Part shown: one piece after another, positions 1 through 64,000 of the stretch
How the letters are laid out: every line of letters starts with the position of its first letter
How positions within the stretch are numbered: position 1 is the stretch's first letter
NCBI GenBank assembly: GCA_001627335.1
Contig: LUPK01000013.1
Location: 1-64,000 of the forward strand
Origin: Nocardioides sp. REDSEA-S33_B3
Lineage (GTDB): Bacteria > Actinomycetota > Actinomycetes > Propionibacteriales > Nocardioidaceae
Direction of reading: 5' to 3'
Length of the DNA stretch: 64,000 nucleotides
Notes under the pieces: generated by a model
Database searches by the model: none
What the model saw: only the letters and a program-made list of their open reading frames with translations
What the model was told of the DNA's origin: nothing
Made by a program: the position numbers and the translations under genes

Positions 1-277
1 AGAGCCGGCACCGGCCGGCAGCTCACCCACGCCCACACTGCGAACCTCGTCGCGATCCACCAGAATCACCGATGACGAATCCTCACCGGTGGATCAGGGC
101 TGAGTCACGCATGGAGCATGTTGGCGCGACGCCGACGAGGCGAGCAACGCGCAGGCCCACCGGCCTGCTGTCCGAACAGGCCCCGCCGCGCTCATCGGTG
201 TCCAGGACGGTGGTTCCGGTGACAGGTAGGGATCGGCTGGCGGATCCCCACGCGGCCGTCCCTCCGAGGAGGGCCAC

Positions 278-442
278 ATGCGTCAAGTGTCGTTGAGTAC
301 CCGGCCCCGTTTCGGCGACGACTGGGCGGAACGGGGCCGGGTTCGCGTCGCCTGTTCGATGGAGGTCGAGGAAGGCCGCCGCGAATCCGGTGGCGCCGAG
401 AGGCTCTGGGTCCTCCAGGCGTCAGCGGTGGGCCGAACGTAA
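278..442 (+). CDS. possible 54-aa small protein
   Basis: An ATG at 278 is preceded by GAGGAGG (266-272) at good spacing and opens a 54-codon frame ending in TAA at 440-442. The product is charged, begins MRQVSLSTRPRFGDD and matches no family I recognise. A long inverted repeat (299-342) lies inside the frame, which argues that the RNA structure rather than the protein may matter. The strong ribosome-binding site is the only real support. This could be a chance frame. Confidence 0.2.
   Translation: MRQVSLSTRPRFGDDWAERGRVRVACSMEVEEGRRESGGAERLWVLQASAVGRT
299..342. terminator. 13-bp stem inverted repeat
   Basis: ACCCGGCCCCGTT (299-311) pairs perfectly with AACGGGGCCGGGT (330-342) around an 18-nt loop. 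No T-run follows. It could be a Rho-independent-like terminator in high-GC DNA or a structural element of a decayed mobile element. Confidence 0.4.
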
Positions 443-970
443 TAGCGTCGCCCAGGTGACCGGCGGGTAAGAGACCGACGTCATAACGTCGAGCCGCGTC
501 CGTATCAACCTTGGGCGAAACGAGGATGTCGATCGGCTATTAGCTGGACCATACGGGCCGGGTACCGCACGGGGACAGGGCTTGACTCCAGCACGCGGTT
601 GCAGCACCCCTCTGGCCGCAACCTAGAGGTATCGCTGGAGCGGTAAGAGCCTGTTCGGGACACCGAGCCTGCGAGAAGCAGTCAGTACCCCGTCGCCGTT
701 CGCGGCCGAGTTCTGGCGCGTTTGCTCCTCGGGAACTGCCTCGGGTCCTGTCGGGCCTCGTAACCGTCGTGCTCCGCTCAGCACGTGAGTCGTGGGGCCC
801 GCGCCCGGGGGCGGCCGTCGAGCTATGACGTACGTCCCTACTGGCCAGTCGCGTATCGAACCGGCCGCGGGAACGCCTAACGTCACAACGGCGGAAGCCA
901 GCCGGCCGGGGGGTCGCATGGCTGAGGCCAGCCGTCGCGTTGATCTGCTCCGTCGGTCAATTGGCGACTG

Positions 971-1039
971 CGGGCTCGCCGGCACAGACTTGCGGCGAGC
1001 CCGGAACCCCCACGAGACAAGGCACCACCTTCTCGTGGG
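971..1039. repeat. two adjacent hairpins
   Basis: The first stem pairs 971-980 (CGGGCTCGCC) with 994-1003. The second pairs 1009-1017 (CCCACGAGA) with 1031-1039. They lie five bases apart in DNA with no gene. Paired stems of this kind occur at plasmid origins, in structured RNAs and at terminators; the sequence does not decide which. Confidence 0.35.
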
Positions 1040-1359
1040 CGGAGCAGGTCATCTGCTCGCAGCAAGGGATCGTCGGGGCGCGCTCCCTCCTTGGGCGAAA
1101 CCCGCCGACGTGCCCTTGTATCTGAACGAGCGAGCGATCCACGAGGTGCTCGCTCGGTGGGAGCGAGCGTCAGCGATGCGATGCTCCGTCGCGGTTGGTA
1201 CCGGTCGGGACGTCCCGCTTGTCGGCGTGTCTGTCGTGCACATTCGGCGCACAAGGGCGAGGTCGCAGACCCCTGTGGCCTGAGTCCTTTACCGCCGGTC
1301 GCGGTGGCCGCTACATCAGTCGGCAGCGCGTCCGGTGGGAGGTCGTAGCGCTTAGGGAT

Positions 1360-1827
1360 CTACGTTCGGCGTTCGATGTCTGGCGGCATCGCGCCGGCGA
1401 TCAGGCGAACTGCGTTGCGCACGGCTAGCCATTCGGCTCCGAGAAGAGTGCCGTCGGAGCGGCGACGTTCGAGGTGTGCCAGGAGCTGACCGACTGCTTC
1501 GGGATCGTTCCGGATGACCCGAAGGGCTTGCTCGGGGGAGGGGTGCGAGGCCTTCCGGGGGTTTGCGTCGGCGCTCGGAAGCGGCTGGCTGGAGGCGTCG
1601 GTCAGCGGCCCTGCAGCGGCCTGCACGTCCTGCGCTCGGTAACGCGGGACGTCGACCAGCCGGACCTCGACGGCGCCCTTCCGTGCGCCGAGCCGCCGCA
1701 AGGCGGCATCGTTCCGGCATCTGGTCGAGCACCAGACTGGGCGTCGGCCGACGCCCCGGTAGACGACTGTGCCGCCGCAGTTCGGGCAGGAGCGAACATC
1801 TTCTGGGTGCTGATCATGGTCGGCCAT
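1360..1827 (-). CDS. zinc-ribbon protein, plasmid/ICE type
   Basis: A 155-residue protein starting MADHDQHPEDVRSCPNCGG. Residues about 14-40 hold two Cys pairs, CPNC and CSTRC, typical of a zinc ribbon like those of short proteins carried by actinobacterial plasmids and integrative elements. The middle is low-complexity; the C-terminal 70 residues are predicted helical and rich in Arg and Leu. It is transcribed away from the next gene cluster, leaving a divergent promoter region at about 1830-2100. Exact function is unknown; nucleic-acid binding is inferred from the ribbon. The frame is intact, unlike most of its neighbours. Confidence 0.65.
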   Translation of the reverse strand: MADHDQHPEDVRSCPNCGGTVVYRGVGRRPVWCSTRCRNDAALRRLGARKGAVEVRLVDVPRYRAQDVQAAAGPLTDASSQPLPSADANPRKASHPSPEQALRVIRNDPEAVGQLLAHLERRRSDGTLLGAEWLAVRNAVRLIAGAMPPDIERRT

Positions 1828-2104
1828 AGAAGGCTCCAGGCGACTGGGGACTCACCGTCGTTTCGCACAATCGAAACACTCGAGGGTCCGAGGATGCAAG
1901 AGGTGTGTGGCACTTGGTCGGTCGCGGAAATTTGGGGGGACGCAGAGGGGTGTCGGTGACGGCTGGGGCGTCGGGTTCGGATCGGCTGGACTGGCTGGGC
2001 CGAGGGAGCGGGTTTGAAGGTTTCTGCGGCTCGGTGATCGCTCGGGGACCGGGAAAATGTCGTAGGTGACTGTCAGAGTCCATGTCGACACGAGTGAGGA
2101 CCAG

Positions 2105-2492
2105 ATGAGTCAGCAGACGATCAAGCAGCAGGCGCGGCGTACGGCGCGGGATGGCCGAGAAGCGGCGGCGCGAGCGCGAGGAGCGGGTGCGCCGGGTGAT
2201 CGACCTGGCCGAGCGGGTCATGGTCGCGATAGGTGAGCGCGACCAGGCGGTGATGGAAACCGAGAAGCGCGCCGGTGAGGCGCTGCGGGAGTTGACCGAG
2301 CGAGAGGGTCTATCCCTGAGCGAGGCCGTCGAGTGGTGCGGTGAGACGGTGAGCGTTCGGGAGGCGACGCGGCTGCGGCGGCTCGCCGGCGACCAGGCCG
2401 ACAGTGGCGACGGCGAGCAGGGCGGCGACGGTGCGGCGGGGCTGGCGCCTGCCGGGAGCGGGGGAGCGGGTGCCGGTTCGGCGGCTGGATGA
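2105..2492 (+). pseudogene. small basic coiled-coil protein, frameshifted
   Basis: ATG at 2105 opens a frame beginning MSQQTIKQQARRTARD. After about 15 codons the sequence continues sensibly only in the +1 frame from 2151 (MAEKRRREREERVRR and onward) to the stop at 2490-2492. Joined, this gives a roughly 128-residue, highly charged helical protein resembling small proteins I associate with actinobacterial plasmids, including a conserved-looking GLSLSEAVEWCG segment. If 2151 is the true start, the gene is intact but loses the characteristic N-terminus. I favour a frameshift because flanking genes show the same defect. Confidence 0.55.
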
Positions 2493-2998
2493 CGCCGGCC
2501 TCACGGCGGTCGCGGCAGCGATCGCCGATTCGGCGGTGCTCACGCGGTACCGGGCGAAGGTCGCCACGGTGCCGGGCAGTGAGTGCCTGTGGTGGACCGG
2601 AGCGGTGGCCGGTCGGTCCGAGCGAGAGCGCACGGACGGCGGCGGCCATGGCCGGTTCTGGTACGCGCCGGGGCGGGTGATCATCGCGCACCGGTTCGCG
2701 TTTGCGGTGATGCACGGCGTGGACTCGCTCGCCCAGGCACGGCTGCTCGGGCATCGGTGTCACAACCCGCTATGCCAGCGGATCGCGCCGAACCACGTCG
2801 TGGTGTCGAGCGCGGCGCAGAATCGCCGGGAGTGGTCGGTACAGCCGCGGCTGCCCTACAGCCCGCTGGCCGACCCGCGTGGCCCGCGTCGGCAAGCGCG
2901 GGAGCTGCGCGACCTGGCGCGGGGAGGACCCGCAGCTGGTGGCCGACGACCTCGCGCGGCTCCAGGAGCTGCTGGGCGAGCAGCTGACGCTCTGGTGA
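2470..2998 (+). pseudogene. HNH endonuclease-like protein, frameshifted
   Basis: A GTG at 2470 overlaps the upstream gene by 23 bp and starts a protein with the HNH_3-type layout: CLWWTGAV, GHGRFW, IIAHRFAFAVMHG, then LGHRCHNPLCQ and an SSAAQNRREW tail. After residue about 150 the frame breaks near 2922-2926 at GGGGAGG. Removing one G restores EDPQLVADDLARLQELLGEQ and a stop at 2996-2998. The family is typical of phages, plasmids and integrative elements. The nuclease core lies before the break, so the truncated product might still fold, but the one-base insertion marks it as decayed or mis-sequenced. Confidence 0.6.
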
Positions 2999-3026
2999 TC
3001 CCGACCCGAGACCGGGCCGAACGCAG

Positions 3027-3065
3027 AAGGCCGCCCACAGCGGACACAGCGCAGCGGGCGGCCTT
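3027..3065. terminator. bidirectional terminator hairpin
   Basis: AAGGCCGCCC (3027-3036) pairs with GGGCGGCCTT (3056-3065). It lies between the plus-strand HNH-like gene and the convergent minus-strand small genes, so it probably ends both transcripts. Confidence 0.65.
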
Positions 3066-3112
3066 GGCGGTTGGGGCAGACGATCACCCGGCCTCTCGGT
3101 CCACGGCGGCGT

Positions 3113-3464
3113 TCATGCGGGCTCGCCGTCGAGGAGCCGACCGAGCGTCTCCCACAGGTCGACGTAGCCGTCCGCGTCCTCGGGTGCCTGCTCGCCCACT
3201 GGGCGTGCAGGGCGCGGATGCGGTCGAGCCGGTCCAGGCGGTCGGGCAGCGCGGTGCGCGCGGCGGCCATGAACTCGACGTCGGCGGCGTGGCCAGTGGT
3301 CTTGAGGCCGAGCCAGTGATCGTGGCCGGCGTAGTAGGCCACGAGGATGTTGTCCGGGATCAGGGCGTCGGCGGCGGTGGCGCGGATCTTGTCACCGACA
3401 CGCGTCCACGGGCCGGGGGTCGCGCGGGCTCCAGGGCGCGGAGCGTGGCGTCGTCCTCGCTCAT
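3113..3464 (-). pseudogene. small conserved mobile-element protein, two frameshifts
   Basis: Starts MSEDDATLRALE at 3464, with ATGA overlap to the upstream gene. It must shift frame near 3425 to read ATPGPWTRVGDKIRATAADA and shift again near 3195 to read EQAPEDADGYVDLWETLG, ending at 3113. Joined, it is about 115 residues. The central block GHDHWLGLKTTGHAAD is intact. I do not recognise a domain. The middle frame alone is open for a long distance but runs into nonsense. Two separate one-base losses in one small gene point to pseudogene decay or low-quality consensus. Confidence 0.5.
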
Positions 3465-3712
3465 GCTGGCTGGTCCTCCCGGGCGGTCGCGTCGGCGAGG
3501 TCGAGCCGCCCGGAGGCGGCGGTGGCCACGGCGGTGATCCGGGCGGCGAGCGCGCGCAACTCGGCGGGCGTGCCCTGGATCGCCACCACGTCGTCCCCGG
3601 CCAGCGTCAGGACCGGTTGGCGGTGCTCACCGGCTCCCACCCAGTCCTCGCCGGGGGTGAACACCTGGACGCTGGTCTCGCGGGCGGCCAGCCACTCGAT
3701 GTGCGCGCTCAC
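3461..3712 (-). CDS. 83-aa conserved hypothetical protein
   Basis: GTG start at 3712 overlaps the stop of the gene before it, and its own stop overlaps the next start (ATGA), so the three minus-strand genes are translationally coupled. The product begins MSAHIEWLAARETSVQVF; the segment LAGDDVVAIQGTPAELRALA suggests a small alpha/beta fold. No domain assigned. It is the only undamaged member of the coupled set, which suggests a mobile-element accessory function that cannot be named from sequence. Confidence 0.55.
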   Translation of the reverse strand: MSAHIEWLAARETSVQVFTPGEDWVGAGEHRQPVLTLAGDDVVAIQGTPAELRALAARITAVATAASGRLDLADATAREDQPA

Positions 3713-3901
3713 GGGGTCACCTCGGCGGGTGGGGTGCCAATGAGGCGGCGGAACGCCGCATCGTCGGACTCCATGGCGAGCAGACCCGGTGCTGATCGTC
3801 GGCTCGTCCGGCGACCTCGGTCAGCACGACTCGCAGGCCCTCAGGAACGCGACAACGTCGCGGGCGCTGAGGTCTCCGCGTGGCGGGATCGGCACGGACA
3901 T
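3709..3901 (-). pseudogene. about 64-aa protein of coupled set, two frameshifts
   Basis: ATG at 3901 gives MSVPIPPRGDLSARDVVAFLRACES and then meets TGA. Restoring one base near 3820 allows VLTEVAGRADDQHRV, and another near 3790 allows LLAMESDDAAFRRLIG to the stop at 3709. The stop overlaps the next GTG start, as expected for a coupled operon, which supports the reconstruction. Function unknown. Confidence 0.45.
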
Positions 3902-3928
3902 CAGCCGCGTAGGGGACTGCGTTCATGG

Positions 3929-4000
3929 CTACGCGGCGTCGCGCTGGTCCTCCGCGCTGATGACGGTGCCGGTCGGGTCCGGCTGGGCGGGCTCGGTCAT
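3929..4000 (-). CDS. 23-aa ORF with strong ribosome site
   Basis: ATG at 4000 follows AAGGAGGAG at ideal spacing and encodes MTEPAQPDPTGTVISAEDQR plus a few residues before TAG. It heads the coupled minus-strand set. The very strong ribosome site implies real translation initiation here. The short frame may be a leader peptide or the truncated start of a longer ancestral gene. Confidence 0.35.
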   Translation of the reverse strand: MTEPAQPDPTGTVISAEDQRDAA

Positions 4001-4164
4001 GGCTCCTCCTTCGATTGGGCCGGTGGCGGGCCGGACTCGGGGTCTCAGCCCGACGGTGGTTCGTGCGGGATTGAGCGTGAGGCTCCTCCGGTTCAACTCG
4101 CCACTCCCGCACGTCAGGCAGAGCCCGGGTCCTCGGATCCGGCGCTTCGTCCGTTCCCGGTGCC

Positions 4165-5576
4165 AGTTGAGTCCCCGATGATGGTGTAACGCGGTTGCCG
4201 GCCTCGTCGTAGTAGACGTGGAGCGGCCACCGCGTGATCTTCGAGTGAACCCTTCACAGCACTCTCGAACGGAGCATCACGGTGACCGCACCTCACATTG
4301 TCGACCCTGCCGGCCTGCTTGGCGAGGCCCTGGCGGAAGCCTCCCCGGACCTCATGCGCAACCTGCTGCAGACGGTGATCAACGCGCTGCTGTCCGCCGA
4401 CGCCGACGCGGTGGTCGGTGCCGAGTGGGGCCAACGCAGCCCGGACCGGACCGCGCAGCGCAACGGCTACCGGCACCGCGACCTGGACACCCGGGTCGGC
4501 ACGATCGACGTCGCGATCCCCAAGCTGCGCACCGGGACGTACTTCCCCGAGTGGCTGCTCGAGCGGCGCAAGCGGGCCGAGTCGGCGCTGATCACGGTGG
4601 TGGCGGACTGTTATCTGGCCGGGGTGAGCACCCGCCGGATGGACAAGCTCGTCAAGCAGCTGGGCATCAACAGCCTGTCGAAGTCGCAGGTGTCCCGGAT
4701 GGCCGCCGACCTGGACGAGCAGGTCGAGGCCTTCCGCCACCGGCCCCTCGACGAGGCCGGACCCTTCACGTTCGTCGCCGCCGACGCCCTGACCATGAAG
4801 GTGCGCGAGGGCGGGCGGGTCATCAACGCTGTGGTCCTGATCGCGACCGGTGTCAACGGTGACGGGCACCGCGAGGTCCTGGGCATGCGGGTGGCCACGG
4901 CCGAGACCGGGGCGGCGTGGAACGAGTTCTTCGCCGACCTCGTGGCCCGCGGCCTGGCTGGGGTCCGGCTCGTGACCTCAGACGCGCACGCCGGCCTCGT
5001 CGAGGCCATCGCGGCCAACCTTCCCGGCGCCACCTGGCAGCGCTGCCGCACCCACTACGCCGCCAACCTCATGAGCGTGACCCCGAAGTCGATGTGGCCG
5101 GCGGTCAAGGCGATGCTGCACTCGGTCTACGACCAGCCCGACGCCGCCGCGGTGCACGCCCAGTTCGACCGGCTGCTGGACTACGTGGCCGCCAAGCTGC
5201 CGGCGGTGGCCGAGCACCTCGACGCCGCCCGCGCCGACATCCTGGCCTTCACCGCCTTCCCCAAGGACGTCTGGACCCAGATCTGGTCCAACAACCCCTC
5301 CGAGCGGCTGAACAAGGAGATCCGGCGCCGCACCGACGCCGTGGGCATCTTCCCCAACCGGCAGGCCATCGTTCGCCTCGTCGGGGCCGTGCTGGCCGAA
5401 CAGACCGACGAATGGGCCGAAGGCCGCCGCTACCTCGGCCTCGAAGTCCTCGCCCGCTGCCGACTCGCTCCAGTGACCGACACGACGACGGAGGTGAGCA
5501 CCGACCCCGTCCTCGAACTCAGCGCCTAACCCCTACGAAGGATCACAGGCGATACACCACTACCTGGGACTTGACC
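4165..5576 (+). mobile_element. complete IS256-family insertion sequence
   Basis: About 1412 bp bounded by imperfect inverted repeats (4165-4192 and 5549-5576, about 20 of 28 matching) and flanked by an 8-bp direct repeat CCGGTGCC (4157-4164 and 5577-5584). An 8-bp duplication is usual for IS256. One intact transposase fills it. Intact ends, gene and duplication indicate a recent insertion. Confidence 0.85.
4282..5529 (+). CDS. IS256-family transposase
   Basis: A 415-residue DDE transposase, full length for the family. The N-terminal 100 residues include the [24 protein letters not shown] block. Catalytic Asp candidates lie in [11 protein letters not shown] (about residue 168) and [10 protein letters not shown] (about 234); the Glu lies in [16 protein letters not shown] (about 338). 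The [13 protein letters not shown] motif (about 253) is typical of IS256/mutator transposases. No frameshift or internal stop. It belongs to a different subgroup from the decayed transposase just downstream. Confidence 0.92.
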
Positions 5577-5703
5577 CCGGTGCCTAATCCGTGGAGCGAG
5601 TCGCTGGAGGCGAGCGCGCGGCAAGGGGGCGTGTCAGATCCTCTGTGTAAGGGCGTGACCTCCAACCTGAATCGCATGGGCGGTTCTCGAGAGGAGTCAC
5701 GTC

Positions 5704-6857
5704 ATGGAGGAAGTGCTGGACACTGTCGAGGTGGGACGGCCTCGACGCGAGCCTGAGGAGCCTCAGTTCCTCGACGCCGAGGCGATTGAGGCGCTGATCG
5801 CGCAGGCCCGTGAGCAGGGGGTGGAGCTGCTCGGCGAGGGTGGTCTGCTCAAGCAGATGACCAAGGCCGTGCTCGAGCGGGCGTTGGCCGAGGAGCTGAC
5901 CGATCATTTGGGCTACGAGGTCGGCGACTCGGCCGGGAACGGGTCTGGGAACAGCCGCAACGGCTACACCCCGAAGAAGCTGATCACCGAGGCCGGGACG
6001 CTGGATCTGGACGTCCCGCGGGACCGGGCCGGCACCCACGAGCCCCAGATCGTCCGCAAGGGACAGAGCCGCCTGGACGGGATCGACAAGATCGTGATCG
6101 GGCTCTAGGCCCACGGCATGACCGTGCGCGACATCCAGAACCACCTGCTCGACATCTACGAGATCGACGTCTCCCGGATCTGATCTCCAAGATCACCGAC
6201 GCCGTCCTCGACGAGGTCCGCGAGTGGCAGGCCCGGCCGCTGGAGCCGGTGTGGCCGGTGATCTTCCTCGACGCCATCGTGTGCAAGGTCCGCGACTCCG
6301 GGATGGTGAAGAACAAGGCCGCCCACCTGGCCGTCGGGGTCGGCGTCGACGGCGAGAAGGAGGTCCTCGGGATCTGGGTCGAGCACACCGAGGGCGCGAA
6401 GTTCTGGCTGCGAGTGATGAACGACTTGAAGTCCCGCGGGATCGAGGACGTCTTGATCGTGGTGTGCGACGGCCTGACCGGGCTCCCGGCCGCGATCGAG
6501 GCGGTCTGGCCCAATGCGGTCGTGCAGACCTGCATCGTGCACCTGACCCGCGCGAGCCTGCGGTGGTCAACTACAAGGACCGCAAACGCGTCGCCGCCCA
6601 GCTACGGCTGATCTACAGCGCCCCGACCGAGCAGGGCGCCCGCGACGCCCTGGATGCCTGGACCGACTCCGAGATCGGCCGCCAGTACCCCGCGATCAAA
6701 CGACAGTGGGAGGTTGCCTGGGAGCAGGTGATCCCGTTCTTCGCGTTCCCGCCCGAGGTCCGCAAGGTCATCTACACCACCAACATGATCGAGTCGATCA
6801 ACTACCAGCTACGCAAGATCACCAAGACCCGCGGCCACTTCCCGACCGACGACGCCC
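5704..6857 (+). pseudogene. decayed IS256-family transposase
   Basis: A second, diverged IS256 copy. It starts MEEVLDTVEVGRPRREPEE and reads well to 6105, then an in-frame TAG (6106-6108) replaces the expected Tyr. A one-base loss near 6174 breaks [13 protein letters not shown], and a third lesion near 6560 separates HLTRASLR from [14 protein letters not shown]. The catalytic-Glu region NMIESINYQLRK is present, but the gene stops at RGHFPTDDA where the IS3 element at 6858 begins. The last part of the transposase is not found beyond that element, so the insertion was accompanied by a deletion. Upstream, CGTGTCAGATCCTCTGTGTA (5630-5649) is probably its left end. Confidence 0.8.
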
Positions 6858-6924
6858 GGAGCCTGACCCGGTAGCCCGGACACCTGATCTGTAGCGATGA
6901 TCGCTGCAGGAAGGGAGTTCGAAG

Positions 6925-7212
6925 ATGCCTGCACCTCACCCGCCCGAGTTCCGTCGCAGGGCGATCGACCTGGCCCGGCAGCCGGATGCGTCGGTCGCCC
7001 AGGTCGCGAAGGATCTGGGGATCAGCGAGTCCGGTCTGCGCCGCTGGATGGCCCAGGACGACATCGACTCCGGCCGCAAGGAAGGTCTCTCGACCAGCGA
7101 GCGCGAAGAGCTGGTCCGGCTACGTCGGGAGAACCGGCGCCAGCAGATGGAGATCGAGATCCTCAAACGCGCCTCGGCCTACTTCGCACAGGAGAACGTG
7201 CTCCCAAAATAG
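6925..7212 (+). CDS. IS3-family transposase OrfA
   Basis: 95 residues: a helix-turn-helix of the transposase_8 type (EFRRRAIDLARQPDASVAQV, ISESGLRRWM) followed by a leucine-zipper-like helix (ELVRLRRENRRQQMEIEIL). It binds the terminal repeats. The stop lies directly after the slippery heptamer, so a fraction of ribosomes should shift to produce the OrfAB transposase. Confidence 0.9.
   Translation: MPAPHPPEFRRRAIDLARQPDASVAQVAKDLGISESGLRRWMAQDDIDSGRKEGLSTSEREELVRLRRENRRQQMEIEILKRASAYFAQENVLPK
7203..7209 (+). other. -1 ribosomal frameshift site CCCAAAA
   Basis: In the OrfA frame the codons are CTC CCA AAA TAG, giving the canonical heptamer C_CCA_AAA immediately before the stop. A -1 slip continues as AAA ATA GGG into OrfB. 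This X_XXY_YYZ arrangement is the established mode of OrfAB expression in IS3-family elements. Confidence 0.85.
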
Positions 7213-8102
7213 GGTTCCGGCTGGTCCAGGAGCTCGCCGCGGACGGCTTCGATGTCGCGGTGGCCTGCCGGGTCTTGAAGGTCTCGCGGTCGGGCTACTA
7301 CGAGTGGCGCGACCGACCGCCCTCGAACCGTGACCTCGAGGACGCCTATCTGGCGAACACCATCGTCGACATCCATCAGATGTCACGGTGCTCCTACGGC
7401 ACCCCACGGGTGCACGCCGAGCTCCGGCTCGGGATGGGCGTCCGGGTCGGGCGCAAGCGCGTGGCTCGACTGCTGCGGATGACCGGCCGTCGCGGGATCA
7501 GCCACCGCCACAAGCGTCGCCACCGGCCTGCTGAGGCGGTTCACCAGGACCTCGTGCAACGACGGTTCGTGGCCGCTGGGCCGGATCTGTTGTGGTGCAC
7601 CGACATCACCGAGCACCCCACCCGGGCCGGGAAGGTCTACTGCGCGGCGGTGCTCGACGTGTTCACCCGGCAGGTGGTGGGCTGGTCGATCGCCGATCAC
7701 ATGCGCTCCGAGCTGGTCGTCGATGCCCTGCAGATGGCGATCTGGCGCCGCCGGCCCGCGCCCGGGACCGTGGTGCATGCCGATAGGGGCAGCCAGTACA
7801 CGTCGTGGGTCTTCGGGCACCGGCTCCGCGACGCCGGCCTGCTCGGATCCATGGGCCGCGTCGCGTCCAGCGTGGACAACTCGATGATCGAGTCGTTCTG
7901 GTCGACCATGCAACGCGAACTGCTCGACACCCGCGCCGTGTGGGACAGCCAGGAGCAACTCGGCGCAGCGATCTTTGAGTGGATCGAGGCCTGGTACAAC
8001 CCGCGCCGACGGCATACCTCGATCGGGATGCTCAGCCCCGTCGACTACGAGCATCACTGGCAGCAGCAACACCTTCACACCGCCGCCAACGGAGCGGCAT
8101 GA
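7206..8102 (+). CDS. IS3-family transposase OrfB (by -1 frameshift)
   Basis: About 298 residues with an integrase-core (rve) DDE domain: LLWCTDITEHP (first Asp), VVHADRGSQYTS (second Asp) and SVDNSMIESFWSTMQREL (Glu), preceded by an HTH_21 region (RVLKVSRSGYYEW, CSYGTPRVHAEL). It ends NPRRRHTSIGMLSPVDYE as usual. No independent start with a ribosome site is evident, so expression by frameshift from OrfA is expected. The frame is intact and the element looks active. Confidence 0.9.
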   Translation, partial: KIGFRLVQELAADGFDVAVACRVLKVSRSGYYEWRDRPPSNRDLEDAYLANTIVDIHQMSRCSYGTPRVHAELRLGMGVRVGRKRVARLLRMTGRRGISHRHKRRHRPAEAVHQDLVQRRFVAAGPDLLWCTDITEHPTRAGKVYCAAVLDVFTRQVVGWSIADHMRSELVVDALQMAIWRRRPAPGTVVHADRGSQYTSWVFGHRLRDAGLLGSMGRVASSVDNSMIESFWSTMQRELLDTRAVWDSQEQLGAAIFEWIEAWYNPRRRHTSIGMLSPVDYEHHWQQQHLHTAANGAA

Positions 8103-8142
8103 TCACCACACCACCCGTGTCCGGAGAACCGGGTCAGGCTCC

Positions 8143-8436
8143 CCCGAACGTCGCGAGCGCCGAGAGAACGCGAGACGCAATCGAACGGTGCACACCCAGG
8201 CTCTCCTTTATCTCCTGGACGCACACCATCGGAAGCACCGGCCGCGAGTTGTAGGGCGTAGAGGCCCCGCGCGAGTATCTGAGTGCCAACAGCACCCCGG
8301 GCCGACTCCATGACTGAACCCTGAGTATCTGAACGGACCGGTAGAGGAAGCCAGACCTTCGAGTGTCGCGCGCTGGTCGATTCCAACAGTTGAACCTGTC
8401 GAACTGATGTGAGCGCCACTGCCCGCAGTAGTGATG
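8143..8436. other. intergenic gap, no gene seen
   Basis: About 290 bp between the IS3 right end and the stop of the IclR gene. I see no coding signal, tRNA or strong terminator. The missing 3' end of the IS256 transposase is not here. Confidence 0.5.
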
Positions 8437-9198
8437 TCAATGGCCATCGCTGCTACTTCGTCGCGCAAGAATCGTGCCAAGAGCTGCCCCGGTTGCCCGC
8501 AACACTGCGGTGTGAGCTTCTGGACGGAATCGCGTCGTCGGACCAGCCACGCTAATAGCGGCGCACACCGCAGAAGTCTCGTCGAGTACGGGCACAGCGA
8601 TGCAGGTGAGGCCCAACGCCGACTCCTCTCGCTCGTAGGCCACGCCCGTCGACGTCACCGTGGACAGTTGACGGGCCAACCGACCGGGCGTTGCGACGGT
8701 GTGAGGCGTCCGCCGCTCCAACGGTGCGCTCAGGATCTCCCTTCGAACGATCGGATCGTGCGCCAAGAAGACCTTGCCGATGGCTGTGCAGTGCATCGGC
8801 ATGCGTCCTCCGACTCTCGATGGGCTGCGGACCTGTCGGTGACCGCCGAGCTTCGCGACGTAGACGACGTGGTGGCCTTCCCGAATGCCAAGATGGACGA
8901 TCTCGTGCGTCCGTTCGTAAAGGTCCTGAAGGAACGGCATCGCCACCTCGAGCAAGGTTCGCTCAACAGCCGCCCGCATCCCGAGTTCGAACATTCCACC
9001 TGAGAGCCGATAGCCGGACTCCGACTTCTCCAGCAGACGGAGCTCCACCAGTTCGGCGGCGAGCCTGAACACGGTTGCTTTGTGCAGCCCCGTCCGTCGC
9101 ACCAGCTCCGCAAGTGACACGTTCGTGTCGTCACTGTTGAACGCCCTGAGGATGGCAACGGACTTCGACAACACCGTGTTCAGTCCGGGGTCCACCAT
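8437..9198 (-). CDS. IclR-family transcriptional regulator
   Basis: 253 residues. The N-terminal winged helix (about 8-65) carries SLAELVRRTGLHKATVFRLA and GYRLSGGMFELG; the C-terminal effector domain (about 75-245) carries GRMPMHCTAIGKVFLAH, the usual IclR signature. It is divergent from the hydratase-dehydrogenase-aldolase operon with only 65 bp between, a layout typical of IclR control of aromatic catabolism, where the ligand is usually a pathway substrate or intermediate. The palindrome at 9201-9213 is a candidate binding site. Full length and intact. Confidence 0.9.
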   Translation of the reverse strand: MVDPGLNTVLSKSVAILRAFNSDDTNVSLAELVRRTGLHKATVFRLAAELVELRLLEKSESGYRLSGGMFELGMRAAVERTLLEVAMPFLQDLYERTHEIVHLGIREGHHVVYVAKLGGHRQVRSPSRVGGRMPMHCTAIGKVFLAHDPIVRREILSAPLERRTPHTVATPGRLARQLSTVTSTGVAYEREESALGLTCIAVPVLDETSAVCAAISVAGPTTRFRPEAHTAVLRATGAALGTILARRSSSDGH

Positions 9199-9200
9199 CA

Positions 9201-9213
9201 GAGCGTATCGCTC
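9201..9213. promoter_or_regulatory. palindrome, candidate IclR operator
   Basis: GAGCGTATCGCTC is a perfect 5-bp inverted repeat around TAT. It lies just upstream of the IclR start and about 50 bp before the hydratase, where an IclR protein would control both directions. Confidence 0.45.
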
Positions 9214-9263
9214 AACGAAACGCGACGCTGGACCTCGATGCGTCAGGAACGCACCCTCAAAGC

Positions 9264-10061
9264 GTGGATGAGGAGCTTGTTTCCCGCGCTGCAGAGCGTC
9301 TTGTCACGGCCGCCGAAGAAGGGCGCCCGTGCGAGCCCGTGCGAGACCTCATAGGTCCCGCAGACCAAGAATCCGCCTACGCCGTTCAGAGACTGGTAGC
9401 TGCGCAACGGACACGCGGTGGCGCGCGTCCGTGCGGCCGCAAGGTAGGCCTGACCTCCAAGGCCGTGCAGGCCCAACTCGGCGTCGACCAACCAGACTTC
9501 GGTGTCCTCTTTGAGGACATGATCCATGTCGGTGGGAGCGAGATCCCTGCGGACCGGGTTCTGCAACCACGCGTCGAGGCGGAGCTCGCGTTCATGCTCG
9601 AGCACGACCTGGTCGAGGGACCTCTCGACGCTGAACAAGTACGACGAGCAACGGCCTACGTGGTTCCTGCCCTCGAAGTCTGCGGCAGCCGCATCACGGG
9701 CTGGAACATCTCCTTCGCCGACACGGTCGCCGACAACGCCTCATCGGGCGCCGTCGTCGTCGGCGAAGACGCGTTCAGGATCGATCAGGTCTCAACGGTC
9801 GACCTTGCGATGAGCATGAGCGTCGACGGTGTGAAGGTCTCTGCTGGCACCGGCCGCGACTGCCTCGGCGACCCGGTCCTGGCGGTCGCGTGGCTGGCAC
9901 AGATCTCACGCGGGATCGGCGCGCCTCTCCGTGCCGGCGAGCTTGTGATGTCAGGGGCACTCGGCCCCATGTTCCCGCTCACCCCGGGAGCGCGAGTGAC
10001 GGCAACGTTCCCGGACCTGGGGACCGTCGCAATGAGGCTGGGCGAAGGGAACACGACATGA
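9264..10061 (+). CDS. mhpD: 2-keto-4-pentenoate hydratase
   Basis: 265 residues, full length for the MhpD/DmpE family. It adds water to 2-hydroxypenta-2,4-dienoate (or a close relative) to give 4-hydroxy-2-oxovalerate. Supporting motifs: [27 protein letters not shown] with metal-binding Glu residues, and [17 protein letters not shown]. It starts at GTG 9264; an ATG four bases on is out of frame. Its stop overlaps the next start (ATGA), so it is coupled to the acetaldehyde dehydrogenase. The 4-oxalocrotonate decarboxylase at 36786 is a paralogue, so the two likely act in sequence. Confidence 0.88.
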
Positions 10062-10990
10062 CAACGAAGGTGGCGGTTATCGGCTCCGGAAACATCGGGA
10101 CCGACCTGATGATCAAGGTCCTTCGCGGTAGCGGCCGGCTAGAGATGGCGGCCATGGTCGGGATCGACCCGGAGTCGGATGGTCTGGCGCGTGCGCGGCG
10201 GATGGGCGTCGCGACCTCCGCTGAGGGCGTCGCCGGCCTCATCAACCTCCCCAACTTCCGCGACATTGACATCGTCATGGACGCGACATCGGCCAATGCG
10301 CACACAGCCAACGCGAAGGCCCTTGAGCCTTACGGCAAGACGCTCATTGACCTGACCCCAGCTGCCATCGGGCCCTACGTCGTGCCTGCAGTCAACCTCG
10401 AAGAAACAACTGCGGCCAACGTCAACATGGTCACTTGTGGAGGGCAGGCGACGATCCCAATCGTTGCAGCCATCGCCGAGGTCGTGGATGTCGAATACGC
10501 AGAGATCGTGGCTTCCATCGCATCCCGATCTGCGGGTCCTGGAACCCGAGCAAACATCGACGAGTTCACGGAGACCACGTCAGCGGCAATCGTCAGCATC
10601 GGCAACGCGAGACGTGGCAAGGCCATCATCATTCTCAACCCTGCCGAGCCGCCAATGCTGATGAGAGACACAGTGTTCTGTCTTGCCTCCGTGCCCGACG
10701 AAGCCACACAAGACCGAATCGTTCGCTCTGTCGAGGCGATGGTCGATGCCGTCGCGGCCTACGTCCCTGGCTATCGCCTCAAGCAGAAGGTGCAGATCAA
10801 TCCACTACCAGCGGACCAGCCGCTGGCCACGCTGATCGCCCCCCAAGCACAGCGCGTCACGCACCAGGTGTCTGTTCTTCTCGAGGTCGAGGGTGCCGCG
10901 CACTACTTGCCTGCCTACGCCGGCAATCTCGACATCATGACGTCCGCCGCGGTGCAGGTGGCAGAACGCATCGCCGCACGGAAGGACTAA
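10058..10990 (+). CDS. mhpF: acetaldehyde dehydrogenase (acylating)
   Basis: 310 residues. It oxidises acetaldehyde to acetyl-CoA with NAD+ and CoA, receiving acetaldehyde by channelling from the aldolase. The N-terminal Rossmann motif is [14 protein letters not shown]. The catalytic Cys is in [17 protein letters not shown] (about 126). [13 protein letters not shown] and the C-terminal [13 protein letters not shown] match the family. ATGA overlap with the hydratase and only 5 bp to the aldolase confirm one operon. Confidence 0.95.
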
Positions 10991-10995
10991 ACAGA

Positions 10996-12000
10996 GTGAG
11001 CCCGAAGCTCTTCATTCAGGACGTCACCCTGCGAGATGGAATGCACGCCGTCCGGCACCGCATGACGACCGACGATATCCGACGCATCGCGAGCGCCTTG
11101 GACAACGCGGGCGTTGATGCCATCGAAGTCGCACATGGGGACGGGTTGGCAGGCTCGTCAATCAACTACGGCCCGGCGTCGAACTCCGACTGGGAATGGA
11201 TCGAGGCGGCCGCAAGCGTCATCGAGCAGGCACGACTGACCACCCTCCTCCTGCCTGGCGTGGGGTCCATCCACGAACTCAAGACCGCCTGGGATCTCGG
11301 TGTCCGGTCAGTACGTGTGGCCACGCACTGCACTGAGGCCGACATCTCCGCCCAACACATCAGCGCGGCGCGTGAGATCGGCATGGACGTTTCCGGGTTT
11401 CTGATGCTCTCGCACATGGCCTCCCCATCTGACTTGGCCGGCCAGGCGAAGCTCATGGAGTCCTACGGAGCGCACTGCGTCTACGTCACCGACTCAGCTG
11501 GTCGGCTTACCATGCGCGATGTCCGCGACCGCGTGCGTGCCTATCGGGACGTTCTCGATCCGGAAACCGAGATCGGGATCCATGCCCACGAAAACCTGTC
11601 GCTGTCCGTGGCCAACTCGATAGTCGCCGTCGAGAACGGTGTACGACGTGTCGACGCCTCGCTCGCCGGCCACGGCGCGGGAGCAGGAAACTGCCCACTG
11701 GAGGCATTCATCGCCGTCGCTGAGTTGTCGGGACTCAAGCACGCGTGCGACCTGTTCAAGCTCCAAGACGCGGCCGATGACCTCGTACGTCCCCTTCAAG
11801 ACAGGCCAGTCCGCGTCGATCGAGACACACTGACACTCGGATACGCCGGCGTCTATTCGTCATTTCTTCGGCACGCTCAGAACGCCGCGGATCGATACCA
11901 GGTCGATGTCCGCGACATTCTCGTGGAATGCGGTCGCCGAAGCCTGGTCGGTGGTCAGGAGGACATGATCATCGACGTCGCCCTCGACCTCGCCGGATGA
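10996..12000 (+). CDS. mhpE: 4-hydroxy-2-oxovalerate aldolase
   Basis: 334 residues, family length. It cleaves 4-hydroxy-2-oxovalerate to pyruvate and acetaldehyde in a complex with the acylating dehydrogenase. The TIM-barrel core shows [12 protein letters not shown] (catalytic Arg and metal-binding Asp), EVAHGDGL and the [11 protein letters not shown] metal-ligand His pair. The C-terminal DmpG communication domain follows ([15 protein letters not shown]). GTG start at 10996. This is the last gene of the operon; a strong hairpin follows about 200 bp later. Confidence 0.95.
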
Positions 12001-12723
12001 TGCTGACCACCTAGTCGCTGAGTTCGCCGCCCCGGACAACGAATCCAGGTCACGCCGGCGAGAAGCGAGAGCTCAGGCGCCCGCAGGTTTCATCAACTCG
12101 GTGAGGCTCGCTGGCGCGGGCCCTGCTGCGCAGATCTACTGCGACCTGTCAGGGCTGACCAAGACTAAGCGCGCTCGAGACCGCGTCGAGCGGCGGCCGT
12201 TGGGGCACCCTCGGGGACGCTGTCCCGCCCGAGGGTGCCCCGATGGTGCGGACGCCCGACTAGCCCGCGGCCTTTAGCGCCTTACTGATGACCTTGAAGT
12301 TGGCTCGCCGAAGCAACTCCTCCGCGTCGTTCGCCCGGACATGCGAGCGGACGTCGATCGCTGGCGCGGCGACGCGGACATCGTGTTCATCGCGTTGCGC
12401 CTCAAAGCAACGGTCGGGCGCCGGATCGTGGAGTGGCCGAACGTCGACAGGTTTGTGCTGCGCGACCGTAAGGCGATCGAGCGCGCGGACTGCCGGCCTA
12501 TTCCGGGCTGCTTGCCGACTAGCTCGGGACAGACCATTGGCGAGCGATGGTTGCGCGGTTCGTGTCTCCTGCCTGGGTGCCAGGTCGCTGCCGGCGGCTC
12601 TTGAGCGCGCCTCGAGCAGCCCACTAACTGTGTGCAGGAACGACACGACACGAGTCCGCGCGGTCGCGGCCCAACGAAGTAGGGAGCGCCCAGAATCTTG
12701 CGCTTGGGGTGGAGTTGACGCCA
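12001..12723. other. intergenic region with possible gene remnant
   Basis: About 720 bp without a credible intact gene. It holds the operon terminator (12202-12241). A minus-strand frame of roughly 12260-12480, ending in RRANFKVISKALKAAG, looks faintly protein-like, and an antisense plus-strand frame covers the same bases, so neither is secure. It may be a remnant of a lost gene. Confidence 0.4.
12202..12241. terminator. strong terminator hairpin
   Basis: GGGGCACCCTCGGG (12202-12215) pairs perfectly with CCCGAGGGTGCCCC (12228-12241) over a 12-nt loop. It lies about 200 bp downstream of the aldolase and probably ends that operon. Confidence 0.7.
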
Positions 12724-12737
12724 ATCTGCATACAGAT
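12724..12737. promoter_or_regulatory. CTGCATACAG-type operator
   Basis: ATCTGCATACAGAT, an inverted repeat of ATCTG around CATA, lies about 100 bp upstream of the VOC gene at 12836. It is one of seven related sites in the window (others at 14489, 20069, 20154, 33346, 33437, 38911). GntR/FCD regulators recognise short palindromes of this size; two such regulators are encoded nearby. Confidence 0.6.
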
Positions 12738-12835
12738 TATGGTTTCCGTGTCCGAGGCGCAGGCCAATCAACCCCACGGAATCTTATGTTGGTTGCGGGC
12801 GGCCGGCACCTCAAAACCGACCTGGAAGGTGCGTC

Positions 12836-13369
12836 ATGGCGATCGCTGAATTGGGGCATTTCGGAGTGTTCTGCAACGACCTGGAGCGCTCGACAATCTT
12901 CTATCGGGACGTGCTGGGTCTCACCGTCACCGATGAGGACGCGAACCTCGGTATGCGGTTCTTCAGCGCGCGCCCCCAGTTCGAGCACCACGAGTTCCAG
13001 CTCGTCGAGGGGCGAGTGACCGCTGAAGACACCAAACTGATCCAGCAGATCTCGTTCCGCGTCAATCACCTCACCGAGCTGATTGAGATGTACGGACGAC
13101 TCGTCGACAACGATGTCCTCTTGGATCTGGTGGTGACCCACGGCAACGCCTTCGGCATCTACTTCTTTGATCCGGAAGGCAATCGGTGCGAGGTCTACTG
13201 GCAGACCGGTCTCCCCGCCCGCCAGCCTTTCCTCGCCGCCGTCGATCTGAACGAGCCGATCGACAAGTTGCTGGCCGAGAACGCAGCGCTGGTGGAGCAG
13301 TACGGGCGAACCGGCTATCTCCAGCCGGGCCTAGTCAAGAATCTGATTCCCGACGCCACCGAGGCCTGA
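12836..13369 (+). CDS. VOC-superfamily protein, extradiol dioxygenase-like
   Basis: 177 residues with one vicinal-oxygen-chelate domain (about 3-130): ELGHFGVFCNDLERSTIFY supplies the first metal-ligand His, and FFDPEGNRCEVYW the C-terminal Glu. At the second ligand position IQQISFRV has Gln where dioxygenases usually have His, so catalysis may differ from classical extradiol cleavage. A C-terminal tail (about 135-177) is extra. The start is chosen at ATG 12836 with GGAAGGT upstream. It is preceded by an operator-like palindrome and followed by an SDR 108 bp on. Ring-cleavage dioxygenase or a related lyase/isomerase are both possible. Confidence 0.75.
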   Translation: MAIAELGHFGVFCNDLERSTIFYRDVLGLTVTDEDANLGMRFFSARPQFEHHEFQLVEGRVTAEDTKLIQQISFRVNHLTELIEMYGRLVDNDVLLDLVVTHGNAFGIYFFDPEGNRCEVYWQTGLPARQPFLAAVDLNEPIDKLLAENAALVEQYGRTGYLQPGLVKNLIPDATEA

Positions 13370-13477
13370 CCCGCTCGGCTCCACGCCCTTCGGTCTCGGA
13401 TGCGGCCGGCTCTCGAGGGCAAATGCACGCCCGAGACGGCCGTCTCCGAATGCTCGGTCATTGACGAGAGGCGACTC

Positions 13478-14218
13478 ATGAGCGCACTTTCCGGCAAGCG
13501 GGCCTTAGTCACCGGAGGTTCCCGGGGCATCGGCGCCGCCATCGTGCTGACTCTCGCCGATCACGGCGCAGACGTTGCGTTTACGTTCGAGCGTTCCACC
13601 GGCCCCGCGCAGGAGATACTCGACCGCATCCAGCGCGCTGGGCGAGCAGGCTTCGCGATCCAAGCCGACTTCTCGGAGGCCACTGCGGTTCGCGACTCGG
13701 TTCACGAGGCAGCACGCGTGCTCGGTGGACTGGACATCCTGGTCAGCAACGCCGCCATCGTTCGCTTCAGCTCTATCGAGGACATCAAAGCCGACGACAT
13801 CGAGGCCCTCTTCCGCGTCAACTTTCAAGCACCGATACTTGCCGCAAGCGCCGCCATCTCCCACCTCTCCGCCGGTGGCCGAATCGTGATCGTCGGGAGC
13901 GCTGGCGCGGATCGCACCGTCGGCGAAGGCGGTGTGGTGTATTCGATGACGAAGCGCGCACTGCAGTCGTTAACACACGGACTTGCCCGTGAGCTCGGCC
14001 CTAAGAACATCACCGTCAACCTCGTTCAACCTGGCTCCACCGACACCGACTCGAACCCAAGTACTAGCGAGTTCGCCGACTTCCAGCGTGATCTGATCCC
14101 GCTCGGCCGATACGGATCGCCAGACGATGTCGCTGCCGGCGTGGCATTTCTGGCAAGTCCGGCCGCGAGCCAGGTCACCGGTGCGACGCTCAACATCGAC
14201 GGCGGACTGAACACCTGA
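13478..14218 (+). CDS. SDR-family NAD(P) oxidoreductase
   Basis: 246 residues, classical short-chain dehydrogenase. Cofactor motif TGGSRGIGAAIV at about 13-24, NAA at about 90, catalytic Ser in GSAGADR, YxxxK in YSMTKRAL (about 155), and a VTGATLNIDGG C-terminus as in FabG/dihydrodiol-dehydrogenase-like enzymes. In a ring-cleavage cluster it could oxidise a dihydrodiol or a hydroxyacyl intermediate; substrate not predictable. ATG 13478 follows GAGAGG. Confidence 0.85.
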   Translation: MSALSGKRALVTGGSRGIGAAIVLTLADHGADVAFTFERSTGPAQEILDRIQRAGRAGFAIQADFSEATAVRDSVHEAARVLGGLDILVSNAAIVRFSSIEDIKADDIEALFRVNFQAPILAASAAISHLSAGGRIVIVGSAGADRTVGEGGVVYSMTKRALQSLTHGLARELGPKNITVNLVQPGSTDTDSNPSTSEFADFQRDLIPLGRYGSPDDVAAGVAFLASPAASQVTGATLNIDGGLNT

Positions 14219-14539
14219 CGGCGGATCGCCAAGGACCGAGCCAGCCGAAAGTTCAGCCGCATCCACGGCGTCGGCCGGCAGTCGCGGCAGGCAGGTAGAG
14301 CGGCGCCTTCTTCTTGAAGTTTGACCAGGGCGCAGCGAGATCCGAAGCCGACAGATCGCGATGAACGCCTGCGTGAGGAAGCGCCAAGCCAAGCGCAGCC
14401 GTCGCTACTTCGCTGTATGCAGATCATGCTACGTCGTCAGTGGGTAGCGCTTCAGAGCTGTCTGCGCGCGCTTGCCTTCCCGCAAATTCTGTATACAGTA
14501 GGGGAGCCGTTGGTTAGGAACCGCGAAAGGATCACTGGA
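14219..14539. other. intergenic gap with promoter/operator
   Basis: 321 bp with no gene. It holds the perfect palindrome at 14489-14498 shortly before the next gene. Otherwise nothing distinctive. Confidence 0.5.
14489..14498. promoter_or_regulatory. perfect CTGTATACAG operator
   Basis: CTGTATACAG is an exact 10-bp palindrome, 42 bp upstream of the FAH-family gene at 14540. It is the cleanest copy of the recurring site, probably overlapping or next to the promoter, so a bound GntR protein would repress. Confidence 0.65.
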
Positions 14540-15466
14540 ATGAGCTGGAGTCTCGTCACGTACCGCACCGACCTGGAGTCTCGGCCCCGAGCGGGTGTGC
14601 TTGACGCCGAAGGTCGTGTGCGCCGTCACCCGGTTCTCGACGGCTTTGACGGCCTGTTCGAGGCGGTTCAGGAATGGGATCGCTTGGCCGACGCACTGAG
14701 AAGTAGCGATATGACCCAGGGTGAGTTGGTTGCTGACGCCGAGCTGCTGGCTCCGATCCGGTACCCGCGGAAGGTGATGTGCGCCGGCGCCAACTACCCC
14801 GATCACCTTCGCGAGATGGGTGCGGATCAGCCGTCCGAGGGACTGCGACCCTACTTCTTCCTCGTGCCTCCATCGACGGCGATCATCGGCCCTGGCGAAC
14901 AGGTCCGCATCACCGAAGAGGACTCGATTCGCCCCGACTACGAAGCGGAACTCGCCGTCGTGATGGGCCGCAGAGGCAAGAGGATCCCTGCTGAACTGGC
15001 TCAGGACTACGTCGCCGGGTACACCCTGTTCAACGACGTCACGGCTCGAGGCCTTCTGTCGCGCGATATGGCGGTCGCGCCGCCGTTCGAGTTCGATTGG
15101 CTGAACGCGAAGGGCGGTGACTCCCACTGCCCGACCGGCCCAGGTCTCGTCCCGTCGTGGCTGGTTCCGGACCCGCACGCGCTCTCCCTTCGCCTTTGGC
15201 ATAACGGCAAACTCAAGCAAGACGGCCACACGTCTCAGATGATCTTCAACATCTGGGAATTGATCGCTGCGGCGAGCGAAAGGGTGACCCTTGAGCCGGG
15301 CGACATCATCGCGACGGGTACCCCGGCCGGCGTCGGCGTCGCCCAGGGCCTCGCGCTGCGCGGTGGCGACGAACTTGTCGTCGAGGCAGACCTGATCGGC
15401 CGGCTCACTAGTTCGGTCGTCGTCGAGGACTTGATTCCTGCTGCACCGATTTCCAGGCGTTCGTGA
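14540..15466 (+). CDS. fumarylacetoacetate hydrolase-family protein
   Basis: 308 residues. The C-terminal FAH domain (about 70-300) begins VMCAGANYPDHLREMG and contains the metal-binding acids of DYEAELAVVMG and the Asp of YTLFNDVTARGLLSRD, then GPGLVPSW and GDIIATGTPAGVG. Such enzymes hydrolyse C-C bonds of acylpyruvates or decarboxylate/isomerise ring-cleavage products (HpcE/HpaG type). The N-terminal 65 residues are an extra cap domain seen in many members. ATG 14540 is used because it follows the promoter palindrome and AAAGGA. Probably cistron one of FAH, OYE, amidohydrolase, gntR1. Confidence 0.88.
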   Translation: MSWSLVTYRTDLESRPRAGVLDAEGRVRRHPVLDGFDGLFEAVQEWDRLADALRSSDMTQGELVADAELLAPIRYPRKVMCAGANYPDHLREMGADQPSEGLRPYFFLVPPSTAIIGPGEQVRITEEDSIRPDYEAELAVVMGRRGKRIPAELAQDYVAGYTLFNDVTARGLLSRDMAVAPPFEFDWLNAKGGDSHCPTGPGLVPSWLVPDPHALSLRLWHNGKLKQDGHTSQMIFNIWELIAAASERVTLEPGDIIATGTPAGVGVAQGLALRGGDELVVEADLIGRLTSSVVVEDLIPAAPISRRS

Positions 15467-15521
15467 TGACGACGCCGACTGCGAAGACGCAACTGGTCAT
15501 CGTAGGGACGGAGGCCTGATC

Positions 15522-16697
15522 ATGGCAGACACAAACGCCCGCCATCGGGCACTGTTCGAGCCGTTCCAGCTTGGTGCGAAGTCGCTGCGGAACCGCATCC
15601 TGATGACCCCGCTCTCGGTCTGCTACGCCACCGGCGACGGGTACGTGAGCAACCAGATGATTCAACACTATGGTCGCCGGGCCGCCGGGGGCGCGGCAAT
15701 GATCATCGTGGAGAACATGGCGGTTGACACGTCGGGACGGCAGCTGCCTCGGCAGGCGCTGATCGACGGCCGGGACCGGCTTCCGAAGTTGACCGAGCTG
15801 GCCGCCGAGATCAAGCGACACGGCGCCGTAGCGATCGTGCAGATCGTGCATGCCGGGCGCTACGCAGGCCCGTGGGACGAGTACGAGTCCCGCCGCCGGC
15901 TGGCTCCATCTGCGATCGGCTTTCCACTGCTACCGGGACTGAGAGTCACTCCTCAGGAAATCACCACGGAGGAGATCGAGGCGGCCGTGCAGAGCTTCGC
16001 CTACAGCGCCGCGTTGGCGGAGGAAGCCGGGTTCGACGGGGTAGAAATCCATGGCGCCCAGGGGTTCCTGATCTCGTCTTTTCAGTCGCCCCGAATGAAC
16101 CTTCGCGTCGACGACTACGGCCGGGAACCGAACAAGTTCCCGTTGCGGGTGATCGATGCTGTCCGGGCCGCAGTCAGTCCTGAGTTCCTTGTCGGATACC
16201 ACCTCTTCGCGGGCGAGCTAATGCCGGGTGGATGGGATGCCGACGACGCGATAGCCTTCTCGACCCTGCTGCCCGATCACGGCGTCGACTTCGTCATCCC
16301 GATGGTCTCGACGTTCGAATCCCTCCGAGCGGAGGCGAACGTAGGACTCTTCGGGCGGCCCCAGTTCCAACGGGATGTGTCGAGCCAGATTGCGCGCGCA
16401 TGCTCGGCACCGGTATTCACTAACGGCCAGCTCGCAGACCCTGACCTTGCCGCCGACATCGTGATGGCAGGTGAAGCGGCGATGGTCGGTCTGGGTAGAC
16501 CGATCCTGGCCGACCCTGAGTGGCCGATCAAGGTAAGAGATGGGCGCCTGGACGAGATCGTCGCGTGCGCGTGCCATCCACCGCGCTGCCTCCAAACACA
16601 ACTAGCCGGCGTTGTCTGCTCGGCCTGGCCGTCTTCGGCGCAAGATTGCGGATTCCTTGGCTACGAGACGTCGGAGGAACTGGCACATGGCAGCTGA
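15522..16697 (+). CDS. NADH:flavin oxidoreductase (old yellow enzyme/2,4-dienoyl-CoA reductase type)
   Basis: 391 residues, FMN TIM barrel: NRILMTPLSVCYATGDGYVS, IVQIVHAGRYAG, GFDGVEIHGAQGFLISSFQSP, ending in the phosphate-binding MVGLGRPILADPEW. Near the C-terminus several Cys (CACHPPRC, then VVCSAW) recall the 4Fe-4S motif of the dienoyl-CoA reductase subgroup, but the spacing is not standard, and the large C-terminal FAD/NAD domain is missing. It likely reduces an activated C=C of a ring-cleavage product. ATG 15522 follows ACGGAGG; the stop lies 11 bp inside the next gene. Confidence 0.88.
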   Translation: MADTNARHRALFEPFQLGAKSLRNRILMTPLSVCYATGDGYVSNQMIQHYGRRAAGGAAMIIVENMAVDTSGRQLPRQALIDGRDRLPKLTELAAEIKRHGAVAIVQIVHAGRYAGPWDEYESRRRLAPSAIGFPLLPGLRVTPQEITTEEIEAAVQSFAYSAALAEEAGFDGVEIHGAQGFLISSFQSPRMNLRVDDYGREPNKFPLRVIDAVRAAVSPEFLVGYHLFAGELMPGGWDADDAIAFSTLLPDHGVDFVIPMVSTFESLRAEANVGLFGRPQFQRDVSSQIARACSAPVFTNGQLADPDLAADIVMAGEAAMVGLGRPILADPEWPIKVRDGRLDEIVACACHPPRCLQTQLAGVVCSAWPSSAQDCGFLGYETSEELAHGS

Positions 16698-17679
16698 CAC
16701 AGCACGCGTCATCGATGTTCAAGCGCACATCCTGCCGTCTAGCTACATCGACGCCCTTCGGACCATCGCCTCCGGTTCGGATAGGGCCGCAGGCATCGCT
16801 GCTCGCGCGTTGGCGAGCCCATTGACGATGAAGGATCCGGTCTTCACACACGATCTCGACGAGAGGCTTCGCCTCATGGACCTCGCGGGCGTGGATATGC
16901 AGATCCTGGAGTTCCCTGCGCCGAACGTCTGGTCCGACGACGTTGATGTCCGACGGCGGGCCACAGAGTCGTTCAACGACGGGGTTGCTGACATCGTCCG
17001 CGACCATCGCCAGCGCTTCGCCTTCTCGGCCAGCCTGCCGGTTCCCTTCGTCGACGCTGCGATCGCGGAGTGCGAGCGCGCCCTTGACCAACTGGGCGCT
17101 GTCGCCGTGACTCTGTGCACTCATATCGAGGATGTCCCCATCGATGACCGCAGGCTTGATCCATTGTATGAGTACCTCTCAAACAGGGGTTGCACCGTTC
17201 TCCTGCACCCAGAGGGGTTTTCCATCAAGAACGCGCTGGCGGATCACGGGATGGAGTGGGCGCTCGGTGCCCCGTTCGACGACACGATCGCCGCAGTGCG
17301 CCTGATCTACGGCGGTGTCCTTGACCGATTCCCAGGGATCAACTGGGTCGTGCCGCACCTCGGTGGAGTGTTGCCGTTCCTTGCAAAGCGCTTGGACTTC
17401 GTATGGCGGCTCACGCCCGACGTGCGAAAACTTCTCCCGACGCAGCCGTCCGACTATCTAGGTCGGCTCTGGTTCGATACGGCAAACCCCGACCCTCGCG
17501 CCCTGCGCCTCGCGTGCGACGTCTTAGGGGCGGAGCGGTTCATGTACGCGAGCGACTTTCCATTCGCTCAACGACAGGCCCTGCAACCCGGATTGGCGGC
17601 ACTCGGCGCGCTCGACGTCGGTCCCTCGGTACGTGCAGGGATGAAAGGGCAGACGGCTCGTCGCTTGTTCGGCCTCTGA
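16687..17679 (+). CDS. ACMSD-like amidohydrolase-2 family protein
   Basis: 330 residues, amidohydrolase_2 family (aminocarboxymuconate-semialdehyde decarboxylase, gamma-resorcylate decarboxylase, OMA hydratase relatives). Metal-site motifs: IDVQAHILP near residue 9, LLHPEGF (about 180), VVPHLGGVLPF (about 222) and YASDFPFAQ with the late Asp (about 290). The usual first HxH motif reads Q-A-H, so one metal-binding His is a Gln. In this context a decarboxylase or hydratase acting on a carboxylated (amino)muconate-type intermediate is most plausible. It overlaps the upstream reductase by 11 bp. Confidence 0.82.
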   Translation: MAADTARVIDVQAHILPSSYIDALRTIASGSDRAAGIAARALASPLTMKDPVFTHDLDERLRLMDLAGVDMQILEFPAPNVWSDDVDVRRRATESFNDGVADIVRDHRQRFAFSASLPVPFVDAAIAECERALDQLGAVAVTLCTHIEDVPIDDRRLDPLYEYLSNRGCTVLLHPEGFSIKNALADHGMEWALGAPFDDTIAAVRLIYGGVLDRFPGINWVVPHLGGVLPFLAKRLDFVWRLTPDVRKLLPTQPSDYLGRLWFDTANPDPRALRLACDVLGAERFMYASDFPFAQRQALQPGLAALGALDVGPSVRAGMKGQTARRLFGL

Positions 17680-17738
17680 CATCACCGTCAATTCCGACAG
17701 CACGAGGAACGAAGCATGACGAGCGTGGAGTGTGCGGG

Positions 17739-18440
17739 GTGACTGGCGCTGCTCGCTCGGCCGAAGTGGTGTATCTAGGGCTTCGACAGCAGATCTTGAG
17801 CGGGCACCTAGCCCCAGGTCAGGTGATCTCTCAGGTTCGGCTCGCGCAGGAGTTCGGCGTCAGCCGAACGCCCTTACGTGAAGCCATGCGGCGGCTTCAG
17901 CAGGAGGGCCTGATCGCGGCCGAGGTCAATCGACGCGCTCGCATCGTGGAGTTCGACGCTGTGGCTCTCGAGCAGATCTACTCCGAGCGCATCATGCACG
18001 AGTCTCTCGGGCTCGAGATCACTCTCCAGAGATGGGAGCCGCAGGATCTCGATCAAATGGACGTCTACGTTCGCACGTTGCGGAGGGCCAAGGAGGACGG
18101 GGCGCTCGATGTGTGGGACGCGGCTCACCTGGACTTCCATCGTCATCTCGTCGGTCGTTCGAATGACCGGTTGAAGCGGCAGATCAAGACCCTCGCCGAG
18201 CAGGGTGAGAGGTTCCGATGCATGGTCGAGGGCCCGACGCTTAACGTTTGGAACGATTGGGACCTTGACCATGAACTCATCGCCGCCGCATGTCGTGAGG
18301 GCCGTCGGCAGGAAGCGGTCGGTTGCCTGGCCCGCCATCTTGCACGATCCGCAATGGCCCTCGGGCCCTGTCCCCGGATCTTGGACACGGGGTGTGATTA
18401 CGCGGCGGTCGGCAGCGTAGCGGCTCGGCGGGCCTCGTAG
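17739..18440 (+). pseudogene. GntR/FCD regulator 1, 5' part, interrupted by IS3
   Basis: Winged-helix GntR domain (about 8-70: GLRQQILSGHLAPGQVISQV, FGVSRTPLREAMRRLQQEGL) and most of an FCD ligand domain (LEQIYSERIMHESLG, HLDFHRHL). At 18363 the coding sequence enters an IS3 element and adds 26 foreign residues before a stop at 18440. The lost 37 C-terminal residues lie beyond the element at 19736-19849. Joining the halves without the second 3-bp target copy gives exactly 245 in-frame codons, close in length and sequence to the intact paralogue at 38961. The start is uncertain (GTG 17739 or 17730). The truncated protein may be inactive or altered. Confidence 0.9.
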
Positions 18441-19294
18441 GTGGACGGGGACAGGTAGCCGCACCAGGTGTGACGGCGGCGGGTGTTGTAGCGGACGAGC
18501 CACTTGAAGACCTGCCGGCGACACGTCGGCTCGTCGATCCAGCAGGCGGCGTCTTGGAGGACCTCGCGCTTCATCGTGGCGTTGAACGACTCCGCCAGTG
18601 CGTTGTCTGCCGACGAGCCGACGGCGCCCATCGACTGGGTGACGCCGAGTCTCGTGCAGAGCTTGGCGTAGTCCTTCGAGCAGTAGACCGACCCGTGGTC
18701 GCTGTGGAAGATCGCGCCCTTGAGGCTGCCACGGGTCGCGCCAGCGGCCTTCAGCGCGTCCTCGACGAGCTCGGTGCGCATGTGGTCGGCGATCGCCCAC
18801 CCGGCGAGCCGACGTGAGTAGCAGTCGATCACGGTCGCCAGGTACAGGTTCGTCCCGTCGGCCAACGGCAGGTAGGTGATGTCCCCGACGTAGCGCCGGT
18901 TCGGCGCATCGGCGGTGAAGTCCCGCTTGAGCAGGTCGGGGTGCTGGTGCCCCGACGGTTCGGGAATCGTGGTCCGCACCCGGCGCTTCTTCACATAGCC
19001 ACGGATGCCCTCAAGCCGCATCACCCGGGCTACGCGCTTGTGGTTGACCCGCTCCCCGGGCTTGGCGCCGTCGTTGAGCTCGGCGGTAATACGCGGCGCG
19101 CCGCAGGTCTTGTCCTCGGCGTGCACGGCTCTGATCCGCTCGGCCAGCTCGGCATCGGCCTGGGTGCGCTGCTCGCGCGCCGGGGCCGCCTTGAGCCAGG
19201 CGTAGTAGGACGAGCGCTCGATCTCGACGAGCTCGCACAGTCGCTTCACCTCGAAGGTGGCGGAGTTGTCGGCGACGAACTGGAAGCGACTCAC
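18398..19294 (-). CDS. IS3-family transposase OrfB
   Basis: 298 residues with the DDE core: RRYVGDITYLPLADG (Asp), AIFHSDHGSVYCS (Asp) and SSADNALAESFNATMKREV (Glu), preceded by SSYYAWLKAAP and TCGAPRITAEL. Its ATG overlaps the orfA stop (ATGA), so the two frames are coupled. Intact. Confidence 0.93.
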   Translation of the reverse strand: MSRFQFVADNSATFEVKRLCELVEIERSSYYAWLKAAPAREQRTQADAELAERIRAVHAEDKTCGAPRITAELNDGAKPGERVNHKRVARVMRLEGIRGYVKKRRVRTTIPEPSGHQHPDLLKRDFTADAPNRRYVGDITYLPLADGTNLYLATVIDCYSRRLAGWAIADHMRTELVEDALKAAGATRGSLKGAIFHSDHGSVYCSKDYAKLCTRLGVTQSMGAVGSSADNALAESFNATMKREVLQDAACWIDEPTCRRQVFKWLVRYNTRRRHTWCGYLSPSTYEARRAATLPTAA

Positions 19295-19659
19295 CAGCGC
19301 GTCTCCCCGGCGAAATACTTGGCCGCCCGCTGGAGGATCTCGCGCTCAGCGGTGAGCTTGGTGGTCTCGACCTCGAGCTCGTTGACCCGGGCCTCGAGCC
19401 GGGCGATCTTCTGCTCCGGCGTCTCATCGGCTGGTGCTGAAGCACCCGTCCTCGCCGGCTTGGACTGCAGTGGGCTGGAGGTCAGCGTCCCGTCTGCGGC
19501 GGTCTTCTTGCCGGTCCCGTAGGCCTCGAGCCAGTGCCGCAGCGTGCCGCGCACGATACCGAGGTCATCGGCGATGCCGCGGACCGTGGCGCCCGGGGTG
19601 GACTCGTACAAGTCGACGGCCTGACGACGAAACTCTTCGGAGTAGTTCTTCCTGGCCAT
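19291..19659 (-). CDS. IS3-family transposase OrfA
   Basis: 122 residues starting MARKNYSEEFRRQAVDLY: HTH (GATVRGIADDLGIVRGTLRHW) followed by a Ser/Thr-rich linker and a coiled coil (IARLEARVNELEVETTKL). It recognises the terminal repeats. An upstream in-frame ATG (19689) is possible, but the 19659 start fits family length. Confidence 0.9.
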   Translation of the reverse strand: MARKNYSEEFRRQAVDLYESTPGATVRGIADDLGIVRGTLRHWLEAYGTGKKTAADGTLTSSPLQSKPARTGASAPADETPEQKIARLEARVNELEVETTKLTAEREILQRAAKYFAGETRW

Positions 19660-19735
19660 GGTTCTCGGATCATCTCGCTTCCCCAGCACCAGGTGCTGGA
19701 TTCAGCGTGTCCAAGAACCGGGGTCAGGCCCCCTC

Positions 19736-19849
19736 CTCGGATCGCTGGCCCCCGAGTACGACGCGGCGCAGGTCAGGGTGGCTCTCGAGATCGTTGCCGG
19801 CATAAGCCGGGCGGGTGAATCCACCCGACTGGATGATCAGAACGACTAG
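19736..19849 (+). pseudogene. GntR/FCD regulator 1, 3' part
   Basis: 37 codons reading LGSLAPEYDAAQVRVALEIV after the IS3 element, ending at TAG 19847-19849. The intact paralogue at 38961 has the same C-terminal block (LGSVAPEYDAIQVRTILEIV), which proves this is the displaced end of gntR1. Confidence 0.92.
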
Positions 19850-20068
19850 TTCGAAGGGCGCAGTCGCGAGCTGACGCGCCGCCCAAACAGGAGCCGTTCC
19901 ATCGGCGTAGGTGCCGTCGGTTGCGACCTGCCCGCGTCCGCGTTCTCCCAGGGCTCGACGACTAAGGCCTCCCGGCCCGCGGGATTTGTTTGGCGGTGAT
20001 GATCCCGCCGTCTGAGGGGCGCGTTCCCCTCTCGCGGGCGTCGCAGCGCACAGGGCTCAACCGCGCAT

Positions 20069-20078
20069 CTGTACACAG
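20069..20078. promoter_or_regulatory. CTGTACACAG operator, distal copy
   Basis: Differs from the perfect CTGTATACAG site by one base. With the copy at 20154 it forms a pair 85 bp apart, about eight helical turns, which could support looping or double occupancy upstream of the importer operon. Confidence 0.5.
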
Positions 20079-20153
20079 GTGTGTGCGCACAGTGAGGCGC
20101 AGAGCCCGGAAAACGTCGCTCCCGTGCGCTCAACACTCTTGACGGAATGTGAT

Positions 20154-20165
20154 TCTGCATACAGA
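20154..20165. promoter_or_regulatory. TCTGCATACAGA operator, proximal copy
   Basis: Inverted repeat TCTG/CAGA around CATA, 50 bp upstream of the transporter ATG. Same core as the sites at 12724 and 33437. Confidence 0.6.
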
Positions 20166-20214
20166 GTGAGCGGCTAAAGAGGCGCTCGCATAGGTAGTTG
20201 GAGGACAGCGCAGC

Positions 20215-22971
20215 ATGAACGAGTTCATTCAGTTCGCAGTTATCGGCGTCGCCATCGGAGCCGTCTACGCGCTGCTGGCCCAGGGCCTCGTGCTCATCCA
20301 CCGCGCATCCGGGGTCGTGAACTTCTCGCAGGCGGCGTTCGCCGTTGTTGCCGGCTTTACCTTCGCGGCGCTCACACAGTCCTCCGGATGGGGAGCGTGG
20401 ACAGCATTCGGGTTCCTGACGGCGATGGGCTCTATCGCAGGGGTAGTGGTCTACGTCGTCGCCATCAGGCCGTTTCGCGATGTTTCGCAGCTCACGCGGA
20501 TCGCGGCAACGCTGGCGGTGCTCCTAATCGCGCAGGCGCTCGCGACGCTCAAATGGGGCGCGACCAGCGTGTTGGTGACGCCGTACCTCTCGTCGCGTCT
20601 CGTCGAGCTCGGTGGCGTGGTCATCAGCGTCGGTCAGATCACCCTCGCCGTCATCGCCTGTGTCCTGACTGTCGTTCTCTGGGCCGGGATGCGCTTCACG
20701 CTGCCGGGCATCGCGATCCGAGGAGTGGCCGAGAGTCGGCGAGCGACCGCAGCTCTCGGATGGTCCCCGGAACTACTCGCAGCCGGCTCGTGGGCACTGG
20801 CGGGTGCCCTCGGCGCCGCAGCTGGCGTGCTCATCGCGCCACTCACAGCCGTTCAGGTCAATCAGATGACCCTGCTGCTCGTCCCGGCGCTCGCCGCCGC
20901 ACTGTTCGGCCGATTCTCCTCGTTCCCAATGACGCTCGCCGGCGCGATGGGCATCGGCATCGCCCAGGCAGAGGCCAGCAACTACGTGCATATCCAAGGT
21001 GCTTCCGATGCGCTCCCACTCTTGGCAATCGTCATTGTCCTCATGGCGCGCGGCCAGGGGATCCCAATGCGCGGACAAGTGGCCGAACAGTCCGGAAAAC
21101 TAGGCACGGGGTGGATCTCGCCTCGCATCGTCATTCCTTGCGTTGTAGTCGTGGCAGCCCTCATGCTCACCACGTTCTCGCCGTCGCTCAACGACGCACT
21201 GACGGCCTCGATCGCCTTCGCCATCGTGCTGCTGTCAGTCGTTGTGATGACCGGCTACTGCGGGCAGCTCTCGCTCGCGCAGCTCTGCTTCAGTGGACTC
21301 GCCGCGCTCGTGGCGGGGCGACTTGTGGCGTTCTCGGGCGTGCCGTTTGTGCTCGCGGCATTGATCGGTGTCGTCGTGACCGTGCCGATCGGTCTGGCGT
21401 TCGCGATTCCCGCGCTACGCACTCGGGGAACGACGCTTGCAATTCTCACGCTTGCCATGGGTTCCGCCGTGACCCAAGTGGTGTTCAACAATGCCGACAT
21501 CATCGGAGGCGTCAACGGCACTGCGGTGGGTCCCCAGACCGTCTTCGGCATACCAATCGACAGTGTCAATCACTCTGGTCGGTACGGCGTGGTCGCTCTC
21601 CTGCTGTTCGGCGCGTGCGCGGTCATGGTGGCGAACGTGCGCCGAAGTCGAGTCGGTCGGCGCCTGCTCGCAGTGCGAGCGAACGAGCGAGGCGCGGCCG
21701 CCCTCGGCATCAACGTGTACTCGGCGAAGCTCTACGCCTTCGGTCTCTCGTCTGCGATCGCCGCCGTGGGCGGGATCATGATCGGCTTCCAGTTCGAGAC
21801 GATCGTCTACACAAGTTTCGATCCCTTCCAGTCGATCCTTGTGACCGGCTACGCCGTGATCGGCGGTGTGGGATACGTGAGCGGCGCGGTCCACGGTGCA
21901 GCGTTCGCTCCGGGTGGGGCCGGCGCCTGGATCCTCCAGGGCTTCGGCGCAGACGTCGAACGATACGTTCCCCTGATCGGAGGCGTGGGCCTCCTTCTCA
22001 TGCTCCTGCAGAATCCCAATGGGCTCGCGTTTGGCGGTGCACGTCTAGCAGATGCAATCCGTGCGCGTGCCCGTAGCGGTCGTGGACGTGCAACGATCAC
22101 AGCGTCCATGCCGGACGCCACCATCGAGAAGGTGCGGCCAGCACTGCTCGAAGTGCGTGACTTGGTCGTGCGCTTCGGAGGCGTCACCGCGGTCGACAAC
22201 GTATCGCTGACACTTAGGCCGGGTCGAATCTCAGGCCTGATCGGCCCCAATGGGGCCGGCAAGACCACAGTCATCGACGCCATTACGGGATTCGTTCGCC
22301 CGTCGAAGGGAACCGTGACCCTCGACGGCAAGCGGATCGAAAAGTGGTCGGTCCATCGTCGTGCCCGTGCCGGAGTGAGCCGGTCGTTCCAGTCGCTCGA
22401 GCTGTTCGAGGGCATCACGGTTCGGGAGAACCTCTTGGCCGCCTGCGAGCCACGTGATGCGAGCGCGTACGCCACGAGCCTCGCATGGTCCGGCCGAGGA
22501 GAACTCTCTGCTGCCGCCTGTTCCGCCATCCGAGAGTTTCAGCTCGAGGAGTACCTCGACAGGCATCCCTCCGAACTTCCCTACGGTGCCCGCCGACTGG
22601 TTGCGATCGCCCGGGCGATGGCATGTGAGCCGTCGACGCTTCTCCTCGACGAGCCGGCCGCCGGACTCGACGAGCAGGAAGCGGCCGAGATCGCGCGACT
22701 CGTCCGGGGTCTAGCGACGAGATGGGGGATCTCGATCCTCCTCATCGAGCACGACGTCGACTTCGTGATGAAGGTTTGCGACGACATCACTGTCCTCGAC
22801 TTCGGCTGCCAGATCGCTCACGGAACGCCAGACGAAGTGCGCCGAGACCCGCGTGTCATCGCGGCATACCTCGGCACCACTGACGTCGAAGTCGAAGAGC
22901 ACGTAGGCGCCACCGCCGGCTCACCAGATGACGTCGGTGACGTCGTCGTGCGTGAGAGGAGGGAGGGATGA
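20215..22971 (+). CDS. LivH-LivM-LivG fused ABC importer subunit
   Basis: 918 residues joining three normally separate proteins. Residues about 1-290 are a LivH-type permease, about 300-610 a LivM-type permease (TGYCGQLSLAQLCFSGLAAL is the LivM hallmark), and about 640-900 a LivG-type ATPase with Walker A GPNGAGKTTVIDAITG, signature LPYGARRLVAIARAM, Walker B TLLLDEPAAGLDEQE and switch His in LLIEHDVDFV. Imports an amino-acid-like or aromatic acid substrate with LivF and a binding lipoprotein. ATG 20215 follows GGAGGA; the stop overlaps livF. LivM-LivG fusions are known; the three-way fusion is less usual. Confidence 0.92.
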   Translation: MNEFIQFAVIGVAIGAVYALLAQGLVLIHRASGVVNFSQAAFAVVAGFTFAALTQSSGWGAWTAFGFLTAMGSIAGVVVYVVAIRPFRDVSQLTRIAATLAVLLIAQALATLKWGATSVLVTPYLSSRLVELGGVVISVGQITLAVIACVLTVVLWAGMRFTLPGIAIRGVAESRRATAALGWSPELLAAGSWALAGALGAAAGVLIAPLTAVQVNQMTLLLVPALAAALFGRFSSFPMTLAGAMGIGIAQAEASNYVHIQGASDALPLLAIVIVLMARGQGIPMRGQVAEQSGKLGTGWISPRIVIPCVVVVAALMLTTFSPSLNDALTASIAFAIVLLSVVVMTGYCGQLSLAQLCFSGLAALVAGRLVAFSGVPFVLAALIGVVVTVPIGLAFAIPALRTRGTTLAILTLAMGSAVTQVVFNNADIIGGVNGTAVGPQTVFGIPIDSVNHSGRYGVVALLLFGACAVMVANVRRSRVGRRLLAVRANERGAAALGINVYSAKLYAFGLSSAIAAVGGIMIGFQFETIVYTSFDPFQSILVTGYAVIGGVGYVSGAVHGAAFAPGGAGAWILQGFGADVERYVPLIGGVGLLLMLLQNPNGLAFGGARLADAIRARARSGRGRATITASMPDATIEKVRPALLEVRDLVVRFGGVTAVDNVSLTLRPGRISGLIGPNGAGKTTVIDAITGFVRPSKGTVTLDGKRIEKWSVHRRARAGVSRSFQSLELFEGITVRENLLAACEPRDASAYATSLAWSGRGELSAAACSAIREFQLEEYLDRHPSELPYGARRLVAIARAMACEPSTLLLDEPAAGLDEQEAAEIARLVRGLATRWGISILLIEHDVDFVMKVCDDITVLDFGCQIAHGTPDEVRRDPRVIAAYLGTTDVEVEEHVGATAGSPDDVGDVVVRERREG

Positions 22972-23663
22972 ACGAGCTGCTTTCGGTCGACAACCTCCAG
23001 GCCGGCTACGGCGATCACCCGGTCGTGCGCGACCTCTGTCTGCAGGTGCACGCCGGCGAAGTCGTCGCCCTTCTAGGCCCTAACGGGGCGGGCAAGAGCA
23101 CAACGCTACTCACGCTCGCCGGAGACCTCTCGCCCATCGCGGGGGTCGTGCGCATGTTCGGGGCAGATTCGACCGACCCCCTACACCGCCGAGCGCGACG
23201 CGGAATGGCGCTCGTGACGGAGGAAAGGTCGGTGCTGATGGGACTCACCGTCGCGGAGAACCTCCGGCTCGGGCGCTGTGATGTCGCGCGCGCGATTGCA
23301 CTCTTCCCCGAACTGGAGCGGCTGATGAACCGTCGCTGCGGGCTGCTGTCGGGTGGCGAGCAGCAAATCGTCACCCTGGCACGCGCCATTGCCCGCGAGC
23401 CACGACTCCTTCTCGCAGACGAACTGTCCCTTGGTCTGGCTCCGCTCGTGGTCCGCCGCTTGTTGGAAACAGTCCGCCAAGCAGCCGACGAAGACGGCAT
23501 CGGTGCCCTACTCGTCGAGCAGCACGTCAGCCAGGTCCTGCGTATCGCGGACCGTGCCTACGTGATGGATCGCGGCCGAATCGTCTTCAGCGGCGATCCA
23601 GCGGATGTGGCTCGGCACATCGGTACCACAGGAATGTCAAGTAGCCACGGCGCGCAGCAATGA
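22968..23663 (+). CDS. livF: LivF-type ABC transporter ATPase
   Basis: 231 residues: Walker A GPNGAGKSTTLLTLAG, signature LLSGGEQQIVTLARA, Walker B RLLLADELSLGLAP and switch His in LLVEQHVSQVL. It pairs with the ATPase domain of the fused subunit on the inner face of the membrane. ATGA overlap with the fused gene. The signature and downstream Glu are present, so it should be active. Confidence 0.93.
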   Translation: MNELLSVDNLQAGYGDHPVVRDLCLQVHAGEVVALLGPNGAGKSTTLLTLAGDLSPIAGVVRMFGADSTDPLHRRARRGMALVTEERSVLMGLTVAENLRLGRCDVARAIALFPELERLMNRRCGLLSGGEQQIVTLARAIAREPRLLLADELSLGLAPLVVRRLLETVRQAADEDGIGALLVEQHVSQVLRIADRAYVMDRGRIVFSGDPADVARHIGTTGMSSSHGAQQ

Positions 23664-23723
23664 GCGCACGGCGATGAGCGCACAGCAACGAGTTGAGCGC
23701 GCGATCAGAAGGAGAGGAACAGA

Positions 23724-24995
23724 ATGAACCCACTGAGTCGTCGAGCTCGTTGGCCTGGCGCGATTGCCGCCATGGTCGGCGTAGCCCTCACGGTCACTGC
23801 CTGCGGCGACGGAGGCTCTGAAGGCGGTGACGCCAACACCAACCAGGCGGGCCTCACCGGTGAACCCATCAAGGTGATGGTGACTGCCCCCCAGGGCAAC
23901 CCGCTCGCAGACTTCCCCGGCGTCTTCGCAGGCGCGCAGGCCGCCGCGCTCGCAGTCAACGATGCAGGAGGCATCGGCGGCCGACCCATCGAGATCATCA
24001 CCTGCAACAATGAACTCTCGCCCAACAAGAGCAAGTCGTGCGCCCGAGACGCTGGCAATGCCGGCGTGGTGGCCTATGCCGGATGGGACGCGCTCGCCTC
24101 GGTCGCCTACTCGACGCTGGCGTCCAAGGGCATTCCCTCGGTGTTGTCTGCGGTGAACGGCTCTGAATTCCAGACCGAGACCCAGTTCCCGGTGAGCGGC
24201 GGGCTGTTCGGCGAACTCTACGGCCAAGCGCTCGTAGCCGAGTCGGCCGGCGCGGAGACCGTGGCTATCGTCGCCGTCCAATTCCCGGGGGCCGAAGAGA
24301 ACCTGCAGAACACCCAGGACGTCGCTAGGTCGCTGGGCGTCGACGTCGTTGACGTCATCGAAGTGGCGCCGACGCAAACGACCTTCTCCTCGACCGTCGA
24401 ACAGCTGCGAGACTCTGACCCTGACATGGTTCTGATCAGCAACGGACCCCCGCAGAGCACGACGCTTGTGCAGTCGGCAGCCCAGCTTGGTTACACGCCG
24501 AAGTGGGGATACTTCGCTGCGCCGAACAACGAGCGAGACTTCAAGACCATCGCCCAGAACGCTGGCAGCGGAGCGCTCTGGATGGTGTCGGCATTGCCGC
24601 CAGCATCGGCCGGCGACCAGTTCCCGGGAATCTCGAAGTACAACGCCGAGATGGACAACGCCGCGGACAACAACATCGATAACGCGGACGCGGACAACCG
24701 TAACGAGAACTCGATCGATGCCTGGCTCCAAATCCACGCCCTTGCCGAAGTCGCGGCGACAATCACCGGACCGGTGACCAGCGAGTCGATGCTCGCCGCC
24801 CTGAAGACGACGACGGATCTGGATGTGGAAGGACTCGTCACGTGGTCGCCGGGCGGCGAGGGAACGTCTCGGTATCCGAAGTTGTCCGATGACATGGCCC
24901 TCTATGTCGGCCCTGTGGAGGACGGCGTGTACGCGCCCGAGTCGGACGAGCCCGTTCGCGTGCTCGACATCGCCGGGACAGCCACCGGTGGCTAG
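23724..24995 (+). CDS. branched-chain-type substrate-binding lipoprotein
   Basis: 423 residues. Signal peptide with a lipobox (VALTVTACGDGG; Cys about residue 27), a Gly/Asn-rich linker, then a type-1 periplasmic-binding fold (IKVMVTAPQGNPLADFPG, AALAVNDAGGIGGRPIEIIT). It delivers substrate to the fused importer upstream. Catabolic clusters often use this subfamily for aromatic acids, so the ligand need not be an amino acid. ATG 23724 follows GAGAGGA. The gene is 60 bp after livF in the same operon, and a strong hairpin follows. Confidence 0.93.
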   Translation: MNPLSRRARWPGAIAAMVGVALTVTACGDGGSEGGDANTNQAGLTGEPIKVMVTAPQGNPLADFPGVFAGAQAAALAVNDAGGIGGRPIEIITCNNELSPNKSKSCARDAGNAGVVAYAGWDALASVAYSTLASKGIPSVLSAVNGSEFQTETQFPVSGGLFGELYGQALVAESAGAETVAIVAVQFPGAEENLQNTQDVARSLGVDVVDVIEVAPTQTTFSSTVEQLRDSDPDMVLISNGPPQSTTLVQSAAQLGYTPKWGYFAAPNNERDFKTIAQNAGSGALWMVSALPPASAGDQFPGISKYNAEMDNAADNNIDNADADNRNENSIDAWLQIHALAEVAATITGPVTSESMLAALKTTTDLDVEGLVTWSPGGEGTSRYPKLSDDMALYVGPVEDGVYAPESDEPVRVLDIAGTATGG

Positions 24996-25046
24996 GCAGC
25001 TAGCTGCCTCGGCGAACCACGACACATGATAACAACCCGCGAGATG

Positions 25047-25080
25047 TCCGGCCCGTCGCCGACTTTGGCGACGGGCCGGA
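25047..25080. terminator. strong terminator hairpin
   Basis: TCCGGCCCGTCGCC (25047-25060) pairs perfectly with GGCGACGGGCCGGA (25067-25080), 6-nt loop. It probably ends the importer operon. Confidence 0.75.
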
Positions 25081-25133
25081 TCGGCTGGGGATGCACACTC
25101 GCCTGCCCGCAGACGCTAGAAGAAGGAACAGCA

Positions 25134-25943
25134 ATGACGAACCAGCACTCAGTAGATGACGTGATTCGCACCTACTTCGACGCCGTGCAACGGGGCGATC
25201 AGGAGCGCATCCGAGCGAGTCTCGCTGAAGACGCCACGTTCTGGATCCATGGCAACCTCCCGATCAGCGGTACGTACGAGGGTCGCGACGCGATCGTCGA
25301 TGGGCTCTTCCAGGGAGCGCTCTCGCGCTTCGAGCCCGGCTCGCTCACTGTTGAACTGACGAGCACCTTCGTGTCGGAAGACCATGCTGCGGCCGAGTGG
25401 GTATCGCGTGCTCGCACGCCGACAGGGACTCAATACGAGAACTGCTGCAGCGGGATCTTCGTCGTTCGCGATGGCGTGATCACGTCAGTGCGCGAGTACA
25501 TGGACACTCAGGCTGATGCCGAGAGTTGGCGTTCGGTGCCTGGACGCTCGGCCGGAGCGCCGACTAAGCTCAGGCCGGCCGGGATGGAGTCGATGCAAGG
25601 CACCGGCGTCGACGAGGCCCTGGGCTACTACTGGGAGCTGTTCGAGGACTGGTTCATTCCGCTCTTCGGACAGGAGCTTCCGGCTCGCTCGAAGCTCGAC
25701 AGGAAGACGGCGGAACTCATCACGGTCGTACTCTGCGCTGTTCGTGGTGCGGAGGCGAGCCTCCACGCTCACGCTCGCATGGCGATTGAACACGGGGCCA
25801 CGCTCGACGAGCTACGAGGCGTGATGCTGCTGACGATCCCGTCGATGGGTATCCCTGCTGCTCTCGAGGGCCTGGCCATGGTCGAGTCAGGTTTCCATGC
25901 ATCAGCGGGCGCCGACGCAAAGGAGGTAGCGCCCGACTCGTAA
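25134..25943 (+). CDS. SnoaL-like / carboxymuconolactone decarboxylase-like fusion
   Basis: 269 residues in two domains. About 5-130 is a SnoaL/NTF2-like fold (VDDVIRTYFDAVQRGDQERI, YEGRDAIVDGLF, FVVRDGVITSVREYMDT). About 160-260 is an AhpD/CMD-like helical domain (SKLDRKTAELITVVLCAVRG, LHAHARMAIEHGATLDELRG). The usual CMD Cys-x-x-Cys is absent, so it resembles the decarboxylase/lactonase branch rather than AhpD peroxidases. Such fusions suggest a two-step conversion of an unstable intermediate. ATG 25134 follows AGAAGGA. The end overlaps a decayed minus-strand HxlR gene. Confidence 0.82.
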   Translation: MTNQHSVDDVIRTYFDAVQRGDQERIRASLAEDATFWIHGNLPISGTYEGRDAIVDGLFQGALSRFEPGSLTVELTSTFVSEDHAAAEWVSRARTPTGTQYENCCSGIFVVRDGVITSVREYMDTQADAESWRSVPGRSAGAPTKLRPAGMESMQGTGVDEALGYYWELFEDWFIPLFGQELPARSKLDRKTAELITVVLCAVRGAEASLHAHARMAIEHGATLDELRGVMLLTIPSMGIPAALEGLAMVESGFHASAGADAKEVAPDS

Positions 25944-26313
25944 CGGCTGTGATGGAACGCGCGATCCAAATAGCACCGATGATTGTGCGCGGTCGGCCCA
26001 GCGGCGTGACCACGCGTCAAGGGGGCGAGGGCGCTACGTAGTTCCGCAGCCAGTGGCGTGATGGCAAGCCTGCCTTCGTCGTGTCGGGCGACCAGTCCCG
26101 CCTCCGAAAGCGCTCGGAGTCGTTGGTAAAGGACGTTCGATGACATGTCGTCGCAGCGGTCTTTGAGGTCAAGCGCGCGCATTGGTTCGTCGCCGAGCTC
26201 CCACATGACCCGCAGTGCCCATCTCCGGCCAGGAGGTCCATCGCCGCCGTGACTGGGCGACCCGTCGTCGAACCACGAACCGGGTGACCAGGGGTTGGGG
26301 TGGGGGGTGTCAC
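25902..26313 (-). pseudogene. HxlR-family regulator, frameshifted
   Basis: Reconstructed from three frames. It starts near GTG 26313 and reads RPVTAAMDLLAG, then after a one-base loss near 26233 RWALRVMWELGDEPMRALDL and MSSNVLYQRLRALSEAGLVA (an HxlR winged helix), then after another loss in a C-run near 26017 DAWSRRWADRAQSS to a stop at 25902. HxlR proteins usually control small catabolic or detoxification operons and are often divergent from their target, here the CMD-like gene at 26393. Two indels make a functional product unlikely unless they are consensus errors. Confidence 0.6.
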
Positions 26314-26392
26314 ACGATCTCCAGGGAACTTTGGGTTTAGAAATGTTGGCGTGCACGACGGGATTTCGGTTTCCGAAACAGGGGGATCCATC

Positions 26393-26940
26393 GTGCGCAT
26401 CACTCCGCCGGCGGCACCGTTCGACCCGGAGGCGGCCGAGGCACTCGGGCCGATGATGCCGCCCGGCGTCCCCCGATCGCGCTGTTCCGCACGTTCGCCA
26501 AAGCCTAATGATGACCAAAGCCATGCAGGGTTGGGCGTACGAGCTGAGCCGCGATCTGTCTCACCGTGCGCGACCGCGAGATCCTCATCGACCGCACCTC
26601 GCCGCGTGCCGTTGCGAATACGAGTGGGGGTCCACATCGACTTCTTCGCGAGTCGGGTCGGCCTCACACAGGAGCAGATCACCTCCCTGACCCACGGAAG
26701 CGCGAGCGACCTGTGCTGGGCCTCGCCGCGCGACCGCCTCGTGGTCCGTGCAGCGGATGCACTCCACAACCACTCGACGATCTCAGTCTCGCTTCGGGAG
26801 CTGCTCTGCTCTCTGCCGAGGTCTACGAGGCCGAACTGCTCGACATTCTGCTGTTCTGCGGCTGGTACCACGCGATCTCCTTCGCTGCGAACTCCGCGGG
26901 AGTCCCGCTAGAGCCGAACGCCCCCACCTTCGAGAGTGTC
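26393..26940 (+). pseudogene. CMD/AhpD-like protein, multiple frameshifts
   Basis: Pieces in all three frames assemble to one CMD-type protein: ITPPAAPFDPEAAEALGPMM, MMTKAMQGWAYELSRDL, RDREILIDRTS, CRCEYEWG, VHIDFFASRVGLTQEQITSL, then ALLSAEVYEAELLDILLFCG and WYHAISFAANSAGVPLEP. The family is carboxymuconolactone decarboxylase-like. At least four indels are needed, so no intact product is made from the sequence as given. It is divergent from the HxlR remnant and immediately upstream of nadC, whose frame it joins. Confidence 0.6.
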
Positions 26941-26949
26941 CGCGCGACC

Positions 26950-27805
26950 GGAGGCGCCGGCTCTGCGCGAGACGCGCTGCGGCTCGCAGGCGCCGAACCG
27001 GACGCCGTGCTCAGTCTCCTTCGGGCAGCGATGGCCGAGGATCTCTCCGAAGCCGGCTACCTCACGTCGCTGGCCGTGGTTCCCTCCAACGTCCGCCTCG
27101 AGGTCGCCTTCACCTCCCGCCAGAACGGTGTCGCTTGCGGACTCCGCGTGGTAGCCCTCCTCTGCGAGGACATCATCGGCCCGTCTGTCACGCTCACGTC
27201 GTTGGTCGCAGACGGAGACCCGATCGCCCCTGGTCAGCAGCTGGCGTTTCTCCCGGCCCGCTCAGTAGTGGTAGCGGAACGAACGGCGCTGACCCACCTG
27301 AGCGGGATCGCGACCGCCACCCTGGGTCGACGCGGTCGACGGAACCGGCGTCGCGGTACATGACACCCGCAAGACCACACCGCTACTCCGCGCGCTTGAG
27401 AAGCACGCCGTGCGCTGCGGTGGAGGCACCAACTACCGCTACGGACTCTTCGACGAGATCGTCATCAAGGATAACCACATCGCAGCCGCCGGAGGCATCG
27501 CAAACGCACTCGGTGCGGTACCGGTGCAGAGCGAGGTCGAGGGCTTCGTCGAACTGGTCGAGGGTGTCGCCCACGGTGCCAGTCAGATCATGCTCGACAA
27601 CTTCGCCGTGAACGATATGCGCGTCGCCGTGGAACGTGTACGAGCCTGCTCACGCGACGTGCGCCTCGAGGCCAGCGGGGGCTTCAGTCTCCGAGATGCC
27701 CGCGAGATCGCGCTGACCGGCGTGGACTCGATCTCCATCGGCTCCATCACCCATTCCGCGCCGGCAATCGACATCGGCCTCGACGCGTTGTCGGCAGCCA
27801 GATGA
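26950..27805 (+). pseudogene. nadC: quinolinate phosphoribosyltransferase (NadC), frameshifted
   Basis: The N-terminal half (ALRLAGAEPDAVLSLLRAAM, RSVVVAERTALTHLSGIATA) and C-terminal half (VAVHDTRKTTPLLRALEKHA, CGGGTNYRYGLFDEIVIKDN, SIGSITHSAPAIDIGLD) of NadC are both well conserved but lie in different frames, broken near 27325 after ATAT. NadC normally makes nicotinate mononucleotide from quinolinate. An extra copy in a catabolic island containing ACMSD-like and RidA genes is suggestive, since quinolinate and aminomuconate are alternative fates of the same metabolite. The start is unclear because the CMD-like frame runs into it. A real loss or a one-base consensus error are both possible. 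Confidence 0.72.
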
Positions 27806-27865
27806 GGATGAGGAGCTAGCGCCTGAGGCGCGCCAGTGCGGTGCCCACGACTATGGCCACTAAGA

Positions 27866-30800
27866 TCAACCGACGACGAGCACCAGGTCGCCGCCGTCGA
27901 CGGCTTGGGTGCCGGGGATCGCGACTCGTTCGACCGTGCCCGCGACCGGCGCGGTGATCGAGGCCTCCATCTTCATGGCCTCGATGGTCGCGACCGTCTG
28001 GCCGACCTCGACCGTCGCGCCGGTCTCGACGATCACGGTCACCACGCCCTGGAACGGCGCGGCCACGTGGCCGGGCTTCGAGGTGTCGGCCTTCTCGGCG
28101 GCCGCGACCTCGGCGGAGACGCTCCTGTCGCGCACGGAGATGGGGCGGAGCTGGCCGTTGATGGTTGCCATCACGGTGCGGTTGCCGCGCTCATCGGGCT
28201 CGCTGATCGCCTGCAGCCCGAGCAGGATCGTCTTGCCCTCCTCGATCGTGACCTCGTGCTCGTCGCCGCGCCGCAGCCCGTAGAGGTAGTCGATGGTCGG
28301 AAGCACAGAGACGTCGCCGTGGGTCTCGCGGGCCTCAGTGAAGTCCTTGGTGGGTCCGGGAAAGAGCAGCTGGTTGAGGGTCTCGCGACGGACCCGGGAG
28401 CTGCCGACGGTGAGCGCCTCGGACTGCTCCGCGGTCACCTCGCCGATTGACGGCTTCCAGGTGCGGCCGGCCAGGGCCTTGGTTCGGAACGGGTCGGGCC
28501 AGCCGCCGGGCGGGTCGCCGAGCTCGCCGTGAAGAAAGCCGATCACGGAGTCAGGGATGTCGAACTTCGAGGGGTTCACGGCGAACTCGGCGGGATCGGC
28601 GCTGACGCCGACGAGCGCGAGCGCGAGATCGCCGACGACCTTACTGCTCGGGGTGACCTTGGGGATGTGGCCCAGGATGTCGTTGGCGGCGGCGTACATG
28701 TCCTCGACCTGCTCGAACTTCTCGCCGAGTCCGAGAGCGATGGCCTGCTGACGGAGGTTGGAGAGCTGGCCGCCAGGGATCTCGTGTCGGTAGACGCGGC
28801 CGGTGGGGGCGGGGAGGCCGGACTCGAACGGTTCGTAGACCCTCCGGGTGGCCTCCCAGTAGGGCTCGAGGGCGTTGACGGCGGCGAGGGAGAGCCCGGT
28901 CTCGCGGTCGGAGTGGTCGGTCGCGGACACGAGTGCGGAGAGAGCGGGCTGCGAGGTGGTGCCGGCCATGGATGCGCAGGCGGCGTCGACGGCGTCGACG
29001 CCGGCGTCGATGGCGGCGAGGAGGGTGCCGAGCTGGCCGCCGGGGGTGTCGTGGGTGTGGAGGTGGACGGGGAGGTCGAAGCGTTCGCGCAGGGCGATGA
29101 CCAGGGTGCGGGCAGCGGGGGCGCGGAGGAGGCCGGCCATGTCCTTGATCGCGAGGACGTGGGCGCCGGCGTCGACGATCCGCTCGGCGAGCCGCAGGTA
29201 GTAGTCGAGGGTGTAGAGCGTCTCGTCGGGGCTGGAGAGGTCGCCGGTGTAGCAGAGCGCGACCTCGGCCAGTGTGGTGCCGGTCTCGCGGACGGCCTCG
29301 ATCGCGGGGCGCATCTGCTCGACGTCGTTGAGGGCGTCAAAAATCCGGAACACGTCCAGGCCGGTGGCGGCGGCTTCCTGCACGAAGGCGCGGGTGACGG
29401 CGGTGGGGTACGGCGTGTAGCCGACGGTGCTGCGGCCGCGAAGCAGCATCTGGAGCATCACGTTCGGGACGGCCTGGCGCAACGCGGCCAGCCGCTCCCA
29501 GGGGTCCTCGGACAGGAACCGCAGTGCGACGTCGTAGGTCGCGCCGCCCCAGCACTCTAGCGACCACAACTCCGGTGTGGTCCGGGCGACGTGCCCGGCC
29601 ACACCGAGCAGGTCGCGAGTGCGGACCCGGGTCGCGAGCAGCGACTGGTGTGCGTCGCGGAACGTGGTGTCGGTGACCGCGACCTGTGCCTGCTCGCGCA
29701 GGGCCCGCGCGAATGCCTCGGGTCCGAGGGCGAGCAGCCGCTGACGGGTGCCGTCCGGCGGCGGGACGCGCAGGTCGACCGGCGGCAGCTTCGAGGCGGG
29801 GTCCACGCTGACCGGCGCCGGCCCGTTCGGTTGGTTCACCGTGACGTCGGCGAGGAAGGTCATCAGCTTGGTGCCGCGGTCACCGGCGGCGCGGGCCTGG
29901 AGCAGCTGCGGGTGCGTCTCGATGAAGCTGGTGGTGACCCGTCCGGCCGCGAAGCTCGGGTCGTCGAGGACGGCCTGGAGGAACGCGATGTTGGTCGTGA
30001 CGCCGCGGATCCGGAACTCCGCGATTGCCCGCCGGGCCTTGGCGACGGCGTCCCCGAAGGTCCGACCCCGGCAGGTGAGCTTGGACAGCATCGAGTCGAA
30101 GTGCGCGGACACCTCGGCGCCGGTGTAGGTGGTGCCGCCGTCGATGCGGACTCCGCCGCCGCCGGGGGAGCGGTACGTCGTGATGATCCCGGTGTCGGGG
30201 CGGAAGCTGTTGGCGGGGTCCTCGGTGGTGATCCGGCACTGCAGCGCGGAACCGCGGAGCTGGACGGTGTCCTGGGACAGCCCGAGGTCGGCGAACGTCG
30301 CGCCGGAAGCGATCCGCAACTGGGCTTGGACGAGGTCGACGTCGGTGACCTCCTCGGTCACGGTGTGTTCGACCTGGATGCGGGGGTTCATCTCGATGAA
30401 GACGTAGTTACCGTCGGGGTCAAGGAGGAACTCGACCGTGCCGGCGTTGCGGTAGCCGATTTCGCGGGCGAACCGCACCGCGTCGGCGCACATGCGGTCG
30501 CGCAGCTCGGGGTCGAGGTTCGGGGCCGGGGCGATCTCGACGACCTTCTGGTGCCGCCGCTGCACCGAGCAGTCCCGCTCGAAAAGGTGCATCACCTCAC
30601 CCGCGGCGTCGGCCAGGATCTGTACCTCGATGTGACGGGGGTCGGTGACCGCCTGCTCGATGAAGACCGTCGGGTCGCCGAAGGCGCCCTCGGCCTCGCG
30701 CATGCAGGTCTCCACGGCCTCACGCAGGTCCTCGACCCGGTTCACCCGCCGCATGCCGCGGCCGCCGCCACCGGCGACCGCCTTGACGAAAAGCGGGAGC

Positions 30801-31264
30801 CGCAGCGTCTCCGCGGCCGCGACCAGGGCGTCCACGTCGGTCGACGGGTCCACACTGGCGAGCGTCGGGACGCCGGCCGCCTTGGCCGCCGCGATGGCGC
30901 GGGCCTTGTTGCCCGTCAGCTCAAGGATGGCCGCCGAGGGCCCGACGAAGGTGATGCCGGCGTCGGCGCAGGCCTCGGCCAGGGCCGGGTTCTCGGACAG
31001 GAACCCGTAGCCGGGGTAGACGGCGTCCGCGCCGGCGTTGAGGGCGACCTGCACGACCGCGTCCGGGTCCAGGTACGCCCGGACCGGGTGGCCGCGCTCG
31101 CCGATCTCGTAGGACTCGTCCGCCTTCAGCCGGTGCTCGGACCCGCGGTCCTCGTAGGGGAACACCGCGACAGTGCGCGCGCCGAGCTCGTACGCCGCGC
31201 GGAACGCGCGGATCGCGATCTCGCCGCGATTAGCGACCAGCACCTTCACGAATCCGTTGGTCAC
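27866..31264 (-). CDS. pyc: pyruvate carboxylase
   Basis: 1132 residues, full length. Biotin carboxylase domain about 1-460 (VLVANRGEIAIRAFRAAYEL, AGGGGRGMRRV, FIEMNPRIQVEHTVTEEVTD), carboxyltransferase domain about 530-1000 (DTTFRDAHQSLLATRVRTRD), and C-terminal biotinyl domain with the lysine in IEAMKMEASITAP. It makes oxaloacetate from pyruvate and CO2, replenishing the TCA cycle when pyruvate comes from ring cleavage. It lies 121 bp downstream of the catechol 2,3-dioxygenase on the same strand, so may be co-transcribed. Its GC content looks higher than its island neighbours, which may mean a separate origin. Confidence 0.96.
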   Translation of the reverse strand: MTNGFVKVLVANRGEIAIRAFRAAYELGARTVAVFPYEDRGSEHRLKADESYEIGERGHPVRAYLDPDAVVQVALNAGADAVYPGYGFLSENPALAEACADAGITFVGPSAAILELTGNKARAIAAAKAAGVPTLASVDPSTDVDALVAAAETLRLPLFVKAVAGGGGRGMRRVNRVEDLREAVETCMREAEGAFGDPTVFIEQAVTDPRHIEVQILADAAGEVMHLFERDCSVQRRHQKVVEIAPAPNLDPELRDRMCADAVRFAREIGYRNAGTVEFLLDPDGNYVFIEMNPRIQVEHTVTEEVTDVDLVQAQLRIASGATFADLGLSQDTVQLRGSALQCRITTEDPANSFRPDTGIITTYRSPGGGGVRIDGGTTYTGAEVSAHFDSMLSKLTCRGRTFGDAVAKARRAIAEFRIRGVTTNIAFLQAVLDDPSFAAGRVTTSFIETHPQLLQARAAGDRGTKLMTFLADVTVNQPNGPAPVSVDPASKLPPVDLRVPPPDGTRQRLLALGPEAFARALREQAQVAVTDTTFRDAHQSLLATRVRTRDLLGVAGHVARTTPELWSLECWGGATYDVALRFLSEDPWERLAALRQAVPNVMLQMLLRGRSTVGYTPYPTAVTRAFVQEAAATGLDVFRIFDALNDVEQMRPAIEAVRETGTTLAEVALCYTGDLSSPDETLYTLDYYLRLAERIVDAGAHVLAIKDMAGLLRAPAARTLVIALRERFDLPVHLHTHDTPGGQLGTLLAAIDAGVDAVDAACASMAGTTSQPALSALVSATDHSDRETGLSLAAVNALEPYWEATRRVYEPFESGLPAPTGRVYRHEIPGGQLSNLRQQAIALGLGEKFEQVEDMYAAANDILGHIPKVTPSSKVVGDLALALVGVSADPAEFAVNPSKFDIPDSVIGFLHGELGDPPGGWPDPFRTKALAGRTWKPSIGEVTAEQSEALTVGSSRVRRETLNQLLFPGPTKDFTEARETHGDVSVLPTIDYLYGLRRGDEHEVTIEEGKTILLGLQAISEPDERGNRTVMATINGQLRPISVRDRSVSAEVAAAEKADTSKPGHVAAPFQGVVTVIVETGATVEVGQTVATIEAMKMEASITAPVAGTVERVAIPGTQAVDGGDLVLVVG

Positions 31265-31385
31265 TGGAGTGCTCCTTGATCTCTCTCAAGAGAACGCGTC
31301 TTGCGCGCGCAGGGGTACCGACCACCGCTTGCCATGGCTGCAAGTCCAGCGACCCGGTTCGTCAAAACGATTCGCGACGTGCGTC

Positions 31386-32351
31386 TCAGACAACCGGCGT
31401 GGCGTGTGTATGAAAGGTCTCCGGGACATCCTGTCCCCACGCCGTGGAGCGAGCTTCAGATTCGGTGTTCCACGTCACGGGTTCCCAATCCGGAGCAGTG
31501 ATGTGCAACCCGCCAAAAATGAGTTCGACGCGGTTTCCTCCGGGTTCGAGGACGTAGAGGAAGAACCCCTGCGTCCTAAGGTGCTTCGCCGGCCCGAACT
31601 CAATGGGCGTGCCCAGTTCCATGAACAGGTCGGCGGCTCGAAGGATTGCCGAGCTGTCCTCGACGGCGTACGCGATGTGGTGCAGGCGCCCATGTTGTCC
31701 CGCTACCGGTTCCCGAGTGATTGCCAGATCGTGCGCCTTGTTCATCAAACTCATCCACGCGCCTACTTCTGGTGCGCCTGGAGGGACAAGTCGCTCGCGC
31801 AGTTTGAAGCCCAGCGTGCTCGACATGAACTCGCGCGCTTCAGGAACACCGCCGGCCAAGACGTTCAAGTGGTCGATCCGAGCGGCGCCAACTCCCCGAC
31901 TCACGGAACTCTGGGGCTGATTCAAGAGGTAGGACGTCGAATCTTCGGATGCAACGTAGCGTTCGGATTCGTAGTAGATCTCCATGAGCTGGCCACTGGG
32001 CGAGCGAAATTGGAACGCCGCTCCATGGCCGATGTCACCGTCGATCCATTCGCCAGCCACACCTTGGTTCCGCAGAGCGGACACCCTGCGTGCGAGCGCG
32101 GCGGCGCTGGTTGTACGCCATCCCACGTGACCGAGGCCAGCGACAGGGGCGGCGGTCAGTTTCAGTGTGCTGAGGTCATGGTCGCCCCAGCCCCTCAAGT
32201 AGACGCTGGATCCTGTTACGGCCACCATCGTGAGCCCGTACACCTCGAGGAAGAACGCCAGACTTTCGTCGAAGCGAGGTGTCAGCAGTTCAACGTGACC
32301 TAAATGGGCCAGATCGTAGATCGGTTCCTCCGCCGCCTGCGTCTCAGGCAT
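31386..32351 (-). CDS. catechol 2,3-dioxygenase-family extradiol dioxygenase
   Basis: 321 residues, two VOC domains as in type I extradiol dioxygenases. N-domain about 15-140 (LGHVELLTPRFDESLAFFLE); C-domain about 155-290. The facial triad is visible: His in IDHLNVL or LGHVEL, His in RLHHIAYAVED (about 224) and Glu in PGGNRVELIFGG (about 280). It opens an ortho-dihydroxylated (or aminohydroxylated) ring adjacent to the hydroxyls. The start overlaps the upstream CMD stop by 8 bp. This is the best ring-cleavage candidate in the window. Confidence 0.88.
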   Translation of the reverse strand: MPETQAAEEPIYDLAHLGHVELLTPRFDESLAFFLEVYGLTMVAVTGSSVYLRGWGDHDLSTLKLTAAPVAGLGHVGWRTTSAAALARRVSALRNQGVAGEWIDGDIGHGAAFQFRSPSGQLMEIYYESERYVASEDSTSYLLNQPQSSVSRGVGAARIDHLNVLAGGVPEAREFMSSTLGFKLRERLVPPGAPEVGAWMSLMNKAHDLAITREPVAGQHGRLHHIAYAVEDSSAILRAADLFMELGTPIEFGPAKHLRTQGFFLYVLEPGGNRVELIFGGLHITAPDWEPVTWNTESEARSTAWGQDVPETFHTHATPVV

Positions 32352-32769
32352 GACCTTGGGTCTCCATCAGAGCGATGTCAGCCAACACTTGGGGTCCCCG
32401 GTTGGCGGCTGAGTATCCAGTGAAGAGGAAGGCCAGGTTGACGACCGCCTGCAGCTCGTCCCAGCTTGCACCGGCCCTCCGAGCGGCGAGGCCGTGGAGT
32501 GCCGCGGCATCGCTCAACTTCGAGTGGAGAACTCCGAAGAGAACGAGTTGAACCGTCTTTTGGTCCAAGGCCTCGGGGTACATCGCTAGATGTCGCAGTT
32601 TCTCCTGCGCGAGGAGCAGGGCGGGATCACGCTGTGCTTCTGCGTCGAAGCGTGCAGCGACACGTGAGGGGACGAAGCCGACGAGTTCTTCGTAGGTGGC
32701 GCGGAGGGCCGCAATCGTCTGCTCCTCATCCACGCTCGTCTGACGGATGCGGGACAGTTCATCACTCAC
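32344..32769 (-). CDS. carboxymuconolactone decarboxylase-family protein 2
   Basis: 141 residues, CMD fold: TIAALRATYEELVGFVPSRV, EKLRHLAMYPEALDQKTVQL, VLHSKLSDAAALHGLAARRA. It lacks the AhpD CxxC. It starts at GTG 32769, overlapping CMD 1 by 8 bp; its end overlaps the dioxygenase by 8 bp. The tight triple overlap implies equimolar products, and CMD 1 and 2 may form a hetero-oligomer. Role likely decarboxylation or isomerisation of the ring-cleavage product; not an antioxidant AhpD. Confidence 0.82.
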   Translation of the reverse strand: MSDELSRIRQTSVDEEQTIAALRATYEELVGFVPSRVAARFDAEAQRDPALLLAQEKLRHLAMYPEALDQKTVQLVLFGVLHSKLSDAAALHGLAARRAGASWDELQAVVNLAFLFTGYSAANRGPQVLADIALMETQGHA

Positions 32770-33175
32770 TGTCGTTGCCTTCGAGTGGAATCGCGATGCC
32801 CTTGGCGGCGAAGACCGCCTTGGCGACATCGAGGCCGCGGATTGTGCGGGGGTGTCCTGCATAGATCGACACGTGGAAGATCGCTTCGATGATCTCAGCC
32901 GGGCTGACCCCGACATGGAGGGCTCCGCGCATGTGCGCGGTGAGCAGCTTTTCGGTATCGCCAAGCGCGGTCAGGACTGCCACGTTGATGAGCTGGCGTT
33001 GCTGATGCGACAGATCGGGGCGGCCGTAGACGTCCGCGAACCCGGTCTCTACAACGAACTTGAAGAAGTCCGGGCTGATCTCGCTGATCGGATTCCCAAT
33101 CCTCGCGAGAGACCCGGACCCGTGGATCTCGTTCATGATTTCGATACCGCGGTCGTACTTCGTGTCCTGTGACAT
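32762..33175 (-). CDS. carboxymuconolactone decarboxylase-family protein 1
   Basis: 137 residues. Close to gamma-carboxymuconolactone decarboxylase: YDRGIEIMNEIHG at the N-terminus, SPDFFKFVVETGFADVYGRP, LSHQQRQLINVAVLTALGDT and LTAHMRGALHVGVSPAEIIE with the conserved His and Glu of the active site. In the classic beta-ketoadipate route it converts 4-carboxymuconolactone to enol-lactone; here there is no PcaB or PcaG/H, so a related substrate is likely. First gene of the minus-strand operon, about 170 bp from the operator at 33346. Confidence 0.87.
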   Translation of the reverse strand: MSQDTKYDRGIEIMNEIHGSGSLARIGNPISEISPDFFKFVVETGFADVYGRPDLSHQQRQLINVAVLTALGDTEKLLTAHMRGALHVGVSPAEIIEAIFHVSIYAGHPRTIRGLDVAKAVFAAKGIAIPLEGNDSE

Positions 33176-33345
33176 GCGAGTTCCTCCATTGTCGAAGTTG
33201 TGGCGGCGAGCTTCGAACTTCATCGAGCGCGCGCCCGGCGCTCGGCCTCCGCGCCGAAACCACATCCGAACTTGTCCGATCAGGCGTGCGCCGGACTGTT
33301 GTTCAGTCGCCGGCTTCGCTGCGAGCGCAGACCAGCAGCCCGAGA

Positions 33346-33359
33346 TTCTGTACACAGAA
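33346..33359. promoter_or_regulatory. TTCTGTACACAGAA operator (minus-strand operon)
   Basis: Inverted repeat TTCTGT/ACAGAA-like site 171 bp upstream of the CMD 1 start, in the divergent promoter region 33176-33460. It faces the site at 33437, suggesting that one regulator controls both divergent operons. Confidence 0.6.
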
Positions 33360-33436
33360 GTCGAGGCAAGTCAACGCCCAACTGAGCGCGAACTCTGCGA
33401 TTGACATGCCTGGATCTCAGATCTATGGTGGAAGAA

Positions 33437-33446
33437 CTGCATACAG
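33437..33446. promoter_or_regulatory. CTGCATACAG operator (plus-strand operon)
   Basis: Lies only 14 bp upstream of the ATG at 33461 and just before the GGAGG ribosome site, so bound protein would block initiation of the long plus-strand operon. Confidence 0.6.
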
Positions 33447-33460
33447 ATAATGGAGGCACG

Positions 33461-34540
33461 ATGAAGGCGATTAGGCCGCCGAGGACACCGCGGGGCTTGG
33501 CGTTCACCCCCGGCTACGCCCTCAACCCTGGGGCGCGGATCATCCCGTTGGGAGTGGTCACCCCCGAACGGGACGGTGCCGTCAATCCATCGATTGCCCA
33601 ACAGACCGCGGACTGCCTCGCGAACGTTGACGACATGCTGGCCCGACTTGGCAACAGCGCTCGTGCCGTCAAGATGACGCTCTGCATGACCGACGTGAGA
33701 GAGGTCTGGGACAGCAACGCCGTCTTCGACAAGCACTACGCCAGCGACGAACGCCCGAATCCCGCCAAGACACTCCTTGAGGTCTCGGCCTGCTCGGTGC
33801 CGGGTGCACGTTTCGAAGTAGACGTCTGGGCGGTCGTTGAGCCCGACGGCGGCTCAGTGACTCGGGCCGGAGACGTGCGGGTTGCCCACGGGCAGGCCGG
33901 TGAAGCAGCCGGTGCTGGCCTCGAGGCTGAGTTGGAGAGCTGTGTCAATGCGATCGATCAGGCACTAGCCGCCTCGCGCGATGACCGGGCGCAGGTCGCA
34001 AGGCTCGCTGTGCACCTCGCCGACATGAGTGACTGGTCGCTCTGCCGGCAGATCCTGGAAAGGCAGTTCGACCCGGCTCAGACGGTGCTGGTGCCACTGG
34101 CGGTTACGAAGGTCGGCCAGGTGGGTGCCCGCGTTGAGCTCAGTGCCTGGACCGAAGGGCCTGCTCAGCCGGCCAACGCCGGCGATCCGACGATCCTTGC
34201 GATCTCCGGCAGCGCGGCGATTCCGATGTACATCGGCGGCGAGGCTTCGGATCTTTACAAGTATCGACCTGTGGCAGACATCCGCGATCAGGTCGAGGTC
34301 TGTCTGAACAACTACGCGAACATCCTCCAGACAGCTGGCTCCAGTTGGGACGACATCTTCGAAACAACTTGGCACCTCACTGACCGACGGGAATGGGACG
34401 CCGTTGCAGAGGTTGTCGAGAAGTGGTTTGGACGACCTGTCCCTAACCCCACGGTGATCGAAGTCCCCAAGTTCGTTCTCCCCGGAGTGCGAGTCGAGAT
34501 TGATATGTGGGGAACCATCCCCGCTGGCGGAACGGCGTAG
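33461..34540 (+). CDS. triple RidA/YjgF-domain protein
   Basis: 359 residues made of three consecutive RidA-like domains (about 10-125, 130-240, 245-355), each ending in a beta strand of the type FEVDVWAVVE, VELSAWTEG or VEIDMWGTI. RidA proteins hydrolyse enamines/imines; 2-aminomuconate deaminases also use this fold. The catalytic Arg of canonical RidA sits in a P-A-R-S motif. Here the three equivalents read PAKT, PAQT and NPTV, so none has the Arg, as in Rid4-7 subfamilies. It could be a deaminase with another mechanism or a scaffold. ATG 33461 follows GGAGG. First gene of an eight-gene operon. Confidence 0.85.
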   Translation: MKAIRPPRTPRGLAFTPGYALNPGARIIPLGVVTPERDGAVNPSIAQQTADCLANVDDMLARLGNSARAVKMTLCMTDVREVWDSNAVFDKHYASDERPNPAKTLLEVSACSVPGARFEVDVWAVVEPDGGSVTRAGDVRVAHGQAGEAAGAGLEAELESCVNAIDQALAASRDDRAQVARLAVHLADMSDWSLCRQILERQFDPAQTVLVPLAVTKVGQVGARVELSAWTEGPAQPANAGDPTILAISGSAAIPMYIGGEASDLYKYRPVADIRDQVEVCLNNYANILQTAGSSWDDIFETTWHLTDRREWDAVAEVVEKWFGRPVPNPTVIEVPKFVLPGVRVEIDMWGTIPAGGTA

Positions 34541-34551
34541 GGGCTGCGTCG

Positions 34552-35331
34552 ATGGACATCGCCCAGAAGAGCGCCCTAGTCGTTGGCGGTTCACAAGGTC
34601 TCGGCGAAGCAACGGTACGTGCCCTTGTTGCCGCTGGCGCCTTTGTGGTTATCGCCGACGTGAACGAGGAGGAGGGCACTCGCCTTGCGGCCGAACTGGG
34701 TGACCGGGCGCTCTTCGTCAAGGCGGACGTCGCGGATGCCGGTCAGGTCGCGTCTGCGGTGTCCGTCGCTGCCGAGGCGGCAGGGGGATTGCGTATCTCC
34801 GTTTGCTGCGCAGGAATCACCGCGCAGCAACCCATCGCCGACGAGAGTGGGCCGCACTCTCTCCAGACGTTCGTCGATGTCATGAACGTCAACCTGCTCG
34901 GCACGTTCAACGTGCTACGCGAGGCGTCCGCGGCCATGGTCGCCAACGAGCCGAGCGTGAGTGGCGAGCGGGGGGTCTGCATCAATGTTGCCTCCATCAC
35001 TGCCCTCGATGGGCCGCGGGGATCCATTGCCTACACGGCATCCAAGGCGGCCGTCGTGGGGATGACACTGCCGGCGGCACGAGATCTCGCCAGTACTGGC
35101 ATCCGGGTCTGCGCCATCGCGCCAGGCACATTCGACACCCCAATGACCCGTCATGTCCCGGATGCTCTGCGCGAGCATCTCAGTGCCGCACAGATGTGGC
35201 CACAACGCTTCGGGCGCCCGGACGAGTTCGCAGCGCTCGTGTGCCATATCGCGACTAACGAGATGCTAAACGGCGAGACCATCCGTCTTGACGGCGCCGT
35301 GCGGGTCCCACCTATTCGGAAGAGCACCTAG
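34552..35331 (+). CDS. SDR-family dehydrogenase (HSD10-like)
   Basis: 259 residues: VVGGSQGLGEATVRAL cofactor motif, VIADVNEEEG (Asp favouring NAD+), NVASITALDG with catalytic Ser, and YTASKAAVVGM (Tyr/Lys). The ALVVGGSQGLG start and RPDEFAALVCHIATNEMLNG tail resemble type-2 3-hydroxyacyl-CoA dehydrogenases. Likely oxidises a hydroxyl intermediate with NAD+. ATG 34552, 11 bp after the RidA gene. Confidence 0.87.
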   Translation: MDIAQKSALVVGGSQGLGEATVRALVAAGAFVVIADVNEEEGTRLAAELGDRALFVKADVADAGQVASAVSVAAEAAGGLRISVCCAGITAQQPIADESGPHSLQTFVDVMNVNLLGTFNVLREASAAMVANEPSVSGERGVCINVASITALDGPRGSIAYTASKAAVVGMTLPAARDLASTGIRVCAIAPGTFDTPMTRHVPDALREHLSAAQMWPQRFGRPDEFAALVCHIATNEMLNGETIRLDGAVRVPPIRKST

Positions 35332-35488
35332 CGTGCGTCCACCCTCGTCGCCGCACCGGTGGCGGAGTCATTCGTCAGTGGCTCCTAGCGCGTAGACGCA
35401 TTGTGCGATCTCTACGCCGGGCAGGCAACTGATGCGGCGACCAATCTCGTAGTCCGTGGCAGCACACTTCGTTAGTAAGGATTCGATC

Positions 35489-36052
35489 GTGACTTCAACC
35501 ACCACAGAGCCTTGGCCGGCGGTCGATGGGGTCTGGGAGCTGGACACAGTCCACTCTCGGGTCGCGTTCGCGGTCGACTTCGTCGCAGGCCCGTTCTGGG
35601 CCGAGTTCAGTGAGTTCGACGCGACCTTGGACGCACGAACGGGAGACATCAGTCTGGAGGGCAGCGCGCTCGCCGAGTCTGTCAACGTCACGTTGCCGCC
35701 GTTTCGCGCGCATCTTTTGGGCCCGGAGTTTTTCGACGCAGTCGATCATCCCCGCATCCTGTTCCGGTCGGAGCGTTGTGAGACGCAGGGCTCACAGCTG
35801 GATATGACGGCAAGCCTCTGTGTCCGGGGAGTGTGGCAGCAGTGTGTCGGTAGCGGGACCCTGTACGGCCCGGTCCGAAACCAGTTCGGTGCGGTTGTCG
35901 TGGGGGTCTCTCTCAGGGCTGACGTAGACCGACACCGGTTCGGTCTGGACTGGCAGGTCGCCCTGCCAGGGGGCAAAGGCGGGCTGGCCGACATGGTGCG
36001 ACTGGAATCAGACCTTCAGTTTGTCTTCCGAGAGGACGAGGCAGTCTCATGA
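35489..36052 (+). CDS. YceI-family protein
   Basis: 187 residues, lipocalin-like YceI fold: WELDTVHSRVAFAVDFVAGP, FSEFDATLDARTGD, HLLGPEFFDAVDHPRILFRS. YceI proteins bind long isoprenoid or amphipathic ligands; no catalytic role is established. No signal peptide, so cytoplasmic. I chose GTG 35489 (AAGGA at 7 nt) over the in-frame ATG 35456. The stop overlaps the amidase start (ATGA). Its place in a catabolic operon suggests binding of a hydrophobic substrate or intermediate. Confidence 0.85.
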   Translation: MTSTTTEPWPAVDGVWELDTVHSRVAFAVDFVAGPFWAEFSEFDATLDARTGDISLEGSALAESVNVTLPPFRAHLLGPEFFDAVDHPRILFRSERCETQGSQLDMTASLCVRGVWQQCVGSGTLYGPVRNQFGAVVVGVSLRADVDRHRFGLDWQVALPGGKGGLADMVRLESDLQFVFREDEAVS

Positions 36053-36789
36053 CCGAAGTGCGTGGCGAGGCCGAACGACTCCACCTTGACGCGAAGCCGG
36101 CCGCGCTGGAAATGCAAGTCCAGCGCACAGCTGTCGTCGTCGTCGACATGCAGAACGACTTCTGCACACCCGGAGGGAGCGTGGAAACGGCGGGGTTTGA
36201 TCTTTCGCTGGTGCGGTCCATCATCCCTGCTATCGCGGACGTGCTCAGTTGTGCACGATCCATCGGGCTACAGGTGATCTATCTGCAGCATGGTTACAGG
36301 CCGGATCTGTCCGACCTCGGCCCGCCGGAGTCGCGCAACGCAATCGCCCACTTGGCGGCGGGAGTAGGAACACCATTCGCCGCACCAGACGGCTCGATGG
36401 GTCGAATAGGCGTTCACGACACCTGGAACACTCAGATCATCGACGAACTCGCCCCGCAGCCCGGGGACGTCGTCATTCGCAAGAACCGCTTCAGTGGGTT
36501 TCACGACACGCCCTTGGAGTCGACCCTGTCGTCATCCGGTATCGAAACCTTGGTCGTCACGGGCTGCACCACGAGCATCTGCGTTGAAGCGCTCGTCAGG
36601 GATGCGATGTACCGCGACTATCGGCCCATTGTCCTTTCGGACTGCACTGCCGAGCCGCAGGGTCAGGCTAACCACGACGCCTCGCTGGCCATCATCGAGT
36701 CGACCCTCGGTTGGGTATCTGAATCGCGCCACCTGCACGCGGCCGCAGAAGCGCTTCGGCCAGGGCCTGAGACGGGAAGCCCGACATGA
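36049..36789 (+). CDS. isochorismatase-family amidase, RutB-like
   Basis: 246 residues, cysteine hydrolase. Catalytic Asp in VVVVDMQNDFCTPGGS (about 27), Lys in DVVIRKNRFSGFHDTPLES (about 146) and Cys in TSICVEALVRDAMYRDY (about 181). The NRFSGFHDTPLES block and VETAGFDLSLVRSIIPAI are close to ureidoacrylate amidohydrolase RutB; maleamate and N-carbamoylsarcosine amidases share the fold. It should hydrolyse an amide or carbamate to acid plus ammonia. ATGA overlaps on both sides. With RidA domains in the same operon (RutC is also RidA-type) a nitrogen-containing substrate is likely. Confidence 0.85.
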   Translation: MTEVRGEAERLHLDAKPAALEMQVQRTAVVVVDMQNDFCTPGGSVETAGFDLSLVRSIIPAIADVLSCARSIGLQVIYLQHGYRPDLSDLGPPESRNAIAHLAAGVGTPFAAPDGSMGRIGVHDTWNTQIIDELAPQPGDVVIRKNRFSGFHDTPLESTLSSSGIETLVVTGCTTSICVEALVRDAMYRDYRPIVLSDCTAEPQGQANHDASLAIIESTLGWVSESRHLHAAAEALRPGPETGSPT

Positions 36790-37595
36790 ACGACTGGACG
36801 GTGCAGCGAGCTGCGATCGAGCTGCGCGAGCGTCAGACGCTCGCCCGTGCAGGAGGAAGGCTCGTGGACGTCTGGGAAGAACTCGATCTAGACGTCGCCT
36901 ACGAAACCCAGACGGCCCTACTGCGCCACATGGAGCAGGACGGGGACGCGGTTGTTGGCGTCAAGCTTGGGCTCACATCGCCGGCGAAGCAGAAGCGGAT
37001 GGGGATCTCGACTCCCCTCACTGCTTGGCTCACCGACGCGATGACCCTCCAGGACGGCGAAGCGCTGTCCCTAGACGGCCTGATCCATCCACGCGTCGAG
37101 CCAGAGATCGTCTTCGTGATGGGAGAAAGGCTAGAAGGTCCGGGGGTGACCGCAGGCCAGGCGTTAGCGGCTGTGCGTACCGTCCACGCAGGCCTCGAGG
37201 TTATCGACAGCAGATTCGCGGACTTCCATTTCACTCTGCCGGACGTGGTTGCGGACAACGCCTCCGCTGCGCGCTTCATGGTCAGCGATCGAGGCGTAGA
37301 TCCGCGGTCTGTCGATCTTGCGGCGGAAGCCTGTCGGATCTCCCTCAATGGAGTGGTCGCGGAAACAGGAACAGGTGCTGACGTCCAGGGACACCCCGCC
37401 GAGGCATTGGCGCTCGCAGTCAACTCCCTGGGCAAGCGCGGGCTCGCGCTCGAGGCCGGGTGGATCATCCTCACAGGCGGAATCACTGACGCGGTGCCTT
37501 TCGGCCCCGGCGATCTAGTACACGTCGAGTTCGCAAACTTGGGCGCGCTGACCATGAGGAGCACAGGGAGCACAGGGTCGGGACGGCTCGACTGA
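36786..37595 (+). CDS. 4-oxalocrotonate decarboxylase-like hydratase-family protein
   Basis: 269 residues, paralogue of the 9264 hydratase. VVGVKLGLTSPAKQKRMGIS followed by TPLTAWLTDAM matches the decarboxylase branch (DmpH/XylI/AmnE), which converts 2-oxo-hexenedioate to 2-hydroxypentadienoate and works bound to the hydratase. PRVEPEIVFVMG and RFADFHFTLPDVVADNASAA supply the metal-site acids. The decarboxylase and hydratase lie about 27 kb apart in different operons, which is unusual. Overlaps the amidase (ATGA) and the next gene (TGATG). Confidence 0.85.
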   Translation: MNDWTVQRAAIELRERQTLARAGGRLVDVWEELDLDVAYETQTALLRHMEQDGDAVVGVKLGLTSPAKQKRMGISTPLTAWLTDAMTLQDGEALSLDGLIHPRVEPEIVFVMGERLEGPGVTAGQALAAVRTVHAGLEVIDSRFADFHFTLPDVVADNASAARFMVSDRGVDPRSVDLAAEACRISLNGVVAETGTGADVQGHPAEALALAVNSLGKRGLALEAGWIILTGGITDAVPFGPGDLVHVEFANLGALTMRSTGSTGSGRLD

Positions 37596-38053
37596 TGGAT
37601 TCGAAGAGCCAGCGTGCGCCTGACCGAGAGGAATGTGCGCCGAACGCTCGAGGAGATTCGGCGCGCGACGAGCTCTCGAGAACGCCGACAGAGACCGTCC
37701 ACTCGATGGTCCGGCTCTTCAACGAAGGTGACCTGGACGCAGCACAAGCTCTGCTCTCGCCGAGAGTGGTAAACCACGCCGCACCCATCGGTACTGACTC
37801 GGGATGGCGAGGATGGCGGGCGTTCTGGGAGTCCGTGCGACGCGGGTACCCGGACTTCCACGCTTCCATCGAGCAGACTTGCGAAGCAGGTGACATCGTC
37901 GCCACTCAGTACACGATGCGCGGCACGCACACTGACGAGTTCTTGGGCTCTGCAGCGACAGGACGGCGCTTCGAGGCACGCGCGATGGACATCATGAGGG
38001 TTCGTGATGGTCAGATCGTCGAACATTGGGGGGTCAGTGAGCCCTGGGGTTGA
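37595..38053 (+). CDS. SnoaL-like ester cyclase-family protein
   Basis: 152 residues. After a disordered charged stretch of about 30, a SnoaL_2 fold: TVHSMVRLFNEGDLDAAQAL, VVNHAAP, WRAFWESVRRGYPDFHASIE, IVATQYTMRGTHTDEFLG, FEARAMDIMRVRDGQIVEHW. Members are cyclases, isomerases or hydrolases without a common reaction. TGATG overlap with the decarboxylase-like gene. A different SnoaL protein occurs at 25134 fused to CMD. Confidence 0.82.
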   Translation: MDSKSQRAPDREECAPNARGDSARDELSRTPTETVHSMVRLFNEGDLDAAQALLSPRVVNHAAPIGTDSGWRGWRAFWESVRRGYPDFHASIEQTCEAGDIVATQYTMRGTHTDEFLGSAATGRRFEARAMDIMRVRDGQIVEHWGVSEPWG

Positions 38054-38173
38054 TGACATCGAGCCGGCACAGGATCGGGCTCCGCGCACTGGCGTCCCAC
38101 TCCGGGGTGCCTTCGGCGGGCCATTCCTACCTGGAGAAGCGCCTTCGATCATCCGCAGTGGGTGTGAAGGGGC

Positions 38174-38830
38174 GTGCTGACTCTCCTCCGCGTCGATGCG
38201 AGTCCACGGGACGCGCGCTCCCGTAGTCGCGCGCTGACCGCGCAGTTCGAGAATCAGTGGCGAACGCGTCATCCAGACGGGCGCGTGGTGATGCGTGACA
38301 TAGCGCGAGATCCGCCACCGTTCGTCAGTGAGGCATGGATGGAGGGGGCCTTCGCGTCGGCTGATGTGCGGAGCCCTGCCGCTCTCGACGCGCTCGCGAT
38401 CTCAGATGGCTATGTGAACGAGGTTCTGTGCGCAGACCACATTGTCATCGGTACGCCGATGTACAACTTCGGCTGCCCGGCTGTTCTCAAGGCTTGGGTT
38501 GATCAAGTCGTTCGAGTGAACCGTACGGTGAGGATCGTCGGGGGCGGCTTCGCCGGTCTGGCGACCGGTACATCGGTCTCGGTCCTCGTGGCCTGTAGCG
38601 GAGATCCGCGGCCAACGACACGTGGTGCAGCGACGAACTTTCTGGAACCGTATCTGCGCTCGGTCCTTGCGTTTATTGGAATCGACGACGTCGACTTCGT
38701 GTACGCGCACAGCCAGAACCCGATGACCGTCGACGATGCTCAGATGCACGCTGATCGTGCATTGAGTGAGGCGCGGGCAACCATCGAGCAACTCGTCGCA
38801 CGGACTGCCGAACGTTGTCACCGCAGGTAG
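38174..38830 (+). CDS. FMN-dependent NAD(P)H oxidoreductase, azoreductase-like
   Basis: 218 residues, flavodoxin-like fold of the AzoR/NQO group: LLRVDASPRDARSRSRALTA phosphate loop, GTPMYNFGCPAVLKAWVDQV (flavin-binding and dimer motif), SVLVACSGDPRP and FLEPYLRSVLAFIGIDDVDF. It reduces quinones, azo or nitro groups with NAD(P)H. In this operon it could protect against quinones from catechol/aminophenol oxidation or reduce a nitro/azo parent compound. GTG 38174 follows AAGGGG. Confidence 0.85.
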   Translation: MLTLLRVDASPRDARSRSRALTAQFENQWRTRHPDGRVVMRDIARDPPPFVSEAWMEGAFASADVRSPAALDALAISDGYVNEVLCADHIVIGTPMYNFGCPAVLKAWVDQVVRVNRTVRIVGGGFAGLATGTSVSVLVACSGDPRPTTRGAATNFLEPYLRSVLAFIGIDDVDFVYAHSQNPMTVDDAQMHADRALSEARATIEQLVARTAERCHRR

Positions 38831-38910
38831 CCGTGGAGCTATCCCAAGTCGACGGCATTCTGTGTGAGTGGTCGTGGCTATATGCGGTGATCCGCGAGAG
38901 GACGGATAGA

Positions 38911-38920
38911 CTGTCCACAG
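38911..38920. promoter_or_regulatory. CTGTCCACAG operator-like site before gntR2
   Basis: A one-base variant of the recurring palindrome, 40 bp upstream of the second GntR gene. Consistent with autoregulation; weaker than the other copies. Confidence 0.4.
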
Positions 38921-38960
38921 TGTCGCGACAGGCTACGAGACGATCGGAAACAAGAATCCT

Positions 38961-39731
38961 GTGGAGATGATCGATGCGCGCGCCGACGATGAATCGGTAG
39001 ACCAGGCGCAGTCTGAGCCCTCGTCGGCGACGGCTTCACCGGGGTTCGACCTTTACGATCAGTTGCGCAACGACATTCTTGATGGTCGCCTTGCGCCTGG
39101 CACGGTCATCTCCCAGGTCCAACTTGCCAAGCAGATGGGGGTGAGTCGCACCCCACTGCGAGAGGCCATCCGCAGACTGCAGCAGGAGGGCCTGGTCGAG
39201 GCGGACTTCAACCGTCGCGCGCGCGTGGCTCAGGTGGATCCCAGCACGCTCGAGCAGATATTCACAGAACGGATCATGCACGAGACTCTTGCCTTGGGCG
39301 TGAGTCTGCAGCACATGCGGCCATCAGATCTGGATGAGATCGATCGGCTCTCGGACGAGATGCGTGAGTCGAAGACGGCCGGCAGGTTTGATGAATGGGA
39401 TGAGGCTCACCGCGCCTTCCACCGGCAGCTAGCCCTGCGGGCGAGCGATCACTTGAGGAGTCGAATCTCGCTCCTCACGCAGCAAGGAGCCCGCTTTCGG
39501 CCGATGGCGGAGAACACGTCGGACAGAAGCTGGACCGCGTGGGACATCGACCACGAAAAGATCGCTCAGGCATGTCGTGAGGGGCGACGTCGTGACGCGA
39601 TCGCGACTCTCGCGCGGCACCTTGCTCGCTCCGCAACGTCCTTGCTCGGCTCGGTCGCGCCGGAGTATGACGCCATCCAAGTTAGGACGATCCTCGAGAT
39701 CGTCGCCGGGGACGTCTCCCTCGATCGTTAA
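38961..39731 (+). CDS. GntR/FCD-family transcriptional regulator 2
   Basis: 256 residues. Residues about 28-95 form the GntR winged helix (YDQLRNDILDGRLAPGTVIS, MGVSRTPLREAIRRLQQEGL, FNRRARVAQV). About 100-235 is the helical FCD ligand domain with metal-ligand positions in EWDEAHRAFHRQL. It ends LGSVAPEYDAIQVRTILEIV, matching the severed tail of regulator 1. GTG 38961. The two proteins share the recognition-helix sequence, so they probably bind the same palindromes; this copy is the only intact one in the window. Confidence 0.93.
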   Translation: MEMIDARADDESVDQAQSEPSSATASPGFDLYDQLRNDILDGRLAPGTVISQVQLAKQMGVSRTPLREAIRRLQQEGLVEADFNRRARVAQVDPSTLEQIFTERIMHETLALGVSLQHMRPSDLDEIDRLSDEMRESKTAGRFDEWDEAHRAFHRQLALRASDHLRSRISLLTQQGARFRPMAENTSDRSWTAWDIDHEKIAQACREGRRRDAIATLARHLARSATSLLGSVAPEYDAIQVRTILEIVAGDVSLDR

Positions 39732-39861
39732 CCGCCGACGATTCGATCGCGCAGGTCGCTGCCCCACTGAACCGTGGCGCCGAGGTGACGTGAGGCGAGG
39801 CGAAGCCTGAAGCGCCCCAGGTTTGATGCCGCTGCTGTTCGAGTCCGGAAGGATGAACAGC

Positions 39862-40622
39862 ATGCCGAAGAAGATCGATCCTGCTCTGAAGGAGCGGGCT
39901 GTGCGTCTGGTGCTGGAGCACCGGGGCGAGTACCCCACGACGACCGCCGCGGTTGCCGCGGTGAGCAAGCAGGTGGGGGTCGGCAAGGAAAGCCTGCGGC
40001 GTTGGGTCGCGCAGGCTGACATCGATGTCGGGGACCGCCCCGGTGTCTCGACGAGCGAGTCGGCCGCAAGCTCAAGGCCGAGAATCGTCCGCTGCGTGAG
40101 GACAACGAGATCTTGAAGGCGGCCTCGATTTTCTTCGCCGGGGAGCTCGACCCCCGCAACCGCTGATCGTCGCGTTCATCGACGGTCAACGTGCTCGGGG
40201 GCACGAGGTCGAGTCGATCTGCCGGGTCCTGCGTGAGCAGGGTCTGCAGATCGCCGCGCGCACCTACCGCTTGTGGCGCCGGGCCAACCAGCGGGTCGCC
40301 GAGCGGACCGTGTCCGATGCCGTGGTCGTCGACGCGGTCCGGGACATCGCCTGGACCCTCAACGCCAGGGGTGAGCGGGTGCTGGCCCCAGAAGGGCTCT
40401 ACGGGCGCCGCAAGATGACCGCCTACGTGCGTCGCACCGCGGTCCCCCGGCGCCTCTGCCGGGGCGGTGGACCGGGCGATGCGCACCCTGGGCCTGGAGG
40501 GCGTGCGGCGGGTCAAGAAGGTTCGCACCACCATCCCCGACAAGGATGGGAAGGGGTCTGTCGAGAGGCTGGCGACCGGCTCAACGCACGAGCCTCGTCT
40601 GACTACGGATCAGATGGTCTAG
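39862..40622 (+). pseudogene. IS3-family element remnant
   Basis: OrfA starts MPKKIDPALKERAVRLVLEH with its HTH, then loses frame near 40060; the rest reads LKAENRPLREDNEILKAASI to a stop at 40166. OrfB begins IVAFIDGQRARGHEVESICR, breaks again near 40450 at a C-run, continues GAVDRAMRTLGLEGVRRVKK and then stops at 40622. The whole DDE catalytic core is missing, so it is a dead 5' fragment. It lies between the catabolic operon and the tRNA scar. Confidence 0.8.
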
Positions 40623-40793
40623 CGCTCTTGCTGCAGCGCCGTTTGTGGAACTCCGTGGCAGCGGGCTGCGTATGGGGCCGCGCGCCGTGGTCAGGTGCCC
40701 CCGACGTACCCCCGCCGCGCAACACGTCCCGTTCCTGCCATTGCACGGCTGCCACTTTAGGCGTGCGGCAGACGCAGAAGGTTGGGGCAGGGC

Positions 40794-40839
<46 letters not shown>

Positions 40840-40847
40840 GAAGATCC

Positions 40848-40876
40848 AGGCCCGACCGACGACCTCGGTCGGGCCT
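40848..40876 (+). terminator. tRNA-proximal terminator
   Basis: AGGCCCGACCG (40848-40858) pairs perfectly with CGGTCGGGCCT (40866-40876), 7-nt loop, nine bases after the tRNA 3' end. Probably the original host tRNA terminator. Confidence 0.75.
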
Positions 40877-41053
40877 GAGTCGTTCCTGGCCCCTGCTCAC
40901 CCCGACCCGGCCCGTCTCGTGTGGCCCAGCCCGGGCCAGGGACCGCGCTGAGCCACACGAGGCGGGGCGGGAGGGCCGTGACCCGAGCGCACCCCCGTCG
41001 TTGACTGTGACAGCCGTCACCTCGGCGGCGTCGCTCCCTCCGGAGGTCCCTGC

Positions 41054-42514
41054 GTGCGCGTGATCGTCCTGGTGCTGGGACTCGTCCTTGCAGCGCTCTT
41101 CTCCGCCTGCGGCTCCCAGCTGCACCCCGACGACGTCCGGGCGGTCGGCCAGACCGGCACCGGCACCGCGGTCTCCGGTGCGGGCGCCGACGTCGGGGGC
41201 GGCACCACGACCTCGGTCGACGGCAGCAGCGGTGGCGGTGGGGACGTCTCCACGGCCGGCGGCTCGGACGGCGGCACGACCTCCTCCACCGGTGGCGGCA
41301 CCAGCAGCTCGGGCGGCGGGCCGTCCGGCGGCGACGACGAGGCGGGCGACCCGACCGGCGGCACGAGGGCCGGGTCCTGCGACGGGTTCGAGAACTCCAC
41401 GGGCATCACCGACAAGGAGATCGTCGTCGCGAACTCCTCCGACCTCTCCGGCCCGGTGCCGGGTCTCTTCGAGTCCGCCCGGCTGGCGACCGCTGCCTAC
41501 CTGGCCTACTTCAACTCCCGCTCCGACGTGTGCGGTCGCAAGCTGACGCTGCTGGAGCTGGACAGCAAGACCGACTCCGCGGGCGACCAGGCGGCCTACA
41601 CCCGCGCCTGCGCGGAGTCCTTCGCCGCGGTCGGCTCGGTCTCGATCTACGACGCCGGTGGCGCGCGCACGACCCAGGAGTGCGGCCTGCCGGACCTGCG
41701 GGCCAACATCCTGACCGAGGGGCGCGCGGACTGCACGACCTGCTTCTCCGCGCAGGCGCTGGAGCCCGGCGTCATCACCGACGCGGCGTACCAGTTCTAC
41801 ACCAAGCAGAACAAGGCGGCCACGCAGTCCGCCGCCTTCCTCTACCTCGAGCTCGGCGGGTCGCCCGACCTCGCCAAGAGCTTCTCCGAGACCGCCGAGT
41901 CGGTGGGCTTCCAGGTCAAGATCCTCAAGGGCATCGGCACCGCGGAGTTCAACTACGCGCCGTTCGTGCAGGAGATGAAGGACAAGGACATCCGCTTCGT
42001 CTCCTTCACCGGCGCCACCATCCAGGCCGTGCGCCTGGCCGACGCGATGGCCCAGCAGAACTTCGAGCCCGACCAGTTCGTGGTGACCCAGACGCAGTAC
42101 GGCCCGGAGTTCCACGAGCAGGGCGGCGCGAACGTCGACGGCGCGATGGCGCCGGTCCCGCACCCGGCCTTCAACTCCGGCAACCCCGAGATCACCCAGT
42201 ACGTCCAGTGGCTGCAGCGGGTCAAGCCCGGTGCGTCGCCCAGCACCTTCGGCCTCTTCGCCTGGTCCGCCGCCCGGCTCTTCGCCGAGCGGGCCGTGGC
42301 CCTCGGCGGGAAGCTGAGCCGCGAGACGCTGCTGGCGGAGATCCGCAAGGTGGGCTCGTGGACGGCCGGCGGGATGCACGCGGAGATGAACGTCGGCGGC
42401 AAGAAGTCCTTCCCGTGCCAGACCGTCGTCCAGCTGCAGCAGGGGGAGTGGCAGCAGATCTCCGGCAAGGGCTACACCTGCGGCAACCTCGTGCGTACGT
42501 CGGTGGCCCGCTGA
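41054..42514 (+). CDS. Liv-type substrate-binding lipoprotein
   Basis: 486 residues. Lipoprotein signal VLGLVLAALFSACGSQ (Cys about 19), then a roughly 85-residue Gly/Ser/Thr linker that probably spans the cell envelope, then a type-1 binding-protein fold (GITDKEIVVANSSDLSGPVP, AYLAYFNSRSDVCGRKLTLL, KDIRFVSFTGATIQAVRLAD). No permease or ATPase genes are adjacent, so it is an orphan receptor or serves a remote transporter. GTG 41054 follows GGAGG. First host-side gene after the tRNA scar. Confidence 0.88.
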   Translation: MRVIVLVLGLVLAALFSACGSQLHPDDVRAVGQTGTGTAVSGAGADVGGGTTTSVDGSSGGGGDVSTAGGSDGGTTSSTGGGTSSSGGGPSGGDDEAGDPTGGTRAGSCDGFENSTGITDKEIVVANSSDLSGPVPGLFESARLATAAYLAYFNSRSDVCGRKLTLLELDSKTDSAGDQAAYTRACAESFAAVGSVSIYDAGGARTTQECGLPDLRANILTEGRADCTTCFSAQALEPGVITDAAYQFYTKQNKAATQSAAFLYLELGGSPDLAKSFSETAESVGFQVKILKGIGTAEFNYAPFVQEMKDKDIRFVSFTGATIQAVRLADAMAQQNFEPDQFVVTQTQYGPEFHEQGGANVDGAMAPVPHPAFNSGNPEITQYVQWLQRVKPGASPSTFGLFAWSAARLFAERAVALGGKLSRETLLAEIRKVGSWTAGGMHAEMNVGGKKSFPCQTVVQLQQGEWQQISGKGYTCGNLVRTSVAR

Positions 42515-42527
42515 CCCCCGGGTCGGC

Positions 42528-43658
42528 TCACGCCACGAGGTCGTCCCAGCCGGCGGCGAGGTAGTCCAGGAACGCCTCGCCGACCGACTCCGCACGCAGG
42601 TCCTCACGGCTGACCGGGCGCTCGCGCACCCGGAAGTCGGGGTCGCCCAGCGCCCGCGCCGCGAAGTCGTGGTGGAGGATCGCGCCGATCCCGACCGTCA
42701 CGAAGTCCGCGCCCTGCTCCAGGCACCACCGGGCGTCGGCGGCCGACACGACACCGCCGGCCACACCCAGCGCCGTGCGCCGGCGGGGGAGCCGGGCGAA
42801 GTGCTCGATGAGCAGCCCGTCGGCACCGGTGCGGGGGCGCATGAAGACGTCCCACAGCGACATGTCGAGGTGGTCGAGCAGGTCGGAGTCCAGCAGCCGC
42901 CGGGCGGTCTCGACACCCTCCTCGAGGCTGATGCCGGTGCCCTCGGGAGTCAGCCGCACGCCCAGCTGGAAGTCGGGCCCGGTCGCGGCGCGCACGCCCT
43001 CGACCACGTCCAGCAGGGGCCGCACCCGGCCGTCCAGGTCACCGCCGTACCCGTCGGTGCGGTGGTTGTGCCGCGCGTCGAGGAACTGGCCCAGGAGGTA
43101 GCCGTGCGCCCCGTGCAGCTGCACCCCGTCGAAGCCGGCGCGCTCCGCGCGCACCGCGGCCGCCACGAAGTCCTCGACCATCGCCTCGACCTCGCCGGTG
43201 CTCATCGCGACCGCGTCCTTCTCGGGATCGTCCCACGGGCACTGGTTGGGCCGTCCCGTCAGCCGCGGGTCGGCGCGCCGTCCGCCGTGGTGCAGTTGCA
43301 CCGACGAGGTGGCGCCCGTCGCGCGCAGCTCGTCGGCAAGCGCGGTGAGCCCGGACAGGTGCGCGTCGGAGGCGATGCCGAGCTGACCGCCCCAGGCCTG
43401 GCCGGCGGGAGCGACGTACGCCGCTGCGGTCATCACCAGGCCGAAGCCGCCGGTCCCGCGGGCGACCAACCAGCGCCGCTCGTCGTCGGACAACGTGCCG
43501 TCGGCATGGCTCTGGGTGTTGGTCAACGGCGCCAGCGCGAACCGGTTGCGCCACGGCCGTCCGTGCGGCTGGGGCAGCGGGTCGGCCAGGGCGGGTGTCG
43601 GGCCGGATGGCGAGGCAGGTGGCGAGGAGGGGGCTGGCGTGCTCATCGCGGTCATCAT
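42528..43658 (-). CDS. NADH:flavin oxidoreductase, old yellow enzyme family
   Basis: 376 residues: NRFALAPLTNTQSHADGTLS, SSVQLHHGGRRADPRLTGRP, RAGFDGVQLHGAHGYLLGQF, ADFVTVGIGAILHHDFAARA. A compact OYE without Fe-S or NAD domains, probably reducing activated alkenes. ATGs at 43658, 43655 and 43646 are all possible; none has a strong ribosome site. Converges on the lipoprotein gene with 13 bp between. Confidence 0.85.
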   Translation of the reverse strand: MMTAMSTPAPSSPPASPSGPTPALADPLPQPHGRPWRNRFALAPLTNTQSHADGTLSDDERRWLVARGTGGFGLVMTAAAYVAPAGQAWGGQLGIASDAHLSGLTALADELRATGATSSVQLHHGGRRADPRLTGRPNQCPWDDPEKDAVAMSTGEVEAMVEDFVAAAVRAERAGFDGVQLHGAHGYLLGQFLDARHNHRTDGYGGDLDGRVRPLLDVVEGVRAATGPDFQLGVRLTPEGTGISLEEGVETARRLLDSDLLDHLDMSLWDVFMRPRTGADGLLIEHFARLPRRRTALGVAGGVVSAADARWCLEQGADFVTVGIGAILHHDFAARALGDPDFRVRERPVSREDLRAESVGEAFLDYLAAGWDDLVA

Positions 43659-43937
43659 GCCGGTCACGTGGGGCACGGGCGCCAGCAGGAGGCTTGTGCG
43701 GCTACCGCCCCGGCCGAGCCTGCGTGAGTCCAGACCGGGGCGGTCGCTGCCGCGTCCGGTGGGTTCCCCCGGCGCTTCACCGGCAACCACCCCGAAAGGG
43801 TGAACCTCGCGCGACCGAGCGCGGGACCGGTGAGGATTCGCCCGTTCGGGTGACGTCGCGGGGCGCTCGCGCGGAGGCTGCTCGGTCATCTCCCTTCGGG
43901 TGGCCTGACGGTCCGGCGGGTTGGGCACCGTCGTGGC

Positions 43938-44090
43938 ATGACCCGCCTCCTCGAGCATCTCGAGCAGCTCCGTGAGGAGCGCCGAGCCCCCTCCGGCCCG
44001 ACCCCCGGGCGCCGCGACGCCGTGCGCCCCGCCACCGACGGCTTCCGGGACTGCCGCGGTGTGTGGCACGCCTGGCAGGAGGACCGCTGA
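43938..44090 (+). CDS. 50-aa small protein coupled to iron redox enzyme
   Basis: ATG 43938 to TGA 44088-44090, overlapping the next ATG (TGATG). The product begins MTRLLEHLEQLREERR and ends CRGVWHAWQEDR: a short amphipathic helix, a Pro-rich turn and an aromatic tail. No family recognised. Translational coupling and host-like codon use support a real gene upstream of the iron redox enzyme. Confidence 0.5.
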   Translation: MTRLLEHLEQLREERRAPSGPTPGRRDAVRPATDGFRDCRGVWHAWQEDR

Positions 44091-45085
44091 TGCCGGCCCC
44101 GCTGCCGACCCCTCGGGGCGCGCTCACCGAGGCCCTCAGCGACTGCTTCCGCGGGCGAGGGGTGACCCGCAGCGTGGAGGCCGACTCCCACGACGACGCC
44201 GCGCTGGCGCTGTGGATGCTCTACGAGCTGCACCACCGCGGCTTCGACGAGGTCGACGACGCGCTGGAGTGGGATCCCGCGCTGCTGGCGGTGCGTGCCG
44301 ACCTCGAGCACGACCTGGAGGAGCGCTGGCGCGACCGCGCCCGGCACCTGGCCCAGCCCGCCCAGGACCGGGTGGCCGACGGGGAGGACTTCGCCGAGCT
44401 CTTCTTCGACCTGTGCGCCGCCGACACCGGCGGGGAGTCGCTGGTCCGTTTCGTCCAGCGCGAGGCCGAGGAGGAGCAGGTGCTCGCGCTGCTGCGGCAG
44501 CGCTCGATCTACCACGTGCGCGAGCAGGACTCGGCGATGTGGGCGCTGCCCCGGCTCGACGACGAGACCAAGGCGCATCTCGTCGCGATCGCGGCCGACG
44601 AGTACGGCAACGGCCACCCCGACCACCTGCACGCCGAGCTCTGGCGCCGCGGGATGGCGGCCTGCGGGCTGGACACCGGCTACGCGGCGTACGTCGACGA
44701 GGCGCTGCCGGAGGTCCTGGAGCAGAACAACCTGATGTCGATGCTCGGGCTGCACCGGCGATTGGTGCCCGCAGCGCTGGGTCACCTGGCCGCCTTCGAG
44801 GTCTGCAGCTCGGTGCCGTCGAAGCGGATGGTGCGTGGCCTGGAGCGGCTGGGGATGCCCGAGCCGATGATCGCCTACTACCGCGAGCACATGGTCGCCG
44901 ACGCCGTCCACGAGCAGGTCGCCGTACGCCGGATGCTCGGCGGCTGGGTGGCCCGGGAGCCGCTCGTGGCCGACGACGCGCTCTGGGGTGCGGCGGTCTG
45001 CCTGGCGGCCGAGCAGGAGACCGCGACCGCGGTCCTGTCCTCGGTCCGCGACGGTGCCCAGCTCGAGCACGGAGCCGTGGCATGA
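44090..45085 (+). CDS. iron-containing redox enzyme-family protein
   Basis: 331 residues, all-helical, heme-oxygenase-like (HDO-type) fold. Candidate metal ligands: LYELHHRGFDEVDDALEWDP, FVQREAEEEQVLALL, ADEYGNGHPDHLHAELWRRG, HMVADAVHEQVAVRRMLGG. Related enzymes are diiron oxidases/desaturases; heme is not expected. Forms a coupled operon with the 50-aa protein before and the CDGSH protein after (ATGA). Confidence 0.82.
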   Translation: MPAPLPTPRGALTEALSDCFRGRGVTRSVEADSHDDAALALWMLYELHHRGFDEVDDALEWDPALLAVRADLEHDLEERWRDRARHLAQPAQDRVADGEDFAELFFDLCAADTGGESLVRFVQREAEEEQVLALLRQRSIYHVREQDSAMWALPRLDDETKAHLVAIAADEYGNGHPDHLHAELWRRGMAACGLDTGYAAYVDEALPEVLEQNNLMSMLGLHRRLVPAALGHLAAFEVCSSVPSKRMVRGLERLGMPEPMIAYYREHMVADAVHEQVAVRRMLGGWVAREPLVADDALWGAAVCLAAEQETATAVLSSVRDGAQLEHGAVA

Positions 45086-45333
45086 GCACGGGGGAGACCA
45101 CCACGCGTGAGGTGCTGCTGTGCCCTGACGGCCCGGTGCTGATCCCGGGACCGGTGACCGTCGAGGACGAGCAGGGCGTCAAGCACCACTCCGAGCGACC
45201 GGTGGTGGCGGTGTGCCGCTGCGGCGCCTCGTCGGTGCCGCCGTGGTGCGACGGGTCCCACAAGCAGGTGCGGCGCCGTCCCGCCACCGCGGTGCCGAGC
45301 CCGCGCCACGGGCGCGAGCTCGAGGACTACTGA
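45082..45333 (+). CDS. CDGSH iron-sulfur domain protein
   Basis: 83 residues. The motif CRCGASSVPPWCDGSHK gives the C-x-C-x(n)-C-D-G-x-H set of a 2Fe-2S CDGSH domain. Probably an electron carrier for the upstream diiron-type enzyme, to which it is coupled by ATGA overlap. A bidirectional terminator follows. Confidence 0.9.
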   Translation: MSTGETTTREVLLCPDGPVLIPGPVTVEDEQGVKHHSERPVVAVCRCGASSVPPWCDGSHKQVRRRPATAVPSPRHGRELEDY

Positions 45334-45352
45334 GCTTCCTCCCCAGGAGGAT

Positions 45353-45389
45353 GCGTCGGGCCCCCACCCCCCCGGGGGGGGCCCGACGC
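45353..45389. terminator. bidirectional terminator
   Basis: GCGTCGGGCCCC (45353-45364) pairs with GGGGCCCGACGC (45378-45389), between convergent genes. Confidence 0.75.
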
Positions 45390-45400
45390 GGGGTGCGCCC

Positions 45401-46480
45401 TCAGGCGCTGGTCAGGGTGGGGTAGTCGGTGTAGCCCTCGGCGCCGCCGCCGTAGAACGTGGCCGGGTCCGGCTCGTTGAGGGCCGCGCCGGTGCGCCAC
45501 CGCTCGGCGAGGTCGGGGTTGGCCAGGAACGGGCGACCCACGGCGACCAGGTCGGCGAGGTCGTCGATGAGCAGCTTCTCGACCTCCTCGAAGGTGGTCT
45601 GCTCGGAGAAGCCGGAGTTGAGGATCACCGGGCCGCCGAAGCGGCGGCGCAGGTCCTGCGTCAGCTCCCCGCGCGGGTCGGCCAGCATCGAGAGGTAGGC
45701 CAGGCCGAGGTCGGCGATGCCGTCGACGAGCGCCTCGTAGGTGGCCCGGGTGTCGGCCGGGTCCTCCTCCAGGACGCCCTGGATGTTGTGGGCGGGGCTG
45801 ATCCGGATGCCGACGCGGTCGGCGCCGATGGCCTCCGCGACCGCGCGGGTGACCTCGACACTCAGCCGGGCGCGGGCCTCGGGGGAGCCGCCGTACCTGT
45901 CGGTGCGGGTGTTGCTGACCGGGGACAGGAACTGGTGCAGGAGGTAGCCGTTGGCCGAGTGGATCTCGACACCGTCGACGCCTGCCTCGACCGCGTTGCG
46001 CGCGGCCTGCACGAAGTCCTCGACGATGCCACGGACCTCGTGGGTGCCCAGCGCGCGCGGCTCCGGGTGCGGGACCGGACCGGCGGCCGTGATCATCTCG
46101 CCCGGCGCGGCGATCGCGCTCGGGGCGACGGTCTCGAGACCCGCCTTGTTGTCGGGGTGCGCGACGCGCCCGACGTGCATCAGCTGCACGACGATGCGCC
46201 CGCCCTCGGCGTGCACGGCCTCGGCGGTGCGCCGCCAGCCGGCGACCTGCTCGGGGGAGTGGATGCCCGGGGTCGCGAGGTAGCCCTGTCCGACCGCGCT
46301 GGGCTGGGTGCCCTCGCTGATGATCAGGCCCGCACCGGCGCGCTGGCCGTAGTAGGTGGCGTTGAGCTCGGTCGGCACGGTCTCGGGGGACCGGTTGCGG
46401 GTCAGCGGAGCCATGACGAAGCGCTGCGGGAGCTCCCAGGAGCCGACCCGGACGGACTCGAAGGCAGGTGAGGTGGTCAT
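45401..46480 (-). CDS. alkene reductase (NemA/OYE type)
   Basis: 359 residues, classic OYE: FVMAPLTRNRSPETVPTELN, VVQLMHVGRVAHPDNKAGLE, VDGVEIHSANGYLLHQFLSP, NTRTDRYGGSPEARARLSVE, DLVAVGRPFLANPDLAERW. Reduces enones, nitro-alkenes or nitrate esters with NADPH. ATG at 46480. Full length; its shared terminator with the CDGSH operon lies just downstream. Confidence 0.93.
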   Translation of the reverse strand: MTTSPAFESVRVGSWELPQRFVMAPLTRNRSPETVPTELNATYYGQRAGAGLIISEGTQPSAVGQGYLATPGIHSPEQVAGWRRTAEAVHAEGGRIVVQLMHVGRVAHPDNKAGLETVAPSAIAAPGEMITAAGPVPHPEPRALGTHEVRGIVEDFVQAARNAVEAGVDGVEIHSANGYLLHQFLSPVSNTRTDRYGGSPEARARLSVEVTRAVAEAIGADRVGIRISPAHNIQGVLEEDPADTRATYEALVDGIADLGLAYLSMLADPRGELTQDLRRRFGGPVILNSGFSEQTTFEEVEKLLIDDLADLVAVGRPFLANPDLAERWRTGAALNEPDPATFYGGGAEGYTDYPTLTSA

Positions 46481-46590
46481 GGTCGGGTCAACAGCGGACC
46501 GCGGTCCGTTTCATCCCCGGCAGGAGCGAGGGATGGATCACGACCGCCGTCGCCGGAGGGGTGTGGCCGGTGCTCGAGGAGCAGCCGGCA

Positions 46591-46854
46591 CTACTCGGCG
46601 CGGGCGCGCAGCCAGGAGGTGGTGCCGGCCGGCAGGCCGCGGTTCTTGCCCGGTCCTTCGGAGGGGACCACCAGGAGCGGTGCGTCCTCGGGCAGGCTCC
46701 ACTTCAGGTGGTGGTAGACCTTCGACAGCGTCTCGTCGGCATCGACGAGCAGCACCTGGTCGGCGACCCGGCGCACCTCGTGCCAGGGGCCGGTCGCCTC
46801 GCCCACGAGCTCGTCGTCGAACCCGGCGGGGGACCACGCGACGAAGACGGTCAT
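46591..46854 (-). CDS. 87-aa conserved hypothetical protein
   Basis: Begins MTVFVAWSPAGFDDELVGEA and contains VADQVLLVDADETLSKVYHH and LKWSLPEDAPLLVVP. Soluble alpha/beta, no known domain. The start at 46854 is chosen since the longer frame upstream is repetitive and lacks a ribosome site. Intergenic DNA on both sides. Confidence 0.6.
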   Translation of the reverse strand: MTVFVAWSPAGFDDELVGEATGPWHEVRRVADQVLLVDADETLSKVYHHLKWSLPEDAPLLVVPSEGPGKNRGLPAGTTSWLRARAE

Positions 46855-47012
46855 GGACCGATGCTGGCACGGGTCCACCACCCCGCCGGGTGTCCGGAGG
46901 GGGCGCGGTCGCCGCCCGCCTCGCCCGTTGGTGGACCACCCTGAAGGACCGACTTCGCCGCGGCGCCCGTCCGCAGGGACACCGGCCCGGCCACTCCACC
47001 CCTTCGAGTGAC

Positions 47013-48302
47013 ATGAGAGCGGTCCTCGAAGGATATCCACGGGCTGTGCCACTCCTCTCGGGACCCGAGTCCCCCTCCCACGCCACCCAGGCCCCCCACG
47101 CCACCCAGGCCCCCCAGGCGACCCAGCACCTCCCGGTCCCCCCGCCCCGGGGCTCGTCGTCGGACCCGTCGCCGACCGCCGGGCCGACCGCCGGGCCGAC
47201 CGCCGGGCCGACCGCTGGGCCGACCATCACGGTCGCCTCCGTCCCCTCCGGTCACGTCTACGTCCGCCACCTCGCCCCCGAGGCCCACGGCGCGGTGGTG
47301 CGCCTGCCGGACCCCGACCCGGACACCCCCGACCGCCCTGCGGGCGCCCGCTGGTGGCCGCCGGTGATGCTGCGCCCGGAGTGGGCCCGCACGGCCGACT
47401 TCGACGTCTTCCACGTCCACTTCGGCTTCGACGCCGTCGACCCCGCCGAGCTGACCGAGCTCACCGAGGTCCTGCGGGGCCGCGGCAAGCCGTTCGTGCT
47501 GACCGTGCACGACCTGCGCAACCCCCACCACGAGGACCGTGCCGCCCACGACGCCCAGCTCGACGTGCTGGTGCCGGCCGCGGACGCCGTGGTCACGCTG
47601 ACCTCCGGCGCGGCGGCGGAGATCGCGCGCCGCTGGGGCCGTGAGGCACTCGTGCTGCCCCACCCGCACGTCGTCCCGTTCTCGACCATGGAGGCGGCCC
47701 AGGAGCGCCGGGGCTGGCGCACGGGCGACACGTTCCGCGTGGGTCTGCACGTCAAGAGCCTGCGCGCCTCGATGGACCCGATGGCCCTGCTGCCGACCCT
47801 GGTGGAGACCGTCGCCGCGATCCCGGGCGGGGTGCTGCAGGTCAACGGGCACCGTGACGTCCTCGACCCCGACGGCGCCCGCCGCGACGAGTCGCTGGCG
47901 GCGTACCTCCACGACCAGGCCGACGCCGGACGCCTGGAGCTGCACGTCCACGACTTCCTCGACGACGACGCGCTGTGGGACTACCTGGCGTCGCTGGACG
48001 TCTCGGTGCTGCCCTACCGCTTCGGCACGCACTCCGGGTGGCTCGAGGCCTGCCGCGACCTCGGCACCGCCGTGGTGGCCCCGACCTGCGGCCACTACGC
48101 CGACCAGGGGCCGGTGCTGTCCTACGCCCACGACGAGGCGGGCCTCGACGAGGCGTCGCTGGCGTCGGCGCTGCGCCGCGCCCACGCGGAGCGTCCGGCC
48201 GCAGGGGTCTCGGTCGCCTGGCGACGTGCCCAGCGGGCGGCCGTCGCGTCGGCGCACGAGCAGCTCTACTCCCGGCTCCTGTCAGGACGGGCCGGTTCGT
48301 GA
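47013..48302 (+). CDS. glycosyltransferase-like protein 1
   Basis: About 429 residues from ATG 47013. The first 75 are low complexity with HATQAP and PTAG repeats, so the true start may be later. From about 76 the fold is GT-B/family-4-like: FDVFHVHFGFDAVDPAEL, PFVLTVHDLRNPH, FRVGLHVKSLRASMDPMALL and LDVSVLPYRFGTHSGWLEAC, the last resembling the donor-site motif. Substrate unknown. First gene of a five-gene operon; GTG of the next gene overlaps its stop. Confidence 0.75.
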   Translation: MRAVLEGYPRAVPLLSGPESPSHATQAPHATQAPQATQHLPVPPPRGSSSDPSPTAGPTAGPTAGPTAGPTITVASVPSGHVYVRHLAPEAHGAVVRLPDPDPDTPDRPAGARWWPPVMLRPEWARTADFDVFHVHFGFDAVDPAELTELTEVLRGRGKPFVLTVHDLRNPHHEDRAAHDAQLDVLVPAADAVVTLTSGAAAEIARRWGREALVLPHPHVVPFSTMEAAQERRGWRTGDTFRVGLHVKSLRASMDPMALLPTLVETVAAIPGGVLQVNGHRDVLDPDGARRDESLAAYLHDQADAGRLELHVHDFLDDDALWDYLASLDVSVLPYRFGTHSGWLEACRDLGTAVVAPTCGHYADQGPVLSYAHDEAGLDEASLASALRRAHAERPAAGVSVAWRRAQRAAVASAHEQLYSRLLSGRAGS

Positions 48303-49267
48303 GGGTCTGCCTGGTCGCCTCCAACCGCTACCCGGTCGCGGAGCCGTTCGCCGGCGGTCTCGAGGCGCTGACCCACCACCTCGCCCGCCTGCTCGTCGGG
48401 CGCGGCCACGACGTGACGGTGTACGCCGCCGCCGGCAGCGACCCCGCGCTGCCGGTCCGGGCCCTCACCCCGCCCCGCTTCCGGCCCTCGGCGGTGTCCA
48501 TGCGCGACGTCAACGCCCCCGCCGAGGAGTGGATGGCCGACCACCACGCCTACCTGGACCTGATGCTCGACCTGACCCGCACCGCCGGCGACCGCTTCGA
48601 CGTGGTGCACAACCACTCCCTGCACCACCTGCCGGTCGCCATGGCCGACCTGCTGCCGGTGCCGTTGGTGACGACCCTGCACACCCCGCCGCTGCCGTGG
48701 CTGGAGTCCGCGGTCGCGGTGTCGGGCGGCGCGTCCTCCTTCACCGCCGTCAGTGAGTGCACGGCCCGTGCCTGGGCCGGCACGATCGAGGCCCGCCCGG
48801 TCCTCAACGGGGTCGACACCCGGGCCTGGCGCCCGGGCCCCGGCGGCGGGCCGGTCGTGTGGACCGGTCGGCTCGAGGAGCTGCTCCCGCGGCTGGGCCC
48901 GGACGCCCGGCTGGTCGGCCACCTCGACCACCGCCGCCTCGCCCGGCTGCTCGGCCGGGCGTCGGTCGCGGTGGTGACCCCTGCCTGGGAGGAGCCCTAC
49001 GGACTGGTGGCCGCCGAGGCGATGTCGAGCGGCACCCCGGTGGCCGCGTTCGCCCGCGGTGCGCTGCCCGAGATCGTGGCAGAGGGAACGGGGGTCCTCT
49101 GCGCCCCCGACGACGTCACCGGCCTCGCCGCGGCGATCGAGGAGGCCGCCGGGTGCGACCGGCGGGCCGTGCGCCGGCACGCCGTGCGCCGGCTCTCCGC
49201 CGAGCGGATGGTCGCGGAGTACGAGCAGGTCTACGCCTCGCTCGCCCACGGGGAGGTGGCCGCGTGA
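48299..49267 (+). CDS. family-4 glycosyltransferase
   Basis: 322 residues. RVCLVASNRYPVAEPFAGGL at the N-terminus, FDVVHNHSLHHLP, TTLHTPPLPWLE, then TPAWEEPYGLVAAEAMSSGT with the E-x7-E retaining-GT motif. Shorter than many GT4 enzymes because the linker to the donor domain is reduced. GTG 48299 overlaps the previous stop and its own stop overlaps the next GTG. Confidence 0.87.
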   Translation: MRVCLVASNRYPVAEPFAGGLEALTHHLARLLVGRGHDVTVYAAAGSDPALPVRALTPPRFRPSAVSMRDVNAPAEEWMADHHAYLDLMLDLTRTAGDRFDVVHNHSLHHLPVAMADLLPVPLVTTLHTPPLPWLESAVAVSGGASSFTAVSECTARAWAGTIEARPVLNGVDTRAWRPGPGGGPVVWTGRLEELLPRLGPDARLVGHLDHRRLARLLGRASVAVVTPAWEEPYGLVAAEAMSSGTPVAAFARGALPEIVAEGTGVLCAPDDVTGLAAAIEEAAGCDRRAVRRHAVRRLSAERMVAEYEQVYASLAHGEVAA

Positions 49268-50367
49268 GCGCCTCGCGGGCCGGCCGACCGACCATCGGCT
49301 ACTACGTCCACCACCACGGGCGAGGTCACCTGCACCGTGCCGGTGCGGTGGCCCGGGCGCTGTCCCGCCGCCACGGCTGCACCGTCACCGGCCTCTCCTC
49401 CTTCCCCCACCCCGCGGAGTGGTCGGGGGACTGGGCCGGCGGCTGGCTCGAGCTGGCCCGCGACGACGACCCGCTCCCGCCCCTGCCCACCGCGCACCAC
49501 GACGTCACCGCCGGCGGTCGCCTGCACTGGGTGCCCCGCGACCACGCCGGCCTGCTCCGGCGTACGACCCAGCTCTCGGCGTGGCTCGCGGAGGCCCGGC
49601 CGGCCGCGGTCGTCGTCGACGTCTCCGTCGAGGTCTCGTTGCTGGTGCGGCTGCACGGGGTCCCCGTCGTCGGGGTCGTGCTGCCGGGCGAGCGCACCGA
49701 CTCCCCGCACCGGCTGGCGCTGGACACCGCCGACGCCCTGGTCGGCTGCTGGCCCGACGAAGCGAGCGCCGCCATGCTGCCCGGGCTCCCCGCCGACGTC
49801 CGCGCGCGGGTCCACGGGGTCGGTGGGCTCTCGCGGCACCCGGTCGGCGACGTGCCCCCTCCCGGTCGACGCACGGTCCTCTACCTCGGCGGTGCCGGGG
49901 GCCACGACCTGGGAGACGCCGAGCTCGACGCACGGCTCGCGGCCGCGCAGGAGCAGACGCCCACGTGGACCTGGGAGGTGGCCGACGCGCGTCGCTGGCG
50001 CCCCGACACCCGGACGCTGCTGCACGGGGCCGACGTCGTCGTCACCCACACCGGGCAGAACGCCGTCGCCGAGGTCGCCGCCGCCCGTCGTCCTGCGGTG
50101 CTGGTGCCGCAGCGGCGCCCCCACGACGAGCAGGCAGCCACCGCCCGCGTCCTCGCGACCGCCGGGTGGCCCGCCGTCGTCGAGCCCGTCCTGCCGGCCG
50201 ACGGGTGGGCGGAGCGGCTCGAGCGCTGCGCGGCCCTCGACGCCACGACGTGGGCACGGTGGTGCGACGGCGGTGCCGCCGACCGGTTCGCCGACGTGGT
50301 GGCCGGGGTGGCCGGGGTGGCCGGCGCGGCCGGGGTCGGCTCCGTCCTCGAGCGGAGCGCCTCGTGA
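49264..50367 (+). CDS. MurG/GT-B-like glycosyltransferase
   Basis: 367 residues. TIGYYVHHHGRGHLHRAGAV is the N-terminal Gly-rich loop of MurG/GT28-like enzymes; VLYLGGAGGHDLGDAELDAR and LLHGADVVVTHTGQNAVAEV with AARRPAVLVPQRRPHDEQ form the nucleotide-sugar site. GTG start coupled to the upstream gene. Acts on an unknown acceptor, probably a cell-surface glycan or lipid. Confidence 0.82.
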   Translation: MSASRAGRPTIGYYVHHHGRGHLHRAGAVARALSRRHGCTVTGLSSFPHPAEWSGDWAGGWLELARDDDPLPPLPTAHHDVTAGGRLHWVPRDHAGLLRRTTQLSAWLAEARPAAVVVDVSVEVSLLVRLHGVPVVGVVLPGERTDSPHRLALDTADALVGCWPDEASAAMLPGLPADVRARVHGVGGLSRHPVGDVPPPGRRTVLYLGGAGGHDLGDAELDARLAAAQEQTPTWTWEVADARRWRPDTRTLLHGADVVVTHTGQNAVAEVAAARRPAVLVPQRRPHDEQAATARVLATAGWPAVVEPVLPADGWAERLERCAALDATTWARWCDGGAADRFADVVAGVAGVAGAAGVGSVLERSAS

Positions 50368-51227
50368 GCGGCGTCGCGGTGGTGACCACCGCCCACGGCC
50401 GGCACGACCACCTGCGCCGCCAACGGGTCTCGCTGGCGGCCGGCACGGTCGTGCCGGACGTGCACGTCGTCGTGGCGATGGACGACCCGGCCGTGGCCGG
50501 CGTCGCGGTGGGCGACGGGCCGCCCGTCGAGGTCCTCGCGGTCGGCCGGGACCCGCTCGGGCTGCCGCTCGCCGCGGCCCGCAACCTCGGCATGGCCCAT
50601 GCCGCGCGCGCCGGCTGCGACGTCCTCATCGGCCTCGACGTGGACTGCCTGGCCGGCCCCACCATGGTCGCCGGGTACGCCGCCACCGTCCGCGACGACC
50701 CCGCGACCGTGTGGTCGGGGCCGGTGACCTACCTCCCGCCGCCACCGCCGCGCGGCTACGACCTCGGCACGCTCGCGGCCCTCGACGACCCGCACCCCGC
50801 CCGGCCCGCGCCCGCCCCCGGCGAGCGACGACGCGGTGCGCCCGCCGAGCTGTTCTGGTCGCTGTCCTACGCCGTCGGCTCGGCCACCTGGGAGCGGTGC
50901 GGCGGCTACTGCGAGGAGTACGTCGGCTACGGCGGCGAGGACACTGACCTCGGCCGGTCGCTGCTCGCCCAGGGCATCGGACTGGGCTGGACGGGTGACG
51001 CCCGCGCCTACCACCAGCACCACCCCGTGTCCTCCCCGCCGGTGGAGCACCTGCACGACGTGCTACGCAACGGGCGGCTGTTCCGCGACCGGTGGGGTGA
51101 GTGGCCGATGCGAGGGTGGCTGGAGCAGTTCGAGCGCCGCGGCCTGGTGCGTCGCGACGGCGCGGAGTGGGTACTCGTCGAGGACGGGACAGACCACGAG
51201 GCACGAGGAGCGCGAGCATGGCGATGA
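50364..51227 (+). CDS. family-2-type glycosyltransferase
   Basis: 287 residues. GT-A fold: VVTTAHGRHDHLRRQRVSLA, LPLAAARNLGMAHAARAGCD, VLIGLDVDCLAGPTM (DxD-type metal site) and CGGYCEEYVGYGGEDTDLGR, the ED-rich acceptor motif of galactosyltransferase-like members. GTG coupled to the upstream stop; its end overlaps the methyltransferase by 10 bp. Confidence 0.86.
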   Translation: MSGVAVVTTAHGRHDHLRRQRVSLAAGTVVPDVHVVVAMDDPAVAGVAVGDGPPVEVLAVGRDPLGLPLAAARNLGMAHAARAGCDVLIGLDVDCLAGPTMVAGYAATVRDDPATVWSGPVTYLPPPPPRGYDLGTLAALDDPHPARPAPAPGERRRGAPAELFWSLSYAVGSATWERCGGYCEEYVGYGGEDTDLGRSLLAQGIGLGWTGDARAYHQHHPVSSPPVEHLHDVLRNGRLFRDRWGEWPMRGWLEQFERRGLVRRDGAEWVLVEDGTDHEARGARAWR

Positions 51228-51955
51228 CCGAGCCGACCACGACCGGACTGGCAGCGCCCGCGACCCCCGGGCCCGTGGAGCGGGCCGAGGGACTGGGCGA
51301 GGACGCCCCGGTCCGGCCCCGGACCGCCTTCGTGGGGCGGCTGGAGATCCAGTGGGACCCCCGCATCCTCGAGCCGCGGCCCTGGGTGGCCGAGCAGTCC
51401 CGCTGGGCGGCGCTGCTGCTCACGGACCTGCCGCCCGGGCCGGTGCTGGAGCTGTGCTCGGGGGCGGGTCACATCGGCCTGCTCGCGGTGGCCGGCACCC
51501 GCCGCGAGCTCGTCTGCGTCGACGTCGACCCCGTGGCCTCGCGGTACGCCGCCGACAACGCCCGTCGCAACGGTCTCGCCGACCAGGTGAGCGTCCGCAC
51601 GGAGACGATCGCGGACGCGGCCGAGCACCCGACGGCGTACTCCCTGGTGCTGGCGGACCCGCCGTGGGTCTCCTCGCACGAGGTGACGCGGTTCCCCGAG
51701 GACCCGGTGCGCGCCATCGACGGCGGTGCCGACGGCAGCGCACTGGCGATCGACTGCGTGCGCACCGCGGGCCGGGTGCTGGCGCCGGGCGGGGCGATGG
51801 TGCTGCAGGTGGGGAGCGAGACCCAGCTGGACGGGCCGGTGGCCGCGGCCGGCGCCGAGCACGGTCTGGTCGAGGTGGAGCGTCGTGTCTACGAGCGCGG
51901 GGTGCTGGCGCTGCTGCGCCGGCGCGACGACGGTGGGGGAGTCGTCAGCGGGTGA
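51218..51955 (+). CDS. class I SAM-dependent methyltransferase
   Basis: 245 residues. SAM motif I VLELCSGAGHIGLLAVAG, acidic VCVDVDPVASRYAADNAR, and ADPPWVSS, the NPPY-like motif of PrmC/HemK-type N-methyltransferases. It follows four glycosyltransferases in one coupled operon, so it may methylate the glycan or a protein. ATG 51218. Confidence 0.87.
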   Translation: MAMTEPTTTGLAAPATPGPVERAEGLGEDAPVRPRTAFVGRLEIQWDPRILEPRPWVAEQSRWAALLLTDLPPGPVLELCSGAGHIGLLAVAGTRRELVCVDVDPVASRYAADNARRNGLADQVSVRTETIADAAEHPTAYSLVLADPPWVSSHEVTRFPEDPVRAIDGGADGSALAIDCVRTAGRVLAPGGAMVLQVGSETQLDGPVAAAGAEHGLVEVERRVYERGVLALLRRRDDGGGVVSG

Positions 51956-52118
51956 GCGGGGCCGATGCCACGGCCGAGGCGGCCGGTGCCAGGCCGATGA
52001 CCGGGTTCTCCTCGCGGTCCACGTCGTCACCCTGGACGAGCCCGATCACCACCATGGTGCCGAGCACCAGCACGATGATGGCGATGACGATCGCGGCGAC
52101 GACCTTGGGGCGGTCCAC
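51945..52118 (-). CDS. 57-aa single-pass membrane protein
   Basis: GTG 52118 follows GGAAGGGGA. One transmembrane helix at about 6-29 (VVAAIVIAIIVLVLGTMVVI) then a short acidic, Pro/Ala-rich tail. Its stop overlaps the end of the methyltransferase on the other strand. Function unknown. Confidence 0.65.
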   Translation of the reverse strand: MDRPKVVAAIVIAIIVLVLGTMVVIGLVQGDDVDREENPVIGLAPAASAVASAPLTR

Positions 52119-52247
52119 GGTGTTCCCCTTCCAGGAGCGGATGCGTGGTTCGAGCCTGCCAGCCGAGCGGCGGGACCGTCCCACCCCTGCGGCTTCACTC
52201 GGTCAGGTGGCCCGTCGCGTGCACCGGGCTCGTTACCGTCGGTCGGC

Positions 52248-52916
52248 ATGAGCCCCGACGCCGACCAGCGCGCCACGACCGTCGTCCTCGACATCGACGG
52301 GACCCTCGTCGACTCCGTCTACCTGCACGTCCACGCGTGGGTGCGGGCCTTCCACCAGGTCGGCCTCACCGTGGCCTCCCACCGCATCCACGGCGCGATC
52401 GGCATGGGCGGCGACCGCATCGTGACCCACCTGGCCGGCGAAGCGGCCGAGGGGAGTATCGGCGACGACGTCCGCGCGCGCCACGACGAGCTGTTCGAGT
52501 CGGTCCTCGGGGACGTGCGTCCCACCCGCGGCACCGACGAGCTGCTGCAGGCCCTGCGCGACCGGGGTCTCCGGCTGGTCGTCGCCAGCTCGGCGAACGC
52601 CGAGACGACCGACGCGCTCCTCCAGGCCGCCGGGGCCGCGACCCTGGTGGAGGAGGTCACCACCGGTGACGACGTCGGCCACTCCAAGCCGCACCCCGAG
52701 CCGGTCGAGCAGGTGCTGGAGAAGGCCGGCTCCGGCGCCGCGTTCATGCTCGGCGACGCCCCCTGGGACGGCGAGGCGGCGCGCGAGGTCGGGGTCCGGT
52801 TCGTCGCGGTCCGCACCGGTGGGTTCAGCGACGAGGTGCTGCGCGAGGCGGGCGCCGAGCACGTCTTCGACGACCCCGCCGACCTGCTCGAGCACCTTGA
52901 CGAGGTCCTGGGCTGA
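52248..52916 (+). CDS. HAD-superfamily phosphatase (phosphoglycolate-phosphatase-like)
   Basis: 222 residues. HAD motif I VVLDIDGTLVDSVYLHVHAW, motif II VVASSANAETTD, motif III Lys in DVGHSKPHPEPVEQVL and motif IV AFMLGDAPWDGEAAREVG; cap type C1 between. Substrate not predictable. ATG 52248. Confidence 0.9.
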   Translation: MSPDADQRATTVVLDIDGTLVDSVYLHVHAWVRAFHQVGLTVASHRIHGAIGMGGDRIVTHLAGEAAEGSIGDDVRARHDELFESVLGDVRPTRGTDELLQALRDRGLRLVVASSANAETTDALLQAAGAATLVEEVTTGDDVGHSKPHPEPVEQVLEKAGSGAAFMLGDAPWDGEAAREVGVRFVAVRTGGFSDEVLREAGAEHVFDDPADLLEHLDEVLG

Positions 52917-52970
52917 GGCGTCCCGTGGGCGGTGGTCCCTGAACCAGCTCGGTTGGGGAACCGGTTGTGT

Positions 52971-53122
52971 ACTCACCGCCGTGGGCGGGCGTGCCCGTGA
53001 GCGGTGAGCTCTGAACCGACTCCAGTCGGAACTCGGTTGAGCACTCACCGCCGTGGGCGGGCGTGCCCGTGAGCGGTGAGCTCTGAACCGAATCCGGTGG
53101 GAACTCGGTTGAGCACTCACCG
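52971..53122. repeat. 72-bp intergenic tandem repeat
   Basis: Two nearly identical 72-bp units start at 52971 and 53043 (ACTCACCGCCGTGGGCGG and onward), and a third begins at 53115 and breaks off. Each unit carries GGGCGGGCGTGCCCGTGAGC and GAACTCGGTTGAGC. They lie between convergent genes. Possibly a polymorphic minisatellite or repeated terminator; no coding function. Confidence 0.8.
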
Positions 53123-53142
53123 CTCCCGGCGGCGCCGCGCGC

Positions 53143-54726
53143 TCAGCGACCCGGCAGCCGCCGGTCCAGCAGGGCCGCCCGGGCCGCGTTGGCACCGGGA
53201 GCGCCGTGCACGCCACCACCGGGGTGGGCCGAGCTCGAGGCGAGGTAGAGGCCGCGGAGCCCGGTGCCGGGCCGCCCTTTCCCGGGCCAGGGCCGCAGCA
53301 CCAGCATCTGGTGCAACTGCGAGGTCCCGCCGTTGACGGCCCCGCCGACCAGGGAGGCGTTGCGCGCCTGCAGCTCGTGCGGCCCGAGCACGCGCCGTGC
53401 CAGCACCCGGTCGCCGAACCCCGGCGCCAGCGCCTCGATCCGCGCCTGGATCCGGTCCCCGAAGCGCTCGGTCTCCGCCGCGTCCCAGCGTCCCGTGAGG
53501 CCGTCGGCACCCGCGTCCCCGCGGACCCGGTGCGGCACGTGGGTGTAGGCCCACAGCGACTCGGTGCCCGTGGGGGAGCGGGTGGGGTCGGTGGTGGTCA
53601 TCTGGCCGGCGAGGAGGTACGGCGCGGCCGGCACCCGCCCGGTGGCCACCTGGCTCGTGGCCTCGTGCATCTGCTCGGGGGAGTCCCCGACGTGGAAGCT
53701 GCCGGGTGCGACGGGCGGCGGTGTCTCCCACGGGACCGGACCCGACAGCGCCCAGTCGACCTTGACCGTCGCCGGGTCGAGCTCGAAGTGGCGCAGCCCG
53801 CGGCGTACCCGCGCCGGGTGGTCCTCCTCGTCCACGAGCGAGCCCCACAGCACCGGGACGCTGACGGCGCCGAGCACGGCGTGCCGGGCCCGGACCTCCC
53901 GCCCCGCCGCGCGTACGCCGACGGCCCGGCCGTCCCGCACGACCACGCGCTCCACCGGGGTGCTGGTGCGCAGCTCGCCGCCCAGCGACACGAACCGGCG
54001 CGCCATGGCCGCGGTCAGCTCGCCGGCTCCCCCCACCGGCACGGGGAACCCGTCGGCCTGCGCGAGCATGGTCATGATGAGGCCGAACGCCCCCGAACCG
54101 GGCGCGTCCAGCGGGATGTCGGCGTGCCCCGCGCTCCCGCTGACCAGCAGCCGCGCGTCGTCCCCGGTGAAGCGGCCCCAGCCCGCCCCGAGGGCGGGCG
54201 TCAGGAGCTGGCGGACCGTGCCCAGGGCGCCGTGGCGCGCCAGCGCCAGACCGGCCCGGGCACCGCCGCGCACCGGCGGGAAGGGGCTCAGCAGCAGGTC
54301 GAGCAGCCCGGGGCCGATGGCGTCCCACTGCCGGCACAGGTCCAGCCAGGCCTCGCCGTCCCCGGGGTGCGCGGCCTCCATGCCGGCGGCCGTGTCGTCG
54401 CGGTCGCGGTGCACCAGGGCCCACCGGCCGGGCAGCGGGTGGCCCAGCGGGGCCGGGGGTGTGGTCCACCGCAGCCCGTGGGATCCCAGGTCCAGCCGGT
54501 CGACCACGGGGGAGGCCGCGGCGAAGGGGTAGAAGGCGCTGAAGGTGTCCTGGACGAAGCCGGGGTGCAGCTCGTCGTCGTGACGCACCGCGCCGCCGAC
54601 CGCCTCCGCGGCCTCGAGGACCAGGACCGCCCACCCGGCGTCCGCGAGGAGGTTCGCGGCGACCAGGCCGTTGGGCCCGGCGCCGACCACCACGGCGTCG
54701 ACGGTGGCGGGCAGCTCGGAGGTCAT
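53143..54726 (-). CDS. FAD-dependent oxidoreductase, phytoene desaturase-like
   Basis: About 527 residues. AVVVGAGPNGLVAANLLADA is the GxGxxG FAD motif, VLVLEAAEAVGGAVR the second strand, and GLYLASSSAHPGGGVHGAPG the C-terminal FAD motif of the CrtI/pyridine-nucleotide-disulfide carotenoid family. No carotenoid synthesis genes are near, so substrate is open. I chose ATG 54726; upstream ATGs (54735, 54753) are possible. Confidence 0.88.
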   Translation of the reverse strand: MTSELPATVDAVVVGAGPNGLVAANLLADAGWAVLVLEAAEAVGGAVRHDDELHPGFVQDTFSAFYPFAAASPVVDRLDLGSHGLRWTTPPAPLGHPLPGRWALVHRDRDDTAAGMEAAHPGDGEAWLDLCRQWDAIGPGLLDLLLSPFPPVRGGARAGLALARHGALGTVRQLLTPALGAGWGRFTGDDARLLVSGSAGHADIPLDAPGSGAFGLIMTMLAQADGFPVPVGGAGELTAAMARRFVSLGGELRTSTPVERVVVRDGRAVGVRAAGREVRARHAVLGAVSVPVLWGSLVDEEDHPARVRRGLRHFELDPATVKVDWALSGPVPWETPPPVAPGSFHVGDSPEQMHEATSQVATGRVPAAPYLLAGQMTTTDPTRSPTGTESLWAYTHVPHRVRGDAGADGLTGRWDAAETERFGDRIQARIEALAPGFGDRVLARRVLGPHELQARNASLVGGAVNGGTSQLHQMLVLRPWPGKGRPGTGLRGLYLASSSAHPGGGVHGAPGANAARAALLDRRLPGR

Positions 54727-54778
54727 GCGTCCCATCGTCACGGGCGCGGTCAAGGGCTCCAGCCGACCTCAGCGGACC

Positions 54779-55219
54779 TCAGCCGGCGCTCCGTCGCTCG
54801 GCCAGGTAGGCCAGGCGCCGCAGCGACTCGACGTTGCGCCAGCCCAGCATCGCGTGACGTAGCGGGGGCGGCACCAGGCGCCCCGGCCCGTGGCTGGCGT
54901 CCTCCTCGATCGTGACCAGCGTGTCGGCGCCCTGGGGCTCGAGCGTGACCGTCACCGCGGCCTGTCCGCCGGGCCAGGCCTTGGCGGTGAGCCGGAGCAT
55001 CCGGCCGGGGTCGCACGCCTCGGCCACGGTCTCGTCGTCGAGGAGGAGGGGCCAGGAGCCGACCGAGTGGTGGAGCCGGGCGCCCTCGGCCGGCCAGTGG
55101 TCGTCGACCTCGCGCATCCGGGATGCACCGACCACCCACAGCGGGTAGAGCCAGCCGTCGGCGAGGACGTCCCAGACCTGGTCGGGGGTGGCGTGCACGA
55201 CGCGGGTGTTGGTGCTCAT
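54779..55219 (-). CDS. SRPBCC (START-like) protein
   Basis: 146 residues: NTRVVHATPDQVWDVLADGW, VVGASRMREVDDHWPAEGA, TVTLEPQGADTLVTIEEDAS. Helix-grip fold that binds a hydrophobic ligand; polyketide cyclase/dehydrase relatives. Upstream of, and probably co-transcribed with, the FAD oxidoreductase. ATG 55219 with AGGGTGGAG. Confidence 0.85.
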   Translation of the reverse strand: MSTNTRVVHATPDQVWDVLADGWLYPLWVVGASRMREVDDHWPAEGARLHHSVGSWPLLLDDETVAEACDPGRMLRLTAKAWPGGQAAVTVTLEPQGADTLVTIEEDASHGPGRLVPPPLRHAMLGWRNVESLRRLAYLAERRSAG

Positions 55220-55400
55220 GGCTCCACCCTTCCCCTCAGCGGTCGCCCGCTCCTCGCCCAGAGGTATGAGGTCACCCCCGGATGCCAGGCGTGGCGCGCA
55301 GATGACGCCCGGAAGGGTGGGAGGACTCGTCGATCGACGGGGCAGCGTCGGGGCTGCGGCACGCACGGTGCCGCGTCCACGACTCGGGAGGGACCCCGGC

Positions 55401-56849
55401 ATGGCCGAGAGCATCTGGTGGAAGCAGCGTGGCACGCCCGCGGCCGACGGCGCGCTGCCGACCGAGCAGGTCGACGTGGCCGTGGTCGGGGCGGGCGTGA
55501 CCGGTCTGACCGCCGCGCTGCTGCTGGCGCGCGCCGGGCTGGGCGTCGTCGTGCTCGAGGCCCGGCACCCCGGGGCCGTCACGACCGGCCGCACCACCGG
55601 CAAGGTTTCCGCGCTCCAGGGGACGATGCTCTCGCGGATGCTCCGCGCCGGCCGACGCGAGTCGGCGGCGGCGTACGTCGCCAGCACGCTGCGCGCCCAG
55701 GAGTGGCTCGCCGCGGAGGCCGACGGTCTGGGGCTCGGGCTCGAGCGCAGGCCGGCGGCGACCTACGCCCCGACCGCGCGGGCGACGGGCACGGTCCGCA
55801 GCGAGCACGACGCGGCCCGCGACCTCGGCCTGCCCGTGCGCTGGTCGGACGGTCCCGACCTGCCGGTCCCGGCGGCCGCCGCGACGCTGCTCGACGACCA
55901 GCTGCAGCTCGACCCCGGACAGCTCGTCGAGCGGCTGCTCGCCGCGGCCCTCCAGGCGGGTGCCGTGGTCGTCGGCGACACGCGCGTCCAGCGCGTGCGC
56001 CAGCGGGGCGACGGGGTGCACCTTCAGGTCTCGCACGGTGGCGACGAGGGCCGGGTCAGCGCGGGCCGCGTGCTGCTGGCCACCGGAGCGCCCGTGGTCG
56101 ACCGGCGCATGCACTTCGCGCGGGTCACCGCCCAGCGCAGCTACATCGTGGCCTTCGACACCGCCGCGGCCCCCGAGACCATGGCGCTGTCCGGCGGTGG
56201 CCCGTCCCGGTCGTTCCGCAGCGCCGAGGTCGACGGCCGACGCATCCTCCTGGTGGGCGGTGCCGGGCACGAGACCGGCCGCGGCCGCGCCGAGAACCGC
56301 CGGGTCGACGAGCTGCGCGCCTGGACCTCCGAGCACTGGCCCGACGCGGTCGAGCTCGGCGCATGGTCGGCGCAGGACTACACGACGACCGACCACCTCC
56401 CGCTGGTCGGCAGCCTCGGGGGAGCGAGCCCCGGCGTGCACCTGGCCACCGGGTTCAACAAGTGGGGCCTCACCAGCGGTGTGGCCGCCGCCCTGTCCTT
56501 CACCGGCGACGTGCTGGGGGTGCCGGAGCCCTGGGCCGACGACCTCTACGGCCGTCGGGCCCGGCTGCGCGACGTCCCCGCGCTGGCCGGCATTCAGGTC
56601 GGTGTCGCCCTCGGCGGCGCCGCCGCCGCGGCCGGCCTGGCCGCACCCGTCGAGACCTCGGGTCGTCGCGCCGTGGGTGAGGACTGCCGGCTGCTGCCGG
56701 TGTGCACCCACCTCGGTGGCCCGCTGCGCTGGAACCCCCACGAGGGCAGCTACGACTGCCCCCTGCACGGCTCCCGCTTCGACCGGGACGGCCAGGTCCT
56801 CGAGGGCCCCGCCACCCGGCCGCTGCGCCGCCTGCCCGCACGGGACTGA
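55401..56849 (+). CDS. FAD-dependent oxidoreductase with C-terminal Rieske domain
   Basis: 482 residues. N-terminal DAO-type FAD domain (about 25-370: VAVVGAGVTGLTAALLLARA, TTGRTTGKVSALQG, TGFNKWGLTSGVAAAL). C-terminal Rieske domain about 420-480 with CTHLGGPLRW and CPLHGSRFD supplying Cys/His pairs for a 2Fe-2S cluster. A self-contained electron-transfer oxidase. ATG 55401 follows GGGAGGG; the frame upstream is open but unlikely. Confidence 0.92.
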   Translation: MAESIWWKQRGTPAADGALPTEQVDVAVVGAGVTGLTAALLLARAGLGVVVLEARHPGAVTTGRTTGKVSALQGTMLSRMLRAGRRESAAAYVASTLRAQEWLAAEADGLGLGLERRPAATYAPTARATGTVRSEHDAARDLGLPVRWSDGPDLPVPAAAATLLDDQLQLDPGQLVERLLAAALQAGAVVVGDTRVQRVRQRGDGVHLQVSHGGDEGRVSAGRVLLATGAPVVDRRMHFARVTAQRSYIVAFDTAAAPETMALSGGGPSRSFRSAEVDGRRILLVGGAGHETGRGRAENRRVDELRAWTSEHWPDAVELGAWSAQDYTTTDHLPLVGSLGGASPGVHLATGFNKWGLTSGVAAALSFTGDVLGVPEPWADDLYGRRARLRDVPALAGIQVGVALGGAAAAAGLAAPVETSGRRAVGEDCRLLPVCTHLGGPLRWNPHEGSYDCPLHGSRFDRDGQVLEGPATRPLRRLPARD

Positions 56850-56968
56850 CGGACCGCCGGCCCCGGTCCCCCCACGACCTCCCGGTCCGGACCCCGCGCG
56901 ACGGGCGCCGGTCCGGGACGACAGAGGGCGGCCCCGTGCCGTCCGCCTCCCTGCAGAAGGAGCACCCC

Positions 56969-59185
56969 ATGAGCGACCCGACCATCCCCGGAGCCCCCGC
57001 CCCCGAGCCGCCCTCGGTGCAGGAGCCCCAGGAGCCCCACGACCCCCTGCCCCCCAAGCCCGACCAGGGCGCGCCCGAGCTGCGCACCGCCACCGGCGAG
57101 GCGCTGGAGGGCGAGGAGGGCACCGCTCGCGGCCAGCAGGGCCGCTGGCTGACGACCGCCACCGGCGTGAAGCTGCGCGACACCGACCACTCGCTCAAGG
57201 CCGGATCGCGCGGCCCGACCCTGCTGCAGGACCACCACCTGCGCGAGAAGATCACCCACTTCGACCACGAGCGCATCCCCGAGCGGGTCGTGCACGCCCG
57301 TGGAGCCGCCGCCCACGGCTACTTCGAGGGCTACGGCACCGTCGGTGAGATCTGCCTGGCCAGCGTCTTCGAGGAGGGCCGTCGTACGCCGACGTTCGTG
57401 CGCTTCTCCACGGTGCTGGGCAGCCGCGGGTCAGCCGACACCGTGCGCGACACCCGCGGGTTCGCTACGAAGTTCTACACCGACGAGGGCAACTGGGACC
57501 TCGTCGGCAACAACATGCCGGTCTTCTTCATCCAGGACGGCATCAAGTTCCCCGACATCATCCACGCCGGCAAGCCGCACCCGGACCGCGAGATCCCGCA
57601 GGCCCAGTCCGCGCACGACACGTTCTGGGACTTCGTGTCGTTGCACACCGAGGCCCAGCACCACACCATCTGGAACATGTCCGACCGCGGCATCCCGCGC
57701 TCCTACCGGATGATGGAGGGCTTCGGCGTACACACCTTCCGGGTCACCAACGCCGAGGGCGCCACGTCGCTGGTGAAGTTCCACTGGAAGCCCAAGCTCG
57801 GCGTGCACTCCCTCACCTGGGAGGAGGCGCAGATGCTCGGCGGGCTCGACCCCGACTTCCACCGCCGGGACCTCGCTGACGCCATCGAGGCCGGTGCGTT
57901 CCCGGAGTGGGAGCTGGGCGTCCAGGTCTTCCCCGACACCGAGGACCAGACCTTCCACGGCATCGACCTGCTCGACCCGACCAAGCTGGTGCCCGAGGAG
58001 ATCGCACCGGTGCAGCCGATCGGCAAGATGGTGCTGGACCGCAACCCGACCAACTACTTCGCCGAGACCGAGCAGGTCGCCTTCCACACCGGTCACCTCG
58101 TGCCCGGCATCGACGTCACGGACGACCCGCTGCTGCAGGCCCGCAACTTCTCCTACCTCGACACCCAGCTCTCGCGGCTGGGCGGGCCGAACTTCAACCA
58201 GCTGCCGATCAACCGGCCGCACGCGCCGGTCAACGACATGCTGCGCGACGGCATGCACCAGCACGCCGTGCACCCGGGGGTCGCGCCCTACCGGCCCAAC
58301 TCCCTCGACGGCGGGTGCCCCTTCAGCCTGGAGAACCAGGGCGAGGACCTCACCGACGAGCAGAAGCGGGCCTTCGTCGACGCCGCCGCGAGCATCGAGG
58401 CCAGCCGCAAGGTCCGGGCCAACCCGGCGTCGTACGACGACCACTTCAGCCAGGCGCGGCTGTTCTGGCTCTCGTTGAGCCCGGTGGAGAAGGAGCACGT
58501 GGTCCGCGCCTACACCTTCGAGCTGGGCAAGTGCTACGAGCAGGCCATCAAGGAGCGTCAGCTGCAGGCGCTCGCCAACGTCGACGAGGACCTGTGCGCG
58601 CAGGTGGCCGCGGGGCTGGGTCTCCCGGCCCCCGAGCCGACCACGGCGATCGCGGACGTCGAGCCGAGCCCGGCCCTGTCCCAGCTCGGCGGGACCTGGC
58701 CCACCGACGGGCGGATCGTGGGACTGGTCGTGGACGCCACGACCCCCGCCGACCAGGTGCAGCCGGTGCGCGACGCGATCTTCGGGGCCGGCCTGGTGCC
58801 GTTCGTCGTCGGTCCCCGCGGAGGCGAGATCGACGGGGTGCCGGTCCAGCGGACCTTCGCCACGGGTCGCTCCGTCGAGCTCGACGCCGTGCTGCTCCTG
58901 GCCGCCCCGGTCCCCGCCCCGGACGCCCTCGGCGCCCGTGACGAGAAGGCCGCCGGCGAGGGCGCGGTCGACCCGCGCGTCCGGCTGCTGGTGGAGGAGT
59001 GCTTCCGCCACAGCAAGGCCGTGGGCGCCACCTCGGCCGGGCAGGCGGTGCTCGAGGCCGCCGGCGTCGACCCGCAGTCCGTCGGGGTCGTCGTCGGCGA
59101 CGACCCCACGAGCGCCTGGGAGCAGCTCTCCGGGCTGCTGCCCGCCCACCGTGCCTGGGACCGCTTCCCGGCGGCCCTGGCCTGA
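56969..59185 (+). CDS. katE: large-subunit monofunctional catalase (KatE/HPII type)
   Basis: 738 residues. Heme catalase core about 90-570: VVHARGAAAHGYFEGYG (active-site His), FVRFSTVLGSRGSADTVRDT, VFFIQDGIKFPDIIHAGKPH (Asn/Asp channel), RNFSYLDTQLSRLGGPNF (proximal Tyr). A C-terminal flavodoxin-like domain (about 590-738: RIVGLVVDATTPADQVQPVR) marks clade II large catalases. Degrades hydrogen peroxide. ATG 56969 follows AGAAGGAG. Dehydrogenase 32 bp downstream likely shares the transcript. Confidence 0.95.
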   Translation: MSDPTIPGAPAPEPPSVQEPQEPHDPLPPKPDQGAPELRTATGEALEGEEGTARGQQGRWLTTATGVKLRDTDHSLKAGSRGPTLLQDHHLREKITHFDHERIPERVVHARGAAAHGYFEGYGTVGEICLASVFEEGRRTPTFVRFSTVLGSRGSADTVRDTRGFATKFYTDEGNWDLVGNNMPVFFIQDGIKFPDIIHAGKPHPDREIPQAQSAHDTFWDFVSLHTEAQHHTIWNMSDRGIPRSYRMMEGFGVHTFRVTNAEGATSLVKFHWKPKLGVHSLTWEEAQMLGGLDPDFHRRDLADAIEAGAFPEWELGVQVFPDTEDQTFHGIDLLDPTKLVPEEIAPVQPIGKMVLDRNPTNYFAETEQVAFHTGHLVPGIDVTDDPLLQARNFSYLDTQLSRLGGPNFNQLPINRPHAPVNDMLRDGMHQHAVHPGVAPYRPNSLDGGCPFSLENQGEDLTDEQKRAFVDAAASIEASRKVRANPASYDDHFSQARLFWLSLSPVEKEHVVRAYTFELGKCYEQAIKERQLQALANVDEDLCAQVAAGLGLPAPEPTTAIADVEPSPALSQLGGTWPTDGRIVGLVVDATTPADQVQPVRDAIFGAGLVPFVVGPRGGEIDGVPVQRTFATGRSVELDAVLLLAAPVPAPDALGARDEKAAGEGAVDPRVRLLVEECFRHSKAVGATSAGQAVLEAAGVDPQSVGVVVGDDPTSAWEQLSGLLPAHRAWDRFPAALA

Positions 59186-59216
59186 CCCGGACCCACTCGA
59201 GGGAAGGAGAGAGATC

Positions 59217-60398
59217 ATGAAGGCAGTCACCTGGCAGGCACCTCGCAAGATCAGCGTCGAGGAGGTGCCCGACCCGACCATCCAGGAGCCCACCGACGCC
59301 GTCGTGCGGATCACCACGACCGGTCTGTGCGGGTCCGACCTGCACCTGTACGAGCCGCTGGCCCCGTTCATGTCCGCCGGCGACGTCATCGGCCACGAGC
59401 CGATGGGCATCGTCGAGGAGGTCGGGCCCGGCGTGCGCGACCTCGCCGTCGGCGACCGCGTGGTGGTCCCGTTCAACATCAGCTGCGGCAGCTGCTGGAC
59501 CTGCTCGCGCGGGCTGCACAGCCAGTGCGAGACCACGCAGAACCGCGACACCGGCACCGGCGCCAGCCTGTTCGGCTACTCCTCGCTGTACGGCGCGGTG
59601 CCGGGCGGCCAGGCCGAGCTGCTGCGCGTCCCCTTCGCGGACTTCCTGCCGATGAAGGTCCCGCACGGCCCCGTCGACGACCGCTTCGTGCTGCTGTCCG
59701 ACGTGCTGCCCACCGCCTGGCAGGGGGTCGAGTACGCCGAGCTCCCCGACGACGGGGTGCTGCTGGTCATGGGTGCCGGCCCGATCGGCGACATGGCCGC
59801 GCGGATCGCCATGCACCGCGGCCACCGCGTCCTGGTGGCCGACCGGGAGCGGGACCGACTCGCCCGCGTCGCCGCTCGCGGGGCGGAGACCATCGATCTC
59901 AACGAGGTCGACGACGTGGCGGAGGAGGTGCGCTCGCGTACCGGTGGCCGTGGTGCCGACTCCGTCATCGACGCCGTCGGCATGGAGGCCTTCGGCAACA
60001 AGGTCGTCGAGGCCACCCACAAGGTCGTCGGCCTGCTGCCCGACGCGCTGGCCGGACCGTTCATGCAGGCGGCCGGGATCGACCGGCTCGCGGCGCTGCA
60101 CGGCTCGATCGACGCCGTACGCCGCGGCGGGACGGTGTCGCTGCTCGGCGTCTACGGCGGTGCCGTGGACCCGATGCCGATGATGCAGATGTTCGACAAG
60201 CAGATCCAGATGCGGATGGGCCAGGCCAACGTCCGTCGCTGGACCGACGACATCATGCCGCTGCTGGTCGACGACGCGGACCCGCTGGGCACCGAGGACT
60301 TCGTGACCCACCACCTCCCCCTCACCGAGGCCCCCGAGGCCTACCAGCGCTTCCGCGACAAGGAGGACGGCGTGGTCAAGGTGGTCTTCACGCCCTGA
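59217..60398 (+). CDS. zinc-dependent alcohol dehydrogenase
   Basis: 393 residues, medium-chain dehydrogenase. Catalytic zinc ligands in TTGLCGSDLHLYEP and GDVIGHEPMGIVEEVG; structural zinc Cys set in NISCGSCWTCSRGLHSQC; cofactor motif VLLVMGAGPIGDMAARIAM. Length and the C-terminal VNVRRWTDDIMPLL-like region (QANVRRWTDDIMPLL) resemble glutathione-independent formaldehyde dehydrogenases. ATG 59217 with GGAAGGA. Confidence 0.92.
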   Translation: MKAVTWQAPRKISVEEVPDPTIQEPTDAVVRITTTGLCGSDLHLYEPLAPFMSAGDVIGHEPMGIVEEVGPGVRDLAVGDRVVVPFNISCGSCWTCSRGLHSQCETTQNRDTGTGASLFGYSSLYGAVPGGQAELLRVPFADFLPMKVPHGPVDDRFVLLSDVLPTAWQGVEYAELPDDGVLLVMGAGPIGDMAARIAMHRGHRVLVADRERDRLARVAARGAETIDLNEVDDVAEEVRSRTGGRGADSVIDAVGMEAFGNKVVEATHKVVGLLPDALAGPFMQAAGIDRLAALHGSIDAVRRGGTVSLLGVYGGAVDPMPMMQMFDKQIQMRMGQANVRRWTDDIMPLLVDDADPLGTEDFVTHHLPLTEAPEAYQRFRDKEDGVVKVVFTP

Positions 60399-60402
60399 CC
60401 CG

Positions 60403-60468
60403 CCGAGAGGTCGCTCGCGCACGGCCGAGAGGTCGCTCGCGCACGGCCCAGAGGTCGGTGACGCACGG
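60403..60468. repeat. 22-bp tandem repeat, three copies
   Basis: Units at 60403-60424, 60425-60446 and a degenerate third at 60447-60468 share GAGAGGTCGCTCGCGCACGG. No spacers, so not CRISPR. They directly follow the dehydrogenase stop. Confidence 0.8.
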
Positions 60469-60497
60469 GCCGGCTCCCCAGCCTGGGGTGCCGGCCC
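60467..60497. terminator. bidirectional terminator
   Basis: GGGCCGGCTCCCCA (60467-60480) pairs with TGGGGTGCCGGCCC (60484-60497) with one mismatch, between the convergent dehydrogenase and RecQ genes. Confidence 0.65.
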
Positions 60498-60516
60498 GTC
60501 GTCGTGTCGTCGCCGG

Positions 60517-62127
60517 TCAGGCGGGCTTCAGCAGCTGCCGCTCGCGGACCAGCTCGGTGGCCAGCGTGCGGTAGCCGACCCGGTCGAAGAGCACCGTCAC
60601 GGTGTCGCGGGTGAGGTCGGTGATCGTGCCCCGACCGAACCTGCGGTGGCGCACGCCCGCCTCCGGGCGCAGCCCGTCGAGGTCGCGCAGCGTCTCCAGC
60701 GGCTGAGCACCGCCCTCGGCGCTGCAGGTGTCGCACCGCCCGCAGGGCTCCTCGGAGAGGTCGCCGAAGTGGTGGCGCAGCACCAGGTCGCGGCAGTGCG
60801 GCGAGTCGGCGTACTCCCGCACCCGCTCGACCTGGGTGCGGCGCAGCGTGCGCTCGGCATCGGCCCGTCGACGTACGGCGTCGGCCAGCCGGTCCACGTC
60901 CTGCGACGGGTCCGCGTCGCCGGCGGTCAGCAGCGCGAGCACCCGGCCCACGGTCCGCCGACCGAGGCCGGTGCTGGACGCGAGGGTCCGCACGTCGGCG
61001 TCCGGTGCGTCCCGCCACGCCTCCGCGACGCGACGGACCGACGCGGAGCGGGGCCGGCCGCCCGCGAAGAAGTGCCCGAGGGAGAGGTCCTCGTCGCGGA
61101 ACAGCAGCTCGGCCACGGCGGCTCGCCCGTCGCGGCCGGCCCGGCCGGACTCCTGGTAGTAGACGTCGAGCGACTCGGGGGCCTGCGCGTGCAGGACGAA
61201 GCGCACCTCCGGCTGGTGGACGCCCATGCCGAACGCGGAGGTCGCCACCACCACGTCGACGTCGCCGGCGTGGAAGGCGTCGTGCACCTCCTCGCGACGC
61301 GCCCGGGGGAGCCCGGCGTGGTAGGCGGGGGCGCGCAGACCGGCCTCGGCCAGGCGCGCGGCGAGGGACTCGGCGTCGCGACGGGTGCGCACGTAGACCA
61401 GCCCCAGCCCGCCCTCGGTCTCCTCGCGCAGCGCACGGACGCGCTCCTCGACCAGCGCGGGGCGCTCGGAGTCCTCGTGCAGCCGCAGCACGCGCAGGGT
61501 GACCTCGGGGCGCTCGAAGCCCAGGACCTGCTCGGTCCCGCCGAGCCCCAGCACCCGGTGCACGTCCTTGCGCACCGCGGAGGACGCGGTCGCGGTCACG
61601 GCCACGGTCGGCGGGGAGCCCCACGCCTCACGGACCTGCCCGAGCGCGGCGTACGCCGGCCGGAAGTCGGTGCCCCACGTCGAGACGCAGTGCGCCTCGT
61701 CCACCGCGAGCAGCGCGGGCGGGTGCTCGGCCAGCAGGTCGTGCAGCGGGCCACCCTCGAGCTGCTCGGGGGAGGTGTAGAGCAGCCGCAGGGTGCCGTC
61801 CCGCACGGCCGACTCCGCGGCGTCGAGGTCGGCCGCGGACTCCGCCGAGGTCCATCGTGCGGCGAACCCCTCGCCTGCGGTGGAGTCCAGCCCACGCACC
61901 TGGTCGCCGGCCAGGCTCAGCAGCGGCGTCACCACGACGCACAGCCGCTCGGCGGCCGCCGCGGCGAGCTGGAAGACCAGCGACTTGCCGGTGCCCGTCG
62001 GTGCGACGAGCAGCACGTCGTGCCCCTCGAGCAACCGGCGTACGGCGCTGAGCTGGTCGGTCGTGGGCTCGGGCACGTCGAGCAGGTCGGCGGCGAGCGA
62101 GCAGAGGAAGGGGTCCGAGACGGTCAC
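60517..62127 (-). CDS. recQ: RecQ-family ATP-dependent DNA helicase
   Basis: 536 residues. Walker A LLVAPTGTGKSLVFQLAA, DEAH box LLAVDEAHCVSTWGTDFRP, motif VI YYQESGRAGRDGRAAVAE, and the RecQ zinc site CRDLVLRHHFGD plus CGRCDTC. No clear HRDC domain; the C-terminal 80 residues resemble the basic tail of actinobacterial RecQ. Unwinds DNA in repair and recombination. Starts ATG 62127. Confidence 0.93.
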   Translation of the reverse strand: MTVSDPFLCSLAADLLDVPEPTTDQLSAVRRLLEGHDVLLVAPTGTGKSLVFQLAAAAAERLCVVVTPLLSLAGDQVRGLDSTAGEGFAARWTSAESAADLDAAESAVRDGTLRLLYTSPEQLEGGPLHDLLAEHPPALLAVDEAHCVSTWGTDFRPAYAALGQVREAWGSPPTVAVTATASSAVRKDVHRVLGLGGTEQVLGFERPEVTLRVLRLHEDSERPALVEERVRALREETEGGLGLVYVRTRRDAESLAARLAEAGLRAPAYHAGLPRARREEVHDAFHAGDVDVVVATSAFGMGVHQPEVRFVLHAQAPESLDVYYQESGRAGRDGRAAVAELLFRDEDLSLGHFFAGGRPRSASVRRVAEAWRDAPDADVRTLASSTGLGRRTVGRVLALLTAGDADPSQDVDRLADAVRRRADAERTLRRTQVERVREYADSPHCRDLVLRHHFGDLSEEPCGRCDTCSAEGGAQPLETLRDLDGLRPEAGVRHRRFGRGTITDLTRDTVTVLFDRVGYRTLATELVRERQLLKPA

Positions 62128-62179
62128 GCCCTCCGGTACCCACGTGCCCGCGGGCGCTAGCCACCCCCTCGGGTAGCGG

Positions 62180-62995
62180 TCACACGTGGCCCACCAGTGG
62201 CGTCGGCCCGGAGGTGAGCGGTCGGAGGTCCACGTCCCCCAGGGCGCCGCGCAGGTGGCCCAGGATGCGCGTGAGGAGCCGGGAGACCTGGGTCTGCGTC
62301 ACCCCGATCAGCTCGCCGATCTCACCTTGGCTCAGCTCCTCGGTGAACCGGAGCCGGATGATCTCCCGGTCCCGCCCGGACAGCGTCCGCAGCGCGGGCT
62401 CGAGGACCATGCGGTTCTCGACGTGGTCCAGCCGGTCCTCCCGGCCGAGGCGTTCGGTGCCGGGGGCGCCGTCCCCCTCCTCGCCGCCGGGGACGTCGAG
62501 GGAGCGGGTGACCATGCTGCGCGACGCGAGCCGGGCCTCCCGCAGCGCGGCGTCGCTGCAGCCGAGGCGGGAGGCGACCTCGAGCGTGGTGGGCTCGCGA
62601 CCGAGCTCCGAGCGCAGGTCGTCGGTCACCGTGTGGGCGTCGGCCGAGAGCTCCTGCAGGCGACGTGGCGGCCGCACGCCCCACGACTCGTCGCGGAATA
62701 GCCGCTGCACCTCACCGCGGATGGTGGGGACGGCGAAGGTGAGCAGGTCGTCGGCGCGCGAGGGGTCGAAGCGGCCGACGGCCTTGATCAGGCCCTCGTA
62801 GGCGGCCTGGCGCAGGTCGTCGTCGGCGAGGCCGCGGCGTCGGTAGCGCTGGGCGATGCGCTCGGCGACGGGACAGTTGAGGTCGACCACGGTGCGCAGC
62901 GTGGCGCGCCGTGGGCCGCGGGGCAGCCCCTGCGCGTACTCGAGCAGGGCGGCGGTCCGCCGGCGGCGGATGGTGGAGGAAGAGGGCGAGGTCAT
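62180..62995 (-). CDS. SigB/SigF/SigG-family RNA polymerase sigma factor
   Basis: 271 residues. Region 2 (VAERIAQRYRRRGLADDDLR, QAAYEGLIKAVGRFDPSRAD), region 3 (ELSADAHTVTDDLRSELGRE) and region 4 HTH (ELSQGEIGELIGVTQTQVSR). General-stress/SigF-type. ATG 62995 follows GAAGGGGGG. Its usual anti-sigma and antagonist genes are not adjacent. Divergent from the GAF-ANTAR gene. Confidence 0.92.
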   Translation of the reverse strand: MTSPSSSTIRRRRTAALLEYAQGLPRGPRRATLRTVVDLNCPVAERIAQRYRRRGLADDDLRQAAYEGLIKAVGRFDPSRADDLLTFAVPTIRGEVQRLFRDESWGVRPPRRLQELSADAHTVTDDLRSELGREPTTLEVASRLGCSDAALREARLASRSMVTRSLDVPGGEEGDGAPGTERLGREDRLDHVENRMVLEPALRTLSGRDREIIRLRFTEELSQGEIGELIGVTQTQVSRLLTRILGHLRGALGDVDLRPLTSGPTPLVGHV

Positions 62996-63170
62996 CTGCA
63001 GCCCCCCTTCAGGGGTGTGCTGCGACAGGTCGGTGTGGGGCCCGACCAGGAGCCGACGGTCTGCAGCTCCCGGAACCCCTTCGACACTACGCACCGTGCG
63101 GTCACGTGTCACCCCCGTGCGGGGGTGGTGGCGACGTCGCTACGGTGGGTGCCCCGATCTTGGAGGAGAG

Positions 63171-63890
63171 ATGAGCGACGACGCCGGCGAGCCCCAGGGG
63201 GACTGGGCCGCCTACCTCGCCCGGGTCAGTGAGGAGCTCCTGAGCGGCACCGAGGAGCCGGTGACGGTGGGGCGGGTCGTCCACCGGGCCGTCGAGGTCG
63301 TGCGCGGCGCCGAGGGGTGCGGCCTCACCGTGCACCGCAGGCGGCAGGGCCTGGCGACCGCCGAGGCCAGTGACGAGGCGGTGCGCCGCGCCGACCAGCT
63401 GCAGTACGACCTCGGGGAGGGTCCCTGCCTCGACACGGCCTCCGGGGACGCCACGCTGCGCGTCGACGACCTCGGGGCCGAGGAGCGGTGGCCACGCTGG
63501 GCGAAGGGCGCGCACGAGGAGGGCTGGAGGTCGACCCTGTCGGTCAAGCTCCGCTCCGACGAGGACGACATCGGCGCGCTGAACCTCTACTCCCGCCGGC
63601 TCTCCGCCTTCGACGACCACGCGGTGGAGGTGGCGGAGGTCTTCGCCACGCACGCCGCGAACGCGCTCCGGCAGGCACGCCTGGTCTCCGGCCTGCGCAC
63701 GGCCCTGGCCTCCCGGCACGAGATCGGGATGGCGCAGGGGGTCCTGCTGGCCCGCTACGACATCGACGCCGAGCAGGCCTTCGAGGTGCTGCGCCGCATC
63801 TCCAACGACGCCAACCTCAAGCTGCGCGACGTCGCCGCACGGGTGGTGGAGGCCCGCGGTCTGCCCGGCGGTACGCCGCCGGCCCACTGA
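63171..63890 (+). CDS. GAF-ANTAR transcription antiterminator-type regulator
   Basis: 239 residues. GAF sensor about 20-160 (EGCGLTVHRRRQGLATAEAS, YDLGEGPCLDTASGDATLRV); ANTAR RNA-binding domain about 170-230 (RHEIGMAQGVLLARYDIDAE, QAFEVLRRISNDANLKLRDV). Binds stem-loop antiterminators in RNA. Divergent from the stress sigma factor, a frequent partnership in actinobacteria. ATG 63171 follows GGAGGAG. Confidence 0.92.
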   Translation: MSDDAGEPQGDWAAYLARVSEELLSGTEEPVTVGRVVHRAVEVVRGAEGCGLTVHRRRQGLATAEASDEAVRRADQLQYDLGEGPCLDTASGDATLRVDDLGAEERWPRWAKGAHEEGWRSTLSVKLRSDEDDIGALNLYSRRLSAFDDHAVEVAEVFATHAANALRQARLVSGLRTALASRHEIGMAQGVLLARYDIDAEQAFEVLRRISNDANLKLRDVAARVVEARGLPGGTPPAH

Positions 63891-63902
63891 CCCCGGGGTC
63901 GC

Positions 63903-64000
63903 TCAGGCGGCCGGCGGGGCTCGGTGCGGGCTGTCCGACGTGCCCTTCAACCCCTGCTCGTGGACCCAGGTGACCGCCTCGACGCGACGCCGCACACCGG
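63903..64000 (-). CDS. C-terminal end of an unknown protein (partial)
   Basis: The last 32 codons of a minus-strand gene that enters from beyond the window, reading VEAVTWVHEQGLKGTSDS then PHRAPPAA and TGA. No family can be named from this piece. Convergent with the GAF-ANTAR gene. Confidence 0.45.
   Translation of the reverse strand, partial: GVRRRVEAVTWVHEQGLKGTSDSPHRAPPAA

What the first reader, a model, noticed from the sequence alone, without database searches (positions are those of the whole stretch)
33461..39731. Candidate undescribed catabolic system: triple RidA, RutB-like amidase, oxalocrotonate decarboxylase, azoreductase under GntR control
An eight-gene coupled operon pairs nitrogen-removing folds (RidA domains, RutB-like amidase) with meta-cleavage decarboxylation and an azo/nitro/quinone-type flavoenzyme. 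With the C23O/CMD operon facing it and the hydratase-aldolase-dehydrogenase operon at 9-12 kb, it can take an aminated or amidated aromatic to pyruvate and acetyl-CoA. It matches no complete pathway I know (aminophenol amn, nicotinate nic, pyrimidine rut) gene for gene. Missing here: ring oxygenase and semialdehyde dehydrogenase.
Basis: inference. Interest (0 to 1): 0.85.

Follow-up and report, generated by a model that had tools for sequence, protein, structure and literature searches.

The report
One-regulon aromatic ring-breaking gene island
A low-GC stretch of an actinobacterial genome carries genes that look like aromatic-ring-breaking enzymes, a triple-domain Rid protein, an amidase and a transporter, and four of its operons have the same pair of DNA motifs upstream; it is likely one switch-controlled pathway that would break down a nitrogen-bearing aromatic compound, but neither the compound nor any single reaction has been tested.

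Summary
The operon is real and largely as described: triple Rid protein (RidA3), SDR, YceI, RutB-like amidase, 4-oxalocrotonate-decarboxylase-like enzyme (DmpH), SnoaL, azoreductase-like flavoprotein and GntR, facing CMD1-CMD2-C23O, inside a low-GC island (catabolic genes 0.605-0.662, flanks 0.70-0.75).

New: the palindrome CTGYAYACAG occurs eight times in the window, as four pairs, each 24-208 nt upstream of an island operon (VOC; FAH/OYE/amidohydrolase/GntR; ABC transporter; RidA3, divergent from C23O). Shuffles: mean 0.117, no pair in 1000. The island is probably one GntR regulon, larger than reported.

Corrections: none of the three Rid domains keeps the imine-hydrolase arginine (K/L/P), so 'nitrogen-removing RidA' is unsupported. 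C23O relatives of 60% identity or more pair with CMD2 in 7 of 7 loci (window included); in 5 of 5 genomes of one unnamed genus they lie in a quinate/shikimate-to-protocatechuate context, pointing to a carboxylated catechol. The own genome (87.67% complete) shows no 4-OT and no Rieske oxygenase.

A RidA3-like triple protein was found in no other genome searched. Best reading: a protocatechuate-2,3-cleavage-like pathway rebuilt with an amidase and a non-canonical Rid enzyme. Substrate unknown. New variant of a known kind.

The parts
33461..34540 (+). RidA3: single-chain triple Rid (PF01042) protein, 359 aa
   Evidence: K/L/P at the Arg105 position, Glu120 kept in all three domains
34552..35331 (+). 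SDR oxidoreductase
   Evidence: PF00106 152 bits
35456..36052 (+). YceI-domain protein, no NCBIfam match
   Evidence: 10 homologues at E<=1e-5, itself included
36049..36789 (+). RutB-like isochorismatase-fold amidase; Asp33, Lys145, Cys178 present
36786..37595 (+). 4-oxalocrotonate (2-oxo-3-hexenedioate) decarboxylase-like, called DmpH36 here
   Evidence: TIGR03218 233.8 bits (cut-off 350.55)
37595..38053 (+). SnoaL-like protein
38174..38830 (+). azoreductase/quinone-reductase-like flavoprotein (Flavodoxin_2)
38961..39731 (+). GntR-FCD regulator (56% identical to the one at 17739-18440)
32762..33175 (-). CMD1, PcaC-like carboxymuconolactone decarboxylase family
32344..32769 (-). CMD2, conserved partner of this C23O subfamily
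31386..32351 (-). catechol 2,3-dioxygenase-like extradiol enzyme (C23O)
   Evidence: TIGR03211 296.7 bits (cut-off 320.2)
33346..33359 (.). operator-like palindrome TTCTGTACACAGAA
33437..33446 (.). operator-like palindrome CTGCATACAG, pair of the previous one
14413..14498 (.). operator-like pair (14413, 14489) upstream of the FAH gene
12628..12735 (.). operator-like pair (12628, 12726) upstream of the VOC gene
20069..20164 (.). operator-like pair (20069, 20155) upstream of the ABC transporter
12836..13369 (+). single-domain VOC protein (extradiol-dioxygenase-like)
13478..14218 (+). SDR oxidoreductase
14540..15466 (+). FAH-family hydrolase/isomerase
15522..16697 (+). Old Yellow Enzyme-family reductase
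16687..17679 (+). Amidohydro_2 protein, nearest solved relative ACMSD (124 bits)
17739..18440 (+). GntR-FCD regulator, paralogue
20215..24995 (+). branched-chain-amino-acid-type ABC transporter: 918-aa protein with LivG-like ATPase end, second ATPase, binding protein
   Evidence: the permease parts are read by eye from the translation
25131..25943 (+). SnoaL-CMD fusion
9264..12000 (+). 2-oxopentenoate hydratase, acylating acetaldehyde dehydrogenase, 4-hydroxy-2-oxovalerate aldolase (IclR at 8437-9198 on the other strand)

Best explanation
Four operons of a low-GC island share paired CTGYAYACAG motifs and are therefore likely one GntR-controlled regulon, which would take up an aromatic compound, open its ring with the catechol-2,3-dioxygenase-like enzyme, strip nitrogen after ring opening with the RutB-like amidase, and pass the carbon through the decarboxylase-like enzyme, hydratase, aldolase and acetaldehyde dehydrogenase to pyruvate and acetyl-CoA. 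Shown: gene content, paired motifs, the C23O-CMD2-DmpH core in other genomes, and the absence of the imine-hydrolase arginine in RidA3. Inferred: the ring substrate is a carboxylated catechol of the protocatechuate type, because the same C23O-CMD2 pair in five relatives is followed by a 3-dehydroshikimate-dehydratase-like gene. CMD2 would decarboxylate the ring-cleavage product. Where the ring carries an amino group on the cleaved bond, extradiol cleavage would give an amide instead of an aldehyde; RutB36 would hydrolyse it to the acid and ammonia. RidA3, probably a pseudo-trimer with one strongly conserved patch (ISGSAAIPxYxG), would then do the enol-to-keto isomerisation that 4-oxalocrotonate tautomerase (4-OT) would do in three of the relatives and for which no tautomerase gene was found in this genome. 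The OYE/FAH/amidohydrolase operon would be an upper route. No reaction has been tested.
For: Operator-like pairs: 8 sites, 4 pairs, all upstream of island operons; island shuffles mean 0.117, maximum 2, no pair in 1000; 17 strand matches against 1.81 expected with one mismatch in CTGTAYACAG. Two GntR paralogues 56% identical. Catabolic genes 0.605-0.662 GC against 0.70-0.75 in the flanks. 3-dehydroshikimate-dehydratase-like gene next to C23O in 5 of 5 of the unnamed-genus loci (3 of the 5 scanned against families). 4-OT-like gene between DmpH and CMD2 in 3 of 5 but no PF01361 match in the own genome. RutB catalytic residues kept.
Against: No gene here makes a carboxylated catechol for certain, and none of the four quinate/shikimate proteins has a match in the window or the rest of the contig. 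The own genome is 87.67% complete, so absent genes may be missed. The relatives also lack an intact aldehyde dehydrogenase nearby, so its absence is no argument for an amide route. Two of the five relatives (20-kb stretch only) and the whole Embleya record show no 4-OT either, so RidA3 need not replace it. Of 80 RutB-like relatives none had a match to RidA3, DmpH36 or the CMDs in the stretch held; one (L045) had weak C23O (19%) and FAH (39%) matches, one (L063) a VOC match (31%) and three an amidohydrolase match (27-32%) (many stretches are cut short by contig ends). The RidA3 model is moderate (pLDDT 79.3) and its conserved loop 252-268 is low confidence. The motif was first read off two of the eight sites and its degenerate form set after seeing the rest. 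No GntR binding was tested.
Confidence: 0.35

Rival explanations
1. Ordinary protocatechuate- or catechol-type 2,3-cleavage: the semialdehyde is oxidised by one of the aldehyde dehydrogenases coded elsewhere, tautomerisation is spontaneous or coded in the missing part of the genome, and RutB36 and RidA3 belong to an upper step (for example deamidation of the substrate).
For: 12 aldehyde-dehydrogenase matches elsewhere in the genome; five relatives have the same core without an intact aldehyde dehydrogenase nearby; Embleya has one beside the core.
Against: None of the 12 exceeds the hydroxymuconic-semialdehyde-dehydrogenase cut-off (best 424.4 of 693.25 bits); RidA3 and RutB36 sit in the same gene row as the decarboxylase-like gene, and the stretches of the core relatives show no match to either.
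Confidence: 0.3
2. A variant of the aminophenol routes (amn, nba, or the 4-amino-3-hydroxybenzoate route of Bordetella sp. 10d): RidA3 is a deaminase of an amino-muconate or amino-carboxymuconic semialdehyde feeding DmpH36, and the ACMSD-like amidohydrolase decarboxylates an earlier intermediate.
For: AmnE-type deaminases are Rid-fold and their product is 4-oxalocrotonate (PMC6742747, passages); Rid proteins are proposed to deaminate ring-opened aminated compounds in other strains (PMC7118221 and PMC9420511, passages); ACMSD is the nearest solved relative of 16687-17679; hydratase, aldolase and acetaldehyde dehydrogenase present.
Against: The arginine needed for deaminase activity is K/L/P in the three domains (RutC R104A is inactive); no aldehyde dehydrogenase on this contig.
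Confidence: 0.15
3. RidA3 and RutB36 are damage-control enzymes: extradiol products cyclise with ammonia to pyridine carboxylates, and these proteins reverse or pre-empt such adducts.
For: The PraA ring-fission product cyclises with ammonia to pyridine-2,5-dicarboxylate (PMC7814577, passages); Rid proteins are known for damage pre-emption (PMC4433059, passages).
Against: Absence of the imine-hydrolase arginine; the stretches of the core relatives show neither protein.
Confidence: 0.1
4. A chance patchwork of acquired genes, partly decayed, with no common pathway.
For: Transposase-like frames at several places and a broken nadC.
Against: Paired motifs before four operons, intact frames, and a conserved C23O-CMD2-DmpH core.
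Confidence: 0.06

Closest known systems
Protocatechuate 2,3-cleavage (pra) pathway of Paenibacillus
   Same: Extradiol enzyme, 4-oxalocrotonate-decarboxylase-like enzyme, hydratase, aldolase and acetaldehyde dehydrogenase; a decarboxylase-family gene (CMD2) beside the dioxygenase
   Different: No aldehyde dehydrogenase on the contig and no tautomerase found in the genome; RidA3, RutB36, YceI, SDR, SnoaL and azoreductase-like genes added; that CMD2 does the job of PraH is not tested, and no Pra sequence was compared
Modified meta-cleavage (amn, nba; 4-amino-3-hydroxybenzoate route) of aminophenols
   Same: Rid-fold protein before a 4-oxalocrotonate-decarboxylase-like enzyme, same lower pathway (nba gene content is recalled)
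   Different: Rid protein is a triple fusion without the catalytic arginine; VOC-type dioxygenase; extra amidase; no linked aldehyde dehydrogenase
3x-RidA proteins (EF_0115 type; Niehaus et al. 2015, PMC4433059)
   Same: Three Rid domains in one chain
   Different: Described there as a subset of RidA; here the RidA arginine is absent. No sequence comparison with EF_0115 was made
Pyrimidine rut pathway (RutB, RutC)
   Same: RutB-like amidase in one gene row with a Rid-fold gene
   Different: Below the curated RutB and RutC cut-offs; here with meta-cleavage genes

Membership tests
RidA / 2-aminomuconate imine deaminase | Arginine equivalent to E. coli RidA Arg105 | tested here: not met
   K, L, P in domains 1, 2, 3; also no R in the nine domains of P0002-P0004 (P0005 not included). 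Domain 3 P also follows from the alignment to 2dyy. Domain 2 could be read as Q by eye; R in no reading
RidA / 2-aminomuconate imine deaminase | Glutamate equivalent to Glu120 | tested here: met
   E in all three domains of the window protein
3x-RidA architecture | Three Rid domains in one chain | tested here: met
RutB (ureidoacrylate amidohydrolase) | Score above the curated RutB cut-off | tested here: not met
   183.9 of 377.95 bits
RutB-like cysteine amidohydrolases | Asp/Lys/Cys catalytic triad | tested here: met
   Asp33, Lys145, Cys178 (triad from PMC5806882, passages)
pra pathway | Protocatechuate 2,3-dioxygenase activity of the C23O | not testable with these tools
   context only; no PraA sequence was compared
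pra pathway | Linked hydroxymuconic-semialdehyde dehydrogenase (PraB) | tested here: not met
   12 aldehyde-dehydrogenase matches in the genome, none on contig C5, none above cut-off
pra pathway | 4-oxalocrotonate tautomerase (PraC) | tested here: not met
   no PF01361 match in the 87.67% complete genome
pra pathway | Decarboxylase, hydratase, aldolase, acetaldehyde dehydrogenase | tested here: met
   decarboxylase and hydratase below their curated cut-offs, aldolase and dehydrogenase above
amn / nba | LigAB-type 2-aminophenol dioxygenase or cupin 3-hydroxyanthranilate dioxygenase | not tested
   own genome not searched for these families

The most novel reading that the evidence does not exclude
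RidA3 founds a new catalytic type of the Rid fold: a covalent pseudo-trimer that has lost the imine-hydrolase arginine and keeps one specialised site, acting as a tautomerase or hydrolase on a ring-cleavage product, in an undescribed pathway that opens an aminated carboxycatechol to an amide and releases its nitrogen with a RutB-like amidase, all run by one GntR regulon.
Probability: 0.22. Interest if true: 0.75.

Novelty: new variant of a known kind. Interest (0 to 1): 0.55.

Why it matters
Rid proteins without the arginine (Rid4-7) were of unknown function when reviewed (PMC4433059, passages). Here a Rid protein without it lies in a gene row with an amidase and a decarboxylase-like enzyme and in a regulon delimited by a shared motif, so its substrate can be looked for. 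It would also show how a meta-cleavage route is adapted to nitrogen-bearing rings, which matters for the fate of aminated aromatics in soil and water.

Tried and rejected
Triple Rid as a unique architecture: rejected, '3x-RidA' is in print. RidA3 as chorismatase or cyclic-amide hydrolase: Foldseek ranks chorismatases 1 to 4 and cyanuric acid hydrolase TrzD fifth, but with TM-scores of about 0.25 and rmsd of 19-21 A; for P0001-P0004 no Pfam family but PF01042 reaches its cut-off even with E up to 10. VIA-align does not list those two folds among its 50 rows, which excludes nothing.

Missing aldehyde dehydrogenase as proof of an amide route: dropped when the five relatives also showed no intact one. 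In G425 a stretch of L138 (about 5770-6239) gives weak pieces of one (35% over 75 residues, E 0.013), so a broken one may lie there.

Finding the cluster elsewhere: RidA3 was not found in genome contigs with two strict patterns (27 stretches matched, 0 confirmed). Genome searches, all of which count the own genome: 58 relatives (25 with a match, all others than the own one partial, best E 1.2e-7); 394 of the class (231 with a match at E 0.001; best other match E 1e-13 over positions 270-385 of 387; only 4 candidates a genome were scored and the match list was cut); 396 of the phylum (1 at E 1e-30, the own genome). The samples overlap, and a distant triple Rid protein is not excluded. Two plasmid records match parts (34% and 22% of the query). 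In the protein collection there are 5 matches, itself included (only the 7995 candidates sharing most words were scored), with no context available. Amidase relatives: 80 loci kept of 132, none with a match to RidA3, DmpH36 or the CMDs. The next-best relatives of RidA3 (67%), RutB36 (68%) and YceI (56%) all come from one source and stand well above the rest, which hints at a second lineage with the same operon; not shown.

A search with TTGTATACAA gave nothing above chance (1 match, 1.11 expected); the motif was then read by eye. Inverted-repeat search of five stretches did not report it. Literature: none of the listings of searches showed a paper that joins a Rid protein, an isochorismatase-type amidase and extradiol cleavage in one cluster (0 papers with all three terms); PMC9420511 and PMC7118221 propose Rid proteins with extradiol enzymes (passages). 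The library holds open-licence papers only, and the listings were not read in full text.


Full report
OBSERVATION. Translation and family scans confirm the eight genes at 33461-39731 and the facing operon, which is CMD1 (32762-33175), CMD2 (32344-32769) and C23O (31386-32351). Tight coupling holds for RidA3-SDR and for YceI-RutB-DmpH-SnoaL; three gaps of 120-157 nt make 'one coupled operon' uncertain. The lower pathway lies at 9264-12000 beside an IclR gene; its acetaldehyde dehydrogenase and aldolase exceed the curated cut-offs.

SETTING. The catabolic genes between 8.4 and 27 kb and between 31.3 and 39.8 kb are 0.605-0.662 GC, the flanks 0.70-0.75; the pyruvate carboxylase gene between the two parts is 0.713. 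Transposase-like frames sit at 4-8 kb, 18.4-19.3 kb and about 39.8 kb (my reading of the translations, recalled motifs). The window starts at the start of contig C5, 81,104 bases long.

ONE REGULON. Two similar palindromes, ATTCTGTACACAGAA at 33.3 kb and ATTCTGTATACAGTA at 14.5 kb, were seen by eye. Allowing one mismatch in CTGTAYACAG gives 17 strand matches, 1.81 expected. The form CTGYAYACAG, either strand, has eight sites in 64 kb: 12628/12726, 14413/14489, 20069/20155, 33348/33437, spaced 98, 76, 86 and 89 nt, starting 24-208 nt upstream of VOC, FAH, the ABC transporter and RidA3. In 1000 dinucleotide shuffles of the island the mean is 0.117, the maximum 2, and no pair spaced 60-110 nt occurs. 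Two sites served to define the pattern, and the degenerate form was set after seeing the others; the pairing and position are the independent part. A site with one mismatch lies 50 nt before the GntR gene at 38961. Both GntR proteins carry FCD domains and are 56% identical, so they are the natural candidates to bind; that is inference. Exact CTGTAYACAG was found in 6 of 164 loci, all six being pieces of this window's own region. The hydratase operon has no such site.

AMIDASE. RutB36 aligns to E. coli RutB over residues 13-227 (162 bits) and keeps the triad. Of nine residues listed as conserved for the family (PMC5806882, passages), eight are present by a constant offset of three positions; the ninth, a threonine, is leucine here (position 182). 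RutB is reported to have gamma-lactamase activity (PMC12553813, abstract start in the listing), so a lactam substrate is possible.

THE C23O-CMD2 CORE ELSEWHERE. Embleya sp. NBC_00888 carries C23O (73%), CMD2 (65%), DmpH (53%), hydratase, dehydrogenase and aldolase (50, 68, 75%), IclR (41%), and an aldehyde dehydrogenase (257.7 bits against the hydroxymuconic-semialdehyde model, cut-off 693.25). In a sample of 392 genomes of the genus of G425 (unnamed; size and number suggest Streptomyces), 5 hold a C23O at E 1e-110 or better: three at 71%, two at 60%. The two at 60% are near-identical clusters, so the five are not five independent cases. All five have CMD2 next to C23O, a DmpH-type gene, aldolase and acetaldehyde dehydrogenase, and a gene like the QuiC 3-dehydroshikimate dehydratase directly after C23O (59.9-68.8 bits in the 3 of 5 scanned, against a 635-position model with cut-off 1200). 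Shikimate dehydrogenase and type II dehydroquinase match in the loci of all five, the shikimate transporter in 4 of 5 (the G425 dehydrogenase is split between my two stretches). Three of five hold a 4-OT-like gene between DmpH and CMD2. None shows an intact match to the Embleya aldehyde dehydrogenase, nor any match to RidA3 or RutB36, in the stretches examined. So this C23O subfamily probably cleaves protocatechuate or a close carboxycatechol, and CMD2 is the candidate decarboxylase of its product (pra pathway outline from PMC10765951, passages; the primary paper, Kasai 2009, was not held). Among 40-45% homologues, 0 of 17 loci of about 3.9 kb show CMD2 (4 of the 17 were also checked over 20 kb).

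OWN GENOME. No PF01361 tautomerase and no PF00848 ring-hydroxylating oxygenase were found (in the control genomes these families ring in 6 and 4 of 14). The 12 aldehyde dehydrogenase matches all score below the 2-hydroxymuconic-semialdehyde cut-off and none is on contig C5. PF01494 gives 14 matches, one clearly stronger (E 6.1e-19, contig C50); this family rings in 14 of 14 controls, so the weak ones say little. Completeness is 87.67%.

MECHANISM. The ends of the 4-oxalocrotonate branch (C23O, DmpH) are kept, the middle differs: no 4-OT gene detected, while RidA3, an SDR and RutB36 are added. I commit to an amide route: extradiol cleavage next to an amino group yields an amide, RutB36 releases ammonia, RidA3 isomerises, DmpH decarboxylates. 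Each of these steps is inferred. The rival that aldehyde oxidation is coded elsewhere and RutB36 acts earlier is nearly as likely. A deaminase role as in aminophenol pathways (PMC6742747, PMC7118221, passages) is less likely for want of the arginine.

VERDICT. New variant of a known kind.

Noticed in passing
20215-22971: A 918-aa protein appears to fuse two branched-chain-type permease parts (read by eye) with a LivG-like ATPase; its operon carries the paired motif.
   Followed up: partly
26380-27800: Remnants of a nadC gene (QRPTase_N match) apparently broken into frames, with what looks like a fragment of another gene ahead of it.
   Followed up: partly
16687-17679: The ACMSD-like amidohydrolase has Q-x-H (DVQAH) where, from recall, ACMSD has H-x-H; other ligand-like residues (H174, H224, D290) are present.
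   Followed up: partly
25131-25943: SnoaL domain fused to a CMD domain, third CMD-type protein of the island.
   Followed up: no
38911-38920: CTGTCCACAG, one mismatch from CTGTAYACAG, 50 nt before the GntR gene: possible autoregulation.
   Followed up: no
27866-31264: Pyruvate carboxylase with GC 0.713 splits the low-GC island into two parts.
   Followed up: no
   Followed up: partly
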